A stretch of 64,000 bases of DNA from Sphaerisporangium perillae (GTDB taxonomy: Bacteria; Actinomycetota; Actinomycetes; Streptosporangiales; Streptosporangiaceae), in NCBI RefSeq assembly GCF_023276435.1, contig NZ_JALLPO010000007.1:124001-188000 (forward strand), written 5' to 3'. This document shows positions 1-64,000 of this stretch, one piece after another (positions within the stretch are counted from its first letter, which is position 1; each line of letters starts with the position of its first letter). A model generated the notes under the pieces. The model worked only from the letters and a program-made list of their open reading frames with translations, did not search any database and had not been told where the DNA came from. The position numbers were made by a program, and so were the translations under genes.

Positions 1-771
1 CCCACGATGGGGGCGCTGCACGAGGGCCATCGCGCGCTGATCCGGCTCGCCCGCGAGCGCGCCGACCACGTGGCGGTCAGCATCTTCGTCAACCCCCTGC
101 AGTTCGGCCCGCAGGAGGACTACTCGCGGTACCCCCGCACGTTCGGCACCGACCTCGCGGTGTGCGCGGCCGAGGGCGCCGGGCTGGTCTTCGCTCCGGC
201 GGTCGAGGAGATGTACCTCCCGGACCGCCAGGTCGGCGTCTCCTCCGGGCAGATGGGCACGATCGTCGAGGGCGCGTTCCGGCCGGGGCACTTCGACGGC
301 ATGCTGACCGTCGTGCTCAAGCTGTTCAACCTGGTGCAGCCGGACATCGCCGTCTTCGGCCAGAAGGACGCCCAGCAGCTCGCGATGATCCGCCGCATGG
401 TCGCCGACCTGAACCTTCCGGTCGCCGTCGTCGGCGCGCCCACGGTGCGGGAGCCGGACGGGCTGGCGTTGTCCAGCCGCAACCGCTACCTGTCCGTGGC
501 CGACCGGGTCACGGCTCTGGCGCTGTCGACCGCGCTGCGCGAGGGCGCGCGGCACACGCGGCCGAAGGACATCCTGCACGCCGCGCACGCCGTCCTTGAC
601 CAGGCCGCCCAGGCGGATCCGCCGCTGGCGCTCGACTACCTGAGCCTGGTCGACCCGGCGACGTTCACCGCCGTCGCGGACGACCACCGCGGTGAGGCCG
701 TCCTCGCGGTCGCCGCCAGGGTCGGCACCACCCGGTTGATCGACAACGTCGTCCTGACCTTGCCGGCCTGA
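1..771 (+). CDS. panC: Pantothenate synthetase, 5'-truncated by window edge
   Basis: ATP-dependent ligation of pantoate and beta-alanine, the last step of pantothenate synthesis in the cytosol. The frame is open from base 1, and the residues before the first ATG (Pro-Thr, bases 1-6) complete the family's [10 protein letters not shown] motif, so the ATG at 7 is internal and the true start lies outside the window. Visible motifs are the HEGH nucleotide-binding signature, [12 protein letters not shown], the GQKDAQQ stretch and LSSRNRYLS near the middle. About 256 codons are present against roughly 280-310 in the family. It lies upstream of nadBC and coaX, a cofactor-synthesis neighbourhood. Identification is secure; only the N-terminus is missing. 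Confidence 0.95.
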
Positions 772-846
772 GCCGGCCCCGGGTCCGCCGGCTGACCCGG
801 CCAGGAGGAGGGGCCCTGGCGCATAGGGCTCACTGGGGATGCATTA

Positions 847-861
847 TCGTCATATTGACGA
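847..861. promoter_or_regulatory. Perfect palindrome upstream of nadBC (candidate NAD-responsive operator)
   Basis: TCGTCA-TAT-TGACGA is a perfect 6-3-6 inverted repeat in an AT-rich patch ending 15 bases before the nadBC start. The position, between a core-gene intergenic region and the SD, suits a repressor site. NAD biosynthesis genes of actinobacteria are often controlled by NrtR; assigning this site to NrtR is inference from context only. Confidence 0.5.
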
Positions 862-876
862 AATAAGGGAGCCCCC

Positions 877-3444
877 ATGACCCACCCACCCATTCCTCGT
901 CGGCTCACCGCGCCCGAACCCGGCTGGACGGTGCACGCCGATCTCGTCGTCGTCGGCTCCGGCATCGCCGGACTCACCGTCGCCCTCCGCTACGCCGAGC
1001 TCGTCCCCGGCGCGCGCGTGCTCGTCGTCACCAAGGACGTCCTGTCGGCCGGGTCCACCCGCTGGGCGCAGGGCGGCATCGCCGCCGTGCTCGACCCCGC
1101 CGACTCCCCCGCCGACCACCTCAGCGACACGCTCATCGCCGGCGTCGGACTGTGCGACGTCCCGGCCGTGCGGGCACTGGTGACGGAGGGACCGGGGGCG
1201 CTGCGGCGGCTCATGGACCACGGGGCCCGGTTCGACCGGCAGCCGGACGGCGGCCTCCAGCTCACCCGCGAGGGCGGCCACCGCCGTGACCGCATCGTCC
1301 ACGCCGGCGGGGACGCCACCGGCGCCGAGGTCCAGCGCGCCCTGGTCGAGGCCGTCCACGCGAGCGGGCGCATCGAGGTCATCGAGCACGCGCTGGTGCT
1401 CGATCTGCTGCAGGACGCCACCGGGGCCACGTGCGGGATCACGCTGCACGTCATGGGCGAGGGCGCGAGGGACGGGGTGGGCGCGGTGCGCGCCGGCGCC
1501 GTCGTGCTCGCCACCGGAGGCATGGGCCAGGTGTACGCGGCCACGACCAATCCCCTGGTCTCCACCGGAGACGGGGTGGCCCTGGCGCTCCGGGCCGGCG
1601 CCGCCGTGCGGGACCTGGAGTTCGTGCAGTTCCACCCGACGGTCCTGTGGCTCGGAGAGGGCTCGACCGGCCAGCAGCCGCTCATCTCTGAGGCCGTGCG
1701 CGGCGAGGGCGCGGTGCTCCTCGACGGCGCCGGCGAGCGGTTCATGGTCGGCGCGCACGAGCTCGCCGAGCTGGCCCCGCGCGACGTGGTGGCCAAGGCG
1801 ATCATGCGCCGGATGCTGGAGACCGGCGCGAGCCACGTGGACCTCGACGCGCGGCACTTCGGCGAGGAGAAGTGGCGCTCCCGCTTCCCGACGATCTACG
1901 CGGTGTGCCGGGAACACGGCATCGACCCGGCCCGCGAGCCCATTCCCGTCGCCCCGGCCGCGCACTACGCCAGCGGCGGGGTCCGTACCGACCTGCACGG
2001 GCGCACGAGCGTCCCGGGCCTGTACGCCTGCGGCGAGGCGGCCTGCACAGGGGTGCACGGGGCGAACCGGCTCGCCTCCAACTCCCTGCTGGAAGGGCTC
2101 GTCTTCGCCGAGCGCATCGCCGCCGACCTCGCCTCCGTCCGGTATGCCGCGGGCTCGCCGGGCGAACCGGTCGACGACGGCCGTGCCACAGGGCTGGTCG
2201 ACCCCCGGGTGCGTCCGCGCGTCCAGGCCCGCATGAGCGCCGGCGCGGGCGTGCTGAGAAGCGGGCGGAGCCTGGCGGAGGTGAGCAACGGCCTCCTCGA
2301 CGCCCGCTGGACCCCGGTGGCCGTGGAGCCGTGCACGGAGTCCTGGGAGGCCACGAACCTGCTCACGGTGGCGACCGCCATCGTCACGGCGGCCCGGGCG
2401 CGCGAGGAGACGCGCGGATCTCACTGGCGTGAGGATTTCCCCGAACGAAATGATGCCTGGTGGCTGGGGCACCTCGACGTGACCCTGGCCGAGGATGGAC
2501 TGACCCTGGCCGAGGAGGGACTGACCATGACCTACGCCCAGCACGACGACGACCGGACGGCCGGCCTTCCGAACCAGGTCGGGGCCGACCTGGCGGAGGC
2601 GGGCCTGGACCCGGCGGCGGTCGTGGCGCTGGTCGGCACCGCCCTCGCCGAGGACCTCACCGAGGACGGCGACGTCACCACCATCGCCACGGTGCCCGCA
2701 GATCAGCGGGCCGTAGGTGATGTCGTGGCACGTGCCGGCGGCGTGGTCGCGGGGCTCGCGGTCGCCGAGGCGGTGTTCCACGCTTCCTCCGGTGGACGGC
2801 TGACGCTGGAACGCCACGTGAAGGACGGCGAGCGCGTCTCGAGCGGCGACATCCTCATGACGGTCGTCGGACCGGTGCGCGACCTGCTCACCGCCGAGCG
2901 CACCGCGCTCAACCTGCTCACCCACCTGTCCGGCATCGCGACCCTGACCAGCCGCTGGGTCGAGGCGGTGAGCGGTACCGCCGCCCGCGTCCGCGACAGC
3001 CGCAAGACGCTTCCGGGCCTGCGAGCGCTCGAGAAGTACGCCGTGCGGTGCGGCGGAGGGGTCAATCATCGGATGTCGCTTTCCGACGCGGCCTTGATCA
3101 AGGACAATCACGTGGTGGCGGCCGGTGGGGTCGCCGAGGCGTTCCGCGCGGTACGACAGGCCTACCCGGAGCTGCCGATCGAGGTGGAGGTGGACCGCAT
3201 CGACCAGCTCGAACCGGTGCTCGCGGAAGGGGCGGAGGAGATCCTGCTGGACAACTTCACCGTGGACGAGCTGGCTCGCGCGGTGCGCCTGGTGGACGGC
3301 AGGGCACGGCTGGAGTCCAGCGGAGGACTCACCTTGGAATCGGCCCGTGAGGTGGCCGAAACCGGTGTTGACTACCTTGCTGTGGGGTCGCTGACCCACT
3401 CGGCGCCCGCACTCGACATCGCTCTGGACCTTCGGGGGGCTTGA
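877..3444 (+). CDS. nadBC: L-aspartate oxidase / quinolinate phosphoribosyltransferase fusion
   Basis: One 855-codon frame carries two NAD-synthesis enzymes. Residues 1 to about 540 are NadB: FAD-binding GSGIAG at 27-32, the STRWAQGGIA motif, HYASGGV and the GANRLASNSLLEGL signature; it oxidises L-aspartate to iminoaspartate. Residues from about 560 are NadC, with the SRKTLPGLRALEKYAV phosphoribosyltransferase motif near residue 706 and the IEVEVD and ILLDNF strands; it converts quinolinate to nicotinate mononucleotide. The linker contains a tandem 21-base duplication (LAEDGLT/LAEEGLT) and an internal ATG at 2527 behind GAGGAGGGA, which could make free NadC. ATG 877 follows AAGGGAG. The stop overlaps coaX by one base. 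NadA is not in the window. Confidence 0.92.
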   Translation: MTHPPIPRRLTAPEPGWTVHADLVVVGSGIAGLTVALRYAELVPGARVLVVTKDVLSAGSTRWAQGGIAAVLDPADSPADHLSDTLIAGVGLCDVPAVRALVTEGPGALRRLMDHGARFDRQPDGGLQLTREGGHRRDRIVHAGGDATGAEVQRALVEAVHASGRIEVIEHALVLDLLQDATGATCGITLHVMGEGARDGVGAVRAGAVVLATGGMGQVYAATTNPLVSTGDGVALALRAGAAVRDLEFVQFHPTVLWLGEGSTGQQPLISEAVRGEGAVLLDGAGERFMVGAHELAELAPRDVVAKAIMRRMLETGASHVDLDARHFGEEKWRSRFPTIYAVCREHGIDPAREPIPVAPAAHYASGGVRTDLHGRTSVPGLYACGEAACTGVHGANRLASNSLLEGLVFAERIAADLASVRYAAGSPGEPVDDGRATGLVDPRVRPRVQARMSAGAGVLRSGRSLAEVSNGLLDARWTPVAVEPCTESWEATNLLTVATAIVTAARAREETRGSHWREDFPERNDAWWLGHLDVTLAEDGLTLAEEGLTMTYAQHDDDRTAGLPNQVGADLAEAGLDPAAVVALVGTALAEDLTEDGDVTTIATVPADQRAVGDVVARAGGVVAGLAVAEAVFHASSGGRLTLERHVKDGERVSSGDILMTVVGPVRDLLTAERTALNLLTHLSGIATLTSRWVEAVSGTAARVRDSRKTLPGLRALEKYAVRCGGGVNHRMSLSDAALIKDNHVVAAGGVAEAFRAVRQAYPELPIEVEVDRIDQLEPVLAEGAEEILLDNFTVDELARAVRLVDGRARLESSGGLTLESAREVAETGVDYLAVGSLTHSAPALDIALDLRGA

Positions 3445-4226
3445 TGCTGCTCACGATCGACGTCGGCAACACCCATACCGTGCTCGGCCTGTTCGAAGGC
3501 GAGGAGGTCATCGAGCACTGGCGCCTCGCCACCGACGCGCGGCGCACCGCCGACGAGATCGCGGTCGTCCTGCAGGGGCTGCTCGGCCAGAGCCCCCTGC
3601 TCAAGGGCGCCGACATCAGCGGCATCGCCATCTGCTCGACGGTCCCCTCGGTCCTCAACGAGATGCGCGAGATGTGCCGGCGTTACTACGGCGACGTGAC
3701 CGCCGTGATCGTCGAGCCGGGCGTCCGCACCGGGGTGCCGGTGCGGATGGACAACCCCAAGGAGGTGGGCAGCGACCGCATCGTCAACGCGCTCGCCGCC
3801 ATCACCCTGTACGGGGGGCCGTGCGTGATCGTCGACTTCGGCACCGCGACGTCGTTCGACGCGGTCTCGGCCAAGGGCGAGTACGTCGGAGCGGTGACCG
3901 CTCCGGGCATCGAGATCTCGGTGGACGCCCTGGCGGCGGCCGGAGCCCAGCTCCACAAGGTCCAGCTCGTGCGCCCGCGCTCGGTGATCGCCAAGAACAC
4001 CGTCGAAGCGCTGCAGGCGGGCATCATCTACGGCTTCGCAGGCCAGGTCGACGGCATCGTCGAGCGCATGGCCCCCGAACTCGCCGCCGACCCCGACGAC
4101 GTCACCGTCGTGGCCACCGGTTCCCTGGCGTCGCTGGTGGTGGACGAGGCCCGCTCCATCGACGTGCACGAGCCCTGGCTCACGCTGATCGGGCTGCGCC
4201 TCATCTACAACCGCAACACCAGCTGA
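3444..4226 (+). CDS. coaX: Type III pantothenate kinase
   Basis: Phosphorylates pantothenate in the first step of coenzyme A synthesis; ASKHA-fold, cytosolic, usually needs a monovalent cation and is not inhibited by CoA. The N-terminal DVGNTHTVLG phosphate loop (residues 6-15), the EVGSDRIVNALAA stretch and DFGTATSFDAV near residue 130 are family hallmarks. Length of 260 aa is normal. ATG 3444 overlaps the nadBC stop in TGATG, indicating translational coupling; a TTG three bases earlier is a less likely start. With panC in the same region it completes the pantothenate-to-CoA entry. Confidence 0.95.
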   Translation: MLLTIDVGNTHTVLGLFEGEEVIEHWRLATDARRTADEIAVVLQGLLGQSPLLKGADISGIAICSTVPSVLNEMREMCRRYYGDVTAVIVEPGVRTGVPVRMDNPKEVGSDRIVNALAAITLYGGPCVIVDFGTATSFDAVSAKGEYVGAVTAPGIEISVDALAAAGAQLHKVQLVRPRSVIAKNTVEALQAGIIYGFAGQVDGIVERMAPELAADPDDVTVVATGSLASLVVDEARSIDVHEPWLTLIGLRLIYNRNTS

Positions 4227-5012
4227 GACCGCGTCCGGCCCGCGGACGCGGCCCCCGGTCGGTCAGGGGATCAGTACGAGGCGCCCCGCCTCCGCCGATC
4301 GGGTCCGGCGGGCTCCGAGGACGCGCGAGAGGGCTTCGGCCTCGACCACCGCCCCCGAAGTCCCCGGGCGGTGGTCAGGCCGTTGAGAGGCGGTGTGGGG
4401 GCCTGTACGGCCGGACTCCGCGCGGGGCCGGGGCGACCGCCTCCGCGTCGAGCACCACCTAGCCTGCCCGTCGAGCACCACATGGCTGCCCGCGCCGTGG
4501 AGGCGCGCTCCATGCCCGTCAGGCTCACGATCAAGCGGTGGGCGGAGATCCATATCGAGGGCGTCGAGGCGGCGCGCGCCGATTACGACGCGGGGGTGTG
4601 ATCCACACCGCAAATTACGGCCATGTTACGCATCCGCCCGCGACCGGTGGAAAGGGGTCAGAAACCGCTGTCGTTTCGCGGGCTAATTAGGCCTATAGGC
4701 GGCCCGTCATATATCGGGGACCGAGGCGGCTCCAAGCGCGGCTCCCGCGGAACCCCGCCTCGACCAGTGCCGCGGCCGGGTCTCGTCTCGGCTCCGGCGG
4801 CCGGCGTGCCCGATCTCCGTCGGCGTCAGCCCCGTTCGGCAGGTACCGAGACATGTCATGAGTAGTTCACATATGCGCTGGTATGTCAATCACAAACGTA
4901 ACGAGTATCGAGGCCAGCGCTTGACGACCTTTCAGCGCGGCGTTTAACGTTCCTGACGGGCGGGCTGAAGCATTCAGTATGTTGCCGAGTTCGTCGTGGG
5001 GGAGGACACCCG
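4227..5012. other. 785-base stretch after coaX with no convincing gene
   Basis: A G+C-rich inverted repeat, GCGTCCG-N5-CGGACGC at 4231-4249, just after the coaX stop may end that transcript, though no T-run follows. Two near-identical 22-23 base units (CGTCGAGCACCAC...) lie in tandem at 4446-4490. A GTG-started frame at 4371-4601 ends in a protein-like stretch (MPVRLTIKRWAEIH..., from about 4512) but has no clear SD and is not recognised. The 3' end becomes AT-richer and carries the promoter of the next gene. Confidence 0.4.
4921..4950 (+). promoter_or_regulatory. Housekeeping-type promoter of the small HTH gene
   Basis: TTGACG at 4921-4926 and TAACGT at 4945-4950 are separated by 18 bases, a good match to an actinobacterial primary-sigma promoter. 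It would place the start of transcription near 4957 and leave a leader of about 55 bases before the ATG at 5013. Confidence 0.55.
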
Positions 5013-5261
5013 ATGGCGTATCCGGATCTGGTTTCCCGAGGGAATGGCTTTCCTCCGGGATCAGACGGCGTGGGACTGAGCGATGACGATCTTCTCTTGC
5101 TCGCCGAGTTGGCCAAGGGCGTGACCGTCGACAGGGTGGGCCGGCGGCTCGACGTGAGCGGCCGCACCGTGCGACGCCGCCTGCGCGGCATCTGTGACCG
5201 CATCGGCGTGGCCACCGCCATAGAGGCGGTGGCGTGGGCGGCCCGCCGCCGGCTCATCTAG
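5013..5261 (+). CDS. Small LuxR-type helix-turn-helix protein
   Basis: An 82-residue protein that is essentially one C-terminal LuxR/GerE-like DNA-binding domain: LSDDDLLLLAELAKGVTVD leads into VGRRLDVSGRTVRRRLRGIC (recognition helix, residues about 45-64) and a final amphipathic helix. No receiver or sensor domain is present. The ATG follows GGGGGAGGAC at good spacing. It is convergent with the NlpC/P60 gene. Such stand-alone HTH proteins are common in Streptosporangiales; the target genes are unknown. Confidence 0.8.
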   Translation: MAYPDLVSRGNGFPPGSDGVGLSDDDLLLLAELAKGVTVDRVGRRLDVSGRTVRRRLRGICDRIGVATAIEAVAWAARRRLI

Positions 5262-5409
5262 CCGGCGGCGCCGATCGTCTGGACACAGGCGGGAGGATCA
5301 GACAGCGGGCAGGGCCGGCACACGGCTCCTAAGAACACCCCAGGCGCTCCGTGACCTCGATGGCCGAACCCGCGGACCTGGACGGCCGAACCCGGCGGCC
5401 GGTCGGCGA

Positions 5410-6489
5410 TCAGTCGGCGATGCGCACGCCGCCGGCGAACGGCCGGTTGCCCAGCGGGGCCACCCGGACGACATCGCCGGTGTGAGGCGCGTGCACCATC
5501 ATGCCGCCGCCGATGTAGATGCCCACGTGGTGCAGATCGCTGTAGAAGAAGACCAGGTCGCCGGGGCGCAGATCCTGCCGGGACACGTGCGTGCCGGCGG
5601 TCCACTGGTCGCCGGTGTAGTGCGGCAGGCTGATCCCGACCTTCTGGTAGGCCCACATGACCAGGCCGGAGCAGTCGAAGGTGCTCGGACCCGCGGCTCC
5701 CCAGACGTACGGCTTGAGCTGCTGCGTCAGGGCCCACTTGGCGGCCTCGGCGGCCTTGCCCGTGCCGGGGATCGGAATCGCGATCTTGGTCGCCCTGCCG
5801 TACGACTGGCCGCTCTGGGAGAGCGCGCGCTTGAACAGGTTGCTCTCGGTCTTGGAGACCAGGTTGCGGATCTTGTCCCGCTGCGACGACAGGTCGGTGA
5901 CGAGCTTCTTGACCTCGGTCTCGCGGGCCTTGGCGCTCGCCTTCGCGCGCTCGGCGATGGCCATCGCCTTGGCGATCTGGGAGACCTCCTCGCCCTGCTC
6001 CAGCTGGAGGGCGTAGGTCGTGGCCGCCCGGTCGAGGTAGCCGTCCGGGTCGCCGGACATGGCTAGCGCGAGGGGGGAGCCGAGGTCGCCGGTCATGTAC
6101 GCGTCCTGGGCGTACAGCCCGGCCTTGCGGCGCTTCTCCTCGAGGTCGACCTGGCTCTTGACGAGCGTCTTCTTGGCCAGGTCGGCCGAGCGCTGCGCCT
6201 GCTTGAGGCGCTCCTTCTGGCCGTTGTACTGCTCGGTGAGCGACTCGATCTGGTTGTACAGGTGCTCGACCTGGGTCTTGAGCTCGTTCAGGGTGGGCTT
6301 GGGTTCGGCCGTCGCCGCCATCAGCGGCGAACCGAACGTCATGGCCGTCAGGGTGGCGGTGACGAGCGCGATGCGGCGGGGAAGGCGCCAGGCCGTCCCC
6401 GAGGCTCCGCCGAACCAGGCGCGCGGGTTGCGCTCTCGGGCGCGGGCATGCTTGCCCGCGCTCTTTCCAGGCGTGCGCCTAGGCTCCAC
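5410..6489 (-). CDS. Secreted NlpC/P60 peptidoglycan endopeptidase
   Basis: Cell-wall hydrolase of the RipA/CwlO type expected to cut peptide stems of peptidoglycan outside the membrane. A basic N-terminus and hydrophobic segment (RIALVTATLTAMTF, about residues 40-53) form a signal sequence, followed by a long coiled coil (about 65-225) that in this family restrains or localises the catalytic domain. The last 120 residues are NlpC/P60, with catalytic Cys in FDCSGLVMWAYQ, His in DLHHVGIYIGGG and the polar residue in MVHAPHTGD. GTG 6489 is preferred over TTG 6492 because GAGGAG sits seven bases upstream. Expression should be controlled by the c-di-AMP riboswitch directly upstream. Confidence 0.92.
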   Translation of the reverse strand: MEPRRTPGKSAGKHARARERNPRAWFGGASGTAWRLPRRIALVTATLTAMTFGSPLMAATAEPKPTLNELKTQVEHLYNQIESLTEQYNGQKERLKQAQRSADLAKKTLVKSQVDLEEKRRKAGLYAQDAYMTGDLGSPLALAMSGDPDGYLDRAATTYALQLEQGEEVSQIAKAMAIAERAKASAKARETEVKKLVTDLSSQRDKIRNLVSKTESNLFKRALSQSGQSYGRATKIAIPIPGTGKAAEAAKWALTQQLKPYVWGAAGPSTFDCSGLVMWAYQKVGISLPHYTGDQWTAGTHVSRQDLRPGDLVFFYSDLHHVGIYIGGGMMVHAPHTGDVVRVAPLGNRPFAGGVRIAD

Positions 6490-6509
6490 CAACGAGCTCC
6501 TCTCCTCGG

Positions 6510-6695
6510 CCGCCTACCGGGTTAGCTGACGGGTTCGGGCCGGAGTAGCCCTACCGAGCACCTGATCATGGAGGATCGCGATGCCTCTTTCTCGGATTCA
6601 CCCCAGGGGGTGGTGGGGCGCCGGGGGTGACCCCCGTTTCCCCATCATTGGGTCCCCGGTTTCCCGCCCTTCGGGACGTGGCGGGAATTAGGCGG
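6510..6695 (-). ncRNA. ydaO/yuaA-type c-di-AMP riboswitch
   Basis: On the minus strand the leader of the NlpC/P60 gene contains, in order, the P1 strand CCGCCU (6695-6690) followed by AAUU, GGGGACCCA, GGGGUGAAUCC, GGUAGGGCUACUCCG, CCCGAACCCGUCAGCUAACC and the closing P1 strand AGGCGG (6515-6510). These are the conserved blocks of the ydaO class, which binds cyclic di-AMP and usually switches off cell-wall hydrolase genes in actinobacteria. The element ends about 20 bases before the start codon, so it may act on translation or by termination. DisA, which synthesises the ligand, is encoded at 16840-17928. Confidence 0.93.
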
Positions 6696-7077
6696 TGTGG
6701 CCATCGCGATGCGAAGACCGACATTGACGCTGGACACTAGTGCAGTCGAGGTTCCTGCTCAACCAGAACTGCGAATTCTGTAGAGGTTGCACAACCGCCG
6801 CATCACGGAAAGATCACGCTGGGTGGGAGGCGCCACCCGTGCCGAGCTGCGATTACGTGGCCATCGGGCATTCCCGTCACGGGAAATCGCAGGTCCGGGA
6901 CCATGTGGACTCTTTGGCCGCACCGACGGTGATCGTCCCTACTGTGCGCGTTCGACGCATCACCGGCAGCTACGGTGGCCGTGGGGGTGTGGGGTTTCGG
7001 GTGGACCGTTACCGGGTGCGCGCCTCCCTCGGGCCACGTATCCTCCGGCCGCCGGCGGGCGGATACGCTGGCCGGTC
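6696..7077. other. Intergenic region between riboswitch and argA
   Basis: This divergent region should hold the promoters for the riboswitch-controlled hydrolase (minus) and argA (plus). Short frames here have no SD and no recognisable protein. I could not pick a confident -35/-10 pair. Confidence 0.35.
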
Positions 7078-7623
7078 ATGGAGCAGGTCGCGGAGCTCGT
7101 GCCCGCCGGAAGCGCGCCCGTCGTCAGGCGAGCCCGCACTTCCGACGTCCGGGACATCAGGAAACTGGTCGACACCTACTCCGGCGACGGGCCGCGCCTC
7201 CTGCGCAAGTCGACCGTGACCCTCTATGAGGACGTCCAGGAGTTCTGGGTGGCCGAGCGGGACGGCCAGGTTGTGGGCTGCGGAGCGCTCCATGTGCTGT
7301 GGGAGGACCTCGCGGAGATCCGCACGGTGGCCGTCGACGCCGCCTGCCGCGGCCTCGGCATCGGCCACAAGATCGTCGCGGCGCTCATCGACGCCGCCCG
7401 TGAGCTGGAGGTACAGCGGGTCTTCTGCCTGACCTTCGAAGTCGACTTCTTCGCCAGGCACGGATTCGTCCCGATCCAGGGGACCCCGGTGGCGCCCGAG
7501 GTGTACGCCGAGCTGCTGGACTCCTACGACGAAGGCGTCGCCGAGTTCCTGGACCTGGAGCACGTCAAACCGAACACGCTGGGTAACACGCGCATGCTCC
7601 TCCATTTGAGCCCGCGATCTTGA
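7078..7623 (+). CDS. argA: Short-type N-acetylglutamate synthase (GNAT)
   Basis: Acetyl-CoA:glutamate N-acetyltransferase of the stand-alone GNAT type (like M. tuberculosis Rv2747), first step of arginine synthesis. Residues 15-35 (VVRRARTSDVRDIRKLVDTY) open the fold, EIRTVAVDAACRGLGIGHKIV carries the acetyl-CoA-binding Q/RxxGxG/A loop, and CLTFEVDFFARHGFVPI is typical of the family. 181 aa matches the usual 170-180 and is far shorter than E. coli ArgA, which has an added kinase-like domain. ATG 7078 starts the conserved part; the frame extends upstream without homology. No other arginine genes are nearby. Confidence 0.82.
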   Translation: MEQVAELVPAGSAPVVRRARTSDVRDIRKLVDTYSGDGPRLLRKSTVTLYEDVQEFWVAERDGQVVGCGALHVLWEDLAEIRTVAVDAACRGLGIGHKIVAALIDAARELEVQRVFCLTFEVDFFARHGFVPIQGTPVAPEVYAELLDSYDEGVAEFLDLEHVKPNTLGNTRMLLHLSPRS

Positions 7624-7739
7624 CCGGCCCGGTGACGGGATGGAAAGGTGACTGTTGATGCCGCTGTCGCTACCTTGGGCAACACCAGAGCATGTGTGAC
7701 TGACCTAGGCCGCATGCGAACCCGAAGTGAGGTGACACG

Positions 7740-9068
7740 GTGAGCACCGGACAGCCGCCGTACCCACGGGATGAGCCGGACGACAATCATTCGTCATCCG
7801 GCTCACCGCAATATGGGCAGCAGAACCCCCCGGGAGCCGATCCCGAGATGACCGTCGTCCACCGTCCCCAGCCGACGTCGGAGCACGCCGCATACCCACA
7901 GCAGCAGGCCTACGGCCAGCAGCAGGGGTATGGCCAGCAGGGCGGGACGGGAGCATACGGGCAGAGCTATCCCCAGCAGCCTCAGGCGGCGGGCCAGCAG
8001 CAGTACGGCCAGCAGGCGCAGCAGTACGGCCAGCAGGGCTATGGCCAGCAGCCGCAGTACGGGCAGCAGGGTTACGGCCAGCAGGCTCAGTACGGCCAGC
8101 AGGAGGCCCAGCAGGGCTACGGCCAGCAGGCGGCGCAGGGCCAGCCGCAGTACGGTCAGCAGCCCGCATACGACCAGCAGGCTCAGTACGGCCAGCAGCA
8201 GTACGGTCAGCAGGGCGCGCAGGCCGGTTACGGCCAGCAGCAGCAGTACGGGCAGCAGCCCCAGCAGGGGCAGGCGTACGGCCAGCAGGAGGCCCAGCAG
8301 GGCTACGGCCAGCAGCAGGCGTACGGGCAGCAGCCGCAGTACGGCCAGCAGCCCGCATACGACCAGCAGGCTCAGTACGGCCAGCAGCAGTACGGTCAGC
8401 AGGGCTATGGCGAGCAGCAGTACGGCCAGCAGCCCCAGCAGTACGGCCAGCAGGGCTATGGCCAGCCGCAGGGGTACGGGCAGCAGCAGTACGGCCAGCC
8501 GGGCTACGGCCAGGCCGGCTACCAGCAGCCGTACGGCGCGACCGGCGCGCAGCCTCCGGGTGCGCCCGCGCCGCTGGCCGAGTGGTGGCAGCGCCTCGTC
8601 GCCCGCCTCATCGACATCGTGATCCTCGTGGTCCCGTACGTGATCCTCTCGATCGTGCTGACGGCGATCATCGTGACGGCGCCGAGCTTCGACCCGGCCA
8701 CGGGAGCGGTCAACGCGGGCGGCGGGGTCTTCCTGGCGTCCCTGCTGATCGCGATCCTCGCCGGCCTGACGTGGATCGGCTACGAGTTCCTGATGACCAA
8801 GCAGCGCGGCCAGACCGTGGGCAAGATCGTCATGGGCATCAAGGTCGTTCCGGTCGGGGGCGCCATCGAGGGCGGGCTGGGCTCGGACCTGGCGGTCAAG
8901 CGCGCCGGGGTCCTGTGGGGTCCGCAGCTGCTGAACTGGATCCCCGTCGTCGGGCTCGTCACCTGGGTCTTCTACCTGGTCAACGTTCTCTGGCAGTTCT
9001 GGGACAAGCCGCTCCAGCAGTGCCTGCACGACAAGGTCGCCGGCACCGTCGTCGTGAAGGTCAAGTAA
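7740..9068 (+). CDS. RDD-family membrane protein with long YGQQ-repeat N-terminus
   Basis: 442 aa. Residues 1-270 are a low-complexity cytosolic tract dominated by YGQQ, GYGQQ and QYGQQ units with few charges, comparable in composition to prion-like domains. Residues about 275-440 form an RDD domain: [19 protein letters not shown] carries the Arg-Asp pair at the start of membrane helix 1, further helices follow, and [16 protein letters not shown] and [17 protein letters not shown] are conserved RDD blocks. RDD proteins are inner-membrane proteins, some linked to sodium/proton transport, but the role here is unknown. GTG 7740 is preceded by GAGGTG. The following gene is a paralogue without the repeat expansion. 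DNA repeats at 7900-8530 may be unstable. Confidence 0.85.
7900..8530 (+). repeat. Degenerate tandem repeat encoding (Q)YGQQ units
   Basis: Irregular 12-27 base units built around TACGGCCAGCAG or TACGGGCAGCAG run through about 630 bases. Some longer segments recur almost exactly: the run coding [20 protein letters not shown] occurs around 8150-8215 and again around 8337-8402, indicating recent duplication within the array. Confidence 0.85.
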
Positions 9069-9082
9069 GCGCATGCCACGCG

Positions 9083-9112
9083 GGCCGGGGGATCCGTCCT
9101 CCGGCCTCGTTT
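9083..9112 (+). terminator. Terminator after first RDD gene
   Basis: GGCCGGGGGA (9083-9092), loop TCCG, TCCTCCGGCC (9097-9106) forms a 10-bp stem with one G-U pair, followed by TCGTTT. It lies 15 bases after the stop codon. Confidence 0.6.
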
Positions 9113-9220
9113 GCTATATAGGGCCGACGAGCTTGGCGAATCGGTAACGGACATACCTCTACATGCGATAGGACCTTGCATCAACCGCAGCTTCCTTCGC
9201 CTGTCGCGAAAGGTGATCAA

Positions 9221-9868
9221 ATGACGGCAGAACCACCCCCCGGCAATCCCTACGAGCCGCCGCCGAATCCCGGCCAGCCTTACGGAAGCCCTCAGGGCGG
9301 CGGGTACGGCACCCCCTACGGCGGTTCCGCCCCGTACGGAGCCCCGCAAGGGGCGCCGCTTCCCCCCGGAGTCCCGGCCCCGCTGGCCGAGTGGTGGGAG
9401 CGCCTGGTCGCCCGGATCATCGACGGCATCATCTTCGGCGTCGTCTACTTCATCGTGGCCGCCATCCTCACGCCGATCTTCACGCCGTCGGTGGCCGACA
9501 TCCTCTCCAATCCGAGCCTGTCGACCGGTACGGTCGTGCTTCCGGGCCTGCTGGCGGGGATCATCGCCTACGGCGCCTACGCCGCCTACGACTACGTGAT
9601 GCATTCCAAGGGCGGTCAGACCATCGGCAAGAAGGTCATGAAGATCCGTCTCGCCGCGCTCGGCGGCGCCCCGCTCGATTCCTCCGCCGTGATGAAGCGC
9701 TCCGCTATCTTCCCGGGCGTGATGGTTCTCTACGGGATTCCCTTCCTCGGATGGATCTCCTCCATCTTCGTCATCGTGCTGGGCGTGCTTATCCTGACGG
9801 ACAAGCCGCTACAGCAGGGGCTGCACGACAAGCTCGCCGGCACGGTTGTCGTCAAGGCGCCGCGCTGA
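9221..9868 (+). CDS. RDD-family membrane protein
   Basis: 215 aa. A short Pro/Gly/Tyr-rich leader (residues 1-48) replaces the long repeat of the upstream paralogue; from APLAEWWERLVARIIDGIIF onward it is an RDD domain with the Arg-Asp pair in helix 1, central hydrophobic segments (GLLAGIIAYGAYAAYDYV) and the closing KPLQQGLHDKLAGTVVVK block. ATG 9221 follows GAAAGGTG. Separated from the first copy by a terminator, so probably its own transcript. Function unknown; the tandem arrangement suggests gene duplication. Confidence 0.85.
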   Translation: MTAEPPPGNPYEPPPNPGQPYGSPQGGGYGTPYGGSAPYGAPQGAPLPPGVPAPLAEWWERLVARIIDGIIFGVVYFIVAAILTPIFTPSVADILSNPSLSTGTVVLPGLLAGIIAYGAYAAYDYVMHSKGGQTIGKKVMKIRLAALGGAPLDSSAVMKRSAIFPGVMVLYGIPFLGWISSIFVIVLGVLILTDKPLQQGLHDKLAGTVVVKAPR

Positions 9869-9884
9869 GATCAGGTTTATTGGC

Positions 9885-9920
9885 GGGGCGGTCGCGCTGC
9901 GACCGCCCCGTCGGTGTTTT
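9885..9920 (+). terminator. Terminator after second RDD gene
   Basis: Perfect 11-bp stem GGGGCGGTCGC (9885-9895) and GCGACCGCCCC (9899-9909) with loop GCT, followed by GTCGGTGTTTT. Good intrinsic terminator 17 bases after the stop. Confidence 0.8.
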
Positions 9921-10159
9921 CGGCGGCAAGCACCTTTCCCGGGCCATCCGGTAAGCCGTCTGGAGAGACGGAGAATGCCGTGGAACGGTCCTTCGGCCGC
10001 TTTGGCGCCCGCCCCCCGCACCCCCACTGACCTCCCGTGGGGATAGAGTCGGATCGTGACTCCCGGATCAGCCGGTCATGGTACAGAGCCGAGCGGTCTC
10101 GTGTGACAATTAACGTGGGCGGGTGGTGGAATGCCACCCCCCGCGTGGAGCGAGGATCA

Positions 10160-10339
10160 ATGAACGATGTATTGTCCGCGTTGATACCACCCTTGGTGGT
10201 CGCCGCGGTGGTCATCATCGCGGTCGTCAAGCTGGTGCGTTCCGAAGCGGCGGGGCGGCGACAGGAGGCGGAGGCCTCGGAGAAGTCATCTGAGGCTTCT
10301 TCCGGCGACCGGCAGGGCCCGCGGCCCAGTTCCCCTTGA
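10160..10339 (+). CDS. Small single-span membrane protein
   Basis: 59 aa, unrecognised. Residues 3-26 (DVLSALIPPLVVAAVVIIAVVK) are one hydrophobic helix, followed by a basic stop-transfer stretch and a short acidic, Ser-rich tail, giving an N-out/C-in single-pass protein. ATG 10160 follows GAGCGAGGATCA. It sits about 90 bases before lsr2 on the same strand. Codon use is that of a real high-GC gene but there is no domain to name. Confidence 0.55.
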   Translation: MNDVLSALIPPLVVAAVVIIAVVKLVRSEAAGRRQEAEASEKSSEASSGDRQGPRPSSP

Positions 10340-10357
10340 ACCCGCAGGTTCCTTGAA

Positions 10358-10386
10358 TTGTCAGCCAGGGTTACCGGGTATATGTT
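10358..10386 (+). promoter_or_regulatory. Probable lsr2 promoter
   Basis: TTGTCA at 10358-10363 and TATGTT at 10381-10386 are 17 bases apart in the only AT-rich stretch upstream of lsr2. The predicted start of transcription is near 10393, giving a leader of about 35 bases. Confidence 0.5.
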
Positions 10387-10427
10387 TAGCTGGCGAATCG
10401 AACAATGCTCTGCGAAAGGATTGCCAG

Positions 10428-10760
10428 ATGGCCACGCAGATCCAGAAGATACTCATCGACGACCTCGATGGTGGCGAGGCCAATGAGACTGTCACCTTCG
10501 CGATTGATGGCTCCGCTTACGAGATTGACCTGAGCGGCGAAAACGCCAAGAAGCTGCGCGAGGCGCTGTCCTCTTTCGTGTCCAATGCCCGCCGGGCCGA
10601 GGGCGCCCCCGCCCGGGGCCGTAAGCGCGGGGGCGGCCAGCGGCCGTCCCGGGAAAAGAGCTCGGAGATCCGTGCGTGGGCCAAGGCTCACGGGATCTCC
10701 GTGAGTGAGCGCGGCCGTATTGCCTCCTCCGTGGTCGAGCAGTACGAAGCGGCACACTGA
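10428..10760 (+). CDS. lsr2: Lsr2 nucleoid-associated protein
   Basis: H-NS-like xenogeneic silencer of actinobacteria that coats AT-rich DNA. Residues 1-60 are the oligomerisation domain (ATQIQKILIDDLDGGEANET... then IDLSGENAKKLREAL); a basic linker (RGRKRGGGQRPSREK, about 67-82) leads to the DNA-binding domain IRAWAKAHGISVSERGRIA, whose Arg-Gly-Arg loop inserts in the minor groove. 110 aa is typical. ATG 10428 has GAAAGGA at good spacing. Several low-GC islands in this window (intergenic palindromes near 31990, 51850 and 62670) are the kind of DNA it could bind. Confidence 0.97.
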   Translation: MATQIQKILIDDLDGGEANETVTFAIDGSAYEIDLSGENAKKLREALSSFVSNARRAEGAPARGRKRGGGQRPSREKSSEIRAWAKAHGISVSERGRIASSVVEQYEAAH

Positions 10761-11070
10761 CGAGCTCATTGTGGATCATCGGCTATGGCGGTGACCGGCA
10801 TCAATCGCCGTCATAGCCGCATGATCGTGTTATCCGAGCGTGATCGTCCGGCGCGCGGCCGGGGGGTTCACGTATATCGGCGACGCTAAACGTCGTTCGC
10901 TTGCGGCGTAGCGGGAACATGTGACCCCCCAACAGTAGTTGGATGGAGCGTGAACGCCCTGCTCTCGGGGAACGTCTCCTGTATAGAGCGGTCACCGGTC
11001 GGGGCTAGCATGCGGATGCGGCGGGCCCGGATATCCCGAGCTGCCTGACCGCTCTGTGAGGAGCGACGAG
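10761..11070. other. lsr2-clpC intergenic region
   Basis: An imperfect hairpin, CGGCTATG (10780-10787) with CATAGCCG (10812-10819) and an inner GGCG/CGCC pairing, probably ends the lsr2 transcript. The rest is the clpC leader, including a ClgR-like box at 10895. No gene is seen. Confidence 0.45.
10895..10911 (+). promoter_or_regulatory. Candidate ClgR box upstream of clpC
   Basis: GTTCGC-TTGCG-GCGTAG. The left half matches the GTTCGC half-site of ClgR, the actinobacterial activator of clp genes; the right half keeps GCG at the expected five-base spacing but has two mismatches outside it. It lies 160 bases before the clpC start. Confidence 0.35.
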
Positions 11071-13623
11071 ATGTTCGAAAGGTTCACTGACCGCGCACGG
11101 CGGGTTGTCGTCCTGGCCCAAGAAGAGGCCCGGATGCTCAACCACAACTACATCGGCACTGAGCACATTCTTCTTGGCTTGATCCATGAGGGTGAAGGCG
11201 TTGCCGCCAAGGCTCTTGAGAGCCTGGGCATCAGTCTTGAGGGTGTGCGCCAGCAGGTCGAGGAGATCATCGGCCAGGGGCAGTCGGCGCCGTCGGGGCA
11301 CATTCCGTTCACCCCGCGCGCCAAGAAGGTCCTTGAGCTGTCGCTCCGCGAGGCCTTGCAGCTGGGTCACAACTACATCGGCACCGAGCACATCCTCTTG
11401 GGCCTCATCCGTGAGGGCGAGGGCGTGGCCGCTCAGGTGCTGGTGAAGCTTGGCGCCGACCTCAACAGGGTGCGCCAGCAGGTCATCCAGTTGCTCCATG
11501 GCTACCAGGGCAAGGAGCCCGCGGCGGCGGGAGGCCCCCAGGAGTCGGCCCCGTCGACCTCACTTGTGCTGGACCAGTTTGGCCGCAACCTGACCCAGGC
11601 CGCCCGCGAGGGCAAGCTGGACCCCGTGATCGGGCGCGACAAGGAGATCGAGCGGGTCATGCAGGTCCTGTCCCGCAGGACCAAGAACAACCCCGTTCTG
11701 GTCGGCGAGCCCGGTGTCGGCAAGACCGCCGTGGTGGAGGGCCTGTCCCAGAAGATCGTCAAGGGCGAGGTGCCCGAGACTCTGAAGGACAAGCAGCTCT
11801 ACACCCTCGACCTCGGTGCGCTGGTCGCCGGCTCCCGCTACCGCGGTGACTTCGAAGAGCGCCTGAAGAAGGTCCTCAAGGAGATCCGCACGCGCGGCGA
11901 CATCATCCTGTTCATCGACGAGCTGCACACGCTCGTCGGCGCGGGCGCCGCCGAGGGCGCGATCGACGCCGCCAGCATCCTCAAGCCGATGCTGGCCCGC
12001 GGCGAGCTGCAGACCATCGGTGCGACCACGCTGGACGAGTACCGCAAGCACCTCGAGAAGGACGCCGCGCTGGAGCGCCGGTTCCAGCCGATCCAGGTCG
12101 CCGAGCCCTCGCTCAGCCACACGATCGAGATCCTCAAGGGTCTGCGCGACCGCTACGAGGCCCACCACCGCGTGACGATCACCGACGCCGCGCTCGTGGC
12201 CGCCGCCCAGCTGGCCGACCGCTACATCAGCGACCGGTTCCTGCCGGACAAGGCGATCGACCTCATCGACGAGGCCGGCTCGCGCATGCGCATCCGCCGC
12301 ATGACCGCCCCGCCGGACCTCCGCGAGTTCGACGAGAAGATCGCGCAGGTGCGCCGCGACAAGGAGTCCGCGATCGACGCGCAGGACTTCGAGAAGGCCG
12401 CCGCCCTCCGTGACCAGGAGAAGCAGCTCCAGCTCAAGCGCGACCGGCGCGAGAAGGAGTGGAAGGCCGGCGACATGGACGTCGTCGCCGAGGTCACCGA
12501 GGAGCTCATTGCCGAGGTCCTGGCCACGGCGACCGGCATCCCGGTCTTCAAGCTCACCGAGGAGGAGTCGCAGCGGCTGCTCCGCATGGAGGACGAGCTG
12601 CACAAGCGGATCATCGGCCAGGACGACGCCATCAAGGGTCTGTCCCGGGCGATCCGCCGCACGCGTGCGGGTCTGAAGGACCCCCGCCGTCCCGGTGGCT
12701 CGTTCATCTTCGCCGGCCCGTCCGGCGTCGGTAAGACCGAGCTGTCCAAGGCGCTCGCCGAGTTCCTCTTCGGGGACGAGGACGCGCTGATCATGTTGGA
12801 CATGTCCGAGTTCATGGAGAAGCACACCGTCTCGCGGCTGTTCGGCTCCCCGCCCGGCTACGTCGGGTACGAAGAGGGCGGCCAGCTGACCGAGAAGGTG
12901 CGGCGCAAGCCGTTCTCCGTGGTCCTGTTCGACGAGATCGAGAAGGCCCACCCGGACATCTTCAACTCGCTGCTGCAGATCCTGGAGGACGGTCGCCTGA
13001 CCGACGCCCAGGGCCGCGTCGTCGACTTCAAGAACACCGTCATCATCATGACGACCAACCTCGGCACCCGTGACATCTCCAAGGGCATCGGGGTCGGGTT
13101 CGCGAAGTCCAACGACGTCGAGGGCAACTACGACCGGATGAAGTCGAAGGTCCAGGAGGAGCTCAAGCAGCACTTCCGGCCCGAGTTCCTCAACCGTGTC
13201 GATGACACCGTGGTCTTCCACCAGCTGACGCCGGCCGAGATCATCAAGATCGTCGATCTGATGCTCGCCCAGGTGGACGCCCGGCTGAAGGACCGCGACA
13301 TGAGCATGGAGCTCACCCAGGATGCCAAGCAGCTGCTGGCCGACCGTGGTTACGACCCGGTTCTGGGCGCGCGTCCGCTCCGCCGCACGATCCAGCGCGA
13401 ACTGGAGGACTCGCTGTCGGAGAAGATCCTGTACGGCGACCTCCGTCCCGGCCAGGTCGTCAAGATCGCGATCGAGGGCGAGGGCGACGAGGCCAAGTTC
13501 ACCTTCACCGGTGAGCAGAAGGCGCAGCCGGAGATCCCCGACTCGGCGGCGGCCATCGTCGACGAGCCGGCGAGCAGCCGCGCCGCCGCGTCCGCCGGTC
13601 CGTCCGACCGCACGCGGCCGTAA
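11071..13623 (+). CDS. clpC: ATP-dependent Clp protease ATPase subunit ClpC
   Basis: AAA+ unfoldase that feeds substrates to ClpP. In order: two Clp-N repeats (about residues 5-145), D1 AAA domain with Walker [10 protein letters not shown] near 215, a UVR/middle domain coiled coil ([19 protein letters not shown], near 435), D2 AAA domain with Walker [10 protein letters not shown] near 552 and Walker [12 protein letters not shown], and a C-terminal ClpB-D2-small domain. 850 aa is normal; the tail beyond about 820 is Ala/Ser-rich. ATG 11071 follows GTGAGGAG. Usually essential in actinobacteria. The gene is monocistronic between a leader with a possible ClgR box and a strong terminator. Confidence 0.97.
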
Positions 13624-13654
13624 CGATCGCGCCTTCCGGCGCACAGGTTCGGCG

Positions 13655-13697
13655 GGACCCCTCGTGAGGAGCACCTCACGAGGGGTCCTCCGTTTTT
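13655..13697 (+). terminator. Strong intrinsic terminator of clpC
   Basis: Perfect 15-bp stem GGACCCCTCGTGAGG (13655-13669) and CCTCACGAGGGGTCC (13674-13688), loop AGCA, then TCCGTTTTT. Lies 31 bases after the clpC stop. Confidence 0.92.
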
Positions 13698-13998
13698 CAT
13701 GAGATCAGTTTGACCGTATTCGCTATGACGCCACCGAAGGTAGTACTACACTGCGTAGAGCGAATCAGGTCGAGCCATGCCATGTGGCTCACACCATCCG
13801 CCGAGTACGGTGAACACCGCTGAGATCCCCCCTCCGATGTAGCGGGGGATCCGCTGCCGGGAGGACGCGGCAACAGGTGTGCGCCGGGCAGACTCGGGCG
13901 GCCAGGCCGGATTCCCGGCAGAGAGGACTCCGTCTCATACGCCCCACGGGCGGTGTGCGGCGCCGAGTTCGCACCAGAGTACGCCTGGGAGGCACCCT
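13698..13998. other. Intergenic region before the EboE-like gene
   Basis: About 300 bases that should hold the promoter of the next gene. TTGACC at 13710 is a possible -35 but no -10 lies at correct spacing. Frames here are extensions of the downstream ORF without SD; nothing else seen. Confidence 0.3.
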
Positions 13999-14943
13999 AT
14001 GCGCCTGTGTCATGAGGACGGCACGCTCGTTCACCTGTCCTACAACGCGGGCGTGCACCCCGCGGAGGACCTGGAGAACCTGATCGCCCACCTGACCCGC
14101 TACGCCGTCCCTGTGCGCAGGCGGCTCGGGGTGGACCGGCTCGGCATCGGCCTGTGGCTGGCTCCCGCCGTCGCCGACCACCTCATCGCCGACCGCATCG
14201 AGCTCGTACGGCTCCGCCGCTCCCTGGAGGAGCGGGGCCTGGAGGTCGTCAGCCTGAACGGCGCGGGCGGCCGCGGCATGGGGCAGGACAGCCCCGGCCC
14301 CGACTGGGCCAAGCCCGAGCGCTACCGCTACACGATGTCCCTGGCGAAGATCCTCGCCTTCCTGCTGCCGGAGGACGTCCGCTTCGGCAGCATCTCCACC
14401 ATTCCCATCGGCTGGCGGCGCGACTGGCCGGCCGACCTGCACGCCATCGCGTCCCGGCGGCTCGACCGGCTGTCGCGGGAACTGCGCGGCCTGCACAGCG
14501 TGACCGGGAAGACGATCAGGGTGGGGTTCCAGCCGTGGCCCGGCTGCGTGCTGGAGACCACCGAGCAGGCGGTCGAGCGCGTGTGCGGCATCGACTCCGA
14601 GTACCTCGGCGTCTGCCTGGACGCCTGCCATCTGACCTGCGGCGTCGAGGAGCCGGGCGCGGCTCTGCGCGGGGTCGCCGCCGCCGGCGCCTCCGTGATC
14701 AAGCTGGGCCACGTGCACAACCACAGCGGCGAGGCGCCGGCCACCGAGTCCATCCTGGAGAACGCCCTGGCCGCCATCCTGGCCGGTCCGGCGATCGGCG
14801 GCGCCCACATCGAGGTCGAGGCCCACGGGCTGGCGGCCCCGGCCAAGGGCAAGGGGCCGGCCGCGCTGGTGGCCACGCTGGCCGACGAGCTCGACTGGAC
14901 CCGCCGCAACCTCACCGCCCTCGGCCTCAAACTCGCCGCCTGA
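13999..14943 (+). CDS. EboE-like TIM-barrel protein
   Basis: 314 aa resembling EboE of the ebo/edb cluster (xylose-isomerase-like TIM barrel). Supporting features are the N-terminal HLSYNAGVHPAEDLENLIAH, the RLGIGLWLA strand, VVSLNGAGGRGMGQ, PDWAKPERYRYTMSLAKILA and FGSISTIPIGW, with metal-type His and Glu residues (LDACHLTCGVEEP, KLGHVHNHSG, HIEVEAHG). In ebo clusters this protein belongs to a pathway exporting small metabolites; here no other ebo gene is present, so it may act alone on a sugar or polyol derivative. ATG 13999 follows GGGAGGC. Convergent with mutY. Confidence 0.65.
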   Translation: MRLCHEDGTLVHLSYNAGVHPAEDLENLIAHLTRYAVPVRRRLGVDRLGIGLWLAPAVADHLIADRIELVRLRRSLEERGLEVVSLNGAGGRGMGQDSPGPDWAKPERYRYTMSLAKILAFLLPEDVRFGSISTIPIGWRRDWPADLHAIASRRLDRLSRELRGLHSVTGKTIRVGFQPWPGCVLETTEQAVERVCGIDSEYLGVCLDACHLTCGVEEPGAALRGVAAAGASVIKLGHVHNHSGEAPATESILENALAAILAGPAIGGAHIEVEAHGLAAPAKGKGPAALVATLADELDWTRRNLTALGLKLAA

Positions 14944-15043
14944 CAGCTCCGCCAGGCCCTGGCCTGCCTGTCGTGAGTGGTGGTTCCGAACCAGCGCGCC
15001 GTGGTCGCCGGGCGCCATGGCGGTGCGAGGGCGAGGGCGAGGC

Positions 15044-15910
15044 TCAGGTGGGCAGGCGGTAGGCGCCCTCGTCCACGACCTCGGCGAGGCCGTCGGCCAC
15101 CAGGCCGTCCAGGGCGCGCTCGCGCTGCACCGCGTCGTCCCAGACGGCGTCGAGCGCGGCCTTGGGGACCGCGCCGTGGGCGTCCCTGAGCACCGCCAGC
15201 AGCCGGCCCCGGCACTGCCGGTCGGTGCCGGCGTACGTCTGGCCGCGCCGCTCGGGACCTTCGTAGGCCGGACGGCCCGCCAGGCGCCACGCGCAGGCGG
15301 CGGCGACCGGGCAGTCCGCGCAGCGGGGTGTGCGAGCCGTGCAGACCAGCGCCCCGAGCTCCATGACGGCGACCGCCCAGCGCGGGGCGTCCAGGGCGGG
15401 CAGCAGGGACTCGGCGAGCCTGCGTTCGGCCGTCGTGGTGGCCTTCGGCGGGTACTCCTCGCCGCGTACGGCCCGGGCCAGCACCCGCCGCACGTTGGTG
15501 TCCAGCACGGCGTGGCTGCGGCCGAACGCGAAGCTCGCCACCGCCGCGGCGGTGTAGTCGCCGATGCCGGGCAGCCGGCGCAGCTCCTCGTAGGACGACG
15601 GCACCTGCCCGGCGTGCTCGGCGGTGATCGCGCGGGCACAGGCGTGCAGGTTGAGGGCGCGGCGGGGGTAGCCGAGGCGTCCCCAGTGGCGTACGGCCTC
15701 GCCGGGAGGCTCGGCGGCGAGCGCGGCGGGCGTGGGCCAGCGCTCCATCCATTCGGTCCAGACGGGCAGGACGCGCACCACGGGGGTCTGCTGCAGCATG
15801 ATCTCGCTGACCAGGATCGCCCAGGGGCCGGCGCCGGGTCGCCGCCAGGGAAGGTCGCGCGCGTTCTCGGCGTACCAGTCGAGGATCGGGGCGTGCAGTC
15901 CGGTGGCCAC
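15044..15910 (-). CDS. mutY: A/G-specific adenine glycosylase, short form
   Basis: Removes adenine mispaired with 8-oxoguanine. Catalytic Glu36 in SEIMLQQT, helix-hairpin-helix LPGIGDYTAAAVASF (113-127), catalytic Asp137 in VLDTNV, and a 4Fe-4S cluster loop Cys190-X6-Cys197-X2-Cys200-X5-Cys206. At 288 aa it lacks the C-terminal Nudix-like domain that reads 8-oxoG in E. coli MutY (350 aa); the short form is usual in actinobacteria, and the last 60 residues are a small winged-helix-like tail. GTG start at 15910. Near disA and radA, so this stretch is enriched in genome-maintenance genes. Confidence 0.93.
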   Translation of the reverse strand: MATGLHAPILDWYAENARDLPWRRPGAGPWAILVSEIMLQQTPVVRVLPVWTEWMERWPTPAALAAEPPGEAVRHWGRLGYPRRALNLHACARAITAEHAGQVPSSYEELRRLPGIGDYTAAAVASFAFGRSHAVLDTNVRRVLARAVRGEEYPPKATTTAERRLAESLLPALDAPRWAVAVMELGALVCTARTPRCADCPVAAACAWRLAGRPAYEGPERRGQTYAGTDRQCRGRLLAVLRDAHGAVPKAALDAVWDDAVQRERALDGLVADGLAEVVDEGAYRLPT

Positions 15911-16101
15911 GGGATCGAGCCTAACCGGATCACGGTGGCGGCCGCCCGAGTGGGGAATGAGATCAGGAGTTTGATGGGATCGCCGTTTCCCATCGATGGG
16001 GTGGCTTCTGTCATGGTCTGTCGGCCGGGATCGGCCAGGACGTTATCCGCTGATCGGCGGGTCGACACCCTAGGAGGGCTAGAACTCTCCATACTGACAG
16101 T

Positions 16102-16806
16102 ATGGATCCGGACACGTTCCGTGGCGACGTCGGCGTAGAGGGGCCCGACGTCTACTGGCGTCGCAGGGTGTCGGTGCTCACCGGTGCCCTTGTCGTCGTC
16201 GCCGTCGTCGCGTGGGCCTGCACGAGCGCGTCCGGAGGGTCCGAGCGGGGCCCCGCGGGGCGGCCGGTGACGGCGGGCTCCAAGGAGCCGAGCCCGTCCC
16301 CGAGCGTGACGGCCGCCGTGACCCCCTCTCCGACCCCGACCGCCAAAACGATGGGTTCCGGGCACGCCACGACGCCGCGCACCCCCTCGCCGTCCCCGCA
16401 TCGACCCCGCCGGCCCGGCGATCGGTGTGACAACGACGATCTCGTCATCAGCCTGCGCGGCCAGGCGGAGGTCTACTCCGGCAAGCGGAGCCCGAGGTTC
16501 CTGCTCACCGTCGTCAACACCGGACGCGTCGACTGCACCGTGGACGTCGGGCCTCGCGCCGTCGAGATACGCATCACCTCGGGGACCGACCGCGTCTGGT
16601 CGACCGCCGACTGCGTGAGCGGAGTCGGGGCCGACCTGCGGCGCCTCGAGCGCGGGGTCCCCCACGTGCGGATGGTCGATTGGGACCGGCACCGGTCGGC
16701 GCCCGACTGCCGGTCGAGCCGCCCCAAGGCCCGCGAGGGCACCTACGTCGCGATGGCCCGCCTGGGCGAGCTGAGGAGCCCGAAGGTCGTGTTCCACCTC
16801 CACTGA
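16102..16806 (+). CDS. Membrane-anchored secreted protein, unknown function
   Basis: 234 aa. Residues 1-20 are cytosolic and end in basic YWRRR; residues 21-40 (VSVLTGALVVVAVVAWACT) are a membrane anchor, followed by a Ser/Thr/Pro-rich linker (about 45-105) that would span the cell wall. The C-terminal domain (about 108-234) looks like a beta-sandwich with four cysteines that could pair (CDNDD, DCTVD, DCVSG, DCRSS). The Cys in AWACTSAS is not a convincing lipobox. Such architecture is common for DUF4232-like extracytoplasmic proteins; no function can be assigned. Convergent with disA. Confidence 0.7.
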   Translation: MDPDTFRGDVGVEGPDVYWRRRVSVLTGALVVVAVVAWACTSASGGSERGPAGRPVTAGSKEPSPSPSVTAAVTPSPTPTAKTMGSGHATTPRTPSPSPHRPRRPGDRCDNDDLVISLRGQAEVYSGKRSPRFLLTVVNTGRVDCTVDVGPRAVEIRITSGTDRVWSTADCVSGVGADLRRLERGVPHVRMVDWDRHRSAPDCRSSRPKAREGTYVAMARLGELRSPKVVFHLH

Positions 16807-16839
16807 CGGCCGGGCGGCCCGCACGTGCGGACGCGGGGC

Positions 16840-17928
16840 TCAGACGTAGCGTTCGAGGATGGACGCCTCGGCGAGGCGTGACAGGCCCTCGCGGACGCTG
16901 CGCGCGCGTGACTCGCCGACCCCGCCCACGGACTGCAGGTCGTCGGTGCTGGCCGCCAGGAGCTTCTGGAGGCCGCCGAAGTGGTCCACGAGCCGGTCCA
17001 CGACGCTGACGGGCAGCCGGGGCACCTTCGCCAGCAGGCGGAACCCTCGAGGGCTCACCGGCCCTTCCAGGGGCTCGGAGCCCGTGTGCCCGAGGACGTG
17101 GGCGACGGCCGTGAGGTCGAGCAGGTCGCCCGACGACAGCCGGTCGAGCTCGGCGAGCGCCTCCCCCACCGTGCGCGGGCGGCGCTCGGACGCGGGGGGC
17201 AGGTAGTCGCGCATGATCAGGTCGCGGTCCTCCTCGACGCCGCCGACCAGCTCGGTGAGCTGGAGGGAGAGCAGGCGGCCGTCGGTGCCCAGCTCGACGA
17301 CGTAGTCCTCGATCTCGCCGGCGATGCGGCGCACCATCTCGAGCCGCTGCACGACCGCGGCGACGTCCCGCACGGTGACCAGGTCTTCGATCTCGAGGGC
17401 GGACAGCGTGCCGGACACCTCGTCGAGGCGCATCTTGTAGCGTTCGAGGGTCGCCAGCGCCTGGTTGGCCTTCGACAGGATCGCCGCGGACTCCTCCATG
17501 ACGTAGCGCACGCCGTCGAGGTACAGGGCGATGATGCGCATGGACTTGCTGATGGTGACCACGGGATGGCCGGTCTGCCGCGCCACCCGCTGGGCGGTGC
17601 GGTGGCGGGTGCCGGACTCGTTGGTGGGGATGGAGGAGTCGGGGACCAGATGGACCGCCGCCCGCACGATCTTCTTGCCGGCCTGGTCGAGCACGATGGC
17701 GCCGTCCATCTTGGCCAGCTCGCGCAGGCGCGTGGCCGAGAACTCCACGTCGAGGGTGAAGCCGCCCGTGCAGACGTCCTCGACCTTCGCGTCGTAGCCC
17801 AGGACGATCAGGGCCCCGGTGTGCCCACGGAGAATCCGCTCCAGGCCGTCACGCAGCTCGGTGCCTGGAGCGAGCGCGGCAAGGGTGGATCTTCGACGCT
17901 CGTCGATCCCTTTGCTGGTGTGTGCCAC
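16840..17928 (-). CDS. disA: DNA-integrity scanning diadenylate cyclase DisA
   Basis: Condenses two ATP into cyclic di-AMP. N-terminal DAC domain carries the catalytic DGA (residues 75-77) and RHRT (108-111) motifs; a central helical linker (about 150-290) and a C-terminal helix-hairpin-helix DNA-binding domain ([19 protein letters not shown]) follow, the octameric DisA layout. 362 aa is typical. GTG 17928; 67 bases after radA on the same strand, the conserved radA-disA pairing in which RadA dampens DisA. Its product is the ligand of the riboswitch at 6510-6695, so both ends of the signalling path are in this window. Confidence 0.97.
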
Positions 17929-17995
17929 ATGGCCCCCGCTGGTCGCTGACGTCGCCCAGTTTACCGGCGAAGTGAAGGCCGGACCCGGACACCGC

Positions 17996-19429
17996 TCACG
18001 TCACGTGGGTCAGCGCGTCCCAGACGTTCTCGGCCTCGGTGACGTCGAACCCTTGAGAGAAGGTCGTCGTGCGGATGGGGGACCTGGAGACGGGCACCGG
18101 GCGGAGCGCCTCGCGGCCCTCGGGGCCGGGAAGGGCGGAGGGATCCTGGTCGAGCGAGCCGGCGGGCACCAGGGCGTGGGTGAACCCCAGCCGGGCGGCC
18201 TCGGCGACCCGCCGCCGGATGTCCCTCACCCGGCGCAGCTCGCCGGCCAGGCCCACCTCGCCGAGCACGATGAGGCCGGGAGGCAGCGGCCGGTCGCCGG
18301 CCGCGCTCGCCACGGCGAGCATCACGGCGAGGTCGACCGCCGGGTCGTTGAGCCGGATGCCGCCGACGGTCGCGGTGAAGACGTCGCAGCCGCTCAGCCG
18401 GGCGTTCAGCCGGCGCTCCAGCACGGCGAGGATCATCGTGACGCGGAACGGATCGAGGCCGGAGGACGACCGGCGCGGCTGCTGGGCCTCGGTGGGGCCG
18501 ACGAGCGCCTGCACCTCGGCGGGCAGGGGACGGGTGCCCTCCACCGTCACGGTGACGCACGTGCCGGGCACCGGCTCGGAGCGCCGGGACACGAAGAGCC
18601 CGCTCGGGTCGGGCAGCCCCCGGATGCCGCTCTCGTTGAGGTCGAAGCAGCCGACCTCGTCGGTGGGGCCGTAGCGGTTCTTGATGGACCTGACCATGCG
18701 CAGCCGGGAGTGGCGGTCGCCCTCGAAGTGCAGCACGACGTCGACCAGGTGCTCGAGCACCCGGGGGCCGGCGATCGAGCCGTCCTTGGTGACGTGACCC
18801 ACCAGGATCGTGGACATGCCGCGCTCCTTGGCCAGCCGGACGAGGTTGCCGGTGACCTCCCGGACCTGGGTGACCCCGCCGGGCACGCCGGTGGCCTGGG
18901 CGGAGCCTATGGTCTGCACCGAGTCGACGATGAGCAGCCGGGGCTGGACCTTCTCTACGTGGCTGACCAGCGCGGACAGGTCGGTCTCGGCGGCGAGGTA
19001 GAGCTGGTCCTGGATGGCGCCGATGCGGTCGGCGCGCATCCGCACCTGGGCCGAGGACTCCTCGCCGGTGACGTAGAGCACCGTGTCGTGGCGGGCCGTG
19101 CTGGCGGCCGCCTCCAGCAGCAGGGTGGACTTGCCGATGCCGGGCTCCCCGGCGAGCAGGACCACGGCGCCGGGGACCAGGCCGCCGCCGAGCACCCGGT
19201 CGAGCTCGCCCACGCCGGTGGTGCGCGCGCGGGCGAACTCGGCCTTGACCTGGCCGATCGGCAGAGCGGGCGCGGACACCGCGCCGCCCTGGACGACGTG
19301 GACGCCCGTGCGGGTGCCCTCCTCGTCGACCGTGCCCCACGCCTGGCACTCGCCGCAGCGGCCCACCCATTTGGCGGTGCGCCAGCCGCACTCTGCGCAG
19401 CGGTAACCGGCCTTCTGCGTCTTGGTCAT
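17996..19429 (-). CDS. radA: DNA repair protein RadA (Sms)
   Basis: RecA-like ATPase/helicase that helps branch migration and processing of recombination intermediates. N-terminal zinc finger Cys11-X2-Cys14...Cys25-X2-Cys28, Walker [10 protein letters not shown] near residue 98, the RadA-specific KNRYG motif (KNRFG elsewhere) in [13 protein letters not shown], and a C-terminal Lon-protease-like domain (about 310-460). ATG 19429 is chosen because the zinc finger starts ten residues later, as in relatives; a TTG at 19459 would add ten residues but its SD is too close. The start lacks a strong SD. Confidence 0.93.
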
Positions 19430-19512
19430 GCGGGGCACGTTATCGGCTTGGGCCGACAATCCTCACCGCCTGCGTCCGGGGGGCGGAACGCGGCCGGTAA
19501 GGACGGCCGGTC

Positions 19513-19550
19513 GGGGCGGCCAGGGGGAGGCCGGCGGGGCGGGCCGGGGG
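19513..19550 (+). other. G-run cluster (quadruplex-capable) between radA and trx
   Basis: On the plus strand GGGG (19513), GGGGG (19523), GGGG (19536) and GGGGG (19546) are separated by loops of 6-8 bases within a GGCCGG-rich 120-base spacer. The G-rich strand is antisense to radA and thioredoxin transcripts. Confidence 0.35.
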
Positions 19551-19583
19551 AGGCCGGTTCAAGCGGCCCGGGGGAGCGGCCGG

Positions 19584-19898
19584 TCAGAACTGGCCTTCCA
19601 GGTCGGCGAGGAGCATGCGCTTGGGCTTGGCGCCGATCACCTGGCGGACCACCTCGCCGTCACGGTAGAGGTTCAGGGTGGGGAAGCCCATCACCCCGTA
19701 GCGCGCGGCGATCTCGGGGTAGTCCTCGGCGTTCAGCTTGGCCACGGTCAGGCGCTCGCCGTACTCCTTCGCGATCTCCTCGAGAATCGGCGCCACCATG
19801 CGGCACGGGGGGCACCACTCCGTCCAGAAGTCCACCAGGACGGGTTTGTCGCTCGCCAGCACCTGCTCGTGGAAGTTCTCGGCGGTCAGCGTGATCAT
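19584..19898 (-). CDS. trxA: Thioredoxin with WCPPC active site
   Basis: 104-aa cytosolic dithiol reductase. The fold is complete: KPVLVDFWTEWCPPC with redox Cys29 and Cys32, VAKLNAEDYPEIAARYGV, the cis-Pro in GFPTLNLY (about residue 72) and a final helix. The active site is Trp-Cys-Pro-Pro-Cys rather than the classic Cys-Gly-Pro-Cys, a variant found in some thioredoxins that alters redox potential. ATG follows CCGGAGGAACGA. The preceding MerR-type gene runs into it out of frame, so both are likely one transcript and the regulator may sense redox or electrophile stress. Confidence 0.93.
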   Translation of the reverse strand: MITLTAENFHEQVLASDKPVLVDFWTEWCPPCRMVAPILEEIAKEYGERLTVAKLNAEDYPEIAARYGVMGFPTLNLYRDGEVVRQVIGAKPKRMLLADLEGQF

Positions 19899-20274
19899 TC
19901 GTTCCTCCGGTTCTCAGCGCGCATCCCGGGCATGCCTCGGCGAACTGCGCGGCCACCTCGGCGCGGCGTTCGCGCAGGGTGCGGATCTGATCGTCTATCT
20001 CGGCGAGCTTGCGCCGGTAGACCTCGACGGATTCGGGACAGGCGTTGCCGGAGTGGTTGCCTGCCCGCAGGCACTCCACGAACGGGCGGGCGTCCTCCAG
20101 CGTGAACCCCACGGTGAGCAGGGCGCGGATCTCGCTGACGAGCTTCAGGTCCGACTCGTCGTACTCGCGGTAGCCGTTGGTCGACCGCCGCGCCGGGAGC
20201 AGCCCTTGCTGCTCGTAGTAGCGCAGCGCCCGGGTGCTCACCCCCGCCTGCCTCGCCAGCTCTCCGATCCGCAT
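19660..20274 (-). CDS. MerR-family regulator whose frame overlaps thioredoxin
   Basis: Residues 1-70 are a MerR winged HTH (MRIGELARQAGVSTRALRYYEQQGLL), followed by a dimerisation coiled coil (about 85-112). Cys68, Cys79, Cys115 and Cys118 could bind metal or sense redox. Relatives end near residue 125-135, but here the frame stays open for another 79 codons across the thioredoxin gene in a different phase, giving 204 aa. The tail from about residue 126 has no protein character. Either it is a genuine long overlap or a one-base indel near 19900-19930 removed the stop; the alternative frame ends in TGA overlapping the thioredoxin ATG. Confidence 0.75.
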   Translation of the reverse strand: MRIGELARQAGVSTRALRYYEQQGLLPARRSTNGYREYDESDLKLVSEIRALLTVGFTLEDARPFVECLRAGNHSGNACPESVEVYRRKLAEIDDQIRTLRERRAEVAAQFAEACPGCALRTGGTNDHADRRELPRAGAGERQTRPGGLLDGVVPPVPHGGADSRGDREGVRRAPDRGQAERRGLPRDRRALRGDGLPHPEPLP

Positions 20275-20383
20275 CGGGCCCTCCCTGATCCGCGCTCACG
20301 CTAACCCTTGACGTCAACGTCAAGGTCAAGCCCCTGCGTCCCGGATCGCGCGACCGGCCGCCGTCCGCCCGGCCGTCAGCGGG

Positions 20384-21082
20384 TCAGTAGTGGCGCCAGC
20401 GCAGGACGTTCGGGTAGTCCAGCTCCAGCCCGGGCGTCCGGGCGATCGCCTCCTCGGCCACGGCGGGGGCGAACTCGATGCGCAGGACGGACTCCAGGTC
20501 GGCCCGGGAGGTGAACGCCATGCGCAGGTCGAGCTCCCGCCGCTGCCAGCCCTGGCGGGACCAGAACGCCTCCACGGCCGGCGCGGAGTAGGACGGGACC
20601 GTGCGGCTGAACCAGTCGCCGAACGCGCCGCGCGTCGCGTCCAGGTCGACCACGAAGGCGGCGCCGCCCCGCCGTACGACCCGGGACAGCTCGCGGAGCC
20701 CGGGCTCGCAGCCGGGGCCGAAGAAGTAGGCCCACCGTGCCACCGCCACGTCGATGGAGGCGTCCGGCACCGGGAGTGCCTGGGCGGTGGCGGTGCGGAC
20801 CGTGACGCGCGAGAGCCCCCGGCAGCGCTCGGCGGCCAGCGCCGCGAGGCCCGAGTGCGGCTCGACGCCGATGACCTTGCTCGCGGTGGCGGCGAAGGCG
20901 GGCAGGTGGTAGCCGGTGCCGCAGCCGATGTCCAGGACGACGCCGCCGGTCCAGGGCCGGATGGCGGCGATCGCCTCGTCCACGACGCCCTCGGGGTCGA
21001 CGGCGCGGTTCTCGAGCTCGTAGGTCCGGGGGGAGTTCCAGATGTTCGGACTGGGGATGGCCCCCTCCGCGATCCGCGCCAT
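20384..21082 (-). CDS. Class I SAM-dependent methyltransferase
   Basis: 232 aa. Motif I VVLDIGCGTGYHLP (residues 48-61), the acidic end of strand 2 in VIGVEPHSG, motif with DVAVARWAYFFGP and the post-motif VVRRGGAAFVVDLDATRG fit a methyltransf_11-type SAM methyltransferase acting on a small molecule. The substrate cannot be read from the sequence. ATG 21082 is taken because the fold begins there; the frame extends to 21139 with weaker starts. Divergent from the TIM-barrel gene that follows. Confidence 0.8.
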   Translation of the reverse strand: MARIAEGAIPSPNIWNSPRTYELENRAVDPEGVVDEAIAAIRPWTGGVVLDIGCGTGYHLPAFAATASKVIGVEPHSGLAALAAERCRGLSRVTVRTATAQALPVPDASIDVAVARWAYFFGPGCEPGLRELSRVVRRGGAAFVVDLDATRGAFGDWFSRTVPSYSAPAVEAFWSRQGWQRRELDLRMAFTSRADLESVLRIEFAPAVAEEAIARTPGLELDYPNVLRWRHY

Positions 21083-21189
21083 GGGAGACACGGTAGACCA
21101 GCCACGACGCCGATCCGGCCGATGTGATACTCGTTTCATCCCGGGTTGCGGAGCGCGACCTGGCCGTGACCCGGCTTAGGCTGGCAGAT

Positions 21190-22005
21190 GTGACCGACGT
21201 CATCCGAGTCCCGAACGCCAAGATCGCTTTGTCCACCGCGTCGGTGTATCCAGAGCGCACTCCGGACGCCTTCGAGCTGGCCTCGCGCCTGGGCTACGAC
21301 GGCATCGAGGTCATGGTGGGCGCCGACCCGGTCAGCCAGGACATCGACGTGCTGGAGCGGCTCATCGACCACTACCAGCTCCCCGTGCTGGCGGTGCACG
21401 CCCCCTGCCTCCTCGTCACCCAGCGGGTGTGGGGCCGCGACCCGTGGGCCAAGCTGGTGAGGGCGCAGAAGGCCGCCGAGCGGCTCGGCGCGAGCACCGT
21501 CGTGGTCCACCCGCCCTTCCGCTGGCAGCGTGATTACGCCCGCGACTTCGAGGTCGGCCTCGCCCGCATCCGGGAGGAGACCGACGTGGTGTTCGCGGTG
21601 GAGAACATGTTCCCGCTGCGCGCCCGCGGCGCCGAGGTCGTCCCCTACTCCCCCGGGTGGGACCCGGTGGACCAGGACTACCCGCAGGTCACGCTCGACC
21701 TGTCCCACACGGCGGTCTCCGGCTCCGACGCGCTCGAGATGACCGAGAAGCTCGGCGACCGGCTGGCGCACCTTCACCTGGCCGACGGCATCGGCACCAC
21801 CAACAAGGACGAGCATCTGGTGCCGGGCAGGGGCAACCAGCCCTGTGCGCGCATCCTCGAGCGGCTGGCCACGGCGGGGTACGGCGGCCTGATCGTGCTG
21901 GAGATCAACACGAGGAAGGCCGCCGGGCGCACCGAGCGCATCGACGACCTGGCGGAGGGCCTGGCCTTCGCCCGCCTGCACTTCGCCGCCTCACCGGCGA
22001 CGTGA
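21190..22005 (+). CDS. Sugar phosphate isomerase/epimerase-like TIM barrel
   Basis: 271 aa, xylose-isomerase-like AP_endonuc_2 fold. Metal-type residues appear in the expected order: [56 protein letters not shown] and VLEINTRK. In actinobacteria this protein is often encoded next to a TetR regulator as here. GTG 21190 precedes the first strand; upstream codons lack homology. Its TGA overlaps the GTG of the TetR gene (GTGA), so the two are co-translated. Actual sugar or inositol substrate unknown. Confidence 0.82.
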
Positions 22006-22106
22006 GCACCGCGGGCGAGGACGTGAGCGCCACGGGCGAGGACATGAGCGCCACGGGCGGCGACGTGGGCGCCACGGGCGGCGACGTGAGCGCCACGGAG
22101 GAGGCG
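22002..22106 (+). repeat. Five 21-base tandem repeats at the start of the TetR gene
   Basis: Units begin at 22002, 22023, 22044, 22065 and 22086 with start codons GTG, GTG, ATG, GTG, GTG. Consensus GTGAGCGCCACGGGCGAGGAC; the last unit is the most diverged. Confidence 0.9.
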
Positions 22107-22688
22107 GCCGGGAGGCGGCGCCCGGGCCGGCGGCGCGGGTCGGCGGACACGCGTGGCCAGATCATCGCCGCGGCGCGCAAGATCTTCGCGGAGAAGGGCT
22201 TCGACAAGGCCACGATCAGGGGCATCGCGCGCGAGGCGGAGGTCGATCCGGCCCTCGTGCACCACTACTTCGACACCAAGGACGGCATCTTCGTCGCGGC
22301 GATGCAGTTGCCGGTCGATCCGGCCAAGGTGATCCCCCTGATCCTGCAGGGGCCGCGGGCGGAGATCGGCGAGCGCCTGGTCCGGTTCCTGCTGACCATG
22401 ACGGCCGATCCGGCCGCTCGGGAGCCGATCATCGCGCTGATGCGCAGTGCGATGACCAACGAGCAGGTCGTCGTGATGATCCGCGAGTTCCTGACCATGG
22501 CCGTCTTCAACCGGGTGGTGGAGGGTCTCGGCATCTCCCCGGTACGCATGGAGGTCGCGTTCGCGCAGATGTTCGGCGTGGTCCTGATGCGGTACGTCCT
22601 GCGCCTGGAGCCGCTGGCGTCCGCCGAGGTGGAGGAGCTGGTGGGGATCCTCGCTCCGACGATCCAGCGTTACCTCGGTGACGACTGA
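22002..22688 (+). CDS. TetR-family regulator with repetitive N-terminus
   Basis: 228 aa if translated from GTG 22002. Residues 1-35 are five 7-residue repeats (consensus VSATGGD), then a basic segment ([15 protein letters not shown]) and a Tet[19 protein letters not shown] followed by [19 protein letters not shown]. The C-terminal ligand domain fits the TetR_C_17-like group. Because each 21-base repeat begins with GTG or ATG and most carry GGCGAGGAC-like SD sequence for the next, translation may start at 22002, 22023, 22044, 22065 or 22086. GTGA overlap with the upstream isomerase-like gene indicates an operon. Confidence 0.85.
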
Positions 22689-22903
22689 CCGGGACGCCGG
22701 CGTCACCCCGGCCGACGACTGAGTGGGACCTTGCTGAGCGCTCGCTCAGGGCATTGTTCTAGCATCGGGGTCTACCAAAGGTGTGGACGCCCCGGCGTAC
22801 GACCCATAAGTTACCGGCGCGTACCATTCGGGGTGGTCGTGCCGTCACTGTGGATGACCGGTGTGTCTACGCTGGGCAGCCAACGCCGTACTTTGGAGGA
22901 CCC

Positions 22904-25051
22904 GTGCTCCTTGTAGCGATCATCGGGCTGGTGATGACCGCCATTGCGGTCACGCTCGCAGGTCGCCGCGTGCTCTGGCTCAAAAGCCTCGCCACCAGCG
23001 GCCAGCCCGCTCCTGAACGGGTGCAATACGCCAAGGACAATATCGGCGCCGAACTCAAGGCGCAGCTCGTCGAGGTGTTCGCCCAGAAGAAGCTGCTGAA
23101 ATGGACACCGTCGGGCGTCGCCCACTTCATGGTGTTCTGGGCTTTCGTGATCCTGGCCACGGTCTACCTGGAGGCGTACGGGGCGCTCATCCAGGGCGCG
23201 GTCACGGGCACGCCCGACTTCCACATCCCACTGGTGGGCACCTGGCCCATCCTGGGGTTCCTGCAGGACTTCATCGCCCTGGCCTGTCTGGTCGGCCTGG
23301 CGTCGTTCGCGGTCATCCGCGTCAAGAACTCGCCGAAGAAGCTCGGGCGCGACTCGCGCTTCGCCGGCTCGCATCTCGGCGGCGCGTGGCTGATCCTGTT
23401 CATGATCTTCAACGTGATCTGGTCGCTGTTCCTGTTCCGCGGCGCGGCGATCAACACCGGGAACTTCCCCTACAGCTCCGGGGCGTTCGGCTCCGACGCC
23501 GCGGCCGCGCTGCTGCGTCCCCTCGGCCACTCCGCCAACGAGGTGCTCGAGAAGGTCGGCCTGCTCCTGCACATCGGTGTCATGCTGGTGTTCCTCGTGA
23601 TCGTGGTGAACTCCAAGCACCTGCACATCTTCACGGCGCCGCTGAACGTCATGTTCTCCCGCCGCCCGGACGGCCTCGGCGCCGTGCCGGAGATGCGCAG
23701 TAACGGCAAGGCGCTCGACTTCGAGGAGGCCGACCCCGACACCGACGTGTTCGGCCGGGGCAAGATCGAGGACACCACCTGGAAGGGCTTCCTCGACTTC
23801 TACACCTGCACGGAGTGCGGCCGGTGCCAGTCGCAGTGCCCGGCGTGGAACACCGACAAGCCGCTGTCGCCGAAGATGCTCATCCTCGACCAGCGCGACC
23901 ACGCCTTCGCCATCGCGCCCTACCTGCTCGCGAGCGAGGAGGAGCGGGCCAACCTGCCCGAGGACGTCCTCGCGCTGGCCGGCAAGCCGCTGGTCGGCGA
24001 GGACGGCGTCATCCACCCCGACGTGCTGTGGTCGTGCACCAACTGTGGCGCGTGCGTCGAGCAGTGCCCGGTGGACATCGAGCACATCGACCACATCATC
24101 GACATGCGCCGCTACCAGGTCATGATCGAGTCGAACTTCCCCTCCGAGGCGGGCGTCATGCTCAAGAACCTCGAGAACAAGGGGAACCCGTGGGGCGTCT
24201 CCGAGATGAAGCGGGCCGAGTGGATCGAGGAGCTGGCCTCGCGCGAGGTCGACCCGATCGAGGTCCTGGTCATCGACGAGAAGGCTCCCGACGACCTGGA
24301 GTACCTCTTCTGGGTCGGCTGTGCCGGAGCCCTGGAGGACCGCGCCAAGAAGACCACCAAGGCGGTCGCCGAGCTGCTGCACATCGCCGGCGTGAAGTTC
24401 GGGGTGCTCGGCCCGATGGAGGCCTGTACCGGTGACCCGGCGCGCCGCCTGGGCATGGAGTTCCTGTTCAACATGCTCGCCCAGCAGAACATCGAGACGC
24501 TGAAAGAGGCGGGGATCAAGAAGATCGTCGCCACCTGCCCGCACTGCTTCAACACCCTCGCCAACGAGTATCCGCAGCTCGGCGGCATGTTCGAGGTGGT
24601 ACACCACACCCAGCTGCTGGCGCACCTGGTCGAGGAGGGCAAGCTCACCCCGATTACGCCGATCGAGGAGAAGATCACCTACCACGACCCGTGCTTCCTC
24701 GGCCGCCACAACAAGGTGTACGCCCAGCCGCGCGACATCATGGCGAAGGTCCCCGGGGTCCAGACCCAGGAGATGCACCGCTGCAAGGACCGCGGTTTCT
24801 GCTGCGGCGCGGGCGGCGCGCGCATGTGGATGGAGGAGCGCATCGGCAAGCGCATCAACACCGAGCGGGTGGACGAGGCGCTGACCACCGATCCCGACAC
24901 CGTCTCGACCGCGTGCCCGTTCTGTCTGGTCATGCTCGGTGACGCGATCAACGAGAAGAAGAACAGCGGCGAGGCCAAGGAGTCCCTGGAGGTCGTGGAC
25001 GTGGCCCAGCTCCTGGTCACCTCGGTGAAGGGCCTGCCGGCGAAGGTCTGA
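22904..25051 (+). CDS. Membrane-bound (Fe-S) oxidoreductase, heterodisulfide-reductase-like
   Basis: 715 aa, like mycobacterial Rv0338c. The N-terminal third is a membrane domain with about five or six helices (LLVAIIGLVMTAIAVTLA; FMVFWAFVILATVYLEAYG; LIVVNS...). Two cluster motifs follow: CTECGRCQSQCP near residue 302 and CTNCGACVEQCP near 378, for two 4Fe-4S clusters. Two CCG-type domains (about 440-690) contain WVGCAGALEDRAKK, CPHCFNTLANEYPQ, HDPCFLGRHNKVY and CCGAGGARMWMEE. Such proteins pass electrons between a soluble donor and the membrane; the partner is unknown. GTG 22904 is set by GGAGGA just upstream. Monocistronic. Confidence 0.88.
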   Translation: MLLVAIIGLVMTAIAVTLAGRRVLWLKSLATSGQPAPERVQYAKDNIGAELKAQLVEVFAQKKLLKWTPSGVAHFMVFWAFVILATVYLEAYGALIQGAVTGTPDFHIPLVGTWPILGFLQDFIALACLVGLASFAVIRVKNSPKKLGRDSRFAGSHLGGAWLILFMIFNVIWSLFLFRGAAINTGNFPYSSGAFGSDAAAALLRPLGHSANEVLEKVGLLLHIGVMLVFLVIVVNSKHLHIFTAPLNVMFSRRPDGLGAVPEMRSNGKALDFEEADPDTDVFGRGKIEDTTWKGFLDFYTCTECGRCQSQCPAWNTDKPLSPKMLILDQRDHAFAIAPYLLASEEERANLPEDVLALAGKPLVGEDGVIHPDVLWSCTNCGACVEQCPVDIEHIDHIIDMRRYQVMIESNFPSEAGVMLKNLENKGNPWGVSEMKRAEWIEELASREVDPIEVLVIDEKAPDDLEYLFWVGCAGALEDRAKKTTKAVAELLHIAGVKFGVLGPMEACTGDPARRLGMEFLFNMLAQQNIETLKEAGIKKIVATCPHCFNTLANEYPQLGGMFEVVHHTQLLAHLVEEGKLTPITPIEEKITYHDPCFLGRHNKVYAQPRDIMAKVPGVQTQEMHRCKDRGFCCGAGGARMWMEERIGKRINTERVDEALTTDPDTVSTACPFCLVMLGDAINEKKNSGEAKESLEVVDVAQLLVTSVKGLPAKV

Positions 25052-25179
25052 TCCCTGTTGTCCGCCTCGCTGCGCTCGGGGGTTCGGGGCGACCTTGAGG
25101 CGGCGGTCTTCCTCGTCGTCCGGGTTCGTTCCTCACCTTCCCTCCTCGTCAGACCACCGCCGCGCCCCGAGCGCGTATA

Positions 25180-25220
25180 GGCCCTGCCCGGGTGAGCACC
25201 GGGCAGGGCCCGAAAACCTT
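25180..25220 (+). terminator. Terminator after the Fe-S oxidoreductase
   Basis: Perfect 12-bp stem GGCCCTGCCCGG (25180-25191) and CCGGGCAGGGCC (25199-25210), loop GTGAGCA, followed by CGAAAACCTTTCT. The upstream 130 bases hold no gene. Confidence 0.65.
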
Positions 25221-25287
25221 TCTCCACATAACGGAGAAATCACGGTAACCTCAACGCGCGGGGCTCATTCGACGGGGAGGGGGCGCG

Positions 25288-26103
25288 GTGCGCGTTGTCG
25301 TTACCGATGCCGAGGTCACCTTGGCCGACGTCCTCTCGCTCCGCCTGTCCATCGACGAGCCCTTGGCGGAGGGCACGCGGCTGGTCCTGCGCCAGCGGGG
25401 CACCGGCACCGAGAGCAAGGTGGTGCTGGGCACGCCGGGAGCCGAGGCGCGCGACGCCTCCGTCGCGGTGTCGCTGGCGCCGCTGGACCTCGGTCCGGGC
25501 CGCTGGGACATCTACCTCGAGCAGGGTTCCGGCCAGGACCCGTCCGGCACGCGCACCCGCGTGCAGTCCGTCGACCCCGGCTTCTCCCTCGACCGGCTGG
25601 ACGCCTACGCGCTGAGCCGCCGCACCCTCGCCTATCGCGCGTATCGCACCCTGAACGGCTACCTCGCCCTGAGGATCTCCGAGGCCGGGCCGGTGGCCGA
25701 CGTGCGCGCGGTGTGGTTCCGCGAGGGCCGTTTCGAGGTCACGGGGGTGCTGGCCTACACCGGCTTCGAGGACGACGACGCCCACCACACGGCCCGCCTC
25801 GCCCTGCGCAGCACGTCAGGTCCCGAGGCCGCGGTGACGGCCGCGGCCACCGTCAAGGGCGTGCGCTTCCACGCGGCGCTCTCCCTGTGCGACGTGATCG
25901 CCGCGACGCCCGAGTACGAAGGGCTGTGGGAGCCGTCCCTGGAGGTGGACGGGCTCGAGGTGCCCCTGCCCTTGGGGGCGCGCATCGACGACGTGGACGG
26001 CAAGCGCCGCCGCGTGCACTATCCCGATACCAGGGTCGACGGCGTGCCGGTCCGGCCGTGCTACACCGTGGACGACGAGCTCCGTCTCGAGGTGGGCGGA
26101 TGA
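25288..26103 (+). CDS. Hypothetical protein paired with a glycosyltransferase
   Basis: 271 aa, not recognised. No signal peptide or membrane helix. The sequence looks like two beta-rich domains: residues 1-95 (VTLADVLSLRLSIDEPLAEG... RWDIYLEQGSG) and about 125-270 with repeated RFEVTGVLAY and VKGVRFHAALSL strands, joined by a Tyr-rich linker. GTG start at 25288 behind GGGGAGGGGGC. The ATGA overlap with the GT4 glycosyltransferase shows co-translation, so a role in the same surface-glycan or teichoic-acid-like polymer pathway is likely but unproven. Confidence 0.6.
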   Translation: MRVVVTDAEVTLADVLSLRLSIDEPLAEGTRLVLRQRGTGTESKVVLGTPGAEARDASVAVSLAPLDLGPGRWDIYLEQGSGQDPSGTRTRVQSVDPGFSLDRLDAYALSRRTLAYRAYRTLNGYLALRISEAGPVADVRAVWFREGRFEVTGVLAYTGFEDDDAHHTARLALRSTSGPEAAVTAAATVKGVRFHAALSLCDVIAATPEYEGLWEPSLEVDGLEVPLPLGARIDDVDGKRRRVHYPDTRVDGVPVRPCYTVDDELRLEVGG

Positions 26104-27182
26104 AGATCTGCTTTCTGGTCCCCTCGGCGTTCGGCATGCGGGGCGACACCCGGGCGGTGCTCAATCTCGCGACGGAGCTGGCTACACGGCATGACGTCGA
26201 GATCATCAGCGTCAGGAGGGTGCGCGAGGCGCCCTTCTTCACCGTGGACCCGCGCATCACGCTGCGCTGGCTGATCGACGCGCGCCCCGGGGTCCGTCAC
26301 CTGCTGCCGCGCGGCCAGATGCGCACCGAGATGGCGCTCTGGCGGACGCTGCGAGGTCTGCGCTGCGACGTTCTGGTCACGACCAGGCCGGGGCTCAGTG
26401 TGCAGGCGGCCCGGCACGTGCCGCGCGAGACGGTGCGCATCGCCCGCGAGTGGAGCCGCCCGTCCGTGCCCGGCCCCGTCCGGCGTTTCTATCCCAAGCT
26501 GGACGCGGTCGTCACCTCCACCGAGACGACCAGGGAAGAGATGGTCCGTCTCCTGGACGGCGCCGCCACCCCTCCGGTCGTCATCGTGCCGGACGCGCTC
26601 CCGCCGGGGCCCTGGCCGCGTTCCCGCATGGACAACCGCATCGTCTCGGCCGGCGGGCGGTGGCTGCCCGGCAAGGCGTTCGACCGGCTCATCCGGGCCT
26701 TCGCGATCGTGGCGGACAAGCGCCCCGACTGGCGGTTGCGCCTGTACGGCGGCGGGCCGGAGGAGAAGCGGCTGCGGGCGCTGGTGGGCGAGCTGAACCT
26801 GCACAACAACGTGTACTTCATGGGCACCACGCCCGACCTGCAGGGGGAGTTCGCCAAGGCGTCGATCGTGGCCGTCACCTCGCACACCGAGACGCCGGGC
26901 ATGACGGTGATCGAGGCGCTCGGGTGCGGCGTGCCGGTGGTCGGGTTCGAGGGCGCGCGGGGCGTGGAGGAGTTCGTGACGCCCGGCCGCGACAGCGTGC
27001 TGGTGCCGGTGGGCGAGGGGGAGATCGGGGCGTACGCCTCGGCGCTGCTGGCGCTGATCGACGACGAGCGCCGCCGCATGGTGCTGGCGGCCGGTGCCCT
27101 GGTGTCGGCGGCGGAGCACGCCCCGCCGGCCATCGCCGCCCGCTGGGAGGCGCTCGTCGAAGGCCTGCGGGCCCGGAGCTGA
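26100..27182 (+). CDS. Family 4 (GT-B) glycosyltransferase
   Basis: 360 aa. N-terminal Rossmann half (MKICFLVPSAFGMRGDTRAVLNLA) and C-terminal GT1/GT4 domain with SAGGRWLPGKAFDRLIRAF, RLYGGGPEEKRL, NNVYFMGTTPDL and the EX7E-type SHTETPGMTVIEALGCGVPVV, where Glu residues bind the nucleotide-sugar donor. Retaining GT-B enzyme of the kind used for capsule, teichoic acid or glycolipid assembly; acceptor unknown. ATG 26100 overlaps the preceding stop. The first domain resembles the CpsF/TagE side of the family more than trehalose or sucrose synthases. Confidence 0.87.
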   Translation: MKICFLVPSAFGMRGDTRAVLNLATELATRHDVEIISVRRVREAPFFTVDPRITLRWLIDARPGVRHLLPRGQMRTEMALWRTLRGLRCDVLVTTRPGLSVQAARHVPRETVRIAREWSRPSVPGPVRRFYPKLDAVVTSTETTREEMVRLLDGAATPPVVIVPDALPPGPWPRSRMDNRIVSAGGRWLPGKAFDRLIRAFAIVADKRPDWRLRLYGGGPEEKRLRALVGELNLHNNVYFMGTTPDLQGEFAKASIVAVTSHTETPGMTVIEALGCGVPVVGFEGARGVEEFVTPGRDSVLVPVGEGEIGAYASALLALIDDERRRMVLAAGALVSAAEHAPPAIAARWEALVEGLRARS

Positions 27183-27196
27183 GCGCCCTCGGAGGA

Positions 27197-27215
27197 GATA
27201 CCCCGAACAGGTATC
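27197..27215. promoter_or_regulatory. CsoR operator overlapping its own promoter
   Basis: GATACC-CCGAACA-GGTATC, a perfect 6-7-6 inverted repeat ending nine bases before the csoR ATG. ATACCCC/GGTAT-type palindromes are typical CsoR sites. TATCGT at 27212-27217 could be the -10 of a leaderless csoR mRNA, so bound repressor would block it. Confidence 0.6.
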
Positions 27216-27224
27216 GTAGACATT

Positions 27225-27506
27225 ATGCATGGGTACAGCGGTGACAAGCAGGCCTATCTAACCAGGCTTCGGCGGATCGAGGGGCAGATCCGCGGGCTGC
27301 AGCGCATGGTCGAGGAGGAGTCGTACTGCATCGACATCCTCACCCAGGTGTCGGCCGCCACGCGCGCCCTGCAGGCGGTGGCGCTGGGGCTCCTGGAGGA
27401 CCACATCGGCCACTGCGTGACGGACGCCATCAACGCGGGCGGTCCCGAGGCCGAGGAGAAGGTCAAGGAGGCCTCCGCGGCGATAGCGAGGCTAGTGCGC
27501 TCGTAG
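27225..27506 (+). CDS. csoR: Copper-sensing repressor CsoR
   Basis: 93-aa all-helical metal-sensing repressor (DUF156). The Cu(I) ligand set is intact: Cys35 (EESYCIDILTQ), His60 and Cys64 (HIGHCV), matching the C-H-C pattern of CsoR rather than the RcnR or FrmR variants. The operator just upstream suggests autoregulation. No copper ATPase or CopZ lies in the window, so its other targets must be elsewhere. No clear SD; the gene may be translated from a leaderless transcript. Confidence 0.9.
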   Translation: MHGYSGDKQAYLTRLRRIEGQIRGLQRMVEEESYCIDILTQVSAATRALQAVALGLLEDHIGHCVTDAINAGGPEAEEKVKEASAAIARLVRS

Positions 27507-27623
27507 CGCTCGTCGCGGATTTCCCGGCCCCGCCGGACTAGTCACGAGGAGTGGTCAGGGGACGTTGTTTCGCAAAACCGTCCCGAACCCCCGAGGAGTC
27601 CGGGACCAGTTCTACGAGCTACT

Positions 27624-27785
27624 TCAGTGGCTCACCGAAGTGCGCAATCCGAGCGCGTTGTCGAGCTCATCCAACGTCAGCTCTCGCTCGCTGACAGCGA
27701 CGGCGCTGAGCACCTCCGCGTAGAGCGCGATCTCGTCCAACGCGACACGGTCATGGACCCGTGAGTCCAGGTAGTCGTGCCCCAC
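27624..27785 (-). CDS. Small protein, 53 aa, unknown
   Basis: GTG 27785 sits behind GGAAGGAAGGACGACGCG, a strong SD. The product has a plausible two-helix core (ALDEIALYAEVLSAVAVSER then LTLDELDNALGL) like short proteins often found near XRE/DUF397-type regulatory pairs in actinomycetes. A longer frame to 27920 has no start signal. 110 bases separate it from csoR (convergent). Upstream to 28015 is AT-richer intergenic DNA with no gene seen. It may be real or a relic; no homologue family can be named with confidence. Confidence 0.45.
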   Translation of the reverse strand: MGHDYLDSRVHDRVALDEIALYAEVLSAVAVSERELTLDELDNALGLRTSVSH

Positions 27786-28015
27786 CGCGTCGTCCTTCCT
27801 TCCGCAGCCCACACCCACTTCGAGGTTACGACCGGGTGGCTTTCGATGACATGGCCCATCGGGACCATTCGTCAGACCCTCCAGTGTCCCCGTGGAACCA
27901 TTTCCCGGATCCGAGATCACAATTCAGCCAAATCCCCAGATGGGAGGACGGGGAATGATATACGCGAGGTAAGCAGGAAATAACCTCATAAAGCGTTTAG
28001 ATCATGGTCGCGCGG

Positions 28016-29368
28016 TCAGGTGTGGCCAATCCATTCTGATGAGGTTCCTGTGACTCCTGGGCGCGGGTCATCCCGCTCATGGATCAAGCAGGTCACCGTG
28101 GCCGAGGACGTGGGGAAGCCGCGCGCCGGAGGCGCCGTGCCCGTCAGGCGGCACCAGGCGAGCCCCGTCGCGTAGCCCGCTCCCAGCAGGGCCGCCGCGG
28201 ACCCCCGGTCCGGCGGCCGGAGGGCGGCCGGCGGCTCACCGTCCCTGGGCCAGCAGCCCCGCAGCGGGTGGACCGGATCCGCGAGCGCCACGTAGTACGC
28301 GCGCCGCAACTCGGCGTCCAGCCACGGGTAGAGCTGTGGCGCGACCGCGGGCGCCACAGCGTGAACGTCGGCCGCGAGCAGCGAGGCGGCCACCGCCCGG
28401 GGATCGGCGCCGTGGGCGCGCACGAACGACAGCGCCCCCACCATGTCGTACAGCGCGTGGCGGAAGTGCTCGCCGGGCGAGGTCTCGGCCAGGACGGCGC
28501 CCCTGAGGTGGGCGGGGCAGCGCGCGAGCCACGCCCGCCGGACCGCCTCGGCGTCCCCGGCCGGGTGATCGTGCCACGGGCGGGTCCGCAGGGGCTCCAC
28601 CATCGCCAGCAGCGCGGCGGCGCGGGGCGCGAACCGCGGATCGGCGAGCAGCACGCGCGCCGTGTCGGCCACCTGCCCCGCCACGCGCACCGCCGGGCCC
28701 ACGCCGCGTGCCAGCCGCCCGGTGTACAGGGCCGTCAGGGCGTCCAGCGGGGTGGGAGGCAGCCACCGCACCCAGTCGTCCCCGGGGAGCGGCCGCGCGA
28801 GGAACTCGCCGAACATGGACAGCAGGACCTCGTTGCCGTCGAACGCCGGGGCGTAGGCGCACCACATGACCGTGCCCCACATCGCGGCCACCGGCGCGGT
28901 GACGTCCGGGTGGAACATCTCGCCGAGCGGGCCGGTGACGAACGGGTACCCCTCCTCCCCGCCCGCCCGGGCGACGTCGAGCAGCACGCGCATCCGGTCG
29001 GTGAGCCCGCGGGGCACGTCCGGCCCGACGAAGGCCTGGGTGGAGCCCCGGTCGAAGGCGAAGTCGGCGGCGGCCGGCAGCAGGTGCTCGGGGATCGCCG
29101 GCGCGGGGTGGAGGGGCCGGGCGCCGGCACGGACCAGCGGATCGGCGGGCGGCGCCGACAGGTGCCACAGCCCCTCTGTCCGATCGTGGCGGTACCAGCG
29201 GGCGTGCGCGCCGAACAGCCAGCATCCGCCGTCGGCGGTGAGCAGGAGGCGGGCCGCCATCGCCTGGGCCTGGGTGGGTGCGGGGACGTCGGCCCAGCGC
29301 GGGTCGACGACCATGGCGCGGACATCCCGCTCGATCTCCTCGAAAGGGTCCCACTGCACGGCCGCCAT
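28016..29368 (-). CDS. Hypothetical protein, 450 aa
   Basis: Unrecognised. Cytosolic, Ala/Pro/Arg-rich, with no signal or membrane helix. The N-terminal 90 residues (WDPFEEIERDVRAMVVDPRWADVPAPTQAQAMAARLL then CWLFGAHARWYRHDRTEGLWHLSAPP) look like an ATP/GTP-independent sensor or beta-propeller-like segment; the rest is helical (residues 190-440). Length, codon use and lack of alternative frames support a true gene. It lies 20 bases before the gamma-carbonic-anhydrase-like gene on the same strand order (that gene is upstream), so the two are probably co-transcribed. Confidence 0.65.
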   Translation of the reverse strand: MAAVQWDPFEEIERDVRAMVVDPRWADVPAPTQAQAMAARLLLTADGGCWLFGAHARWYRHDRTEGLWHLSAPPADPLVRAGARPLHPAPAIPEHLLPAAADFAFDRGSTQAFVGPDVPRGLTDRMRVLLDVARAGGEEGYPFVTGPLGEMFHPDVTAPVAAMWGTVMWCAYAPAFDGNEVLLSMFGEFLARPLPGDDWVRWLPPTPLDALTALYTGRLARGVGPAVRVAGQVADTARVLLADPRFAPRAAALLAMVEPLRTRPWHDHPAGDAEAVRRAWLARCPAHLRGAVLAETSPGEHFRHALYDMVGALSFVRAHGADPRAVAASLLAADVHAVAPAVAPQLYPWLDAELRRAYYVALADPVHPLRGCWPRDGEPPAALRPPDRGSAAALLGAGYATGLAWCRLTGTAPPARGFPTSSATVTCLIHERDDPRPGVTGTSSEWIGHT

Positions 29369-29389
29369 GCTACTGCCGGGATCGCCGGG

Positions 29390-29971
29390 TCAGCCTCCGG
29401 ACGGCGGGGACAGGGGCGAGGCGGCGCGGTGGCGGGCGGCCTTGGCCATGTAGTTGTCGGGTGTGCGGGCGAACGACGCGCGGTCGGCCTCGGTCAGCTC
29501 CCGCACGATCGTGCCCGGGACCCCCGCGACCAGCACACCGGCGGGGATCTTCTTGCCCGGGGTGACGACGCATCCCGCCGCGACGAGCGAGCCCGCGCCG
29601 ATCCTGGCGCCGTTCAGCACGACCGCGCCGATGCCGACCAGCGCGCCGCTCTCCACGTGCGCGCCGTGGACGACGGCGCGGTGGCCGAGGCTCACCCGGC
29701 TCTCCAGCACGGCGGGCAGGCCCGGGTCGGCGTGCAGGCAGCACAGGTCCTGGATGTTGCACTCCTCGCCGACCTCGATCGCCTCGTCGTCGCCGCGCAG
29801 GACCGAGCCGTACCACACGCTCGTGCCGCGCCCGAGCGTCACACGGCCCACCACGACGGCGGTCGGCGCCACGTAGGCTTCGGGGTGGACGGAGGGCACG
29901 GCGCCGCCGAGCGCGGCGATGTAGGGCCGCGCCGGGGACGCCCCGGGGCCGGAAGGGGTCGGCTTGCTCAT
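29390..29971 (-). CDS. Gamma-carbonic-anhydrase-like hexapeptide protein
   Basis: 193 aa left-handed beta-helix. Hexapeptide turns run from VHPEAYVAPTAVVVGRVTLG to GSLVAAGCVV. Metal-type histidines occur in CLHADPG, SLGHRAVVHGAHV, matching the three His of gamma-CA, and the RGDDEAIEVGEECNIQD stretch contains the conserved Arg-Asp. Proteins of this family (YrdA/PaaY/CaiE group) can be hydratases or thioesterases, so enzymatic activity is not certain. ATG 29971 gives the standard N-terminus; a GTG at 29995 would add eight residues. Upstream of and co-directional with the 450-aa unknown. Confidence 0.82.
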   Translation of the reverse strand: MSKPTPSGPGASPARPYIAALGGAVPSVHPEAYVAPTAVVVGRVTLGRGTSVWYGSVLRGDDEAIEVGEECNIQDLCCLHADPGLPAVLESRVSLGHRAVVHGAHVESGALVGIGAVVLNGARIGAGSLVAAGCVVTPGKKIPAGVLVAGVPGTIVRELTEADRASFARTPDNYMAKAARHRAASPLSPPSGG

Positions 29972-30154
29972 GCCTTCGATGATCTCACGAGGCACTTCAC
30001 CGGTTTCCGGCCTTACTGCCGGTAGAGGCTCATTCGACCGGAAGAGGTCAGGCGTTCGGGTTGCGGACTTGGGCAGATGGCAGGAAAGTCGTGTCCTGAC
30101 GTGTCGTTACCGAAGCACGACCCCCACTCGTTTCAAGACCCCCAGGGCTCAGCC

Positions 30155-31609
30155 ATGACGAACCAGCACGACAGCTTTCCGGACATGATGCACGAGGACC
30201 TCGGCTTCGAGGTCGTCATGCGTGGATACAGCCGCCGCCAGGTCCACGACCACATGGTCCGGACGCGGAACCAGATCCGTGACCTGGAGGAACGCCTGGC
30301 GCGGGCCATCGATCAGACCGAGCAGGGCCGGGTCGAGCTCGCGGAGGCCCGCCGCCGCCTGGCCGAGGCCCCCCAGGACTACGACGAGCTCGGCCAGCGG
30401 CTGAGCCAGATACTCAAGCTCGCCGAGGAGGAGGCGATCTCCAAGCGCGAGACCGCCGACACCGAGGCCGCCAAGGTGCGCGAGGACGCCGCGGCCGATT
30501 CCGAACGCATCCTCGCGGCCGCACAGGCCGAGGCCGAGCGCCGGGTCGCCGACGCCACCAACGCCGCCGAGCGCCTGCTGGCGCAGGCGGGCTCGGACGC
30601 CGAGGAGACGCTGGGGGCCGCGCGCGCCGAGTCGGAGGAGACGCTGCGCAACGCGCGGGCCGAGGCCGACAGGACGCTCACCGCCGCGCAGCGCGAGGCC
30701 GAGCGGGTGGTGGCCGAGGCGAACGCCCTGGCCGAGGCGACGCTCGCCTCCGCCAAGGCCGAGTCGGAGGCCACGCTCAAGGCCGCGAGTGCCGAGGCGA
30801 ACGACACGCTCGCCGCCGCGCGGCAGCGGGCCGCGTCGCTGGACGAGCACACCGGCCAGAGAGTGACATTTCTCACCGACACCCACACCGAGGTGGTCCG
30901 CCGGCTCAGCGAGATGGGGTCCGTCCTCACCGATCTGCTGCGGCGTGAGGGGACGGCCGGGCCGCTGATCGACGAGTCCGCCGTGCTGCCTCCCCCGCCC
31001 TCGATCGGATCGGTCGACGACCTGCGTCCGGGCGGGGCGCCGGCGGCCGAGGAGCTGGAGTCGGTACGGGTCGTGCTGGACGACACCGACGCCGGCGCCG
31101 ACGGCGACGCTCGCCACACCGACGACGCGCACGCGGCCGGTGACGGACAGGCGGCCGGCGACGGGCGCGGCCAGGGTGACGGCCCTGAGGCGCAGGGTCT
31201 TCCGGACGACCACGGCCTCCAAGGTGACCACGGCTTCCAAAGGCCGCAGGGCGAGCGCGACCCGCGCGACGGCGAGGGCCCGGTGGGCGCGCACGGGACG
31301 GGCGCCGAGCACGACCCGTACGGCGAGCACGACGCGCGTGCCGACCAGGACGGTCCCCCCACGGGGCCCGGGCACGACGCCTATGACGGCGGGTACGTCC
31401 GCTCGGTCTTCGACACCCGCGACCCGCAGGACACCGTCCAGGTGGTGAGTCGGCGGAACGACGGGCACGGCGCCGACGGCGGCCGGCACGCGAATGATCA
31501 CGAGGATCCCGCCAAAGGTCGTATCCGGGATTTTTTCGAGGCCACCGACGACGTCCAGGCGGCTCGGACGCCGGACCACGGTGACGGGCTGCCGGCTCAC
31601 CGGCAGTAG
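30155..31609 (+). CDS. DivIVA/FilP-like coiled-coil protein with hendecad repeats
   Basis: 484 aa. Residues 15-60 (LGFEVVMRGYSRRQVHDHMVRTRNQI) form a DivIVA-type N-terminal motif; a coiled coil then runs to about residue 270. Within it residues 117-226 are ten consecutive 11-residue repeats (ERILAAAQAEA ... NDTLAAARQRA), a hendecad rather than heptad pattern as in polar-growth and cytoskeletal proteins Scy and FilP. The C-terminal 190 residues are acidic, Gly/His/Asp-rich and probably disordered, with a final basic-aromatic patch (GRIRDFFEATDD). Likely a scaffold for tip growth or cell division. ATG 30155 has only a weak AGGG upstream. Confidence 0.8.
   Translation: MTNQHDSFPDMMHEDLGFEVVMRGYSRRQVHDHMVRTRNQIRDLEERLARAIDQTEQGRVELAEARRRLAEAPQDYDELGQRLSQILKLAEEEAISKRETADTEAAKVREDAAADSERILAAAQAEAERRVADATNAAERLLAQAGSDAEETLGAARAESEETLRNARAEADRTLTAAQREAERVVAEANALAEATLASAKAESEATLKAASAEANDTLAAARQRAASLDEHTGQRVTFLTDTHTEVVRRLSEMGSVLTDLLRREGTAGPLIDESAVLPPPPSIGSVDDLRPGGAPAAEELESVRVVLDDTDAGADGDARHTDDAHAAGDGQAAGDGRGQGDGPEAQGLPDDHGLQGDHGFQRPQGERDPRDGEGPVGAHGTGAEHDPYGEHDARADQDGPPTGPGHDAYDGGYVRSVFDTRDPQDTVQVVSRRNDGHGADGGRHANDHEDPAKGRIRDFFEATDDVQAARTPDHGDGLPAHRQ
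30503..30832 (+). repeat. Ten 33-base units encoding 11-residue coiled-coil repeats
   Basis: The coding repeat keeps exact 33-base spacing for ten units, with hydrophobic residues at repeat positions 3-4 and Ala at 6-7; no insertion or deletion interrupts it. Confidence 0.85.
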
Positions 31610-31623
31610 CGCCTCATCCCTGT

Positions 31624-31662
31624 GCGGAAACCTCCGCCCCCGATCGGGTCGGAGGTTTCCGC
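31624..31662. terminator. Bidirectional hairpin between convergent genes
   Basis: Perfect 13-bp stem GCGGAAACCTCCG (31624-31636) and CGGAGGTTTCCGC (31650-31662) with a 13-base loop; no T-run. It lies between the coiled-coil gene and the convergent small gene, so it can serve both. Confidence 0.65.
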
Positions 31663-31696
31663 GCCCCCCTCGCACCGGCGTGGACGTGACCGGTGA

Positions 31697-31921
31697 TCAG
31701 GTCTCGCGATCGATCGAGGTGATGCGCTCCTGCTGCTCGAGCAGCCGTTCGCGCAACCCCTCCGGATCATCGGCGTCGATCGTCATCGCACAACCCGCGT
31801 CACGTTCCCGCTCGGTCAGCAGGTGGTGCCGGGTGGCCCACCACCGTCCCGCGTCGCTCCTCCAGATGGTCCAGTCGGGGAACTCCCGGGCGATTTCGGC
31901 GAGGTGCCGGTCAAACGACAT
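31697..31921 (-). CDS. Small hypothetical protein next to GntR regulator
   Basis: 74 aa from ATG 31921, preceded by GGAAGGGTGGACGGG. The core (HLAEIAREFPDWTIWRSDAGRWWATRHHLLTERE) is a compact helical/aromatic domain common in small actinomycete proteins encoded beside GntR- or XRE-type regulators; function unknown. An upstream GTG (31972) would give 91 aa. Promoter region contains the TCTCTAGAGA palindrome. Same strand and directly downstream of the GntR gene. Confidence 0.65.
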   Translation of the reverse strand: MSFDRHLAEIAREFPDWTIWRSDAGRWWATRHHLLTERERDAGCAMTIDADDPEGLRERLLEQQERITSIDRET

Positions 31922-31985
31922 CCCGTCCACCCTTCCCGCGGCGAGGGCCAGGTTTGTACCGTTCTCACTCACACGTTGAGGGACA

Positions 31986-31995
31986 TCTCTAGAGA
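31986..31995. promoter_or_regulatory. TCTCTAGAGA palindrome upstream of the small gene
   Basis: Perfect 10-bp palindrome in an AT-rich 75-base gap between the GntR gene and its downstream small gene; a TTGACC (-35-like on the minus strand) lies near 32018-32023. A GntR/HutC-type site is possible but not established. Confidence 0.35.
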
Positions 31996-32048
31996 AATCA
32001 ATGTTCTAGCGGGACAGGTCAACCTAACGCTTGACATGTCGCCTTGAC

Positions 32049-32801
32049 TCACACGTCGAAGTCGTACTGAAGTACATACGAGGCGGCGTCCATGATCATC
32101 GTGTTGAGCTCCACCGCCCCGCCTCCGGCCGCGTAGGCCGTCCGGCACACCACGATGACCGGCGTTCCGGCGGACAGGCCCAGCCGGGAGGCCTCGTCGG
32201 GCGCGGGCATCCGGGCGCGGACCTCCTCGGTGAAGTGGACGGGCGCGTGCCCGAGGTCGCGCAGCCGCGCGTAGACGCCGCCGGGGCCGGGGTCCGGCAC
32301 GGTGATCGGCGATCCGGTGACCAGCTCGACCGGAAAGTGGGAGGTCGCGAGCTGCACCGGCCGCCCGTCGACCGAGTAGCGCCGCCGCCGCACCCAGACC
32401 TCCTCGCAGCCGAGCACCCGGGCGGCGTCCTCGGCCGCCTGCTCGCGCGTGACGGCGATCTCGTCGACCGCGTACGGCCGGCCGGCGGTGTCGCCGTCCC
32501 AGATGGCCCTGCCGGTCCCCCATTGCTCGCGTGACAGGCGGCGGGAGCCGTGCCGGCGGATCGGCCGGAACTGCCGGACGTAGACACCCGATCCTCTGCG
32601 GGGAACGGCCATGCCCTCGTTGATGAGGACGGCGAGGGCCTGTCTCGCCGTGGCGCGGGCGATGCCGTATTCGGCCATGAGGGCGTTCTCGCCCGGTAGG
32701 CGATCCCCATCGCGGAACTCGCCCGCCTTGATCGCCTGGCGCAGGCGATCGGCGATGCGGCGATAGATCGGGGGTTCGTGAGGTACCGGGGATTGCATCA
32801 C
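32049..32801 (-). CDS. GntR/HutC-family regulator with UTRA domain
   Basis: 250 aa. N-terminal winged HTH (PIYRRIADRLRQAIKAGEF ... ARATARQALAVLINEGMAVPRRGSGVYV) and a C-terminal UTRA ligand domain (about 90-245) with LATSHFPVELV, VHFTEEVRARM and PVIVVCRTAYA. UTRA proteins sense small molecules such as sugars, histidine derivatives or fatty acids. GTG 32801 or ATG 32798 start. No metabolic gene is adjacent, so the regulon is likely itself plus the small downstream gene. Confidence 0.87.
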   Translation of the reverse strand: MMQSPVPHEPPIYRRIADRLRQAIKAGEFRDGDRLPGENALMAEYGIARATARQALAVLINEGMAVPRRGSGVYVRQFRPIRRHGSRRLSREQWGTGRAIWDGDTAGRPYAVDEIAVTREQAAEDAARVLGCEEVWVRRRRYSVDGRPVQLATSHFPVELVTGSPITVPDPGPGGVYARLRDLGHAPVHFTEEVRARMPAPDEASRLGLSAGTPVIVVCRTAYAAGGGAVELNTMIMDAASYVLQYDFDV

Positions 32802-32951
32802 GCTCTATCACCCTCAGTCACCAACGCGGTCCGCGTCTCCAGAGAACTTGCCCCGCCTTGTCCACGATCGCACAGATACGGACGTTGGTCCCGTGCTTCT
32901 TTTGAGCGGATCGTGCCCGTGTGGTGATCTTCGGGGTCTTTCGTGCTCCGT

Positions 32952-33500
32952 TTACTGTGGACCGGTCCCAACCGGTGCCGTGCGCGCCCGCCAGGGGCGG
33001 GTCACGAGGGCCCCTAGCAGGGCTCCAGCGGTGTTCAGCAGGACGTCGTCGACCGAGGACACCCGGCCGAGGCGCAGGCCGTACTGCAGCACCTCCACCG
33101 TGACCGAGAGCGAGGCGGCGATCAGGGCGACCCGCCAGAGGGAGGCCATGCGCGCGGACCGGACCGGGAGCAGGGCGCCGAGCGCGGCGAAGACCAGCAG
33201 ATTCCCTCCCACCTGAGCGAACGCCGCCCCAGGTGGGCCGCCGGCCAGCTCCGCCAGGTCACGCAGGGGGACGAGGCTGACGCCCGAGGCGCTTCCCGGC
33301 GTGAGGATCATCCACAGCCACGGAAGCGTCCCCGCGGCGATGAAGACGTCCGCGTACGCCGTGCGGGCGGCATGGGCGCGGCCACGGCCGGCCCGCCACG
33401 CGGCCAGCAGGTGCGCGAGGGCCACGGCGACGGGCAGCAACAACAATGTGGCTAAGACGACATGTCCCCAGAGGTGCCATTCAAGCCGCATAGCGGACAT
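32952..33500 (-). CDS. VanZ-like membrane protein
   Basis: 182 aa with four hydrophobic segments: residues 10-32 (HVVLATLLLLPVAVALAHLLA), 48-65, 98-115 (GGNLLVFAALGALLPV) and 125-175. The NLLVFAALGALLPV and SVTVEVLQYGLRLGRVSSVDDVLLNTAGALLG stretches are VanZ family hallmarks (acidic Glu in helix 3 and the Asp-Asp-x2-x-Asn motif in helix 4). VanZ proteins can give low-level teicoplanin resistance, but most homologues have no known role. Alternative start at ATG 33491. Confidence 0.82.
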   Translation of the reverse strand: MSAMRLEWHLWGHVVLATLLLLPVAVALAHLLAAWRAGRGRAHAARTAYADVFIAAGTLPWLWMILTPGSASGVSLVPLRDLAELAGGPPGAAFAQVGGNLLVFAALGALLPVRSARMASLWRVALIAASLSVTVEVLQYGLRLGRVSSVDDVLLNTAGALLGALVTRPWRARTAPVGTGPQ

Positions 33501-33566
33501 CTTTCCGCATGGCGGGCCGGTGCCGGTGAGTGATCGGCGGCCCGGTCGGCGACCCTCGCCGACGTA

Positions 33567-33611
33567 TTGACAGGTGCCTCACCTGGACCGCAATCTGTTG
33601 CGCATAGCGAG
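33567..33611 (+). promoter_or_regulatory. Promoter and weak IclR-type site of the Rieske operon
   Basis: TTGACA at 33567-33572 and CAATCT at 33591-33596 (18-base spacer) form a likely promoter. GTTGCG-CATAG-CGAG (33598-33611) keeps the TGCG-N5-CG pattern shared with three other sites of this cluster but has changed last bases; it overlaps the predicted transcription start. Confidence 0.45.
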
Positions 33612-33647
33612 TCCCGTTCCGCCATCACCAACTGAGGGGTATTCGCG

Positions 33648-34007
33648 GTGATTCCCGCCTGTCCCCTCGCGGCACTGCCGCGGGGCGAGGCCCACCGGCT
33701 CGACATCGATCCGCCCGTCGCCGTCTTCCACACCGAGGACGGCGAGATCTACGCCATCGACGACACCTGCACCCACCAGGACGCCTCGCTGTCCGACGGA
33801 TGGCTGGAAGGCTGCCAGATCGAGTGCCCGCTCCACTCCAGCAGGTTCGACCTGCGGACCGGTGAGGTGGACAGTCCGCCGGCCAAGCTCCCCGTGCGCA
33901 CCCACGGCGTCGTGGTGGAGGACGGCATGATCTACGTCGTGCCGTCCGGCGCGCCCCCCAACCTCCCGCCGGGCGTGACGGCGGGGCGACCGAGGAGTGA
34001 CTCGTGA
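33648..34007 (+). CDS. Rieske [2Fe-2S] ferredoxin
   Basis: 119 aa electron-transfer protein. Cluster ligands are Cys41 and His43 (CTHQDASLSDG) and Cys60 and His63 (CPLHSSRFDLRTG), the Rieske CxH...CxxH pattern as in dioxygenase ferredoxins. GTG 33648 behind GAGGGG. Its stop overlaps the oxygenase start (GTGA), so it is the dedicated partner. Gamma-proteobacterial betaine demethylase (GbcAB) uses a flavin-ferredoxin reductase instead; none is encoded here, so a shared reductase elsewhere must recharge it. Confidence 0.9.
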   Translation: MIPACPLAALPRGEAHRLDIDPPVAVFHTEDGEIYAIDDTCTHQDASLSDGWLEGCQIECPLHSSRFDLRTGEVDSPPAKLPVRTHGVVVEDGMIYVVPSGAPPNLPPGVTAGRPRSDS

Positions 34008-35116
34008 CGTCCAGCCTGCTCGCCACCCTTTCCGGCCACCTCTACACCGACGAGGACGTCTTCGCCCTCGAACAGCGGCAGATCTTCGAGTCGATGTGGT
34101 TCTGCGTGGCCAGGGCCGACGATCTGGCCGGCCCGGGCGCGTTCCGCACCGTCCAGGTCGGGCGCGAGAGCGTCATCGTGAGCCGGGCCAAGGACGGCGC
34201 GACCCGCGCCTTCCTGAACGTCTGCCGCCACCGCGGCGCCCGCCTGTGCACGGAGGAGTCCGGCCAGGTGCGGCGGGCCTTCCAGTGCGCATACCACGCC
34301 TGGACCTACGACCTGGACGGCAAGCTGATCGCGGCGCCGAACCTCACCAAGATGCCCGACATCGACCGGGTGGAGCACGGCCTGGTCAAGGTGCACGTGC
34401 GCGAGTGGATCGGGTACGTCTGGGTGTGCCTGGCCGACGAGCCCCCCTCCTTCGAGGAGGACGTGCTCGGCGCGGTCGTGACCCGGCTCGGCGACCTGGC
34501 CTCGATCGAGAACTACGGCATCGAGGACCTGAAGGTCGGCCGCAGGATCGTCTACGACGTGAAGGCCAACTGGAAGCTGATCGTCGAGAACTTCATGGAG
34601 TGCTACCACTGCGCGACGATCCACCCCGAGCTGACCGAGGTGCTGCCGGAGTTCGCCGACGGGTACGCCGCCCAGTACTTCGTCGGGCACGGCGCCGCCT
34701 TCGGCAGCGGCATCCAGGGGTTCACGGTCGACGGCTCGCCGGGGGTCGACCGCATCCCGACGGTCGCCGAGGAGCAGGACCGGCGCTACTACGCGATCAC
34801 CATCAGGCCGCAGGTCTTCGTCAACCTCGTGCCCGACCACGCCATCGTCCACCGGATGTTCCCGCTGGCGGCCGACCGCACGATCGTGGAGTGCGACTGG
34901 CTGTTCCTGCCGGAGGTCGTGGAGAGCGGCAGGGACATCGGCCCGTCCGTGGAGCTGTTCCACAAGGTCAACGTGCAGGACTTCGACGCCTGCGAGCGCT
35001 GCCAGCCGGCGATGTCCTCCCGGGCGTACGCCCGCGGGGGCGTGCTCGTGCCCAGCGAGCACCACATCGCGGGCTTCCACGACTGGGTCCTCGAGCGGCT
35101 CGGCCTGCCCCGCTGA
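34004..35116 (+). CDS. Rieske oxygenase alpha subunit, candidate glycine betaine demethylase
   Basis: 370 aa ring-hydroxylase-type catalytic subunit. Rieske cluster: Cys74/His76 (CRHRGARLC) and Cys95/His98 (CAYHAWTYD). Mononuclear iron site begins with His202 and His207 (ECYHCATIHPEL) plus a later Asp. The closest functional class is GbcA/stachydrine-type demethylases that remove N-methyl groups from quaternary amines; the neighbouring choline dehydrogenase, betaine importer and dimethylglycine oxidase support conversion of glycine betaine to dimethylglycine with release of formaldehyde. Substrate is inferred from context, not proven. Confidence 0.82.
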   Translation: MTSSLLATLSGHLYTDEDVFALEQRQIFESMWFCVARADDLAGPGAFRTVQVGRESVIVSRAKDGATRAFLNVCRHRGARLCTEESGQVRRAFQCAYHAWTYDLDGKLIAAPNLTKMPDIDRVEHGLVKVHVREWIGYVWVCLADEPPSFEEDVLGAVVTRLGDLASIENYGIEDLKVGRRIVYDVKANWKLIVENFMECYHCATIHPELTEVLPEFADGYAAQYFVGHGAAFGSGIQGFTVDGSPGVDRIPTVAEEQDRRYYAITIRPQVFVNLVPDHAIVHRMFPLAADRTIVECDWLFLPEVVESGRDIGPSVELFHKVNVQDFDACERCQPAMSSRAYARGGVLVPSEHHIAGFHDWVLERLGLPR

Positions 35117-35167
35117 CGCCGGCGCGTGACCGCCTTCCCGGGGTGGTCCGCCTGCTCGTCAGCGAGC

Positions 35168-35938
35168 TCAGCCGGAGTAGCCGAGGCGGTGGCTGATGTC
35201 GGCCGCTCCGCCGATCAGGACGGGGGCGAGCCGGTGCATGCGCTCCGCGCTGAACCGGTAGGCGGGCCCGGAGGCGCTGACGGCCGCCACCACCTCGCCC
35301 TCGTAGGAGCGGATGGCGGCGGCCATGGCGTTGAGCCCGATCTCGTACTCCTCCAGCGTCACGGCGTACCCGCGTTCCTTGGCCTCGTCGAGCTGGGGCG
35401 CCAGCTCGGCGGCCGAGGTGATGGTGGCGGGGGTGTAGCGGTCGAGGCCGGCGGTCGACAGCAGCCGGTCGCGATGGCGGTCGTCGAGGTGGGCGAGCAG
35501 GACCTTGCCGCTGGAGGTCGCGTGGAGCGGGGTGAGCTGCCCGACCCAGTTGTACGCCGTGACCGCCGACGGGCCGCGCACCTGGTCGAGGTTGACCGCG
35601 TAGTGGGAACGCACGACGGCGATGTTGACGGTCTCGCCGATCTCCTCGGCGAGGCGGCGGCAGACCGGGCGTCCCTGCTGGATGAGGTCGAGGCGGGAGG
35701 CGACGCCGCCGGCGAGCCGGATGACGCCGAAGCTGAGGCGGTACTTGCCGCGGTCCTCCGCCTGCTCGACGAGGTTCCTGGCTTCGAGGGCGCCGAGGAG
35801 CCGGAAGGCCGTCGACTTGTGGACACCGATCTCGGCCGCGATCTCGCTGACGCCGGCCTCGCCGCGCTGGGAGAGGATCTCCAGCACGCTGATGGCCCGG
35901 TCGACCGACTGCACGCCGGCCGATGATTCGTTGCCCAT
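35168..35938 (-). CDS. IclR-family regulator of the choline/betaine cluster
   Basis: 256 aa. N-terminal winged HTH (VDRAISVLEILSQRGEAGVSEIAAEIGVHKSTAFRLLGAL) and C-terminal IclR effector domain (about 80-250) with LTPLHATSSGKVLLAHL and YAVTLEEYEIGLNAMAAAI. ATG 35938 starts the conserved region; the frame continues to 36061 but runs into the operator. It is divergent from the GMC dehydrogenase and inside the catabolic island, and the TGCG-N5-CGCA palindrome sits between them, so it most likely controls the whole cluster and itself, sensing choline, betaine or a breakdown product. Confidence 0.88.
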   Translation of the reverse strand: MGNESSAGVQSVDRAISVLEILSQRGEAGVSEIAAEIGVHKSTAFRLLGALEARNLVEQAEDRGKYRLSFGVIRLAGGVASRLDLIQQGRPVCRRLAEEIGETVNIAVVRSHYAVNLDQVRGPSAVTAYNWVGQLTPLHATSSGKVLLAHLDDRHRDRLLSTAGLDRYTPATITSAAELAPQLDEAKERGYAVTLEEYEIGLNAMAAAIRSYEGEVVAAVSASGPAYRFSAERMHRLAPVLIGGAADISHRLGYSG

Positions 35939-35995
35939 AGCTCGGGACTGTAAGGCGTCGGCGTACCGGCGTCCATTTCTTCCGGTGCCCCCCGA

Positions 35996-36018
35996 ATGGT
36001 TGCGGATGCCGCAACCAT
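35996..36018. promoter_or_regulatory. IclR operator, perfect 10-bp palindrome
   Basis: ATGGTTGCGG-ATG-CCGCAACCAT: arms of ten bases match exactly around a 3-base centre; core is TGCG-GATGC-CGCA. Placed 58 bases upstream of the IclR start and 73 bases before the GMC gene, in the divergent promoter region. Confidence 0.75.
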
Positions 36019-36090
36019 GTGCGTCAATCGCTACCAAGCAATGCACGTCATTTCTCCGCATATGCGAGATGAGAGCGGGACGGGGCTGGT

Positions 36091-37737
36091 ATGTACGACT
36101 TCGTCATCGTCGGTGGTGGATCGGCCGGATGCGCCCTCGCGAACCGGCTGTCCGCCGACCCTTCCGTCCGGGTGCTGGTGCTGGAGGCGGGCCGTTCGGA
36201 CTATCCGTGGGACGTCTTCATCCACATGCCCGCCGCGCTGATGTTCCCGATCGGCAGCCGGTTCTACGACTGGAAGTACGAGTCCGAGCCCGAGCCCCAC
36301 ATGAACGGCCGCCGCATCTACCACGCGCGCGGCAAGGTGCTCGGCGGGTCCAGCAGCATCAACGGCATGATCTTCCAGCGCGGCAACCCGCTGGACTACG
36401 AGCGCTGGGCCGCCGACCCCGGCATGGAGACCTGGGACTACGCGCACTGCCTGCCGTACTTCAAGCGCATGGAGAACTGCACGGCCGACCCGGGGACCGC
36501 CTTCCGCGGCCACGACGGGCCCTTGGTCCTGGAACGCGGGCCGGCGCAGAGCCCGCTGTTCACCGCCTTCTTCGAGGCCGTGCGGCAGGCGGGGTACCCG
36601 CTGACCGACGACGTGAACGGCTACCGCCAGGAGGGCTTCGCGCCCTTCGACCGCAACATCCGCCGCGGACGCCGCCTGTCGGCCGCCCGGGCGTACCTGC
36701 ATCCCGTGAAGCGGCGCCCGAACCTCGAGGTCAGGACGCGGGCGCTGGTGACGCGGATCCTGTTCGAGGGCAGGCGCGCGGTCGGGGTGGAGTACGACGG
36801 CCGGACCGTGCGGGCGGGCGAGGTGATCCTGTGCGGCGGCGCGATCAACTCGCCGCAGCTCCTCCAGCTCTCCGGCGTGGGCAACGCGGCCGAGCTGTCC
36901 GCCCTGGGCGTCGAGCCCGTCCACGACCTGCCCGGCGTGGGGGAGAACCTCCAGGACCACCTGGAGGTCTACGTGCAGTACGGCTGCAAGCAGCCCGTGT
37001 CGATGCAGCCGGCGATGAAGTGGCGCAACCGCCCGTGGGTCGGGGCACGGTGGCTGTTCCTGCGCAAGGGGCCGGGGGCGACCAACCACTTCGAGGCGGG
37101 CGGCTTCGTCCGGGGCAACGACGAGGTGGCCTATCCGAACCTGATGTTCCACTTCCTGCCGGTCGCGGTCCGCTACGACGGCTCGGCCCCGGCCGGTGGG
37201 CACGGCTACCAGGTGCACATCGGCCCGATGTACTCCGACGCCCGGGGTTCGGTGAAGATCCGCAGCACCGACCCGCGGGAGCGTCCGGCGCTGCGCTTCA
37301 ACTACCTGTCCACCGACCAGGACCGGCGGGAGTGGGTGGAGGCCGTCCGGGTGGCGCGGGGCATCCTCAACCAGCCCGCCATGGACGGCTTCAACGCGGG
37401 CGAGCTGTCGCCGGGGCCGTCGGTCGAGAGCGACCAGGAGATCCTGGACTGGGTCGCGCGTGACGCCGAGACCGCCCTGCACCCGTCGTGCACGGCTCGC
37501 ATGGGCGTCGGCGAGGGCGCCGTGGTCGATCCGCTCACCATGCGGGTGCACGGACTGGACGGGCTGCGCGTGGTGGACGCCTCGGTCATGCCGTACGTCA
37601 CCAACGGCAACATCTACGCGCCGGTCATGATGGTCGCGGAGAAGGCCGCCGACCTCATCCTCGGCGACACGCCGCTCCCGCCGGAGCCGGTGGAGTTCTA
37701 CCGGCATCCCGGCCGCGCCTCCGCGCCGTCCCGCTGA
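36091..37737 (+). CDS. betA: GMC-type choline dehydrogenase
   Basis: 548 aa FAD oxidoreductase. FAD-binding [13 protein letters not shown] at residues 8-20, GMC signature 1 in [15 protein letters not shown] (about 82-96), signature 2 [15 protein letters not shown], and the catalytic His region [10 protein letters not shown] with second His/Asn in [21 protein letters not shown]. Length and motifs match BetA, which oxidises choline to betaine aldehyde and can carry on to glycine betaine; no separate betaine aldehyde dehydrogenase is in the window, so one enzyme may do both steps or BetB lies elsewhere. Other alcohols cannot be excluded. Confidence 0.85.
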
Positions 37738-38047
37738 TCCCGGGCTCGGCGACCGATCAGCGCCGGAAATGACCAGATATAGGGCTGGAAACACCGCTTC
37801 TAGGTATGTCCGACGGATGCCACGCGGTTTTCATCACCTCTATGGTGGTACGGCAGTGCGCGTTTCGGTCGCGAAGGGAAACGCGGCAAGCCTTGACGGG
37901 GCTGACCAGAGGGTCGATTCTGTTCCTCGTTAAGCATTCTGATGCGTCATACGCAACCAGATCGCGAACGGAGAGGTCCGTGGCAGAGTTCTGCCACGGT
38001 GGCCGCCGGAGGTGACCGGCCTCCATCCCTCGAACCGCGAGGTGACC
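37738..38047. other. Intergenic region with the ABC-operon operator
   Basis: Apart from the regulatory site at 37941-37958 this 310-base stretch has no gene; it is relatively AT-rich between 37780 and 37980. Confidence 0.4.
37941..37958 (+). promoter_or_regulatory. IclR-type site upstream of the betaine ABC operon
   Basis: GATGCG-TCATA-CGCAACC: TGCG (37943-37946), five bases, CGCA (37952-37955), with flanks matching the palindrome at 35996. Lies 90 bases before the ATPase gene. Confidence 0.6.
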
Positions 38048-39112
38048 ATGACCGCGACGTCGCCGGCCGAGCTTCCGAAGGCCCTTACCGAGGCCGAGGA
38101 GTCGGTGACCCTCGACGTGCGCGGCCTGTGGAAGGTGTTCGGGCCCCGGGCCGACCGGGTGGCCGGCACTCCGCTCGCCGAGCTGTCACGCGCCGAGCTC
38201 AGGGAGCGCACCGGCTGCGTCGCCGCCGTGCGCGACGTCTCCTTCGCCGTACGGCGCGGCGAGGTCTTCGTCGTCATGGGCCTCTCCGGTTCCGGCAAGT
38301 CGACGCTCGTGCGCTGCCTCACCCGGCTGGTCGAGCCGACCGCCGGCGAGGTGCTGCTGGACGGCGTGGACATCCGCAAGGCCGGCGACAAGCAGCTGCG
38401 CGAGCTGCGCCGCCACCGGTTCGCGATGGTCTTCCAGCACTTCGGCCTGCTCCCGCACCGGCGGGTGCTGGACAACATCGCCTACGGCCTTGAGATCCAG
38501 GGGCAGAAGAAGGACTCCCGATACGCGCGGGCCGGCGAGATGCTCGACCTCGTCGGGCTCACCGGGTACGGCGAGTCCTACCCCGACCAGCTCTCCGGCG
38601 GCATGCAGCAGCGGGTGGGCCTCGCCCGCGCCCTGGCCGTCGACCCCGAGGTGCTGTTCTTCGACGAGCCGTTCTCGGCCCTGGACCCGCTGATCCGCAG
38701 GGACATGCAGAACGAGGTCATCCGGCTGCACCATGAGGTCGGCAAGACGATGATCTTCATCACGCACGACCTGAGCGAGGCGCTGAAGCTCGGCGACCGC
38801 ATCCTGGTCATGCGCGACGGCGAGATCGTCCAGATCGGCACCCCGGACGAGGTGGTGGGCGCGCCCGCCGACGACTACGTGCGGGAGTTCGTGCGCGACG
38901 TGTCCCGCTCGCAGGTGCTGACCCTGCGCTGGATCATGCGGCCGCCCGGCGACGGCGACGCGCTGGACGGCCCCGAGCTCGGTCCCGACGTCGTCATCAA
39001 GGACGCCGTGCGCACCGTCCTGCACGCGGACCGCCCGGTGCGGGTCGTGGCGGACGGCGAGCTGCTCGGCGTGGTTAGCAGCGCCGAGATCCTCGAGGTG
39101 ATCGCGGATTGA
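38048..39112 (+). CDS. proV: Glycine betaine/proline ABC transporter ATP-binding protein
   Basis: 354 aa. Residues 1-75 are a leader with the ProV-type insertion before Walker A; Walker [10 protein letters not shown] (about 78-86), Q-loop in [11 protein letters not shown], signature [15 protein letters not shown], Walker [14 protein letters not shown] and switch His in [11 protein letters not shown] follow. The last 70 residues are a single CBS-like segment (about 300-354), shorter than the paired CBS of OpuAA osmosensors. ATG 38048 follows GAGGTGACC. Here the importer feeds catabolism rather than, or as well as, osmoprotection. Confidence 0.9.
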
Positions 39113-39164
39113 GCGGCGACGGGATCGCCCGCGCGGCGGGTGGACGTGGTGAGGTGAGGCCGCG

Positions 39165-41147
39165 ATGACGGCGGCCGTGGCGGCCCGCCGGCCGGTGTGG
39201 TCGCGCCCGTACCTGCTCGTGGGCATCCTGGCCGCCTGGATCGCGCTGTGGATCGCCTTCCGGGGCCAGGCCACCCTCCCGCTGGACGGCGCCGAGCTGA
39301 CCCCGCTGCACGCACGGATCGGCGAGGCCGCCGACGTCGTGGACAACAACCGCGACTCCAACCCGATCTTCCTGTACTTCTTCAACTACGTGCGGCTCTT
39401 CATCGACGAGTTCGTCACGTTCGTCCAGGCGCTGATCAGCCGGCCGTCGTTCGGCCGTCCCGTCCCGGTGGTCGGCTGGCTCGGCGTGGTGGGACTCGCC
39501 GCCGCCGTCGCCCTGCTGTACGGGAACCTCAGGGTCGCGCTGCTGACCGTGGCCGGATTCGTGTCCTTCGGGCTGCTCGGCCTGTGGGAGGAGAGCATGG
39601 ACACGCTGGCGCTGACGCTGGCCGCCGTCCTGCTCTCGCTCGCCGCCGGCATCCCGCTCGGCATCTGGGCCGGGCTGAACGACCGGTTCGACCGCCTGGT
39701 CACCCCGGTGCTCGACTTCATGCAGACCATGCCGACGTTCGTGTACCTGGCGCCGCTCACGCTGGTCTTCCTGATCGGGCCCGCCAGCGCCACCGTGGCC
39801 ACGATGATCTACGCCATCCCGCCGGCGATCCGCATCACCTCGCACGCGATCAGGCAGGTGCCCAAGGAGACCGTGGAGGCGGGCGCCTCACTCGGGTCGA
39901 CGCCCTGGCAGCTGCTCGCGAAGGTACGGCTCCCGCTGGCCAAGCGGACCATCGTCGTCGGCGTCAACCAGACGATCATGGCCGCGCTGTCCATGGTGAC
40001 GATCGCCGCGCTCATCGACGCGCCCGGGCTCGGCAAGACCGTGCTCAAGGCCCTGGAGACCCTCGACGTCGGCACGTCCTTCAACGCCGGCCTGGCCATC
40101 GTCATCATGGCGATCGTGCTCGACCGGGTGACCTCGGCGGCCGGACGCCGCGTCGAGGACGCCCGCCGCGCCGGACGCGCCCACCGGCCGCTCCGGCGCC
40201 GGATCCAGGTGGGCGCCGTCCTCGCGGTCGCCGCCGTGCTCGTCTACCTGTCGCACGTCTACGTGTGGGCCGCGGAGTTCCCGGGCGAGGCCGACGTGGG
40301 CTCCTTCGTCCGCAAGGGCGCCGACGCGGCGAGCCAGTGGGCGCAGACGAACCTGTTCGCCACCACCAACGGGCTGAAGAACCTCATCACCTACGGGCTG
40401 CTCAACCCGTTCGAGGCCGTGCTGACCGACTCGCCCTGGTGGCTGGTGCTCGCCGTGGTCACCGCGACCGCGCTGGTGGTCGCCGGCGTGCGGGTCGCGG
40501 CCGTGTGCGCGGTGTGCGTGGCCCTGCTGGTCGCGCTCGGGCTGTGGCAGGACAGCATGGTGACGCTGGCCGCGACGCTCGTCGCCACGGTGCTGGTGAT
40601 GGCGCTGGGCATCGTGATCGGGGTCTGGATCGGCCGGGACGACCGCGCCGACCGGGTGATCCGCCCGGTGCTGGACGCCGGCCAGACCATGCCCGCGTTC
40701 GTGTACCTGGTGCCCATCCTCGGCCTGTTCGGCGCCACCCGGTTCACCGCGATCATCGCGGCGGTCGTCTACGCCGCCCCCGTGGCCATCAAGCTCGTCG
40801 CGGACGGCATCAGGGGCGTGTCCACCGCGGCAGTGGAGGCCGCCACCGCCGCCGGGTCGAGCACGTGGCAGATCATCTCCAGGGTGCAGGTGCCGATGGC
40901 GCGCGGCGCGGTCACCCTCGCCGCGGGCCAGGGGCTGTGCTACGTGCTGGCCATGGTCGTGGTCGGCGGGCTGGTCGGCGCGGGAGCGCTGGGATACGAC
41001 GTGGTGTCGGGGTTCTCCCAGCTCCAGCTGCGCGGCAAGGGCTTGGCCGCCGGCCTCGCGATCGTGGTCCTCGGCACCATGCTGGCCGCGATCACCAAGG
41101 CCCTACAGCGTCGGGGAGTTCGGAAATCGCCCGTCACGGGTGTGTAA
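39165..41147 (+). CDS. proW: Glycine betaine/choline ABC permease, tandem-fused
   Basis: 660 aa, twice the length of ProW. Two homologous permease halves: residues about 145-330 (LALTLAAVLLSLAAGIPLGIWAG ... EAGASLGSTPWQLLAKVRLP, the EAA loop) and about 465-650 (MVTLAATLVATVLVMALGIVIGVWIG ... AAGSSTWQIISRVQVP). Each has an N-terminal extension of extra helices, the first beginning at residue 10-30. Both ATPase-contacting EAA loops are intact, so one polypeptide can form the whole membrane part. ATG 39165 behind GAGGTGAGG. 38 bases before the binding-protein gene. Confidence 0.9.
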   Translation: MTAAVAARRPVWSRPYLLVGILAAWIALWIAFRGQATLPLDGAELTPLHARIGEAADVVDNNRDSNPIFLYFFNYVRLFIDEFVTFVQALISRPSFGRPVPVVGWLGVVGLAAAVALLYGNLRVALLTVAGFVSFGLLGLWEESMDTLALTLAAVLLSLAAGIPLGIWAGLNDRFDRLVTPVLDFMQTMPTFVYLAPLTLVFLIGPASATVATMIYAIPPAIRITSHAIRQVPKETVEAGASLGSTPWQLLAKVRLPLAKRTIVVGVNQTIMAALSMVTIAALIDAPGLGKTVLKALETLDVGTSFNAGLAIVIMAIVLDRVTSAAGRRVEDARRAGRAHRPLRRRIQVGAVLAVAAVLVYLSHVYVWAAEFPGEADVGSFVRKGADAASQWAQTNLFATTNGLKNLITYGLLNPFEAVLTDSPWWLVLAVVTATALVVAGVRVAAVCAVCVALLVALGLWQDSMVTLAATLVATVLVMALGIVIGVWIGRDDRADRVIRPVLDAGQTMPAFVYLVPILGLFGATRFTAIIAAVVYAAPVAIKLVADGIRGVSTAAVEAATAAGSSTWQIISRVQVPMARGAVTLAAGQGLCYVLAMVVVGGLVGAGALGYDVVSGFSQLQLRGKGLAAGLAIVVLGTMLAAITKALQRRGVRKSPVTGV

Positions 41148-41148
41148 C

Positions 41149-41165
41149 GGCCGCCTCCGGCGGCC
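41149..41165 (+). terminator. Short hairpin between permease and binding-protein genes
   Basis: GGCCGCC-TCC-GGCGGCC, 7-bp stem without a T-run, inside the operon. It could adjust relative expression or mRNA stability of the binding-protein gene; it is not a full terminator. Confidence 0.35.
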
Positions 41166-41184
41166 TTCGATCAGGAGGACTTTG

Positions 41185-42171
41185 GTGAGAGTTTCGAGGA
41201 TCGCGCGGCCGAGGACGGCCGTACTCGTGGCGGCCGTCGGCCTCCTCGCCTCAGCGTGCGCGGGTGCGAAGGTGGGAGAGAGCCCGTCCGCCTCTGGAAC
41301 GGCCGATCCGGCGAAGAAGGCGTGCGGCGCCGTCAACCTCGCGATCAACCCCTGGGTCGGATACGAGGCGAACGCCGCGGTGATCGCGTACGTGGCCGAG
41401 AAGGAGCTCGGCTGCCAGGTCACGAAGAAGGACCTCAAGGAGGAGGTGGCCTGGCAGGGATTCGCCACCGGCGAGGTCGACGCGATCGTGGAGAACTGGG
41501 GCCACGACGACCTCAAGAAGAAGTACATCGAGCAGCAGCAGGTCGCCGTCGAGACCGGCTCGACCGGCAACAAAGGCGTCATCGGCTGGTACGTGCCGCC
41601 GTGGATGGCCGAGAAGTACCCCGACATCACCGACTGGAAGAACCTCGACAAGTACGCCGACCTGTTCAAGAGCTCCGAGTCCGGCGGCAAGGGGCAGCTG
41701 CTCGACGGCGACCCCTCGTTCGTCACCAACGACGCGGCCCTGGTCAAGAACCTGAAGCTGAACTACAAGGTGGTGTACGCCGGCAGCGAGGCGGCGCTGA
41801 TCACCGGGTTCCGGCAGGCCGAGGCCCAGAAGAAGCCGATGATCGGCTACTTCTACGAGCCGCAGTGGTTCCTCGCGGAGGTCAAGCTCGTCAAGGTGAA
41901 TTTGCCCGCCTACACCGAGGGGTGCGACGCGGACGCGGCCAAGGTGGCCTGCGACTACCCGCCGTACGAGCTCGACAAGATCGTGAGCAAGAAGTTCGCC
42001 GACTCCGGCAGCCCGGCCTACCAGCTGGTGAAGAACTTCACCTGGACCAACGACGACCAGAACCTGGTGGCCAAGTACATCTCCGAGGACAAGATGTCGG
42101 CCGAGGATGCCGCCAAGAAGTGGGTCGAGGCCAACCCCGACAAGGTGAAGGCCTGGCTGCCCACGGGCTGA
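41185..42171 (+). CDS. proX: Glycine betaine/choline-binding lipoprotein
   Basis: 328 aa OpuAC-family substrate-binding protein. Signal peptide with lipobox LASAC (Cys about residue 26) gives a lipid-anchored protein. Mature domain starts CGAVNLAINPWVGYEANAAVI and contains TrpVal-Gly-Tyr ligand-cage type residues (INPWVGYE, ENWGHDD, IGWYVPPWM, YEPQWFL) typical of quaternary-ammonium binding by aromatic boxes. GTG 41185 follows AGGAGGAC. The aromatic cage favours betaine, choline or similar compounds; exact preference unknown. Confidence 0.92.
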   Translation: MRVSRIARPRTAVLVAAVGLLASACAGAKVGESPSASGTADPAKKACGAVNLAINPWVGYEANAAVIAYVAEKELGCQVTKKDLKEEVAWQGFATGEVDAIVENWGHDDLKKKYIEQQQVAVETGSTGNKGVIGWYVPPWMAEKYPDITDWKNLDKYADLFKSSESGGKGQLLDGDPSFVTNDAALVKNLKLNYKVVYAGSEAALITGFRQAEAQKKPMIGYFYEPQWFLAEVKLVKVNLPAYTEGCDADAAKVACDYPPYELDKIVSKKFADSGSPAYQLVKNFTWTNDDQNLVAKYISEDKMSAEDAAKKWVEANPDKVKAWLPTG

Positions 42172-42208
42172 CCTGCTCTTGACACCCCCCGGGCGGCCGG
42201 TCACGCTT

Positions 42209-42223
42209 GTTGCGGAAGGCGCA
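42209..42223 (+). promoter_or_regulatory. IclR-type site upstream of dimethylglycine oxidase
   Basis: GTTGCG-GAAGG-CGCA: TGCG (42211-42214), five bases, CGCA (42220-42223). A further CGCAAC at 42239-42244 pairs with GTTGCG at longer distance. Located 34 bases before the ATG. Confidence 0.6.
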
Positions 42224-42256
42224 TCATTGTTCATCATGCGCAACGGAGGTGGCGGT

Positions 42257-44710
42257 ATGACGGGCCCCCGGGTCGTCGTCATCGGAGCGGGCGTGGTGGG
42301 CGCGGCACTCGCCGAGGAGCTCTCCGCCCGAGGCTGGGACGACATCACCGTGGTCGACCAGGGCACGGTCCCGGCGGCGGGCGGCTCGTCCTCCCACGCG
42401 CCCGGCCTGGTCTTCCAGACCAACCCCTCCAAGACCATGACGGAGCTGGCGCGCTACACCGTCGAGAAGCTCCTGGCGCTCGGCTGCTTCCTCCAGGTCG
42501 GCGGTCTGGAGGTCGCCACGACCCCCGAACGGCTCGCCGAGCTGCACAGGCGGCACGGCTGGGCCACCGCCTGGGGCGTCGAGGCGCACCTGCTCACCAC
42601 CGAGGAGTGCCTCCGGCGCCACTCGCTGCTCGACCCCGACCGGGTGCTCGGCGGCCTGTACGTGCCGACCGACGGCATCGCCAAGGCCGTGCGCGCCGTC
42701 GAGGCGCAGCTCCGGCTCGCCCGCGAGCGCGGCGTACGCGTCCTCGACCGGCACGAGGTGCTGGACATCCGGGTCGAGGACGACCACGTGACCGGCGTCC
42801 TCACCGACCAGGGCGAGATCCCCGCCGACGTCGTCGTCTGCTGCGCCGGCATCTGGGGCCCGAAGGTCGCGGGCATGGTCGGCATGGCGCTGCCCCTTAC
42901 CCCCCTCGCCCACCAGCTCGCCTGGACCGGCCCGGTGCCTGCTCTGAGCGGCCAGGCCGAGGAGGCGCCCACGGACGGCGGCAGGCCACAGGAGGCGACC
43001 CGCCCGATCCTGCGCCACCAGGACGCCGACCTGTACTACCGGGAGCGGTACGACCGGCTGGCCGTCGGCTATTACGGCCACCGACCGATGCCCGTGCGCC
43101 CCGAGGCCATCGCGTCCGTCGACGACGCTGAGGTGATGCCGTCGGTGACGCCGTTCACGCCCGGCGACTTCGCCGACGCCTGGACCGAGACGCAATCGCT
43201 GCTGCCCTCGACGCGCGACACCAAGATCGAAGAGGGCATCAACGGGCTGTTCTCCTTCACCACCGACAACATGCCCCTGCTCGGCGAGTCCACCGAGGTC
43301 AAGGGGTTCTGGGTGGCCGAGGCCGTCTGGGTCACCCACTCGGCGGGCGTGGCGCGAGCCCTGGCCGAGTGGCTGGTCGACGGGCACTGCTCGTCGTTCG
43401 ACCTGCACGAGTGCGACGTCAACCGCTTCGAGCCGCACCAGCTCGCCCCCGAGTACGTCCTGACCCGCGACTGCCAGAACTTCGTCGAGGTCTACGACAT
43501 CATCCACCCGCTCCAGCCGCCGGAGAACCTGCGCCCGCTACGGGTGAGCCCCTTCCACGCGCGGCAGCGCGAGCTCGGCGCCTTGTTCCTCGAGGCGTCT
43601 GGATGGGAGCGCCCCCAGTGGTACGGCGCGAACGCCGCCCTGGCCGAGGGCGGGGGCATCCCCGTGCCCGGCGACTGGGCGGCGCGCTACTGGTCGCCGA
43701 TCGTGGGCGCCGAGGCACGGGCGTCCCGGGAGGGCGTCGCCCTGTACGACATGACCGCGCTCAAGCGGCTGGAGGTCGCCGGGCCCGGCGCGGCGGCCTT
43801 CCTGGACCGGATGTCCACTGGCGCCGTCGACAAGCCGGTCGGATCGGTGACCTACTGCCTGCTGCTCGACCACGACGGCGGCATCCGCAGCGACATCACG
43901 GTCGCCCGGCTCGGCCGCGAGCTGTTCCAGGTCGGCGCCAACGGCAACCTCGACCTCGACTGGCTCGCCCGCCACCGTCCTGCCGACGGGTCGGTGTCCA
44001 TCAGGGACATCACCCCCGGCACATGCTGCGTCGGGATCTGGGGCCCGCGCGCACGCGACGTGGTGGCGCCGCTCACCGAGGGCGACTTCTCCGCCGAGGG
44101 CTTCCGCTACTTCCGTGCCAAGCGGGCGTACATCGGGTCGGTGCCGGTCACCGCGCTACGCCTGTCCTACATCGGCGAGCTGGGCTGGGAGCTCTACACG
44201 ACCGCCGACATGGGCGTGAAGCTGTGGGACACGCTCTGGGAGGCCGGACGGCCGCACGGCATCATCGCGGGCGGGCGCGGCGCGTTCAACAGCCTGCGCC
44301 TGGAAAAGGGCTACCGCTCCTTCGGCGCCGACATGACCTACGAGCACGATCCGTTCGAGGCCGGCCTGGGGTTCGCCGTCAAGATGGACAAGGGCGACTT
44401 CATCGGCAGGTCCGCCTTGGAGGAGCGCCGCGCCTCGGTCGCCCGCCGCCTGGCCTGCCTGACGATCGACGACCCCTCCGGCGTGGTGATGGGCAAGGAG
44501 CCCGTCTACGACGGCGACACCTGCGTGGGGTACGTCACCAGCGCGGCGTACGGGTACACCATCGGCAAGGCCATCGCCTACGCCTGGCTGCCCCGCCCGC
44601 TGTCGGAGCCCGGGCGGCAGGTCCACATCGGTTACTTCGGCAGGCGGATCCCGGCCGTCGTGGCGGAGGAACCGCTCTTCGACCCGGCCATGAAGCGGCT
44701 GCGCGCGTGA
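42257..44710 (+). CDS. dmgO: Dimethylglycine oxidase (FAD and folate dependent)
   Basis: 817 aa bifunctional flavoenzyme like Arthrobacter DMGO. FAD domain: [13 protein letters not shown] (residues 10-22) and the flavin-attachment region [11 protein letters not shown] with His47, the residue that carries covalent FAD in DMGO. The C-terminal half (about 430-815) is a GcvT-like folate-binding domain ([62 protein letters not shown]) that captures the methylene group on tetrahydrofolate. Converts dimethylglycine to sarcosine. ATG 42257 behind GGAGGTGG; first gene of the dmgO-soxBDAG operon. Confidence 0.87.
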
Positions 44711-44774
44711 CCGGGCGGCCGCGTGGCTGCGGACGGGGCAAGGCCGTGACGGGCGGCACGAAGGCGGGAGAGGC

Positions 44775-46001
44775 ATGACCGGACGCGAGCGGGCCAGGCC
44801 CGGGGACGGCACCGCGCTGTGGGACAGCCCCGAGCCGGCCGCCTCCTACGACGTCGTGATCGTCGGCGGCGGCGGGCACGGCATCGCCACCGCCTACTAC
44901 CTGGCGAAGAACCACGGCATCACCAACGTGGCCGTCCTGGAGAAGGGCTGGCTGGCCGGCGGCAACATGGCCCGCAACACGACGATCATCCGCTCCAACT
45001 ACCTGTGGGACCAGAGCGCCGGCATCTACGAGCACGCGTTGAAGCTGTGGGAAGGGCTGGAGGACGACCTCGGCTACGAGGTGCTGTTCAGCCAGCGCGG
45101 GGTGCTCAACCTCGCCCACAGCCTGCAGGACGTGCGCGACAGCGTGCGCCGCGTCAACGCCAACCGGCTCAACGGCGTCGACGCCGAATGGCTCGGCCCC
45201 GAGCGGGTCAAGGAGGTCTGCCCGATCGTCGACGTCAGACCCGACGCGCGCTACCCGGTGCTCGGCGCCACCTACCAGCCGCGCGCGGGCATCGCCAAGC
45301 ACGACCACGTCGCCTGGGGGTACGCCAGGGCCGCCTCCGCGATGGGCGTCCACTTCATCGAGCACTGCGAGGTCACCGGCATCGAGGTGACCGACGGCCG
45401 GGTGCGGGCCGTACAGACCACACGCGGGCGCATCGCGGCGGGGCGCGTGGCACTGTCCGCGGCCGGGCACTCCTCGGTCGTGGCCGGCATGGCCGGGCTG
45501 CGGCTGCCGGTGCAGAGCCACACCCTCCAGGCGCTGGTCTCCGAACTGCTCGAACCGGTCCACCCGACGGTCGTCATGTCCAACGCGGTCCACGTCTACG
45601 TCAGCCAGGCGCACAAGGGCGAGCTGGTCATGGGCGCCGGCATTGACGCCGCCAACTCCTACCGCAGGCGGGGAGCCTTCCACATCATCGAACGGCAGAT
45701 GGCCGCGGCGCTGGAGCTGTTCCCGATCTTCGCCAGGGCGCACGTCCTGCGCACCTGGGGCGGGGTGGTCGACGTCACTCCTGACGCCTCGCCGATCGTC
45801 GGACTCACCCCGGTCGGCGACCTGTACGTCAACTGCGGCTGGGGAACGGGCGGGTTCAAGGCGACGCCCGGCGTCGGCTGGTGCTACGCGCACACGATCG
45901 CCACCGGGGAGCCGCACCCGCTCAACGCGCCCTTCACCCTCGAACGATTCACCACCGGCGCGCTCGTGGACGAGCACGGCGCCGCCGCCGTGGCGCACTG
46001 A
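44775..46001 (+). CDS. soxB: Sarcosine oxidase beta subunit
   Basis: 408 aa FAD/FMN subunit of heterotetrameric sarcosine oxidase. [19 protein letters not shown] (about 26-44) binds FAD; the His that carries covalent FMN is in this subunit in corynebacterial enzymes, and [15 protein letters not shown] and [14 protein letters not shown] are conserved. It oxidises sarcosine to glycine with transfer of the methyl group to folate via SoxA. ATG 44775, 62 bases after dmgO; soxD follows after 13 bases. Confidence 0.9.
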
Positions 46002-46014
46002 AGGAGCGCGAGCG

Positions 46015-46356
46015 ATGTTGCTGATCCCCTGCCCGTGGTGCGGGCCGCGCGACGAGGCCGAGTTCGGGTACGGCGGGCAGGCCGGCGTCGCCTACCCCCG
46101 CGACCCCGGCGCGCTCACCGACGAGGAGTGGGCACGCTACCTCTTCTTCCGCGACAACCCCGAGGGCCCGTTCGAGGAACGGTGGAACCACTCGGCCGGC
46201 TGCCGCCGCTGGTTCAACCTGACCAGGAACACCGCCACCAACGAGATCACCCCCATATCCCCGTCCGGGGACGCCTCCCCGCCCGGGAACGTCGCCACCG
46301 GCGAGGTCGGCACCGCGAGCGCGTCCTGGGACGCCGCCACCGGAGGCCCGCGATGA
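46015..46356 (+). CDS. soxD: Sarcosine oxidase delta subunit
   Basis: 113 aa zinc-binding subunit. CPWCGPRDEAEFGYGG supplies Cys6 and Cys9; His59 and Cys63 (RWNHSAGCRRWF) complete the Zn site. TDEEWARYLFFRDNPEGPFEERW is the standard SoxD core. The last 35 residues are a poorly conserved Ser/Thr/Pro tail. ATG 46015 follows AAGGAGCG; the stop overlaps soxA by ATGA. Confidence 0.93.
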   Translation: MLLIPCPWCGPRDEAEFGYGGQAGVAYPRDPGALTDEEWARYLFFRDNPEGPFEERWNHSAGCRRWFNLTRNTATNEITPISPSGDASPPGNVATGEVGTASASWDAATGGPR

Positions 46357-49142
46357 CGCGGCGGCGTGCCGGGCACGAGGGTCAGGTGCTGCGGTTCACG
46401 TTCGACGGCCGCGCCTACGAGGGCCGCCGAGGTGACACCCTCGCCTCGGCGCTGCTGGCGGCAGGCGTGCGCCGGGTGGCCACCAGCGTCACGCTCGGCC
46501 GCCCGCGCGGCATCTTCGGCGCGTGGACCGAGGAGCCGAACGCCGTCGTCCAGATCGAACGGCCGTTCCCCGAGCCCATGGTCCAGGCGACCACGATCCC
46601 GCTGTACGACGGCCTGGTCGCATCCAGCCTGTCCGGGCAGGGAAGGCTGTCGCCCGGCCCGGACCCGGCGCGCTACGACGCCACGCACGCGCACTGCGAC
46701 GTGCTCGTGGTGGGTGCCGGACCGGCGGGGCTGGCGGCGGCGCGGGCCGCCGCGCGCACCGGAGCCCGGGTCGTCCTCGCCGACGACCGCCCCGAGCCCG
46801 GAGGCACCCTGCCGGACACCGCCGAGACGGTGGAGGGCCGGCCCGGCGCCGAGTGGGCGCTCGCCGTCGCGGCCGAGCTGCGAGCCCTGCCCGACGTGCG
46901 TGTCCTGTCCCGGACGAGCGTCATCGGGTACTACGACCACAACTACCTCGTCGCCGTCGAGCGCCGGGGCGAGGACGCCGTGACGCGGGAGCGGGTCTGG
47001 CGGATCCGCGCCCGCAGGGTCGTCCTGGCGACCGGGGCGCACGAGCGGCCCATCGTGTTCAGCGGCAACGACCTCCCCGGTGTCATGCTGGCCTCCGCCG
47101 CGCGCGCGTACGCCAACCGGTACGGCGTGCCGGCCGGCCGCCGGGCGGTGGTCTTCACCACCGGCATGGACGACACCGCCTACGACGCGGCCCGCGACCT
47201 CGCCGAGGCGGGCGTCGAGATCGTGGACATCGCCGACGCCCGCGAGGGCCGGCTGGTCACCGCCGCGATCGGCGACGGCGACGAAGGCCTGCGCACCGTC
47301 GTGATCGGCGAGCGCGGCGAGGGCCTGGGCGCCATGACGGGATCACGCGAGGTCGAGGCCGACCTGCTGCTCGTCGCCGGCGGGTGGAATCCCGTGGTCC
47401 ACCTGTTCGGCCAGGCCGGAGGGGAGCTGCGCTACGACGAGCGGCTCGGCGCCTTCGTCCCGGGGGATGCCGCGCGAGCCGTCCAGGCGGGCCGGAACGT
47501 GGTGGTGGCCGGGGCGGCGCGAGGGGCGACCACCCTCGCCGAATGCCTCGCCGACGGCGAAACCGCCGCCGCCTCCACTCCGCCGACCTCGCTCGCCACT
47601 CCGCCGTCTCCGTCCGGCGGGTGGGGGGAGCACGTGTGGCTGGTGCCCGCCGACGACGAGACCCACCACTTCGTGGACCTCCAGCGGGACGTGACCGTGG
47701 CCGACCTGCGGCGGGCCACCGGCGCGGGGCTGCGCTCCGTCGAGCACGTCAAGCGTTACACCACGGCGGGCACCGCACACGACCAGGGCAAGACCTCCGG
47801 CACGCTCACCAGCGCGATCGTCGCCCAGGTGCTGGGAACCGGGATCGCCGGCCTCGGCACCACCACCTTCCGCGCGCCCTACGTCCCGGTGTCCTTCGCG
47901 ACCCTCGCCGGACGCGACCGGGGCGCCCTGCACGATCCCGTGCGCGTCACCGCGATGCACGACTGGCACGCCGAGCACGGCGCGCTGTTCGAGAACGTCG
48001 GGCAGTGGAAGAGACCCTGGTACTACCCGGGGCCGGGGGAGGACATGGAGGCCGCGGTCCTGCGCGAGTGCCGCGCCGTCCGCGAGGCCACAGGCGCCAT
48101 GGACGCCTCCACCCTCGGGAAGATCGACGTTCAGGGCCCGGACGCGGCCGAGCTGCTCGACCGCCTCTACACCAACCTGATGAGCAGCCTGAAGGTCGGC
48201 GCCATCCGGTACGGCGTCATGTGCCGCGCCGACGGCATGGTGTTCGACGACGGCACCGTCATCCGGCTGGCGCCCGACCGCTTCCTCGTCACCACGACCA
48301 CGGGCAACGCGGCCGCCGTGCTCGACTGGATGGAGGAGTGGCTGCAGACCGAATGGCCCGGCCTGCGGGTCCGATGCACCTCGGTGACCGAGCAGTGGGC
48401 GACGGTCGCCCTGGCCGGACCGGGTTCACGCGCCGTGCTCGCGAGCCTCGCCCCCGACCTGGCGGTGGACGCCGAGAGCTTCCCGTTCATGACCTGGCGC
48501 GACGCCGAGGTGGCGGGCATCGAGGCGCGGGTCTGCCGGATCAGCTTCTCCGGCGAGCTGGCCTACGAGATCAACGTCAGCTGGTGGCACGGGCTCGCGC
48601 TGTGGAAGGCCGTCCAGGCGACCGGCGCGGTCACCCCGTACGGGACCGAGACCATGCACGTGCTGCGCGCCGAGAAGGGATACCCCATCATCGGCCAGGA
48701 CACCGACGGCACGGTCACGCCTGCGGACCTCGGCATGGGCTGGGTCGTCTCCAAGAGCAAGCCCGACTTCGTCGGCAAGCGGTCCTTCGCCCGCGCCGAC
48801 ACCGCCAGGCCCGACCGCCGGCACCTGGTGGGCCTGCTCCCCGAGGACCCGGACGCGCTGCTGCCGGAAGGCGCCCAGCTCGTCGCCTGCGAACGGCTCC
48901 CGGAGCCTCCCGTGCCCATGCTCGGCCACGTGACCTCCTCCTACCGCAGCGCGGCCCTCGGCCGTACGTTCGCCCTCGCGCTCGTGAGCGGCGGCAGGGA
49001 CCGCGTCGGGGAGCGCCTGCACGCCTACACGGGCGAGACCCTGATCCCGGTGACGGTCACCCACCACGTCCTCTACGACCCAGAAGGAACCCGCCGCGAT
49101 GGCCGACCCGACACCTCCGAGGGAGCCCGCCACGATGGTTGA
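46353..49142 (+). CDS. soxA: Sarcosine oxidase alpha subunit
   Basis: 929 aa. N-terminal ferredoxin-fold region (FTFDGRAYEGRRGDTLASALLAAG) without the iron-sulfur cysteines, as in SoxA; NAD(P)-binding flavoprotein domain with VLVVGAGPAGLAAARAAA (about 113-130) and ATGAHERPIVFSGNDLPGVML; C-terminal folate-binding GcvT-like domain (about 560-929) with TLGKIDVQGPDAAELLDRLY and ISFSGELAYEINV. Together with SoxB/D/G it turns sarcosine into glycine and 5,10-methylene-THF. Start ATG 46353 overlaps soxD; upstream open frame is antisense-like shadow. Confidence 0.93.
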   Translation: MTRRRAGHEGQVLRFTFDGRAYEGRRGDTLASALLAAGVRRVATSVTLGRPRGIFGAWTEEPNAVVQIERPFPEPMVQATTIPLYDGLVASSLSGQGRLSPGPDPARYDATHAHCDVLVVGAGPAGLAAARAAARTGARVVLADDRPEPGGTLPDTAETVEGRPGAEWALAVAAELRALPDVRVLSRTSVIGYYDHNYLVAVERRGEDAVTRERVWRIRARRVVLATGAHERPIVFSGNDLPGVMLASAARAYANRYGVPAGRRAVVFTTGMDDTAYDAARDLAEAGVEIVDIADAREGRLVTAAIGDGDEGLRTVVIGERGEGLGAMTGSREVEADLLLVAGGWNPVVHLFGQAGGELRYDERLGAFVPGDAARAVQAGRNVVVAGAARGATTLAECLADGETAAASTPPTSLATPPSPSGGWGEHVWLVPADDETHHFVDLQRDVTVADLRRATGAGLRSVEHVKRYTTAGTAHDQGKTSGTLTSAIVAQVLGTGIAGLGTTTFRAPYVPVSFATLAGRDRGALHDPVRVTAMHDWHAEHGALFENVGQWKRPWYYPGPGEDMEAAVLRECRAVREATGAMDASTLGKIDVQGPDAAELLDRLYTNLMSSLKVGAIRYGVMCRADGMVFDDGTVIRLAPDRFLVTTTTGNAAAVLDWMEEWLQTEWPGLRVRCTSVTEQWATVALAGPGSRAVLASLAPDLAVDAESFPFMTWRDAEVAGIEARVCRISFSGELAYEINVSWWHGLALWKAVQATGAVTPYGTETMHVLRAEKGYPIIGQDTDGTVTPADLGMGWVVSKSKPDFVGKRSFARADTARPDRRHLVGLLPEDPDALLPEGAQLVACERLPEPPVPMLGHVTSSYRSAALGRTFALALVSGGRDRVGERLHAYTGETLIPVTVTHHVLYDPEGTRRDGRPDTSEGARHDG

Positions 49143-49641
49143 GCGGATCAGCCCGCTGGCGGGGTTCGCGGGGGTTTCTGACACACGATTGCGCGTGCGG
49201 GAGATCCCCTTCCTGCGGCAGACGAACCTCCGGGCCGATCCCGGCAAGGTGCCACCGTCGCTCGGGTTGCGGCTGCCGATGGAACCGGGCACCTGGCTGC
49301 GCTCCGGCGGGGCCGACGTGCTGTGGCTGGGCCCCGACGAGTGGCTGGTCATCGGCGATGTGGACCTTCCGCGCTCCGAGGACGTCGCGGTGACCGACGT
49401 GTCGGCGCAGCGGACCACGATCCTGGTGGCCGGGCCGGGCGCACGTGACCTGCTCGCACATGGATGCGCCATCGACCTGCACCCATCGGTGTTCGGCCCC
49501 GGCCGCTGCGCGCAGACCACGCTGGCGAGGGCGCAGGTCGTGCTGGTCGCGGGTGAGGACGAGGAGTTCCGGGTGCTGGTCCGAGCCTCCTTCGCCCGCT
49601 ACCTCGCCGACTGGATCACCGACGCGGCCGTCGACTACTGA
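49099..49641 (+). CDS. soxG: Sarcosine oxidase gamma subunit
   Basis: 180 aa from ATG 49099, 168 from ATG 49135. Core SoxG: ISPLAGFAGV, VREIPFLRQTNLRADP, VLWLGPDEWLVIG, TDVSAQRTTILVAGPGARDLLAHG and CAQTTLARAQVVLV. Both starts overlap the soxA 3' end and each has its own SD in a duplicated segment (AAGGAACCCGCCGCG and GAGGGAGCCCGCCACG), so either may be used. Closes the operon. Confidence 0.92.
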   Translation: MADPTPPREPATMVERISPLAGFAGVSDTRLRVREIPFLRQTNLRADPGKVPPSLGLRLPMEPGTWLRSGGADVLWLGPDEWLVIGDVDLPRSEDVAVTDVSAQRTTILVAGPGARDLLAHGCAIDLHPSVFGPGRCAQTTLARAQVVLVAGEDEEFRVLVRASFARYLADWITDAAVDY

Positions 49642-49666
49642 GCGTAATCGGTTCCAGCATGGTCGT

Positions 49667-50041
49667 TCACGGCTGGGGGGCTTCCCGCTTGGCGGAGAGG
49701 CGTTTGGGGGCGACAATGCGGTAGCTCTCCTCGACCCATTCGCACAGGAGGTCGGTGTCGGCCGTTTCGTCGGAGTAGGGAATGGTCACCCACCCCGCCT
49801 TGCCCAGCCCATAGCCCGTCGGAGCCGCGCCGGGCAGGTTGAGGGCATGGCCGTTCGACTCGCGCAGCTTTACGGAGAAGCCGGGCTTCCATTTCTCGGA
49901 CTCCTCCTCCATTCCGAGGAAGACGAAGACCTTCTTGCTGACCTTGACGACGGTCTCTCCCCAGGGGAAGTCCTCGTAGGCCTCGGGGAGGCCGAGGGCG
50001 AACGCGCGCAGCCGTTCTCGCGTCTCCTGCCATTGGTTCAT
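49667..50041 (-). CDS. MmcQ/YjbR family protein
   Basis: 124 aa single-domain alpha/beta protein of the YjbR-like cyanobacterial/actinobacterial group. Conserved features: AFALGLPEAYEDFPWGETVVKV, KVFVFLGMEEE, FSVKLRES and GKAGWVTIPYSDE. Function is not established; the fold resembles DNA-binding or lipid-binding small proteins. ATG 50041 chosen; the frame extends to 50080. Convergent with soxG. Confidence 0.8.
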   Translation of the reverse strand: MNQWQETRERLRAFALGLPEAYEDFPWGETVVKVSKKVFVFLGMEEESEKWKPGFSVKLRESNGHALNLPGAAPTGYGLGKAGWVTIPYSDETADTDLLCEWVEESYRIVAPKRLSAKREAPQP

Positions 50042-50354
50042 GCCCCAATTGTGCTGCCATTCCTTCCGGGAGGAGGCCACAAGAGCCCTCAGGGGGAGGT
50101 CGCCCGGTCGCGGCCCCGGTCCGCGACACCGGGGTCGCGGCGCCGAGTGCGATCTTCGTGGCCGATGTCGGCCAACTTCTGATCGACTACTGTGTGTGAT
50201 TGCTTGAATACGAAGCGGTCACTAGCCTTGGCGCATGGCCTCCCCCACTTTGCCCGCCCGCGGCTCTTCCCTGGGTCCCGCGCCGGTTCGCCGGCCGCGC
50301 GACACCGCCTTCCCGCCATCGGCGCGTCCGTCCGCCACGGGCAGGAGGCCGGCC

Positions 50355-50594
50355 ATGCCGGTGACGATCGATGAGCTCAAGGCCAAGTACAGCCGGAACT
50401 GGCTCGTGTCCGACGCGGTCGGAGGCGGGTGGTACGCCGTGCGCCGTCATGGCGTCTCGCGGAGCCTCGTCCAGCGCGGCCTGTCGAACGTGCGCTGCGC
50501 CGCCACGCTCGACGAGCTCGCGGCGCATCTCGCCGCCGAAGCGCACCTCGAAGAGCGCCTTCTCCGTGGCTACGAGCCGGCGGCGAGCGGGTGA
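50355..50594 (+). CDS. Small hypothetical protein, 79 aa
   Basis: ATG 50355 is preceded by GGAGGCCGGCC, a strong SD, so the longer frame from 50235 is unlikely to be the product. The sequence MPVTIDELKAKYSRNW then VGGGWYAVRRHGVSRSLVQRGLSNV is a compact soluble domain shared by many small actinomycete proteins of unknown role. No partner gene nearby. Confidence 0.6.
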   Translation: MPVTIDELKAKYSRNWLVSDAVGGGWYAVRRHGVSRSLVQRGLSNVRCAATLDELAAHLAAEAHLEERLLRGYEPAASG

Positions 50595-50725
50595 CAACCG
50601 GCGGAGCGCCGTCACGAAGGCCGAGGTGCGCCAAAGGGCACCATTCGCCTCGCCCCTAAGACGCGGCGCGTGCCCCATGAACCTGGCCGCTGGCATGACC
50701 GATGCGGGGGTTCGATACTGGATCG

Positions 50726-51220
50726 ATGACACGGCCCGTACTCCTTCTCGACGTGGACGGCGTTCTCAATCCCTTTGCCGCGACTCGCTGCCCTCCGGGA
50801 TTCGCCGAGTACGAGATGTTCGACGATGAGGAGCCGATACGCCTCTGTCCTGCGCATGGACAGTGGATCACCGAACTCGGCCGGCTGTTCGACGTGGCGT
50901 GGGCGACCGGCTGGAACGAGGAGGCGAACCGTCTCCTCGCCCCTGTCCTGGAGATTCCGCCCATGCCGGTGCTGGCCATGCCCCGGGTGCCGTTCCAGCC
51001 CCGGGACAAGGTGCCGGTCATCGCGGCGTTCGCGGCCGAGCGGCCCGCTGTGTGGATCGACGACGCCCATACTCCTGAAGCGTTGGACTGGGCCGAAGAC
51101 CGCCACGAACCGACTCTTTTGATCACGATCGACCCGGAGATCGGACTGGACCGGGCGTCCGTCGACGTAGCGTTGCGATGGGTCCAGGGGCTTGAACGCG
51201 CACCGCGCCCAGCTTGGTGA
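50726..51220 (+). CDS. HAD-like phosphatase domain protein
   Basis: 164 aa. RPVLLLDVDGVLNPF gives HAD motif 1 (DxDG-V), motif 2 is weak, and VWIDDAHTPEALDWAEDR carries the acidic motif 4 region. Short enough to lack a cap, so it may act on small phosphates or be a regulatory remnant. ATG 50726 chosen over the frame start at 50702; its SD (CTGGATCG) is poor. Confidence 0.6.
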   Translation: MTRPVLLLDVDGVLNPFAATRCPPGFAEYEMFDDEEPIRLCPAHGQWITELGRLFDVAWATGWNEEANRLLAPVLEIPPMPVLAMPRVPFQPRDKVPVIAAFAAERPAVWIDDAHTPEALDWAEDRHEPTLLITIDPEIGLDRASVDVALRWVQGLERAPRPAW

Positions 51221-51250
51221 CGGTGACCTTGTCGCCTGCCCGCTCGATGA

Positions 51251-51595
51251 TCATTCCGATGAGGGCGTAGTGGCGAAGCCTCGTTCGAGCGCGAGTTCGG
51301 CCGATGCCCCCATCTGCGTCGGAAGGTTGCCGGTGCTGCTCGGCCGGGGGAGGTCGAAGGTGGCCAGGGACACTCCGGCCGCGCTCAGGCTGTGCTCGTA
51401 CTCGCGATCGAGCGCGTCACGGAGCGCCGAGTGGTCGAGCCCGGCCGTGGTCAAGACCTGATGAGTGGTGCTTTCCTCTTCAGTGGCGATCGCGAGCAGG
51501 AGATGGTGTGCCTCGATCGTCGCCGATCCGTCGTGCTGCGCATCGTGCCGTCCCTGCTCGATGATCGTGTTGATGTACTCGTCGATGGCGGTCAT
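51251..51595 (-). CDS. Clp-N domain protein, probably truncated
   Basis: 114 aa. It opens as a Clp amino-terminal repeat (IDEYINTIIEQGRHDAQHDG; EAHHLLLAIATEEE; AALDREYEHSL) and ends just as a second repeat would begin (MGASAELALERG), then a stop. Related actinomycete proteins usually run on to about 180-190 aa, so a late nonsense or frameshift truncation is likely. ATG 51595 lies three bases after the HTH stop (TGACCATG), indicating the usual HTH/Clp-N pair. Such pairs are small regulatory modules of unknown function. Confidence 0.65.
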   Translation of the reverse strand: MTAIDEYINTIIEQGRHDAQHDGSATIEAHHLLLAIATEEESTTHQVLTTAGLDHSALRDALDREYEHSLSAAGVSLATFDLPRPSSTGNLPTQMGASAELALERGFATTPSSE

Positions 51596-51597
51596 GG

Positions 51598-51828
51598 TCA
51601 GCGCCTCCTCAGCGTGACGCCCGCGGCGATGAGCCGCTTGGCGTGCTTCTTGGGGACCGCTTGGCGCGTCACGCCGAGCGCCTCGGCGACCTGCGGCCAG
51701 CTCCAGCCTGCTCGCATCGCCTGCTCGACGGCGGCGTCCTCTATCTGGTCGGCCAGGCGTCTCAACGCCGCCACCGCCGCCAGCGCGTCGGCGGGCTCCT
51801 GGGGAACGGGATTCTCAACACCGGACAT
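51598..51828 (-). CDS. Small helix-turn-helix protein of an HTH/Clp-N pair
   Basis: 76 aa. WPQVAEALGVTRQAVPKKHAKRL is a CENP-B/AsnC-like HTH. In actinomycetes this protein is encoded before a Clp-N domain protein, as here, and the pair may sense protein-folding or other stress. The perfect 18-bp inverted repeat starting three bases before the ATG is likely its own operator. Confidence 0.7.
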   Translation of the reverse strand: MSGVENPVPQEPADALAAVAALRRLADQIEDAAVEQAMRAGWSWPQVAEALGVTRQAVPKKHAKRLIAAGVTLRRR

Positions 51829-51831
51829 GTA

Positions 51832-51876
51832 AGCAACTGTGGTTGACTACTTCGAGATTAGTCAACCACAGTTGCT
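51832..51876. promoter_or_regulatory. Perfect 18-bp inverted repeat, candidate operator
   Basis: AGCAACTGTGGTTGACTA (51832-51849) and its exact reverse complement (51859-51876) flank a 9-base centre. The strand-specific TTGACT and TAGTCA sequences look like overlapping promoter elements for the HTH gene. Perfect symmetry over 18 bases is unusual outside operators or terminators; no T-run follows, so an operator is preferred. Confidence 0.65.
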
Positions 51877-51918
51877 AAAGCGCCGCACGCCTCGGGCACG
51901 TCTCGGACTCGCGTTCCG

Positions 51919-53058
51919 TCAGGCGAGGCAGCTGTGTATCACCCGGACGTAGTCTTCCGAGCGGTCGGATCCGATGATGCCCGGGGCCATCTTGTTCATC
52001 ACGTAGCTGATGGTGGTCCGGGTGTCGAGGTCCATCAGGATGAGCGAGCCACCCCAGCCGCCCCAGTAGCAGGCGCGCCCCTGAGGCACGTATGGCACCG
52101 TTTCCGTCTCCGGCAGCGCGTAGCCGATCCCGAAGCGCAGAGGCACGCCCAGGACGAGGTCGGGCCCGTGACTCTGCTCGTCGAAGATGACGTCGATCGT
52201 GTCCGGGGAAAGCAGGCGCACCCCGTCGACGGTGCCGCCCAGGGCGAGCGATTTGAGGATGCGAGCGACCGATCGGGCGTTGCCGTGGCCGTTGAGCGCG
52301 CCCATGTCGGCACGACGCCAGCCCGGTGTGTTCGCCGCCGCCGCGTCGGCCGGCGGCCCGGTGAAGGTCTTGTAGACGGGACTGTCCTGATCGAGAGCGT
52401 TCAGGTCGAACGGAAGCGGAGGCGGCGGGACGACCGGCGCGATCCGCTCCCAATCGGTTTCCACGGCGCCGATCTGGAAGTCGGCGGCGAGCGGACCCGC
52501 GATCTCCTCCGCGACGAATGTCTTGAGGTGTCGCCCGGTCACGCGGCGCACAAGCTCGCCGACGAGGTGGCCTTGGTTGCTAGCGTGGTACCCGGACGCG
52601 GTGCCGGGCTCCCACCACGGCTTCTGGGCGGCGAGCCTCTTGGTCGAGAAGTCCCAGTCGTACATGTCCGTGAGGGCGAACGGCGCTTCCCAGCCGGACA
52701 CACCCGAGGTGTGGCTCAGGATGTGCCGTACCTCGATGTGCTCCTTGCCGTTCTCGGCGAACTCCGGCCAATACCGCGCGACGGGCGCGTAGGGATCGAG
52801 CCGTCCCCGGTCGACGAGCATCAGGGCCGCGAGACTGGTGACGGTCTTCGTGGTCGACCAGACATTGGCGATGGTGTTCTCGGCCCATGGTGAGCGGCGA
52901 TCGGCGTCGCGCCACCCACCCCAGATGTCGACAACGGTGTCGCCGTCGATGTCCACGACGATGCTCGCGCCCAACTCGTTGCCGGACGCAAGTTGCTCGG
53001 CGAGGGCGTCCTTCACCGCCTCGAACCGTGCGTCGCAGCTCCCGGACACATCGACCAT
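51919..53058 (-). CDS. Serine hydrolase of the class C beta-lactamase fold
   Basis: 379 aa. SxxK nucleophile Ser in WSTTKTVTSLAAL (about residue 68), YxN-type Tyr in SGYHASNQGHL, and the third motif region in YWGGWGGSLILMD. Closest to EstB/DAC-like serine hydrolases rather than true beta-lactamases; no signal peptide, so it is cytosolic. Substrate may be an ester or D-amino-acid peptide. Divergent from the QsdR-like regulator, which probably controls it. Confidence 0.8.
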   Translation of the reverse strand: MVDVSGSCDARFEAVKDALAEQLASGNELGASIVVDIDGDTVVDIWGGWRDADRRSPWAENTIANVWSTTKTVTSLAALMLVDRGRLDPYAPVARYWPEFAENGKEHIEVRHILSHTSGVSGWEAPFALTDMYDWDFSTKRLAAQKPWWEPGTASGYHASNQGHLVGELVRRVTGRHLKTFVAEEIAGPLAADFQIGAVETDWERIAPVVPPPPLPFDLNALDQDSPVYKTFTGPPADAAAANTPGWRRADMGALNGHGNARSVARILKSLALGGTVDGVRLLSPDTIDVIFDEQSHGPDLVLGVPLRFGIGYALPETETVPYVPQGRACYWGGWGGSLILMDLDTRTTISYVMNKMAPGIIGSDRSEDYVRVIHSCLA

Positions 53059-53250
53059 GACGTCATGCCCTTCTGTCGGCGGGGCTGGGCAGATCGCATC
53101 GTCGGCAGGGCGGGTATCCGCTCGGCTCCCACTGCAACGTTAGGCGAGGATGATGCGTTCTGCAACGTATCCTTAACCTCGTTGCATCTTGCCGTGACGG
53201 ATCCCGGGGGTGCGAGGGTGGTACATGTGGCGGCGAGGGGAGCACATGCG

Positions 53251-53865
53251 GTGAGCGGGGAACGCCAGGTGACACCGTCCACGTCCACGGCGCTGCAGCG
53301 GGCACTGAGCGGGGGCGACGTGACCCGACGCCCCGCGGTACTCGACGCCTTCGCCGCCGCCCGCCGCCGCTTCGCGGCCGGGGAGCGCATTGACATGCAA
53401 GGTTTGGCCGACGAACTGGGCATCAACCGAGTCACCCTGTACCGATGGGTGGGCTCCCGCGAACAACTGATCACCGAAGTGCTCTGGTCGGCCACCCAGA
53501 AGAGCTTCAGCCGCTACCGCCGAGCCAAGCCCGAAGGACCACGCGCCGCCGCCGCCCTCACCGCTTTCGTCCGCGACGTGAACGATCACCCAGGCATGCG
53601 GCAACTGCTACGCGACGAGCCCGACTTCGCGCTGAGCCTGCTGACCAGCACCTCCGGTGAGTACCAGCGGCGCTACCTGCGACTGATCCGCGAGCTCATC
53701 GACGAAGACCGCGACGCAGGACTGATCTCGGCCGAAATCCCTCTCGACGACCTCGCCTACACGGCCGCCCGCATCACCGAGTCCTACATCCACACCCGCA
53801 TGATCACCGGCGAGGAACCCGACGCCCGGCGCGCGGAAGCAGTACTTCGCGTCCTGCTGCGCTGA
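53251..53865 (+). CDS. TetR/QsdR-type regulator
   Basis: 204 aa. HTH in AFAAARRRFAAGERIDMQGLADELGINRVTLYRWVGSREQL; the C-terminal domain (RRAKPEGPRAAAALTAFVRDVNDHPGMRQLL, then EIPLDDLAYTAARITESYIHTRMI) matches QsdR, the regulator of an N-acyl-homoserine-lactone lactonase in Rhodococcus. GTG 53251 with GAGGGGAG. Its target is presumably the divergent serine hydrolase; no lactonase gene is near. Confidence 0.75.
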   Translation: MSGERQVTPSTSTALQRALSGGDVTRRPAVLDAFAAARRRFAAGERIDMQGLADELGINRVTLYRWVGSREQLITEVLWSATQKSFSRYRRAKPEGPRAAAALTAFVRDVNDHPGMRQLLRDEPDFALSLLTSTSGEYQRRYLRLIRELIDEDRDAGLISAEIPLDDLAYTAARITESYIHTRMITGEEPDARRAEAVLRVLLR

Positions 53866-53985
53866 AGAGCGCGGTCCTGATGCCCAACTAGATCGCATCG
53901 CGTCAACAAGAACTCGCGCCGTGCCGGCCAACGGCGGAGCTAATCGAGTCGCACGTCTGCCCTGCGCTCTGATAGGGAATTCTGC

Positions 53986-54507
53986 ATGGTTACTGGAGAT
54001 CGCGTACGGCTGCGCGCCGTCGAACCGCCGGACGCCGAGACGCTGTGGCGCTGGCACGGCGACCCTGAGGTCATGCGGTGGATGGACGCCCCCTATCCGC
54101 CGTCGCTGGCTCAGACAAGGAAGCAACTTGAGGAGCGCCGCACCGACTCCTACGGCGACCTGAACCTGATGATCGACACACTCGACGGCCGGACGATCGG
54201 CATCGTCGCGCTGCGGGAGGCCGAACCCGAGACGGGTGACGCCAAGCTCGACATCTATCTCGGTGAGAAGGACACCTGGGGTCAGGGGTACGCCACCGAC
54301 GCGATGCGGGTGATCTGCCGGTACGGCTTCGACAGGATGCGGCTGCACCGGATCTCCCTGACCACCATCGCCGAGAACACCGCGGCCCGCCGGGTCTACG
54401 AGAAGGTGGGATTCGTCGACGAGGGACGCATGCGCGAGGCGTTCCGGCGCGACGGAAAATGGCACGACAAGATCATCATGGGTCTGCTGGAAGGCGAGCT
54501 GCGCTGA
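53986..54507 (+). CDS. RimJ/RimL-type GNAT acetyltransferase
   Basis: 173 aa. VRLRAVEPPDAETLWRWHGDPEVMRWM opens the fold; IDTLDGRTIGIVALREAEPETGDAKLDIYLGEKDTWGQGYATDAMRVI contains the acetyl-CoA loop, and ISLTTIAENTAARRVYEKVGFV the final strand/helix. Such proteins acetylate ribosomal protein N-termini or small amines; specificity unknown. Confidence 0.87.
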   Translation: MVTGDRVRLRAVEPPDAETLWRWHGDPEVMRWMDAPYPPSLAQTRKQLEERRTDSYGDLNLMIDTLDGRTIGIVALREAEPETGDAKLDIYLGEKDTWGQGYATDAMRVICRYGFDRMRLHRISLTTIAENTAARRVYEKVGFVDEGRMREAFRRDGKWHDKIIMGLLEGELR

Positions 54508-54601
54508 ACCGGGCCCACCGGCTGGAATGGACTCCCGCTCGTACTATGGCCGGCCACCGCGTCGCGATCGTAGATTCGGGCGGCGGCATTACGCTCAGGC
54601 A

Positions 54602-55591
54602 ATGGATACGATCTTCCCGGCCAAGTTGAACCGAGGCGACACCGTACGCGTGGTGGCACCCGCCAGATCCCGCGCGATGGTGATGGAGCATGACCACACT
54701 GACATCATCGAAGGCCGATTCGCCGAACTCGGCCTGACTCTGTCCTATGGCGACCACGTTGATGAGCGGGACTCCTTCGACTCTTCCAGCATCGCCTCCC
54801 GAGTCGCCGATCTCCATGACGCTTTCGCGGACCCTTCGGTGTCGGCGATCCTGACGGTGATCGGCGGCTACAACTGCAACGAACTCCTGCCCTTTCTGGA
54901 CTGGAGGCTCATTCGCGACAACCCAAAGATCTTGTGTGGCTACTCCGACATCACGGCCTTGCAGAATGCCATCCTCGCCCGAACCGGTCTGGTCACCTAC
55001 TCGGGACCACACTGGTCGACGTTCGGGATGCGCGACCACTTTGAGCAGATCCTGCGTTGGTTCACCGCTGTGATGTTCGAGAGCGCCCCAGTCGCCCTTA
55101 CCCCGTCGGCGACCTGGAGCGATGATCTTTGGTTCCTCGACCAGGACAAGCGCGATCTGATCCCCAACGAAGGATGGTGGGCGATCCGGCCCGGCACCGC
55201 CGAGGGACGAATCGTGGGCGGCAATCTATGCACGCTGAACCTGCTGCAAGGCACCCCTTACATGCCATCTCTCGACGGCGCGATACTGATCGTGGAAGAC
55301 GACTTCGAATCGCACCCGGCGACCTTCGCGCGGGACCTGACGTCACTGCTTCAGCTTCCCGGCGCCTCCGACATCCGAGGATTGGCGATCGGCCGCTTCC
55401 AGGAGGCGAGCCACATGACCCGCCCGCTGCTGGAACAGATAATCGACACTCAGCCGTCTCTGGCCGGCACCCCGGTACTCGCCAACATCGACATCGGCCA
55501 CACCTCCCCCTTGGCCACCTTCCCGATCGGCGGCCAAGCTCAACTCACCATCGCCGCCGACAAGACGAGCCTGACACTGCAGCACCACTGA
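54602..55591 (+). CDS. Peptidase S66 family, MccF/LD-carboxypeptidase-like
   Basis: 329 aa. GDTVRVVAPARS opens the S66 fold; nucleophile Ser in ILCGYSDITALQNAI (about residue 116), and catalytic Glu/His region in EGRIVGGNLCTLNLLQGTPYM and FESHPATFARDLTSL. This family includes LdcA (murein tetrapeptide recycling) and MccF, which hydrolyses microcin C-type nucleotide peptides and confers self-immunity; which is meant cannot be told. ATG 54602 (the frame to 54527 lacks homology). Confidence 0.82.
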   Translation: MDTIFPAKLNRGDTVRVVAPARSRAMVMEHDHTDIIEGRFAELGLTLSYGDHVDERDSFDSSSIASRVADLHDAFADPSVSAILTVIGGYNCNELLPFLDWRLIRDNPKILCGYSDITALQNAILARTGLVTYSGPHWSTFGMRDHFEQILRWFTAVMFESAPVALTPSATWSDDLWFLDQDKRDLIPNEGWWAIRPGTAEGRIVGGNLCTLNLLQGTPYMPSLDGAILIVEDDFESHPATFARDLTSLLQLPGASDIRGLAIGRFQEASHMTRPLLEQIIDTQPSLAGTPVLANIDIGHTSPLATFPIGGQAQLTIAADKTSLTLQHH

Positions 55592-55633
55592 CGTTCCATG
55601 TATCGGTGTGATGGCTCGCTGTACCTGAGCCAT

Positions 55634-55924
55634 CTACGAACTCGGCTCTTGTTTCTGGTGATCAGCTGGGAGTTGAGGCGGCCCCACCGGAGCAGGTTTT
55701 CCACGGGATGCGATCGCGCACGCGATGCTGCCGAGCATCATGCCGATGCCTGCCACGGCGAATCCAGCCATTTTGGCCAACGACCCGACGAGGGTTTCCC
55801 ACCCAAGGAAATATCCGTAGTCGGAATCCCACCAGTCTTGGGGCGGCAACACCGCGCTTACGCTGACGGCGAGGGAGATGCTTCCGGAAACGAGAAACGT
55901 GATCGTATAGAGGCACGTTGTCAT
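55634..55924 (-). CDS. Small membrane protein, two helices
   Basis: 96 aa, unknown. Helices at residues 2-25 (TTCLYTITFLVSGSISLAVSVSAVL) and 45-72 (GSLAKMAGFAVAGIGMMLGSIACAIA), both of membrane length, with a short acidic loop between (QDWWDSDYGYFLGWE) and a Pro/Gln tail. ATG 55924 chosen; weak SD. Overlaps none of its neighbours; may be a small transporter accessory or orphan. Confidence 0.5.
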   Translation of the reverse strand: MTTCLYTITFLVSGSISLAVSVSAVLPPQDWWDSDYGYFLGWETLVGSLAKMAGFAVAGIGMMLGSIACAIASRGKPAPVGPPQLPADHQKQEPSS

Positions 55925-55944
55925 CAGCGTTGTCGTCAAACCCC

Positions 55945-55985
55945 AAAACGAACGCCCCGGGCACGATGTGCTCGGGGCGTTTTGG
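55945..55985 (-). terminator. Terminator of the aldo/keto reductase transcript
   Basis: Arms 55952-55964 and 55968-55980 pair over 13 bases with one G-U on the minus strand (ACGCCCCGAGCAC / GTGCCCGGGGCGT), followed on that strand by TCGTTTT. 20 bases after the stop. Confidence 0.7.
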
Positions 55986-55999
55986 CAGGGATGAGCGGT

Positions 56000-56971
56000 C
56001 TACCAGGCGTAGTCCTCCGGGGCTGTCTGGTGGCCGGGGAAGATCTCGTCCAGGCGGGCCAGGACCTTATCGTCGAGATGGACGTTCAGCGAGTCCAGGG
56101 CACTCTCCAGGTGCGCCAGGGTGCGGGGCCCGATGATGGGAGCCGTGACCTGGGGCCGGGTGAGCAGCCAGCCCAGGGCGACCGAGGCAGGCTCTGCGCC
56201 GAGTTCCGCGCAGAACGCCTCGTAGGCCTCGATCTGCGGCCGCTTACTTTCCAGGAGTTCCCTGTTCTGGTCCTGAAACCGGCGCTGGCCTTCGCTTTCC
56301 TTCTTCAGCACGCCGCCGAGCAGGCCGACCTGCAGCGGCGACCATGTCATCACGCCGAGGCCATAGTCCTCCGCTGCCGGGAGGACCTCAAGCTCGATGG
56401 TGCGTTCAAGGAGGTTGTAGAGCGACTGCTCACTGACCAGGCCGAGGAAGTGACGGGCCTTCGCGGTCTCTTGTGCCTTGGCGATGTGCCATCCGGCGAA
56501 GTTGGAAGATCCCACATAGAGAATCTTTCCCTGTGCCCGCAGGGTCTCCATGCTCTCCCAGATCTCATCCCATGGGGCATCCCGGTCCACGTGATGCATC
56601 TGGTAAAGGTCGATGTAGTCGGTCTGCAGCCGGCGCAGCGAGGCCTCACACGCCCGCCGGATGCTGAGAGCCGACAGTCGCCCCTCATTCGGCCAGTCAC
56701 CCATATCGTGGTACACCTTCGTCGCCAACACGGTCCGCTCCCGGCGACCACCGCCCTGGGCGAACCAGTTGCCGATGATCGTCTCAGTCACGCCCTTCCC
56801 CGCGGCCCCGCCGTAAACGTTGGCCGTGTCGAAGAAGTTGACGCCGAGCTCATGGGCCCGATCCATGATCGCAAACGAGTCGGCCTCGCTGGTGTACGGG
56901 CCGAAATTCACCGTCCCCAGGCACAGCCGGCTTACCTGCAAGCCGGTACGGCCTAGGCGTGTGTACTCCAT
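56000..56971 (-). CDS. Aldo/keto reductase
   Basis: 323 aa NADPH-dependent carbonyl reductase of the AKR11/12-like group. MEYTRLGRTGLQVSRLCLGTVNFG opens the barrel; catalytic Asp/Tyr in NFFDTANVYGG, Lys in LATKVYHDM, His/Asp in YQMHHVDRDAPWDE, and C-terminal IGPRTLAHLESALDSL. Probably reduces an aldehyde or ketone in the catabolic locus; substrate unknown. Last gene of the inferred GntR-controlled operon. Confidence 0.87.
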   Translation of the reverse strand: MEYTRLGRTGLQVSRLCLGTVNFGPYTSEADSFAIMDRAHELGVNFFDTANVYGGAAGKGVTETIIGNWFAQGGGRRERTVLATKVYHDMGDWPNEGRLSALSIRRACEASLRRLQTDYIDLYQMHHVDRDAPWDEIWESMETLRAQGKILYVGSSNFAGWHIAKAQETAKARHFLGLVSEQSLYNLLERTIELEVLPAAEDYGLGVMTWSPLQVGLLGGVLKKESEGQRRFQDQNRELLESKRPQIEAYEAFCAELGAEPASVALGWLLTRPQVTAPIIGPRTLAHLESALDSLNVHLDDKVLARLDEIFPGHQTAPEDYAW

Positions 56972-56985
56972 GATTTCTCTCCTTT

Positions 56986-57021
56986 ATGTGTGGGTGGGCC
57001 CGTATGTGTGGGTGGGCCTGC
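56986..57021. repeat. Two 18-base direct repeats upstream of aldo/keto reductase
   Basis: TATGTGTGGGTGGGCCCG (56986-57003) is followed at once by TATGTGTGGGTGGGCCTG (57004-57021). Could affect promoter spacing or be replication slippage. Confidence 0.8.
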
Positions 57022-57063
57022 GCCCGGACCGGCGCGCCACGCTGGCACGCCGATCCGGGCGCG
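57021..57063 (-). terminator. 20-bp hairpin between MFS and aldo/keto reductase genes
   Basis: Arms 57021-57040 and 57044-57063 with a 3-base loop. On the minus strand the two non-complementary positions become G-U pairs, so the RNA stem is continuous there but has C-A mismatches on the plus strand. It follows the MFS stop by 23 bases; no T-run, so it may terminate partially or stabilise the 3' end. Confidence 0.6.
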
Positions 57064-57086
57064 GTGGTTCGGACCACGTCATCCGC

Positions 57087-58376
57087 TCAGCTTGCCCCCT
57101 TGATGCGGTAGATGAAGACGGCACCGAGAACTGCGACCACCGCGCCGACGAGGTAGAGCAGGGAGTAGCCGCTGATCGCCGAGGTGCCCAGAGCGATGAT
57201 TCCCGGCGCGATGGCGGGCGCGACGGACTGCGGGAGCGCGTTGGTGACCGCCCACACTCCGAGGTCTTTGCCGGTGTCGCTGCTCTGCGGGAGAAGTTCG
57301 GTGGCCAGCGCGAAGTCGACCGCGAAGAAGCCCCCGCCGCCGAAGCCGAGGATGGTGCTCGCGACGATGACCATCGAAGCGCTGGGAGCGAAGGCGATCA
57401 TCGCGAGGGCCAGCGCCATGATGAGGGAGCCGGCGGCCGCGAACACCTTCCGGCGATGGAAGCGGTCGGACAGCGCGCCGATGAGAAAGCTGGAGGCGAT
57501 CATGGCGATCGCGGAGCCGAGGTTGGCGAGCACGATCGTGCCGGTGAGCTCGCCGCCCTTCAGGCCGAGTCGGCTGCCGAGCAGGTAGACCAGGTAGACC
57601 TGGATCCCGCTGTAGCTGAACATGATCGCGAACCGGCCGATCCACAGCCAGCCGAAGTCGGGGTGCTTGCGCGGGTTGAACACGAAGGTGAGCGCGAATT
57701 CCTTCAGACTCAACCTCGCCGGGCGCTGGTCCAGTCTGCGGTCCCGCAGGGTCAGGGCGAAGAACGTCGCGAAGATGACCAGGATCAGGGCGGGGACGCC
57801 GAACCGGTAGGTGTAGCCGTCGAACGCGTTGACGACGACCGATCCGGTCAGCAGCGCCAGCGGCAGGCCGATCCCGATGAGCCCGGACACGAGTCCCCGC
57901 TGTCCGGGCGGGACCTGGTCCGCCACTGTCGCGTTGGCGGCCGACCACGCGGTGTTGAAGAAGATCTCGGTGAGGATCCAGCCCACTATCACCATCCACA
58001 GCGAGGTCGCCACGGCGATCAGCAGCAGGCTCAGCATGCCGCCGATCGCCCCCACGATGATCCAGGGCCGCCGCATGCCGAACCGGGAGGTGGTGCGGTC
58101 CGACAGGCGTCCCCCGAGCGGGGTGCAGATCATCGCGACGACGGCGCCGATCGCGGTGACCAGCCCGAAGGCACCCGCCGCGTGTTCGCTGCCGACCAGG
58201 GCTTGGACCTTCAGCGGCAGCGTGAGCATGACGGGCGTGAGGATCGCCATGCACCAGCCGAAGTAGTACAGGGCCATGCCGGGGGCGTAGAGCTTACCTG
58301 GACCCTCCAGCAAGCGGGCACTCGTGCTTCCCCCCGGGGTTCCGGCACCCTGACGGAGGGGGTTCTCAGTGGTCAT
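57087..58376 (-). CDS. MFS transporter
   Basis: 429 aa with about 12 membrane helices. The MFS signature between helices 2 and 3 is GGRLSDRTTSRFGMRRPWI (about 103-121) and a second copy GALSDRFHRRK (about 314-324) after helix 8. The fused-looking layout and lack of drug-efflux motifs suggest sugar, organic-acid or aromatic-acid uptake (related to SLC45/GPH-like proteins). ATG/TTG region start at 58376 after a leader of Thr/Gly. In the GntR-controlled locus, so it likely imports the catabolic substrate. Confidence 0.82.
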   Translation of the reverse strand: MTTENPLRQGAGTPGGSTSARLLEGPGKLYAPGMALYYFGWCMAILTPVMLTLPLKVQALVGSEHAAGAFGLVTAIGAVVAMICTPLGGRLSDRTTSRFGMRRPWIIVGAIGGMLSLLLIAVATSLWMVIVGWILTEIFFNTAWSAANATVADQVPPGQRGLVSGLIGIGLPLALLTGSVVVNAFDGYTYRFGVPALILVIFATFFALTLRDRRLDQRPARLSLKEFALTFVFNPRKHPDFGWLWIGRFAIMFSYSGIQVYLVYLLGSRLGLKGGELTGTIVLANLGSAIAMIASSFLIGALSDRFHRRKVFAAAGSLIMALALAMIAFAPSASMVIVASTILGFGGGGFFAVDFALATELLPQSSDTGKDLGVWAVTNALPQSVAPAIAPGIIALGTSAISGYSLLYLVGAVVAVLGAVFIYRIKGAS

Positions 58377-58467
58377 ATGGCGACCTCCTTGTCGTTCTAC
58401 CCGGGTAGATCCCGGAGCCGCTTGAATCGCGGTGAATCAGGCTGGTTACGGATGGATCGGCCAGGTG

Positions 58468-59802
58468 CTAGGTCGTGTGAGCCTCGGCGATCGCGACCGT
58501 CCGCTCGGCGAGCGAGGAGATCGAGAGGTCCCAGAACCCGAAGACGCCGCTACGGCAGCGATCCTCGAGGGGGTCTACCAAAGACTCGGGAAGCCCGGAG
58601 GCGCCAAGGAACGCTCCAGCCCACGCCCCCGCGGTGGCGCCGATCGAGTCGGTGTCGAGCCCGGCCTGTACGGCCAGTCCGACTGTCTCGCCGAACCGCC
58701 CACCGCCCCAGAGAAGAGCCGCTGTGAGCGCGCCAGCGTTGTTGATCGTGTGTACCCAGCTCATCTCGCTGTGCCGCGCATGCAGCTTGTCCAGGCATTT
58801 CTCCCAGTCCATGCCTGCCCGGAAATCCCCCAGCACGGTCCCGATCTCGATTGCGAGCCGCGAGGACGCGGGCACGTGCCGGAGTGACTCCGCAACCGAC
58901 TCCTCTGGTGTGGCGGCGGTGAACGCCGACGAGACCAGCGCCGCTGCCCACATCTCGCCGTAGATCCCGTTGGCCCGGTGGCTCAGCGAGGCGTCCTCAT
59001 AGGACAGCAGCGCGGCCTGCCTGGGATGCCCGGGGGCGACGAAACCGAAGATGTCCGCGCGGATGAGCGCGCCGATCCACTCCCGGTACGGGTTGTGGTA
59101 TTCCCCTGCCTCGGCGAGCGGCACCTCGCGGACGAGGTTCTGGTAGGTGGCCCGCTCGGCGGTGAAGACTTCGTACACGGGCAAGCGGGAGAGCCACTCG
59201 CCCGCCACGTCGCGTGCCGTGTACGCGCTGCCGTAGGTCTCGAGGAGGTGCAGGCCCAGCACCGTGTAGTCGATGTCGTCGTCCCGGGCCGATCCGTGGA
59301 CACGCCCCGCCGTCACGCCCTCGAAGCCCCACCTGCCGAGCTGCTCGCGCTCGGCGATGTCGTCGAAGGGCACATAGCCCGTGAGTGGATAGGCCTTCTT
59401 GGCCAGCAGGTACGCGCGGATCGACTCCCGGGTGGGGCCGATCTCGAAGGGTTTCCCCATCATGTTGCCGATGATCCGGCCGCTCCAGGCGCCCAGGATC
59501 CGGTCGTGAAGGCGGTCGGCGGGTACCGTCCGCGGCCCCTGATCCTGCGGGAGCCCCGCCACGATCTCCTTGAGTGCCGAGGTCTCGGTGTACGGCCAGT
59601 CCGCGACCCGTGGCCGCGCGAGGATCTCCCGGTGAAGCTCCAGCAGCCCCATCTCGTCGTCAGGCGACAACGACTCCAGGCGTGGCCGCAGACCGGTCAC
59701 GTCGTGGCCCGACTCGGCGGCCTGCTGCAGCTCGTTCCTGGCCAGAGCCCACGGTTCCTGTGTGAGGGCTGAGGACCTCTCGGCATCGGATATGTATTCC
59801 AT
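58468..59802 (-). CDS. ADP-ribosylglycohydrolase family protein
   Basis: 444 aa. The DRG/ARH fold is shown by RILGAWSGRIIGNMMGKPFEI, the metal-binding DDDIDYTVLGLHLLE (about residue 190) and the closing metal site LDTDSIGATAGAWAGAFLGA. In catabolic clusters such proteins remove ADP-ribose or act on ADP-ribosyl-like adducts; here the target is unknown. ATG 59802 is preceded by GAGGAGCGGT; upstream frame to 59859 is unlikely. Confidence 0.85.
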   Translation of the reverse strand: MEYISDAERSSALTQEPWALARNELQQAAESGHDVTGLRPRLESLSPDDEMGLLELHREILARPRVADWPYTETSALKEIVAGLPQDQGPRTVPADRLHDRILGAWSGRIIGNMMGKPFEIGPTRESIRAYLLAKKAYPLTGYVPFDDIAEREQLGRWGFEGVTAGRVHGSARDDDIDYTVLGLHLLETYGSAYTARDVAGEWLSRLPVYEVFTAERATYQNLVREVPLAEAGEYHNPYREWIGALIRADIFGFVAPGHPRQAALLSYEDASLSHRANGIYGEMWAAALVSSAFTAATPEESVAESLRHVPASSRLAIEIGTVLGDFRAGMDWEKCLDKLHARHSEMSWVHTINNAGALTAALLWGGGRFGETVGLAVQAGLDTDSIGATAGAWAGAFLGASGLPESLVDPLEDRCRSGVFGFWDLSISSLAERTVAIAEAHTT

Positions 59803-59894
59803 ACCGCTCCTCGTTGAGTTCACGGACGTCCGAGCCATTCCGGACGGCCCTGGTTCCATGTCGTTCCCGCCTACATATGCGGGGCGGAACCGGG

Positions 59895-61067
59895 CTAGAG
59901 CGCTGCGTAAAGCGCCGTCTCGTAGTCCAGGTAAAGCTGGAGCGCCTCCGGGGTGATGAAGGGCAGCGAGTTGCTGTAGATCGAGGCGCAGATTCCGCTG
60001 GCGCGGTCAATCCAGAAGTGCGTGTTGAACAGCCCGGCCCACGCACCGGTGCCGGCCCGGCGGCGCCCGGGCAGGTCGGCGGTGTTGAGCAGGAGCCCGT
60101 AGCCCCATTTGTAGCCGGGGCCGAGGTTGAGCGGGCCGCTGGAAGCCGGGTCGGCGGCCGGGATTTCGGCCGGGAAGTCGAGCTCGCCGATCTGGTTGCG
60201 GAACGCCTCGTCGACCGTCTTGCCGCTGAGGATCCGGGCGCCATTCAACTCGCCGCCGCGCAGCAGGGCCTGCTCGAACCTGGCGAAGTCGCGCGGCGTC
60301 GAGTACAGGCCGTGGCCGTCGACCCACCAGTCCGGGTCGGTGCGGTTGATGATGTCGCCGGCGTCGGACCAGTCGCCGCTGCCGTCCTTGACGTGCACGG
60401 CGGCGAAGGTGGCCATCTGGTCGGCTGTCAGCGCGACCGACGTGTTGTCCATGCCGAGCGGCCCGGTGACGCCTTCCTTGACCACAGCGTCGAGCCCCTT
60501 GCCGGTGACCGCCTCGACCACCCGTCCGAGCCAGTCGGTGTTGACGCCGTAGACGAACCTGCTGCCGGGGTCGGCGACCATCGGCACCTTGAACGCATCG
60601 AGCCGGCCGGGCACGACGTCGGGCCGGCCGGTGACCTTCTCATACGTGGCGATGTCCTCGTTCCAGAACCAGTAGGCGAGACCGGAGGTGTGGGTGACCA
60701 GGTGCCGGACAGTGGCCCGGCTTGCCGGCGCGCGCAGCCGCGGTGTGTCCCCGTCGAACCCCTCCAGCACCTTGACCTCGGCGAACTCGGGACAGTAGCT
60801 GTCGACCGTAGCGTCAAGGTCGAGGCTGCCCTGTTCCACCAGCTGCAACGCGGCCACGGTGACGATCATCTTGGTCATCGACATGAGGGCGAACTCGGTG
60901 CCGGCCGTGACCTCACCGTCTTGACCGGCCACGCGCGGCCCGAAGCCGGCCTCGTAAAAGACGCCATCGGCGTCCGCAGCGATCGCGGCTACGTGCGGTA
61001 CCACGCCGGCATCCACAGCGCCCTTGAGCACCCGATCAATCGCTGCACGGTTTATGGACCGGTTCAC
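59895..61067 (-). CDS. Beta-lactamase-fold serine hydrolase
   Basis: 390 aa, distinct from the paralogue at 51919. Catalytic SxxK is LMSMTKMIVTVAAL (Ser about residue 63), YxN-like Tyr in RFVYGVNTDWLG, and the third motif in GTGAWAGLFNTHFWID. No signal peptide, so cytosolic esterase, lactonase or amidase is likely. Start taken as the frame start at 61067. Immediately downstream of the deleted TPP-enzyme remnant; probably the second gene of the operon. Confidence 0.83.
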   Translation of the reverse strand: MNRSINRAAIDRVLKGAVDAGVVPHVAAIAADADGVFYEAGFGPRVAGQDGEVTAGTEFALMSMTKMIVTVAALQLVEQGSLDLDATVDSYCPEFAEVKVLEGFDGDTPRLRAPASRATVRHLVTHTSGLAYWFWNEDIATYEKVTGRPDVVPGRLDAFKVPMVADPGSRFVYGVNTDWLGRVVEAVTGKGLDAVVKEGVTGPLGMDNTSVALTADQMATFAAVHVKDGSGDWSDAGDIINRTDPDWWVDGHGLYSTPRDFARFEQALLRGGELNGARILSGKTVDEAFRNQIGELDFPAEIPAADPASSGPLNLGPGYKWGYGLLLNTADLPGRRRAGTGAWAGLFNTHFWIDRASGICASIYSNSLPFITPEALQLYLDYETALYAAL

Positions 61068-61142
61068 CGGCCCACCTCCCTCGCATCATCGGCTAGGTAT
61101 ATCCAGGACGCGCCCCGCGCGTCGCACCGGCGGTCGGCCGGT

Positions 61143-61430
61143 TCAGACTCCCGGCAGGTGGGCGGCGACCACCGCGGAGCGGCTGGTGCACGAGCCTCCG
61201 CCGCTGCCGATCAGCGACCCGGGGCGGTTGGCCCGCAGGTGCTCGGCGACGACCGGGAAGTTGGTGATGGCCTTGGTCAGGAACAGAGCGTCCTCACCGG
61301 CGAGTGCGTCGCGCACGCAGGCGGTCAGGTACTGCGGCGTGATCACGCCGTTGTCCGGCCGCTCGCGGATGCCGGCTTCGGCCAGTGCTTCGAGGAATGC
61401 CGCGCTCGTGCTGTAGTAGCGGTCCCCCAT
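61143..61430 (-). pseudogene. Internally deleted thiamine-diphosphate enzyme remnant
   Basis: 95 codons. The start (MGDRYYSTSAAFLEALAEAGI, residues 1-21) is a normal N-terminus of an acetolactate-synthase-like enzyme with a good SD (GGAGGGG); residue 28 onward (GVITPQYLTACVRDAL, LFLTKAITNFPVVAEHL, GSLIGSGGGS) is the middle of the C-terminal domain. About 300 codons between them are missing, and after GSGGGS the frame continues without homology, so the catalytic region and thiamine-binding motif are absent. Catalytically dead; short product might still be made. Confidence 0.7.
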
Positions 61431-61803
61431 GGGTCGGACCCCTCCGTTCCAGGTGTACGTGCCAGCGGCACCTGGCTAGCCGATGCCGCGGCTGCCCCGG
61501 GCCGGGGGCTGATGCACCGCAGCGAGCTGCGGCGGATCCGTTTTGAGCACCGTATATGATTTGGTATACATGTCAATACCTTGCCGTGTCCGCCTCAAGG
61601 CCTCGCCGCCGACGGCCAGGAAGACCCGGCGGGCCCGGCTCGCCACAACGGGAACGTGGCAAGCCTTGGGTCGTCGCGCTCGCATGCCCTGTGCGGGGAC
61701 ACCGAAGCCGGGCTTGTGAGGGGCGCGAATCTCGTGGCCGGGAACGTCCGCCACTACGCCTCACCGGCAAGGAGGCGGATGTCCTTGCATACGCCGGGTC
61801 ACG
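61431..61803. other. Region upstream of the TPP-enzyme remnant
   Basis: 370 bases without a gene. It carries one GntR-type site (61549-61560) inside an AT-rich promoter segment, next to GTATA-N8-TATAC (61552-61569). Frames here are shadows. Confidence 0.4.
61549..61560. promoter_or_regulatory. GntR-type operator, copy 1
   Basis: ACCGTATATGAT, followed by TTGGTATACATG; shares CGTATATG with the two copies upstream of the regulator and the FAH-RraA gene. Located upstream of the deleted TPP gene and operon. Confidence 0.5.
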
Positions 61804-62511
61804 CTATGGCTGGTGCCGGATGAACGCGTCGAGCGTGGCGAGCTTGTGGGCGCGCGCCGCCTGCTCGATCTTCTGCTCCGAAGCGCGGGACTCGATGAGG
61901 TCAAGGAGCTGGTCATGCTCGGCCACGGACGCGCGTGCCCGTCCGGGGACGAAGACGAACGAGGACCGGCGGATCAGCGCCATCTGGCTCCATTCCCGCT
62001 TCACCAGCCCGCACAGGCGCGGGTTGGGGCAGGCGCTGCACAGCAACCGGTGGAACTCCTCGTTGAGCTGCGTGAACGCGACGGGATCGAACGCCGCGAT
62101 GCTGGCCCGCATCCGCTCGTTGACCTCGCGCGCCTCGCGCAGCGTCCGCGCCGCCAGGTGCGGCGCGGCAAGCGCGGTCGCGGCTGCCTCGACGATCGCC
62201 AGCACCTGCATGGTGTGCCAGTACTGGTCCGGGTCGATGCTGGCCACGCTGGCGCCGAGGTTGCGGGTGAAGACGACGTATCCCTCAGACTCCAAGCGGC
62301 GGATCGCCTCGCGCACCGGCACCGCGCTGACCGACAGCTCACGGGCGAGTTGGTCGAGGACGAGACGGAACCCGGGCCCGTAAGTGCCGTCCTCGATGCG
62401 GTCCTTGATGATCCGGTACGCCCGCTCGGCCTTCGACGAGGCGGCCGGGCTCGCTGCTTCGCCGGTCGTCGTGAGAGTGTCACGGGACCGGGCTGCCTGC
62501 TGTCGTGCCAC
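61804..62511 (-). CDS. FadR-type GntR regulator
   Basis: 235 aa from GTG 62511. HTH: AYRIIKDRIEDGTYGPGFRLVLDQLARELSVSAVPVREAIRRLESEGYV; FCD effector domain (about 105-230) with metal-type residues in EFHRLLCSACPNPRL, AEHDQLLDLIESR and HKLATLDAFI. FCD domains bind organic acids with zinc or nickel. Longer frame to 62628 overlaps the operator. The three ATCGTATATGAT-like sites around it define its likely regulon. Confidence 0.85.
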   Translation of the reverse strand: MARQQAARSRDTLTTTGEAASPAASSKAERAYRIIKDRIEDGTYGPGFRLVLDQLARELSVSAVPVREAIRRLESEGYVVFTRNLGASVASIDPDQYWHTMQVLAIVEAAATALAAPHLAARTLREAREVNERMRASIAAFDPVAFTQLNEEFHRLLCSACPNPRLCGLVKREWSQMALIRRSSFVFVPGRARASVAEHDQLLDLIESRASEQKIEQAARAHKLATLDAFIRHQP

Positions 62512-62517
62512 ACATCT

Positions 62518-62529
62518 ATCGTATATGTT
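62518..62529. promoter_or_regulatory. GntR-type operator, copy 2
   Basis: ATCGTATATGTT in the divergent promoter region, six bases upstream of the regulator start codon; suited to autorepression. Confidence 0.55.
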
Positions 62530-62660
62530 GCCGTTGACGTTACGACCCCGCTTCGGGTCCTGCCGAACCATCGCGCCGTCCCTCGGCTGAACGGCGGCTA
62601 CCCCGGCGAGGGCGGGCCGGCCCGACACCGCATGTCACCCTTCCCGCCACAATGGTGCAG

Positions 62661-62676
62661 ACATCGTATATGATGT
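62661..62676. promoter_or_regulatory. GntR-type operator, copy 3
   Basis: ACATCGTATATGATGT, with ACATC/GATGT arms exactly complementary around GTATAT; five bases before the FAH-RraA start codon. The most symmetric copy. Confidence 0.65.
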
Positions 62677-62681
62677 CATCT

Positions 62682-64000
62682 ATGACCATGCCTCTGCCCG
62701 CGGTGCCGAGCAAGATCATCGCAGTTCATCTCAACTACCGGTCCCGTGCCGAGCAGCGCGGGCGCGTGCCTAAGTTCCCGTCGTACTTCCTTAAGCCGCC
62801 GTCGTCGTTGGCGGGGCCCGGCGATCGAGTGGTCCGGCCGGCGGGGTGCGAGCTGCTGGCGTTCGAGGGAGAGATCGCCCTGGTGATCGGCGAGCGAACC
62901 CGGAGTGTCTCGCCGGAGCAGGGCTGGGCCCAGGTCCGCTGGGTGACGGCAGCCAACGATCTCGGCGTCTACGATCTGCGGTATGCCGACCGCGGCTCCA
63001 ATCTGCGGTCCAAGGGGGCGGACGGCTTCACCCCGGTCGGTCCAGAACTGATCGATGCGCGTGACCTTGACCCGGCGGCGCTGCGGCTGCGCACCTGGGT
63101 GAACGGCGAGCTGGTCCAGCAGGATGACACCGCCAACCTGCTGTTCCCCTTCGGGCAGCTCGTGGCCGACCTGTCCCGGATGATGACGCTGTACCCCGGG
63201 GACCTCATCCTCACCGGAACGCCGGCGGGCTCGTCGGTGCTGCAGCCCGGCGACATCGTCGAGGTAGAGGTGGACGGCAGTGGCCGGTCGACCGGCCGGC
63301 TGCGCACCGCCGTGGCCGCCGCCGATGATGAGCTGCCTGGCTACGGCGCGATGCCGCGGGCTGACGAGCGGACCGTCGCCGAGGCGTACGGCCGGCCAAC
63401 GACGCCCGCGGTCGGTCTGCTGACCGAGGAGCTGCGCAGCGTCGCGACCGCGACGCTGGCCAGCCAGCTCCGCTCCCGCGGCCTGCAGGGCACAGTGATC
63501 GACGGGGTGCACCCGGTGCGGCCAGGCGCGCGGCTCGCGGGGGTGGCCCGCACCCTGCGGTACGTCCCGCTGCGCGAGGACCTGTTCGCCGCCCACGGCA
63601 CCGGGATGAACGCGCAGAAGCGCGCGATCGAGCAGATCGGCCCGGACGAGGTGCTGATCATGGAGGCGCGCGGCGCCCGCGACGCGGGCACGATCGGCGA
63701 CATCTTGGCGCTGCGCGCTCAGGTCCGCGGCGCAGCCGGGATCGTCACCGACGGCGCTGCACGGGACAGCGCCGCCCTGCGGGAACTGGACATCCCCGTC
63801 TTCTGCGCGGCCAGCCACCCGGCCGTGCTCGGCCGACGGCACGTGCCATGGGAGATCGACGCGGTGGTCGCGTGCGGCGGCGCGACCGTGGTTCCAGGCG
63901 ACCTGGTGATCGGCGACGACGATGGGGTGGTTGTGCTGCCGGCCGACATCGCCGCGGAGGTAGTCGCCGCGGCGGTGGAGCAGGAGCGCCAGGAAAGGTT
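62682..64000 (+). CDS. Fumarylacetoacetase-RraA fusion, 3'-truncated by window edge
   Basis: Open to the end of the window, 439 codons seen. ATG 62682 (a second ATG at 62688) begins MTMPLPAVPSKIIAVHLNY. Residues about 1-215 are an FAH-family domain (FLKPPSSLAGPGD, AFEGEIALVIGE, NDLGVYDLRYADRGSN, YPGDLILTGTPAG). Residues about 235-435 are RraA-like (TATLASQLRSRGLQG; GDILALRAQVRGAAGIVTDGAARD). FAH enzymes cut diketo acids or isomerise; RraA-like proteins include 4-hydroxy-4-methyl-2-oxoglutarate/CHA aldolases. The fusion would carry out consecutive steps of an aromatic or hydroxy-acid pathway. Divergent from the GntR regulator. Confidence 0.8.
   Translation, partial: MTMPLPAVPSKIIAVHLNYRSRAEQRGRVPKFPSYFLKPPSSLAGPGDRVVRPAGCELLAFEGEIALVIGERTRSVSPEQGWAQVRWVTAANDLGVYDLRYADRGSNLRSKGADGFTPVGPELIDARDLDPAALRLRTWVNGELVQQDDTANLLFPFGQLVADLSRMMTLYPGDLILTGTPAGSSVLQPGDIVEVEVDGSGRSTGRLRTAVAAADDELPGYGAMPRADERTVAEAYGRPTTPAVGLLTEELRSVATATLASQLRSRGLQGTVIDGVHPVRPGARLAGVARTLRYVPLREDLFAAHGTGMNAQKRAIEQIGPDEVLIMEARGARDAGTIGDILALRAQVRGAAGIVTDGAARDSAALRELDIPVFCAASHPAVLGRRHVPWEIDAVVACGGATVVPGDLVIGDDDGVVVLPADIAAEVVAAAVEQERQER

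Follow-up and report, generated by a model that had tools for sequence, protein, structure and literature searches.

The choline/betaine island

The window, by which we mean the whole 64-kb stretch of DNA analyzed, contains an island of choline and betaine genes together with one predicted regulator gene. The genes and the matches behind their names are as follows.

33648-34007, plus strand: rfd, small Rieske ferredoxin-like protein (Pfam Rieske)
34004-35116, plus strand: rox, Rieske oxygenase; closest NCBIfam family GbcA (glycine betaine monooxygenase), score under the cut-off
35168-35938, minus strand: iclR, predicted regulator of 256 aa, counted from the conserved ATG (Pfam IclR_C, HTH_IclR)
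36091-37737, plus strand: gmc, choline dehydrogenase BetA (TIGR01810 betA passed, 827.8 bits; cut-off 732.1)
38048-39112, plus strand: abcA, ProV-type betaine/choline ABC transporter ATPase (TIGR01186 proV, 365.9 bits; cut-off 326.6)
39165-41147, plus strand: abcP, permease with two transport domains (Pfam BPD_transp_1, two stretches)
41185-42171, plus strand: abcS, OpuAC substrate-binding protein (Pfam OpuAC)
42257-44710, plus strand: dmgO, dimethylglycine oxidase-like (Pfam DAO, FAO_M and GCV_T domains)
44775-49641, plus strand: sox genes, sarcosine oxidase subunits, with soxB, soxA and soxG in order
44775-46001, plus strand: soxB (TIGR01373 soxB)
within 46035-49142, plus strand: soxA (SO_alpha_A3, GCV_T)
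49099-49641, plus strand: soxG (SoxG)

Although the GbcA model NF058607 is the best family for rox, the score of 227.7 bits misses its cut-off of 670, and the substrate of rox, that is, its role as betaine demethylase, is assigned by context. No equivalog model was passed by dmgO, whose name rests on domain make-up. The start of abcA may lie at 38012.

The product of iclR is an IclR-family transcription factor, with matches to PF09339 (54.7 bits) and PF01614 (147.4 bits) that both exceed the Pfam gathering scores. Its recognition helix, VHKSTAFRL, is nearly invariant over 81 sequences, 80 of which were fetched by a six-pattern scan that included one pattern from the helix region itself. The best NCBIfam match is BhcR, from the beta-hydroxyaspartate cycle of Paracoccus denitrificans, which PMC11323563 places beside IclR and AllR. 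At 195.5 bits the window IclR falls well below the 350-bit cut-off of the BhcR equivalog NF045644, and its target genes are different. Aligned to 2o99 and 1tf1, it has S, S, T, S and S at what are probably the glyoxylate-site residues G160, A161, D212, S239 and S241 (E. coli IclR numbering, placed by residue-type matching to Table 1 of PMC11323563), so that three of the five are changed.

Paired palindromes at four promoters

A preliminary description of this DNA had proposed that one IclR protein governs the island through operators with the core TGCG-N5-CGCA. The sites themselves are where it placed them: the sequence has a 23-bp perfect palindrome at 35996-36018, cores at 36001, 37943 and 42211, and a weak copy of the core at 33599. 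Its remark that every core noted lies in a promoter of the cluster does not extend to the window, where one of the four cores, at 19378, is outside the cluster. Real as the sites are, the single core shows no excess over chance, with four matches in the 64-kb window against a shuffle mean of 3.07 and at least four in 40 of 100 shuffles. The longer box GTTGCG-N5-CGCAAC, which had been suggested for a scan with mismatches, proved rarer in the window than in shuffles (30 against 54.3 at up to three mismatches). Genome-wide, it occurs 13 times with no more than one mismatch, three times within the island and 10 times elsewhere. All 10 of the latter are inside long stop-free frames, which in GC-rich DNA hint at coding sequence without proving it, and none has a partner scoring above 6/12 at either 19-bp position. 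Single-box statistics, with counts at or below chance and 10 of these 13 boxes outside the island, were dropped as evidence. As a criterion for IclR sites in a GC-rich genome, a lone palindrome is weak and a tandem pair strong.

Every island box has a partner that starts 19 bp away. The four resulting double operators are listed with their match to R2, the profile described below.

33597-33632, plus strand: Rieske operon double operator, boxes 33597-33613 (9/12) and 33616-33632 (9/12); R2 match 33595-33624, E 0.0099
35999-36034, plus strand: iclR/gmc double operator, boxes 35999-36015 (12/12) and 36018-36034 (9/12); R2 match 35998-36031, E 0.14
37922-37957, plus strand: importer operon double operator, boxes 37922-37938 (7/12) and 37941-37957 (11/12); R2 match 37930-37957, E 2.05
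42209-42244, plus strand: dmgO-sox double operator, boxes 42209-42225 (11/12) and 42228-42244 (8/12); best R2 match of the genome, E 0.002

One box is poor in some pairs, as in the importer (7/12) and dmgO-sox (8/12) operators.

In 116 promoter regions of orthologous clusters, 76 of the 87 box pairs within 60 bp have starts exactly 19 bp apart (threshold 9/12). At a threshold of 8/12 the count at 19 bp is 87 for the real motif, and none of 59 controls with permuted half-sites exceeds 14. Suvorova and Gelfand (2021, PMC8222616) described tandem IclR sites, their centres 18-22 nt apart, in 94 orthologous groups and explained them by tetramer binding; the pairs at all four island promoters fall within this range. 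Alignment over orthologous clusters, a check that the preliminary description had called for, thus finds the sites conserved as 19-bp pairs: the proposed palindrome is borne out, and the unit of the operator is a tandem pair of palindromes rather than a single one. As judged from these alignments, it is the conserved pairing, absent from the preliminary description, that raises the evidence far above chance. The abcA operator is confined to five Sphaerisporangium loci among 13 abcA promoters examined, and nine of 38 gmc promoters are without any pair reaching 17/24.

For a search of the whole genome we used profile R2, made from 62 double operators that all come from genera other than that of the window. 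Seventy distinct operators scored at least 18/24; six of them (loci L080-L087) were left out of the earlier profile R1, and R2 was rebuilt without two R1 rows (locus L059) from G197, a genome of the same genus as the window. The training sites were chosen with the consensus of the preliminary description, and agreement with that consensus is therefore partly circular. Over the 9.3-Mb genome R2 ranks the four island promoters first (E 0.002, 0.0099, 0.14 and 2.05), followed by a background place at E 7.4; the importer site, taken alone, is near background. The same four places lead with R1.

Promoter geometry and occurrence with iclR

The promoter elements assigned in the island are as follows.

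33567-33572, plus strand: TTGACA, -35 of the Rieske operon
33591-33596, plus strand: CAATCT, -10 of the Rieske operon, abutting box 1
37893-37898, plus strand: TTGACG, -35 of the importer operon
37916-37921, plus strand: GATTCT, -10 of the importer operon, abutting box 1
42179-42184, plus strand: TTGACA, -35 of dmgO-sox
42202-42207, plus strand: CACGCT, -10 of dmgO-sox, 1 bp before box 1
35947-35952, minus strand: TACAGT, likely -10 of iclR, with TGGACG (35970-35975, 4/6 to TTGACA) 17 nt before it

A generic sigma-70 scan of 33400-42400 found no promoter because the -10 hexamers are weak, and the assignments are based instead on TTGACA or TTGACG and xAxxxT conserved at fixed distances. The -35 hexamer 29-30 nt before box 1, together with the xAxxxT abutting the operator, is present in 28 of 29 orthologous rfd promoters (TTGACA at 5/6 or better; all 28 with the -35 have the xAxxxT), in 31 of 36 dmgO promoters and in 5 of 13 abcA promoters, these being all the abcA promoters with a pair, every one from Sphaerisporangium. 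Because the operator would thereby lie over the expected transcription start at the Rieske, importer and dmgO promoters, the geometry at three of the four promoters predicts a repressor. The operator between iclR and gmc has this -35/-10 arrangement in none of 29 gmc promoters, so that the four promoters do not share a single mechanism; in the window it ends 56 nt upstream of the gmc start. Of 45 iclR orthologues, 38 have TA[CG]AGT no more than 60 nt from the start, and only 14 of those 38 have a -35 of at least 4/6.

By the following counts, operator presence follows the iclR gene. Matches to R1 at E <= 0.01 occur in 52 of 80 family genomes with iclR and in 2 of 120 without, a comparison whose positive side is partly circular, since R1 training loci came from genomes in this set, and whose negative side is not; some of these matches sit away from the cluster. 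At this threshold 28 genomes lack a match despite having an iclR relative: in 26 the IclR is 52-63% identical, and the other two, G172 and G182 (87 and 91%), yield cluster matches only when the search is relaxed, at E 0.018-0.9. Neither of the two matching genomes without a close iclR, G053 and G123, has an IclR at E <= 1e-40. None of five same-genus genomes without iclR has a match at E <= 1. A scan of 22 genomes meant as iclR-less, which in fact includes G003 (58% IclR) and G134 (50%), gave some match at E <= 1 in 10 (best 0.026, in G003), no more than chance allows; from a separate iclR-less control of seven genomes, G134 and G044 (63% partial IclR, residues 6-156) were left out. In other orders the operator recurs in Pseudonocardia, Rhodococcus, Nocardia, Nocardioides and Micromonospora, and 19 of 26 such loci have an R1 match at E <= 0.01, which is at rfd in 12 of the 15 with a recognizable rfd.

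A predicted repressor of choline and betaine use

The interpretation that we favor, with a probability of roughly 0.8 judged from sequence, is that the IclR encoded at 35168-35938 acts as a local repressor of choline/betaine use through 36-bp double operators at four promoters. The idea of one IclR for demethylase, dehydrogenase, importer and dmgO-sox genes gains support in that the same double operator is found at all four promoters, heads the genome scan, is conserved and follows iclR. At each promoter a dimer of dimers would bind a pair of 17-bp palindromes whose consensus is GTTGCG-N5-CGCAAC and whose starts lie 19 bp apart. At the Rieske, importer and dmgO-sox promoters, where the operator begins 0-1 bp after the -10, RNA polymerase would be kept out by the tetramer. 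The tetramer would come off in response to a metabolite of the pathway, most probably a methylated amine such as betaine, dimethylglycine or choline, and the iclR/gmc pair may tie gmc, and probably iclR too, to the same signal.

The same protein could instead use these double operators as an activator throughout, or activate at gmc and repress elsewhere, as has been suggested for BhcR. Activation by IclR proteins has a precedent: BhcR acts in this way in vivo even though glyoxylate weakens its binding (PMC11323563). The gmc promoter, with no -10 abutting its operator, leaves room for such a mode, whereas an operator placed after the -10 and over the expected start, as at rfd, dmgO and abcA, is poorly positioned for activation, and we regard this reading as unlikely. 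We consider it less likely again that a different regulator reads the operators, with iclR a passenger or one reader among several. Some relatives have within the cluster a second IclR, 47-54% identical to the window IclR and with the helix VHRSTAFRL, that could read the same sites there, and G053 and G123 have matches despite lacking a close iclR. Against this, a query of the window's genome with the second IclR returned, at E <= 1e-40, the window IclR and nothing else, operator presence tracks iclR, and the best box sits in the upstream region of iclR itself. Finally, TGCG-N5-CGCA might be a common string of GC-rich DNA and the island sites meaningless. The single-core counts, the rarity of the longer box relative to shuffles and the preponderance of the genome's best boxes outside the island would suit this view; the conserved 19-bp pairing, the constant spacing from the -35 and the place of the island pairs at the head of the genome ranking all oppose it, and we give it almost no credence.

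A wider form of the repressor reading, to which we give slightly less than even odds, is that this IclR serves as master repressor of choline-to-glycine catabolism over many orders of Actinomycetes, the role of GbdR in Pseudomonas. It would reach purU, for disposal of the one-carbon units from demethylation, in some lineages, and would sense a methylated amine by means of a remodelled pocket in which an Asn-Trp pair (N130-W131), invariant or nearly so, takes the place of the glyoxylate site. At the purU-like gene in the window's own genome (G000:C69) no operator was seen and the profile has no match. GbdR is an AraC-family activator and not an IclR protein. The job is the same, in that GbdR controls betaine catabolism in Pseudomonas aeruginosa.

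In the literature searched, no description was found of a regulator of choline/betaine catabolism in Actinomycetes, and the main text of PMC8222616 does not mention choline, betaine or sarcosine. Tandem IclR sites at this spacing were already known; what appears to be new, relative to that literature, is a candidate IclR-type regulator for the choline/betaine pathway of a soil bacterium. The analysis supplies for this pathway in Actinomycetes a candidate regulator, a 36-bp operator with exact bounds and a brief list of targets; it also predicts, lineage by lineage, the genes that belong to the regulon, and offers a candidate amine-responsive switch. TtgV of Pseudomonas putida, whose structure on DNA is 2XRO, is likewise an IclR-family HTH regulator (sequence match to the window IclR 3.6e-16), but it controls efflux transporters rather than amine catabolism; its structure paper is cited for tetramer binding in PMC8222616.

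Like the group 1 motif of PMC8222616 (subgroup GTT-11-AAC, GTTYCRYW3RYGRAAC), the island sites are 17-bp palindromes in tandem that start with GTT and end with AAC. They do not fit the correlation reported there between His27 and G/C at motif position 10, the window IclR having His and the boxes T. At position 4 the group 1 consensus has Y, whereas box 1 here has G in all 62 profile rows, which were chosen with a G consensus. Box 2 is mixed at this position (G 48%, T 27%, C 24%), and box 1 of the importer operator in the window has C.

Paired boxes in the promoters of the cluster

The preliminary description had proposed operator sites built on the core TGCG-N5-CGCA in this cluster, and all of them are present. 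The core occurs four times in the window versus 3.07 expected, with at least four in 40 of 100 shuffles, and one of the four copies, at 19378, lies outside the cluster. The scans it had suggested for the longer 17-bp palindromic box (GTTGCG-N5-CGCAAC, scored out of 12) show that single boxes are no commoner than chance: the window holds 30 with up to three mismatches versus 54.3 expected, and only three of the 13 genomic places with up to one mismatch are in the island. The other ten all lie inside long stop-free frames, with a partner at either 19-bp position never exceeding 6/12. Single boxes alone prove little.

We found IclR matches (E ≤ 1e-70) in 80 of 200 family genomes, took 60 loci around IclR matches from the 200 (one being the window's own), and placed orthologous genes in them with tblastn. 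The sites are kept in orthologous promoters, as pairs. Across 116 promoter regions (38 of the dehydrogenase gene gmc, 36 of dmgO, 29 of the Rieske ferredoxin gene rfd and 13 of the importer gene abcA), boxes of at least 9/12 form 87 pairs within 60 bp. In 76 of these the spacing between starts is exactly 19 bp; the runner-up spacing accounts for five. With the threshold lowered to 8/12, pairs at 19 bp number 87 for the real motif versus 14 for the best of 59 permuted half-sites; the top count among all 59 at whatever spacing is 26. The shared ancestry of the promoters means that pair counts are not independent. Double operators scoring at least 17/24 are found at 29/29 rfd, 32/36 dmgO, 29/38 gmc and 5/13 abcA promoters.

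Double operators in the window (box starts)
33597 and 33616: Rieske operon
35999 and 36018: iclR/gmc
37922 and 37941: importer
42209 and 42228: dmgO

The dmgO promoters without such a pair, among the 36, are those of loci L037, L039, L067 and L071. In L037 and L039, both from Sphaerisporangium, the gap between the importer gene abcS and the start of dmgO is just about 50 and 30 bp, so that the importer promoter may drive its transcription. Divergent from the Rieske operon in the window is a VanZ-like gene (32952-33500, minus strand), with relatives nearby in Sphaerisporangium loci L036, L038 and L040.

The window belongs to contig C88 of a 9.3-Mb genome; the closest named relatives are from Sphaerisporangium, which makes this genus (Streptosporangiaceae) the most likely host. 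We scanned the full genome with a gapless profile (R2) built from 62 double operators, all of them from other genera. At E ≤ 10 it returned six rows: dmgO in both orientations (E 0.002), rfd (0.0099), iclR/gmc (0.14), abcA (2.05) and, next after these four island promoters, one background place (7.4); the E-values are rough, and weak sites could escape because 150 of 1721 first-look candidates were scored.

Promoter geometry and predicted mode of action

TTGACA or TTGACG lies 29-30 nt before the first box (box 1) in 28/29 rfd, 31/36 dmgO and 5/13 abcA promoters, and in every one of these an xAxxxT hexamer ends 0-1 bp before box 1. With this layout, transcription of rfd, dmgO and abcA is expected to start within box 1, where a bound regulator would obstruct RNA polymerase. 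Conservation is strongest in the outer half-sites, which carry 11.3 and 9.0 bits, whereas the inner half-sites carry 5.3 and 7.9, a difference owed partly to consensus-based site picking. The -35/-10 geometry occurs at 0/29 gmc/iclR pairs, where the mode of action may differ.

The iclR gene has TACAGT or TAGAGT near its start in 38 of 45 cases, with a fair -35 in only 14. In 18/45, boxes of at least 9/12 no more than 40 nt from the start, several of them overlapping the start codon, suggest autoregulation; the best such box of the window's iclR scores 7/12. In the Acrocarpospora-like loci L075-L079, an extra single box (11-12/12) directly follows TACAGT/TAGAGT and covers the iclR start codon, likely reflecting autoregulation.

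Some relatives carry a second IclR gene (50-54% identical in the loci listed, helix VHRSTAFRL) that could recognise the same operators.

Second IclR genes between gmc and abcA (coordinates within each locus)
L036: 11977-12750
L047: 7259-8032
L057: 12162-12935
L069: 7453-8211
L074: 6796-7527

With the L036 protein as query at E ≤ 1e-40, the window's genome yields the window IclR only, and thus no second reader of this kind.

Pathway, ligand and known systems

Two Rieske proteins are encoded in the cluster, a small ferredoxin and an oxygenase; for the oxygenase GbcA is the best relative in NCBIfam, under cut-off. The IclR regulator is on the opposite strand, and the remaining products are a choline dehydrogenase passing the cut-off for betA, an ABC importer of the ProV/OpuAC type, a protein resembling dimethylglycine oxidase, and subunits of sarcosine oxidase. 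This set fits a choline-betaine-dimethylglycine-sarcosine-glycine route, gene context pointing to the substrate of the Rieske demethylase. Aligned to E. coli IclR (2o99), the window IclR is altered at three of the five glyoxylate oxygen-holding residues listed in Table 1 of PMC11323563; among 81 sequences there is no variation at W131, E196, E197 or E199, and little or none at N130 (numbered from the ATG at 35938). A methylated amine is the proposed ligand.

PMC8222616 describes IclR sites that stand in tandem, with centres 18-22 nt apart and a 17-mer of the form GTT...AAC, for many groups, so the architecture seen here was already known. The main text of that paper does not mention choline, betaine or sarcosine, and our search, which took in PMC3141670 and PMC7434839 and left most subscription papers outside, found no IclR protein that controls the breakdown of choline, betaine, dimethylglycine or sarcosine. 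What appears to be new is a predicted IclR regulator for the choline/betaine pathway.

Co-occurrence with iclR and breadth

With stricter filters, the R1 double-operator profile (E ≤ 0.01) matches 54 of the 200 family genomes: 52 of the 80 with iclR and two of the 120 without (G053, G123). Among the 28 iclR genomes lacking a match, IclR identity is 52-63% in 26; in G172 and G182 (87 and 91%), it takes a laxer search to bring out the cluster sites (E 0.018-0.9). The five other same-genus genomes with iclR all match at E ≤ 10 (best per genome 5e-7 to 0.05), and five without it have neither a profile match at E ≤ 1 nor a dmgO match at E ≤ 1e-250. Genome G197, which is 7% contaminated, has two close iclR copies (L040 and L059), one lacking the cluster and lying beside a divergent second IclR, the other with the cluster; one copy may therefore be foreign.

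Among dmgO-keeping genomes, a pair of at least 17 lies upstream of dmgO in 8/11 sampled with a distant iclR (in G080 elsewhere than the site after the -35), in 1/9 without an IclR match at 1e-70 (G044, which has a partial match) and in 0/7 without one at 1e-40, a comparison confounded by phylogeny because dmgO of iclR-less genomes is more divergent (58-66%). G133, one of these seven, in which no iclR was found, has a 16-point site 52 nt before dmgO where its genus-mate G044 has its own, with fewer operator matches (locus L189) than in G044 (L182). It looks like an operator decaying after iclR loss, or iclR may fall in a gap of this 92%-complete genome.

Outside the training genera we searched 26 of 80 loci gathered in a second scan (IclR 52-71% identical), from Streptomyces, Actinophytocola, Pseudonocardia, Nocardia, Rhodococcus, Tsukamurella, Nocardioides, Micromonospora, Saccharopolyspora, Zafaria and one further member of the Pseudonocardiales. 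R1 matches 19 at E ≤ 0.01, the seven without a match being L159, L160, L166, L171, L179, L180 and L181, and the operator immediately precedes rfd in 12 of the 15 with a recognisable rfd. Six Nocardioides/Micromonospora loci have a double operator upstream of a PurU-like gene (E 0.001-0.013).

Double operators before a PurU-like gene
L167: 12974-13010
Also in L169, L170, L172, L174 and L176

The L167 product combines Formyl_trans_N and ACT domains, and the proteins of L169, L172, L174 and L176 begin in the same way. Placing purU under this operator fits a pathway that frees one-carbon units, and would tie their disposal to the same regulator.
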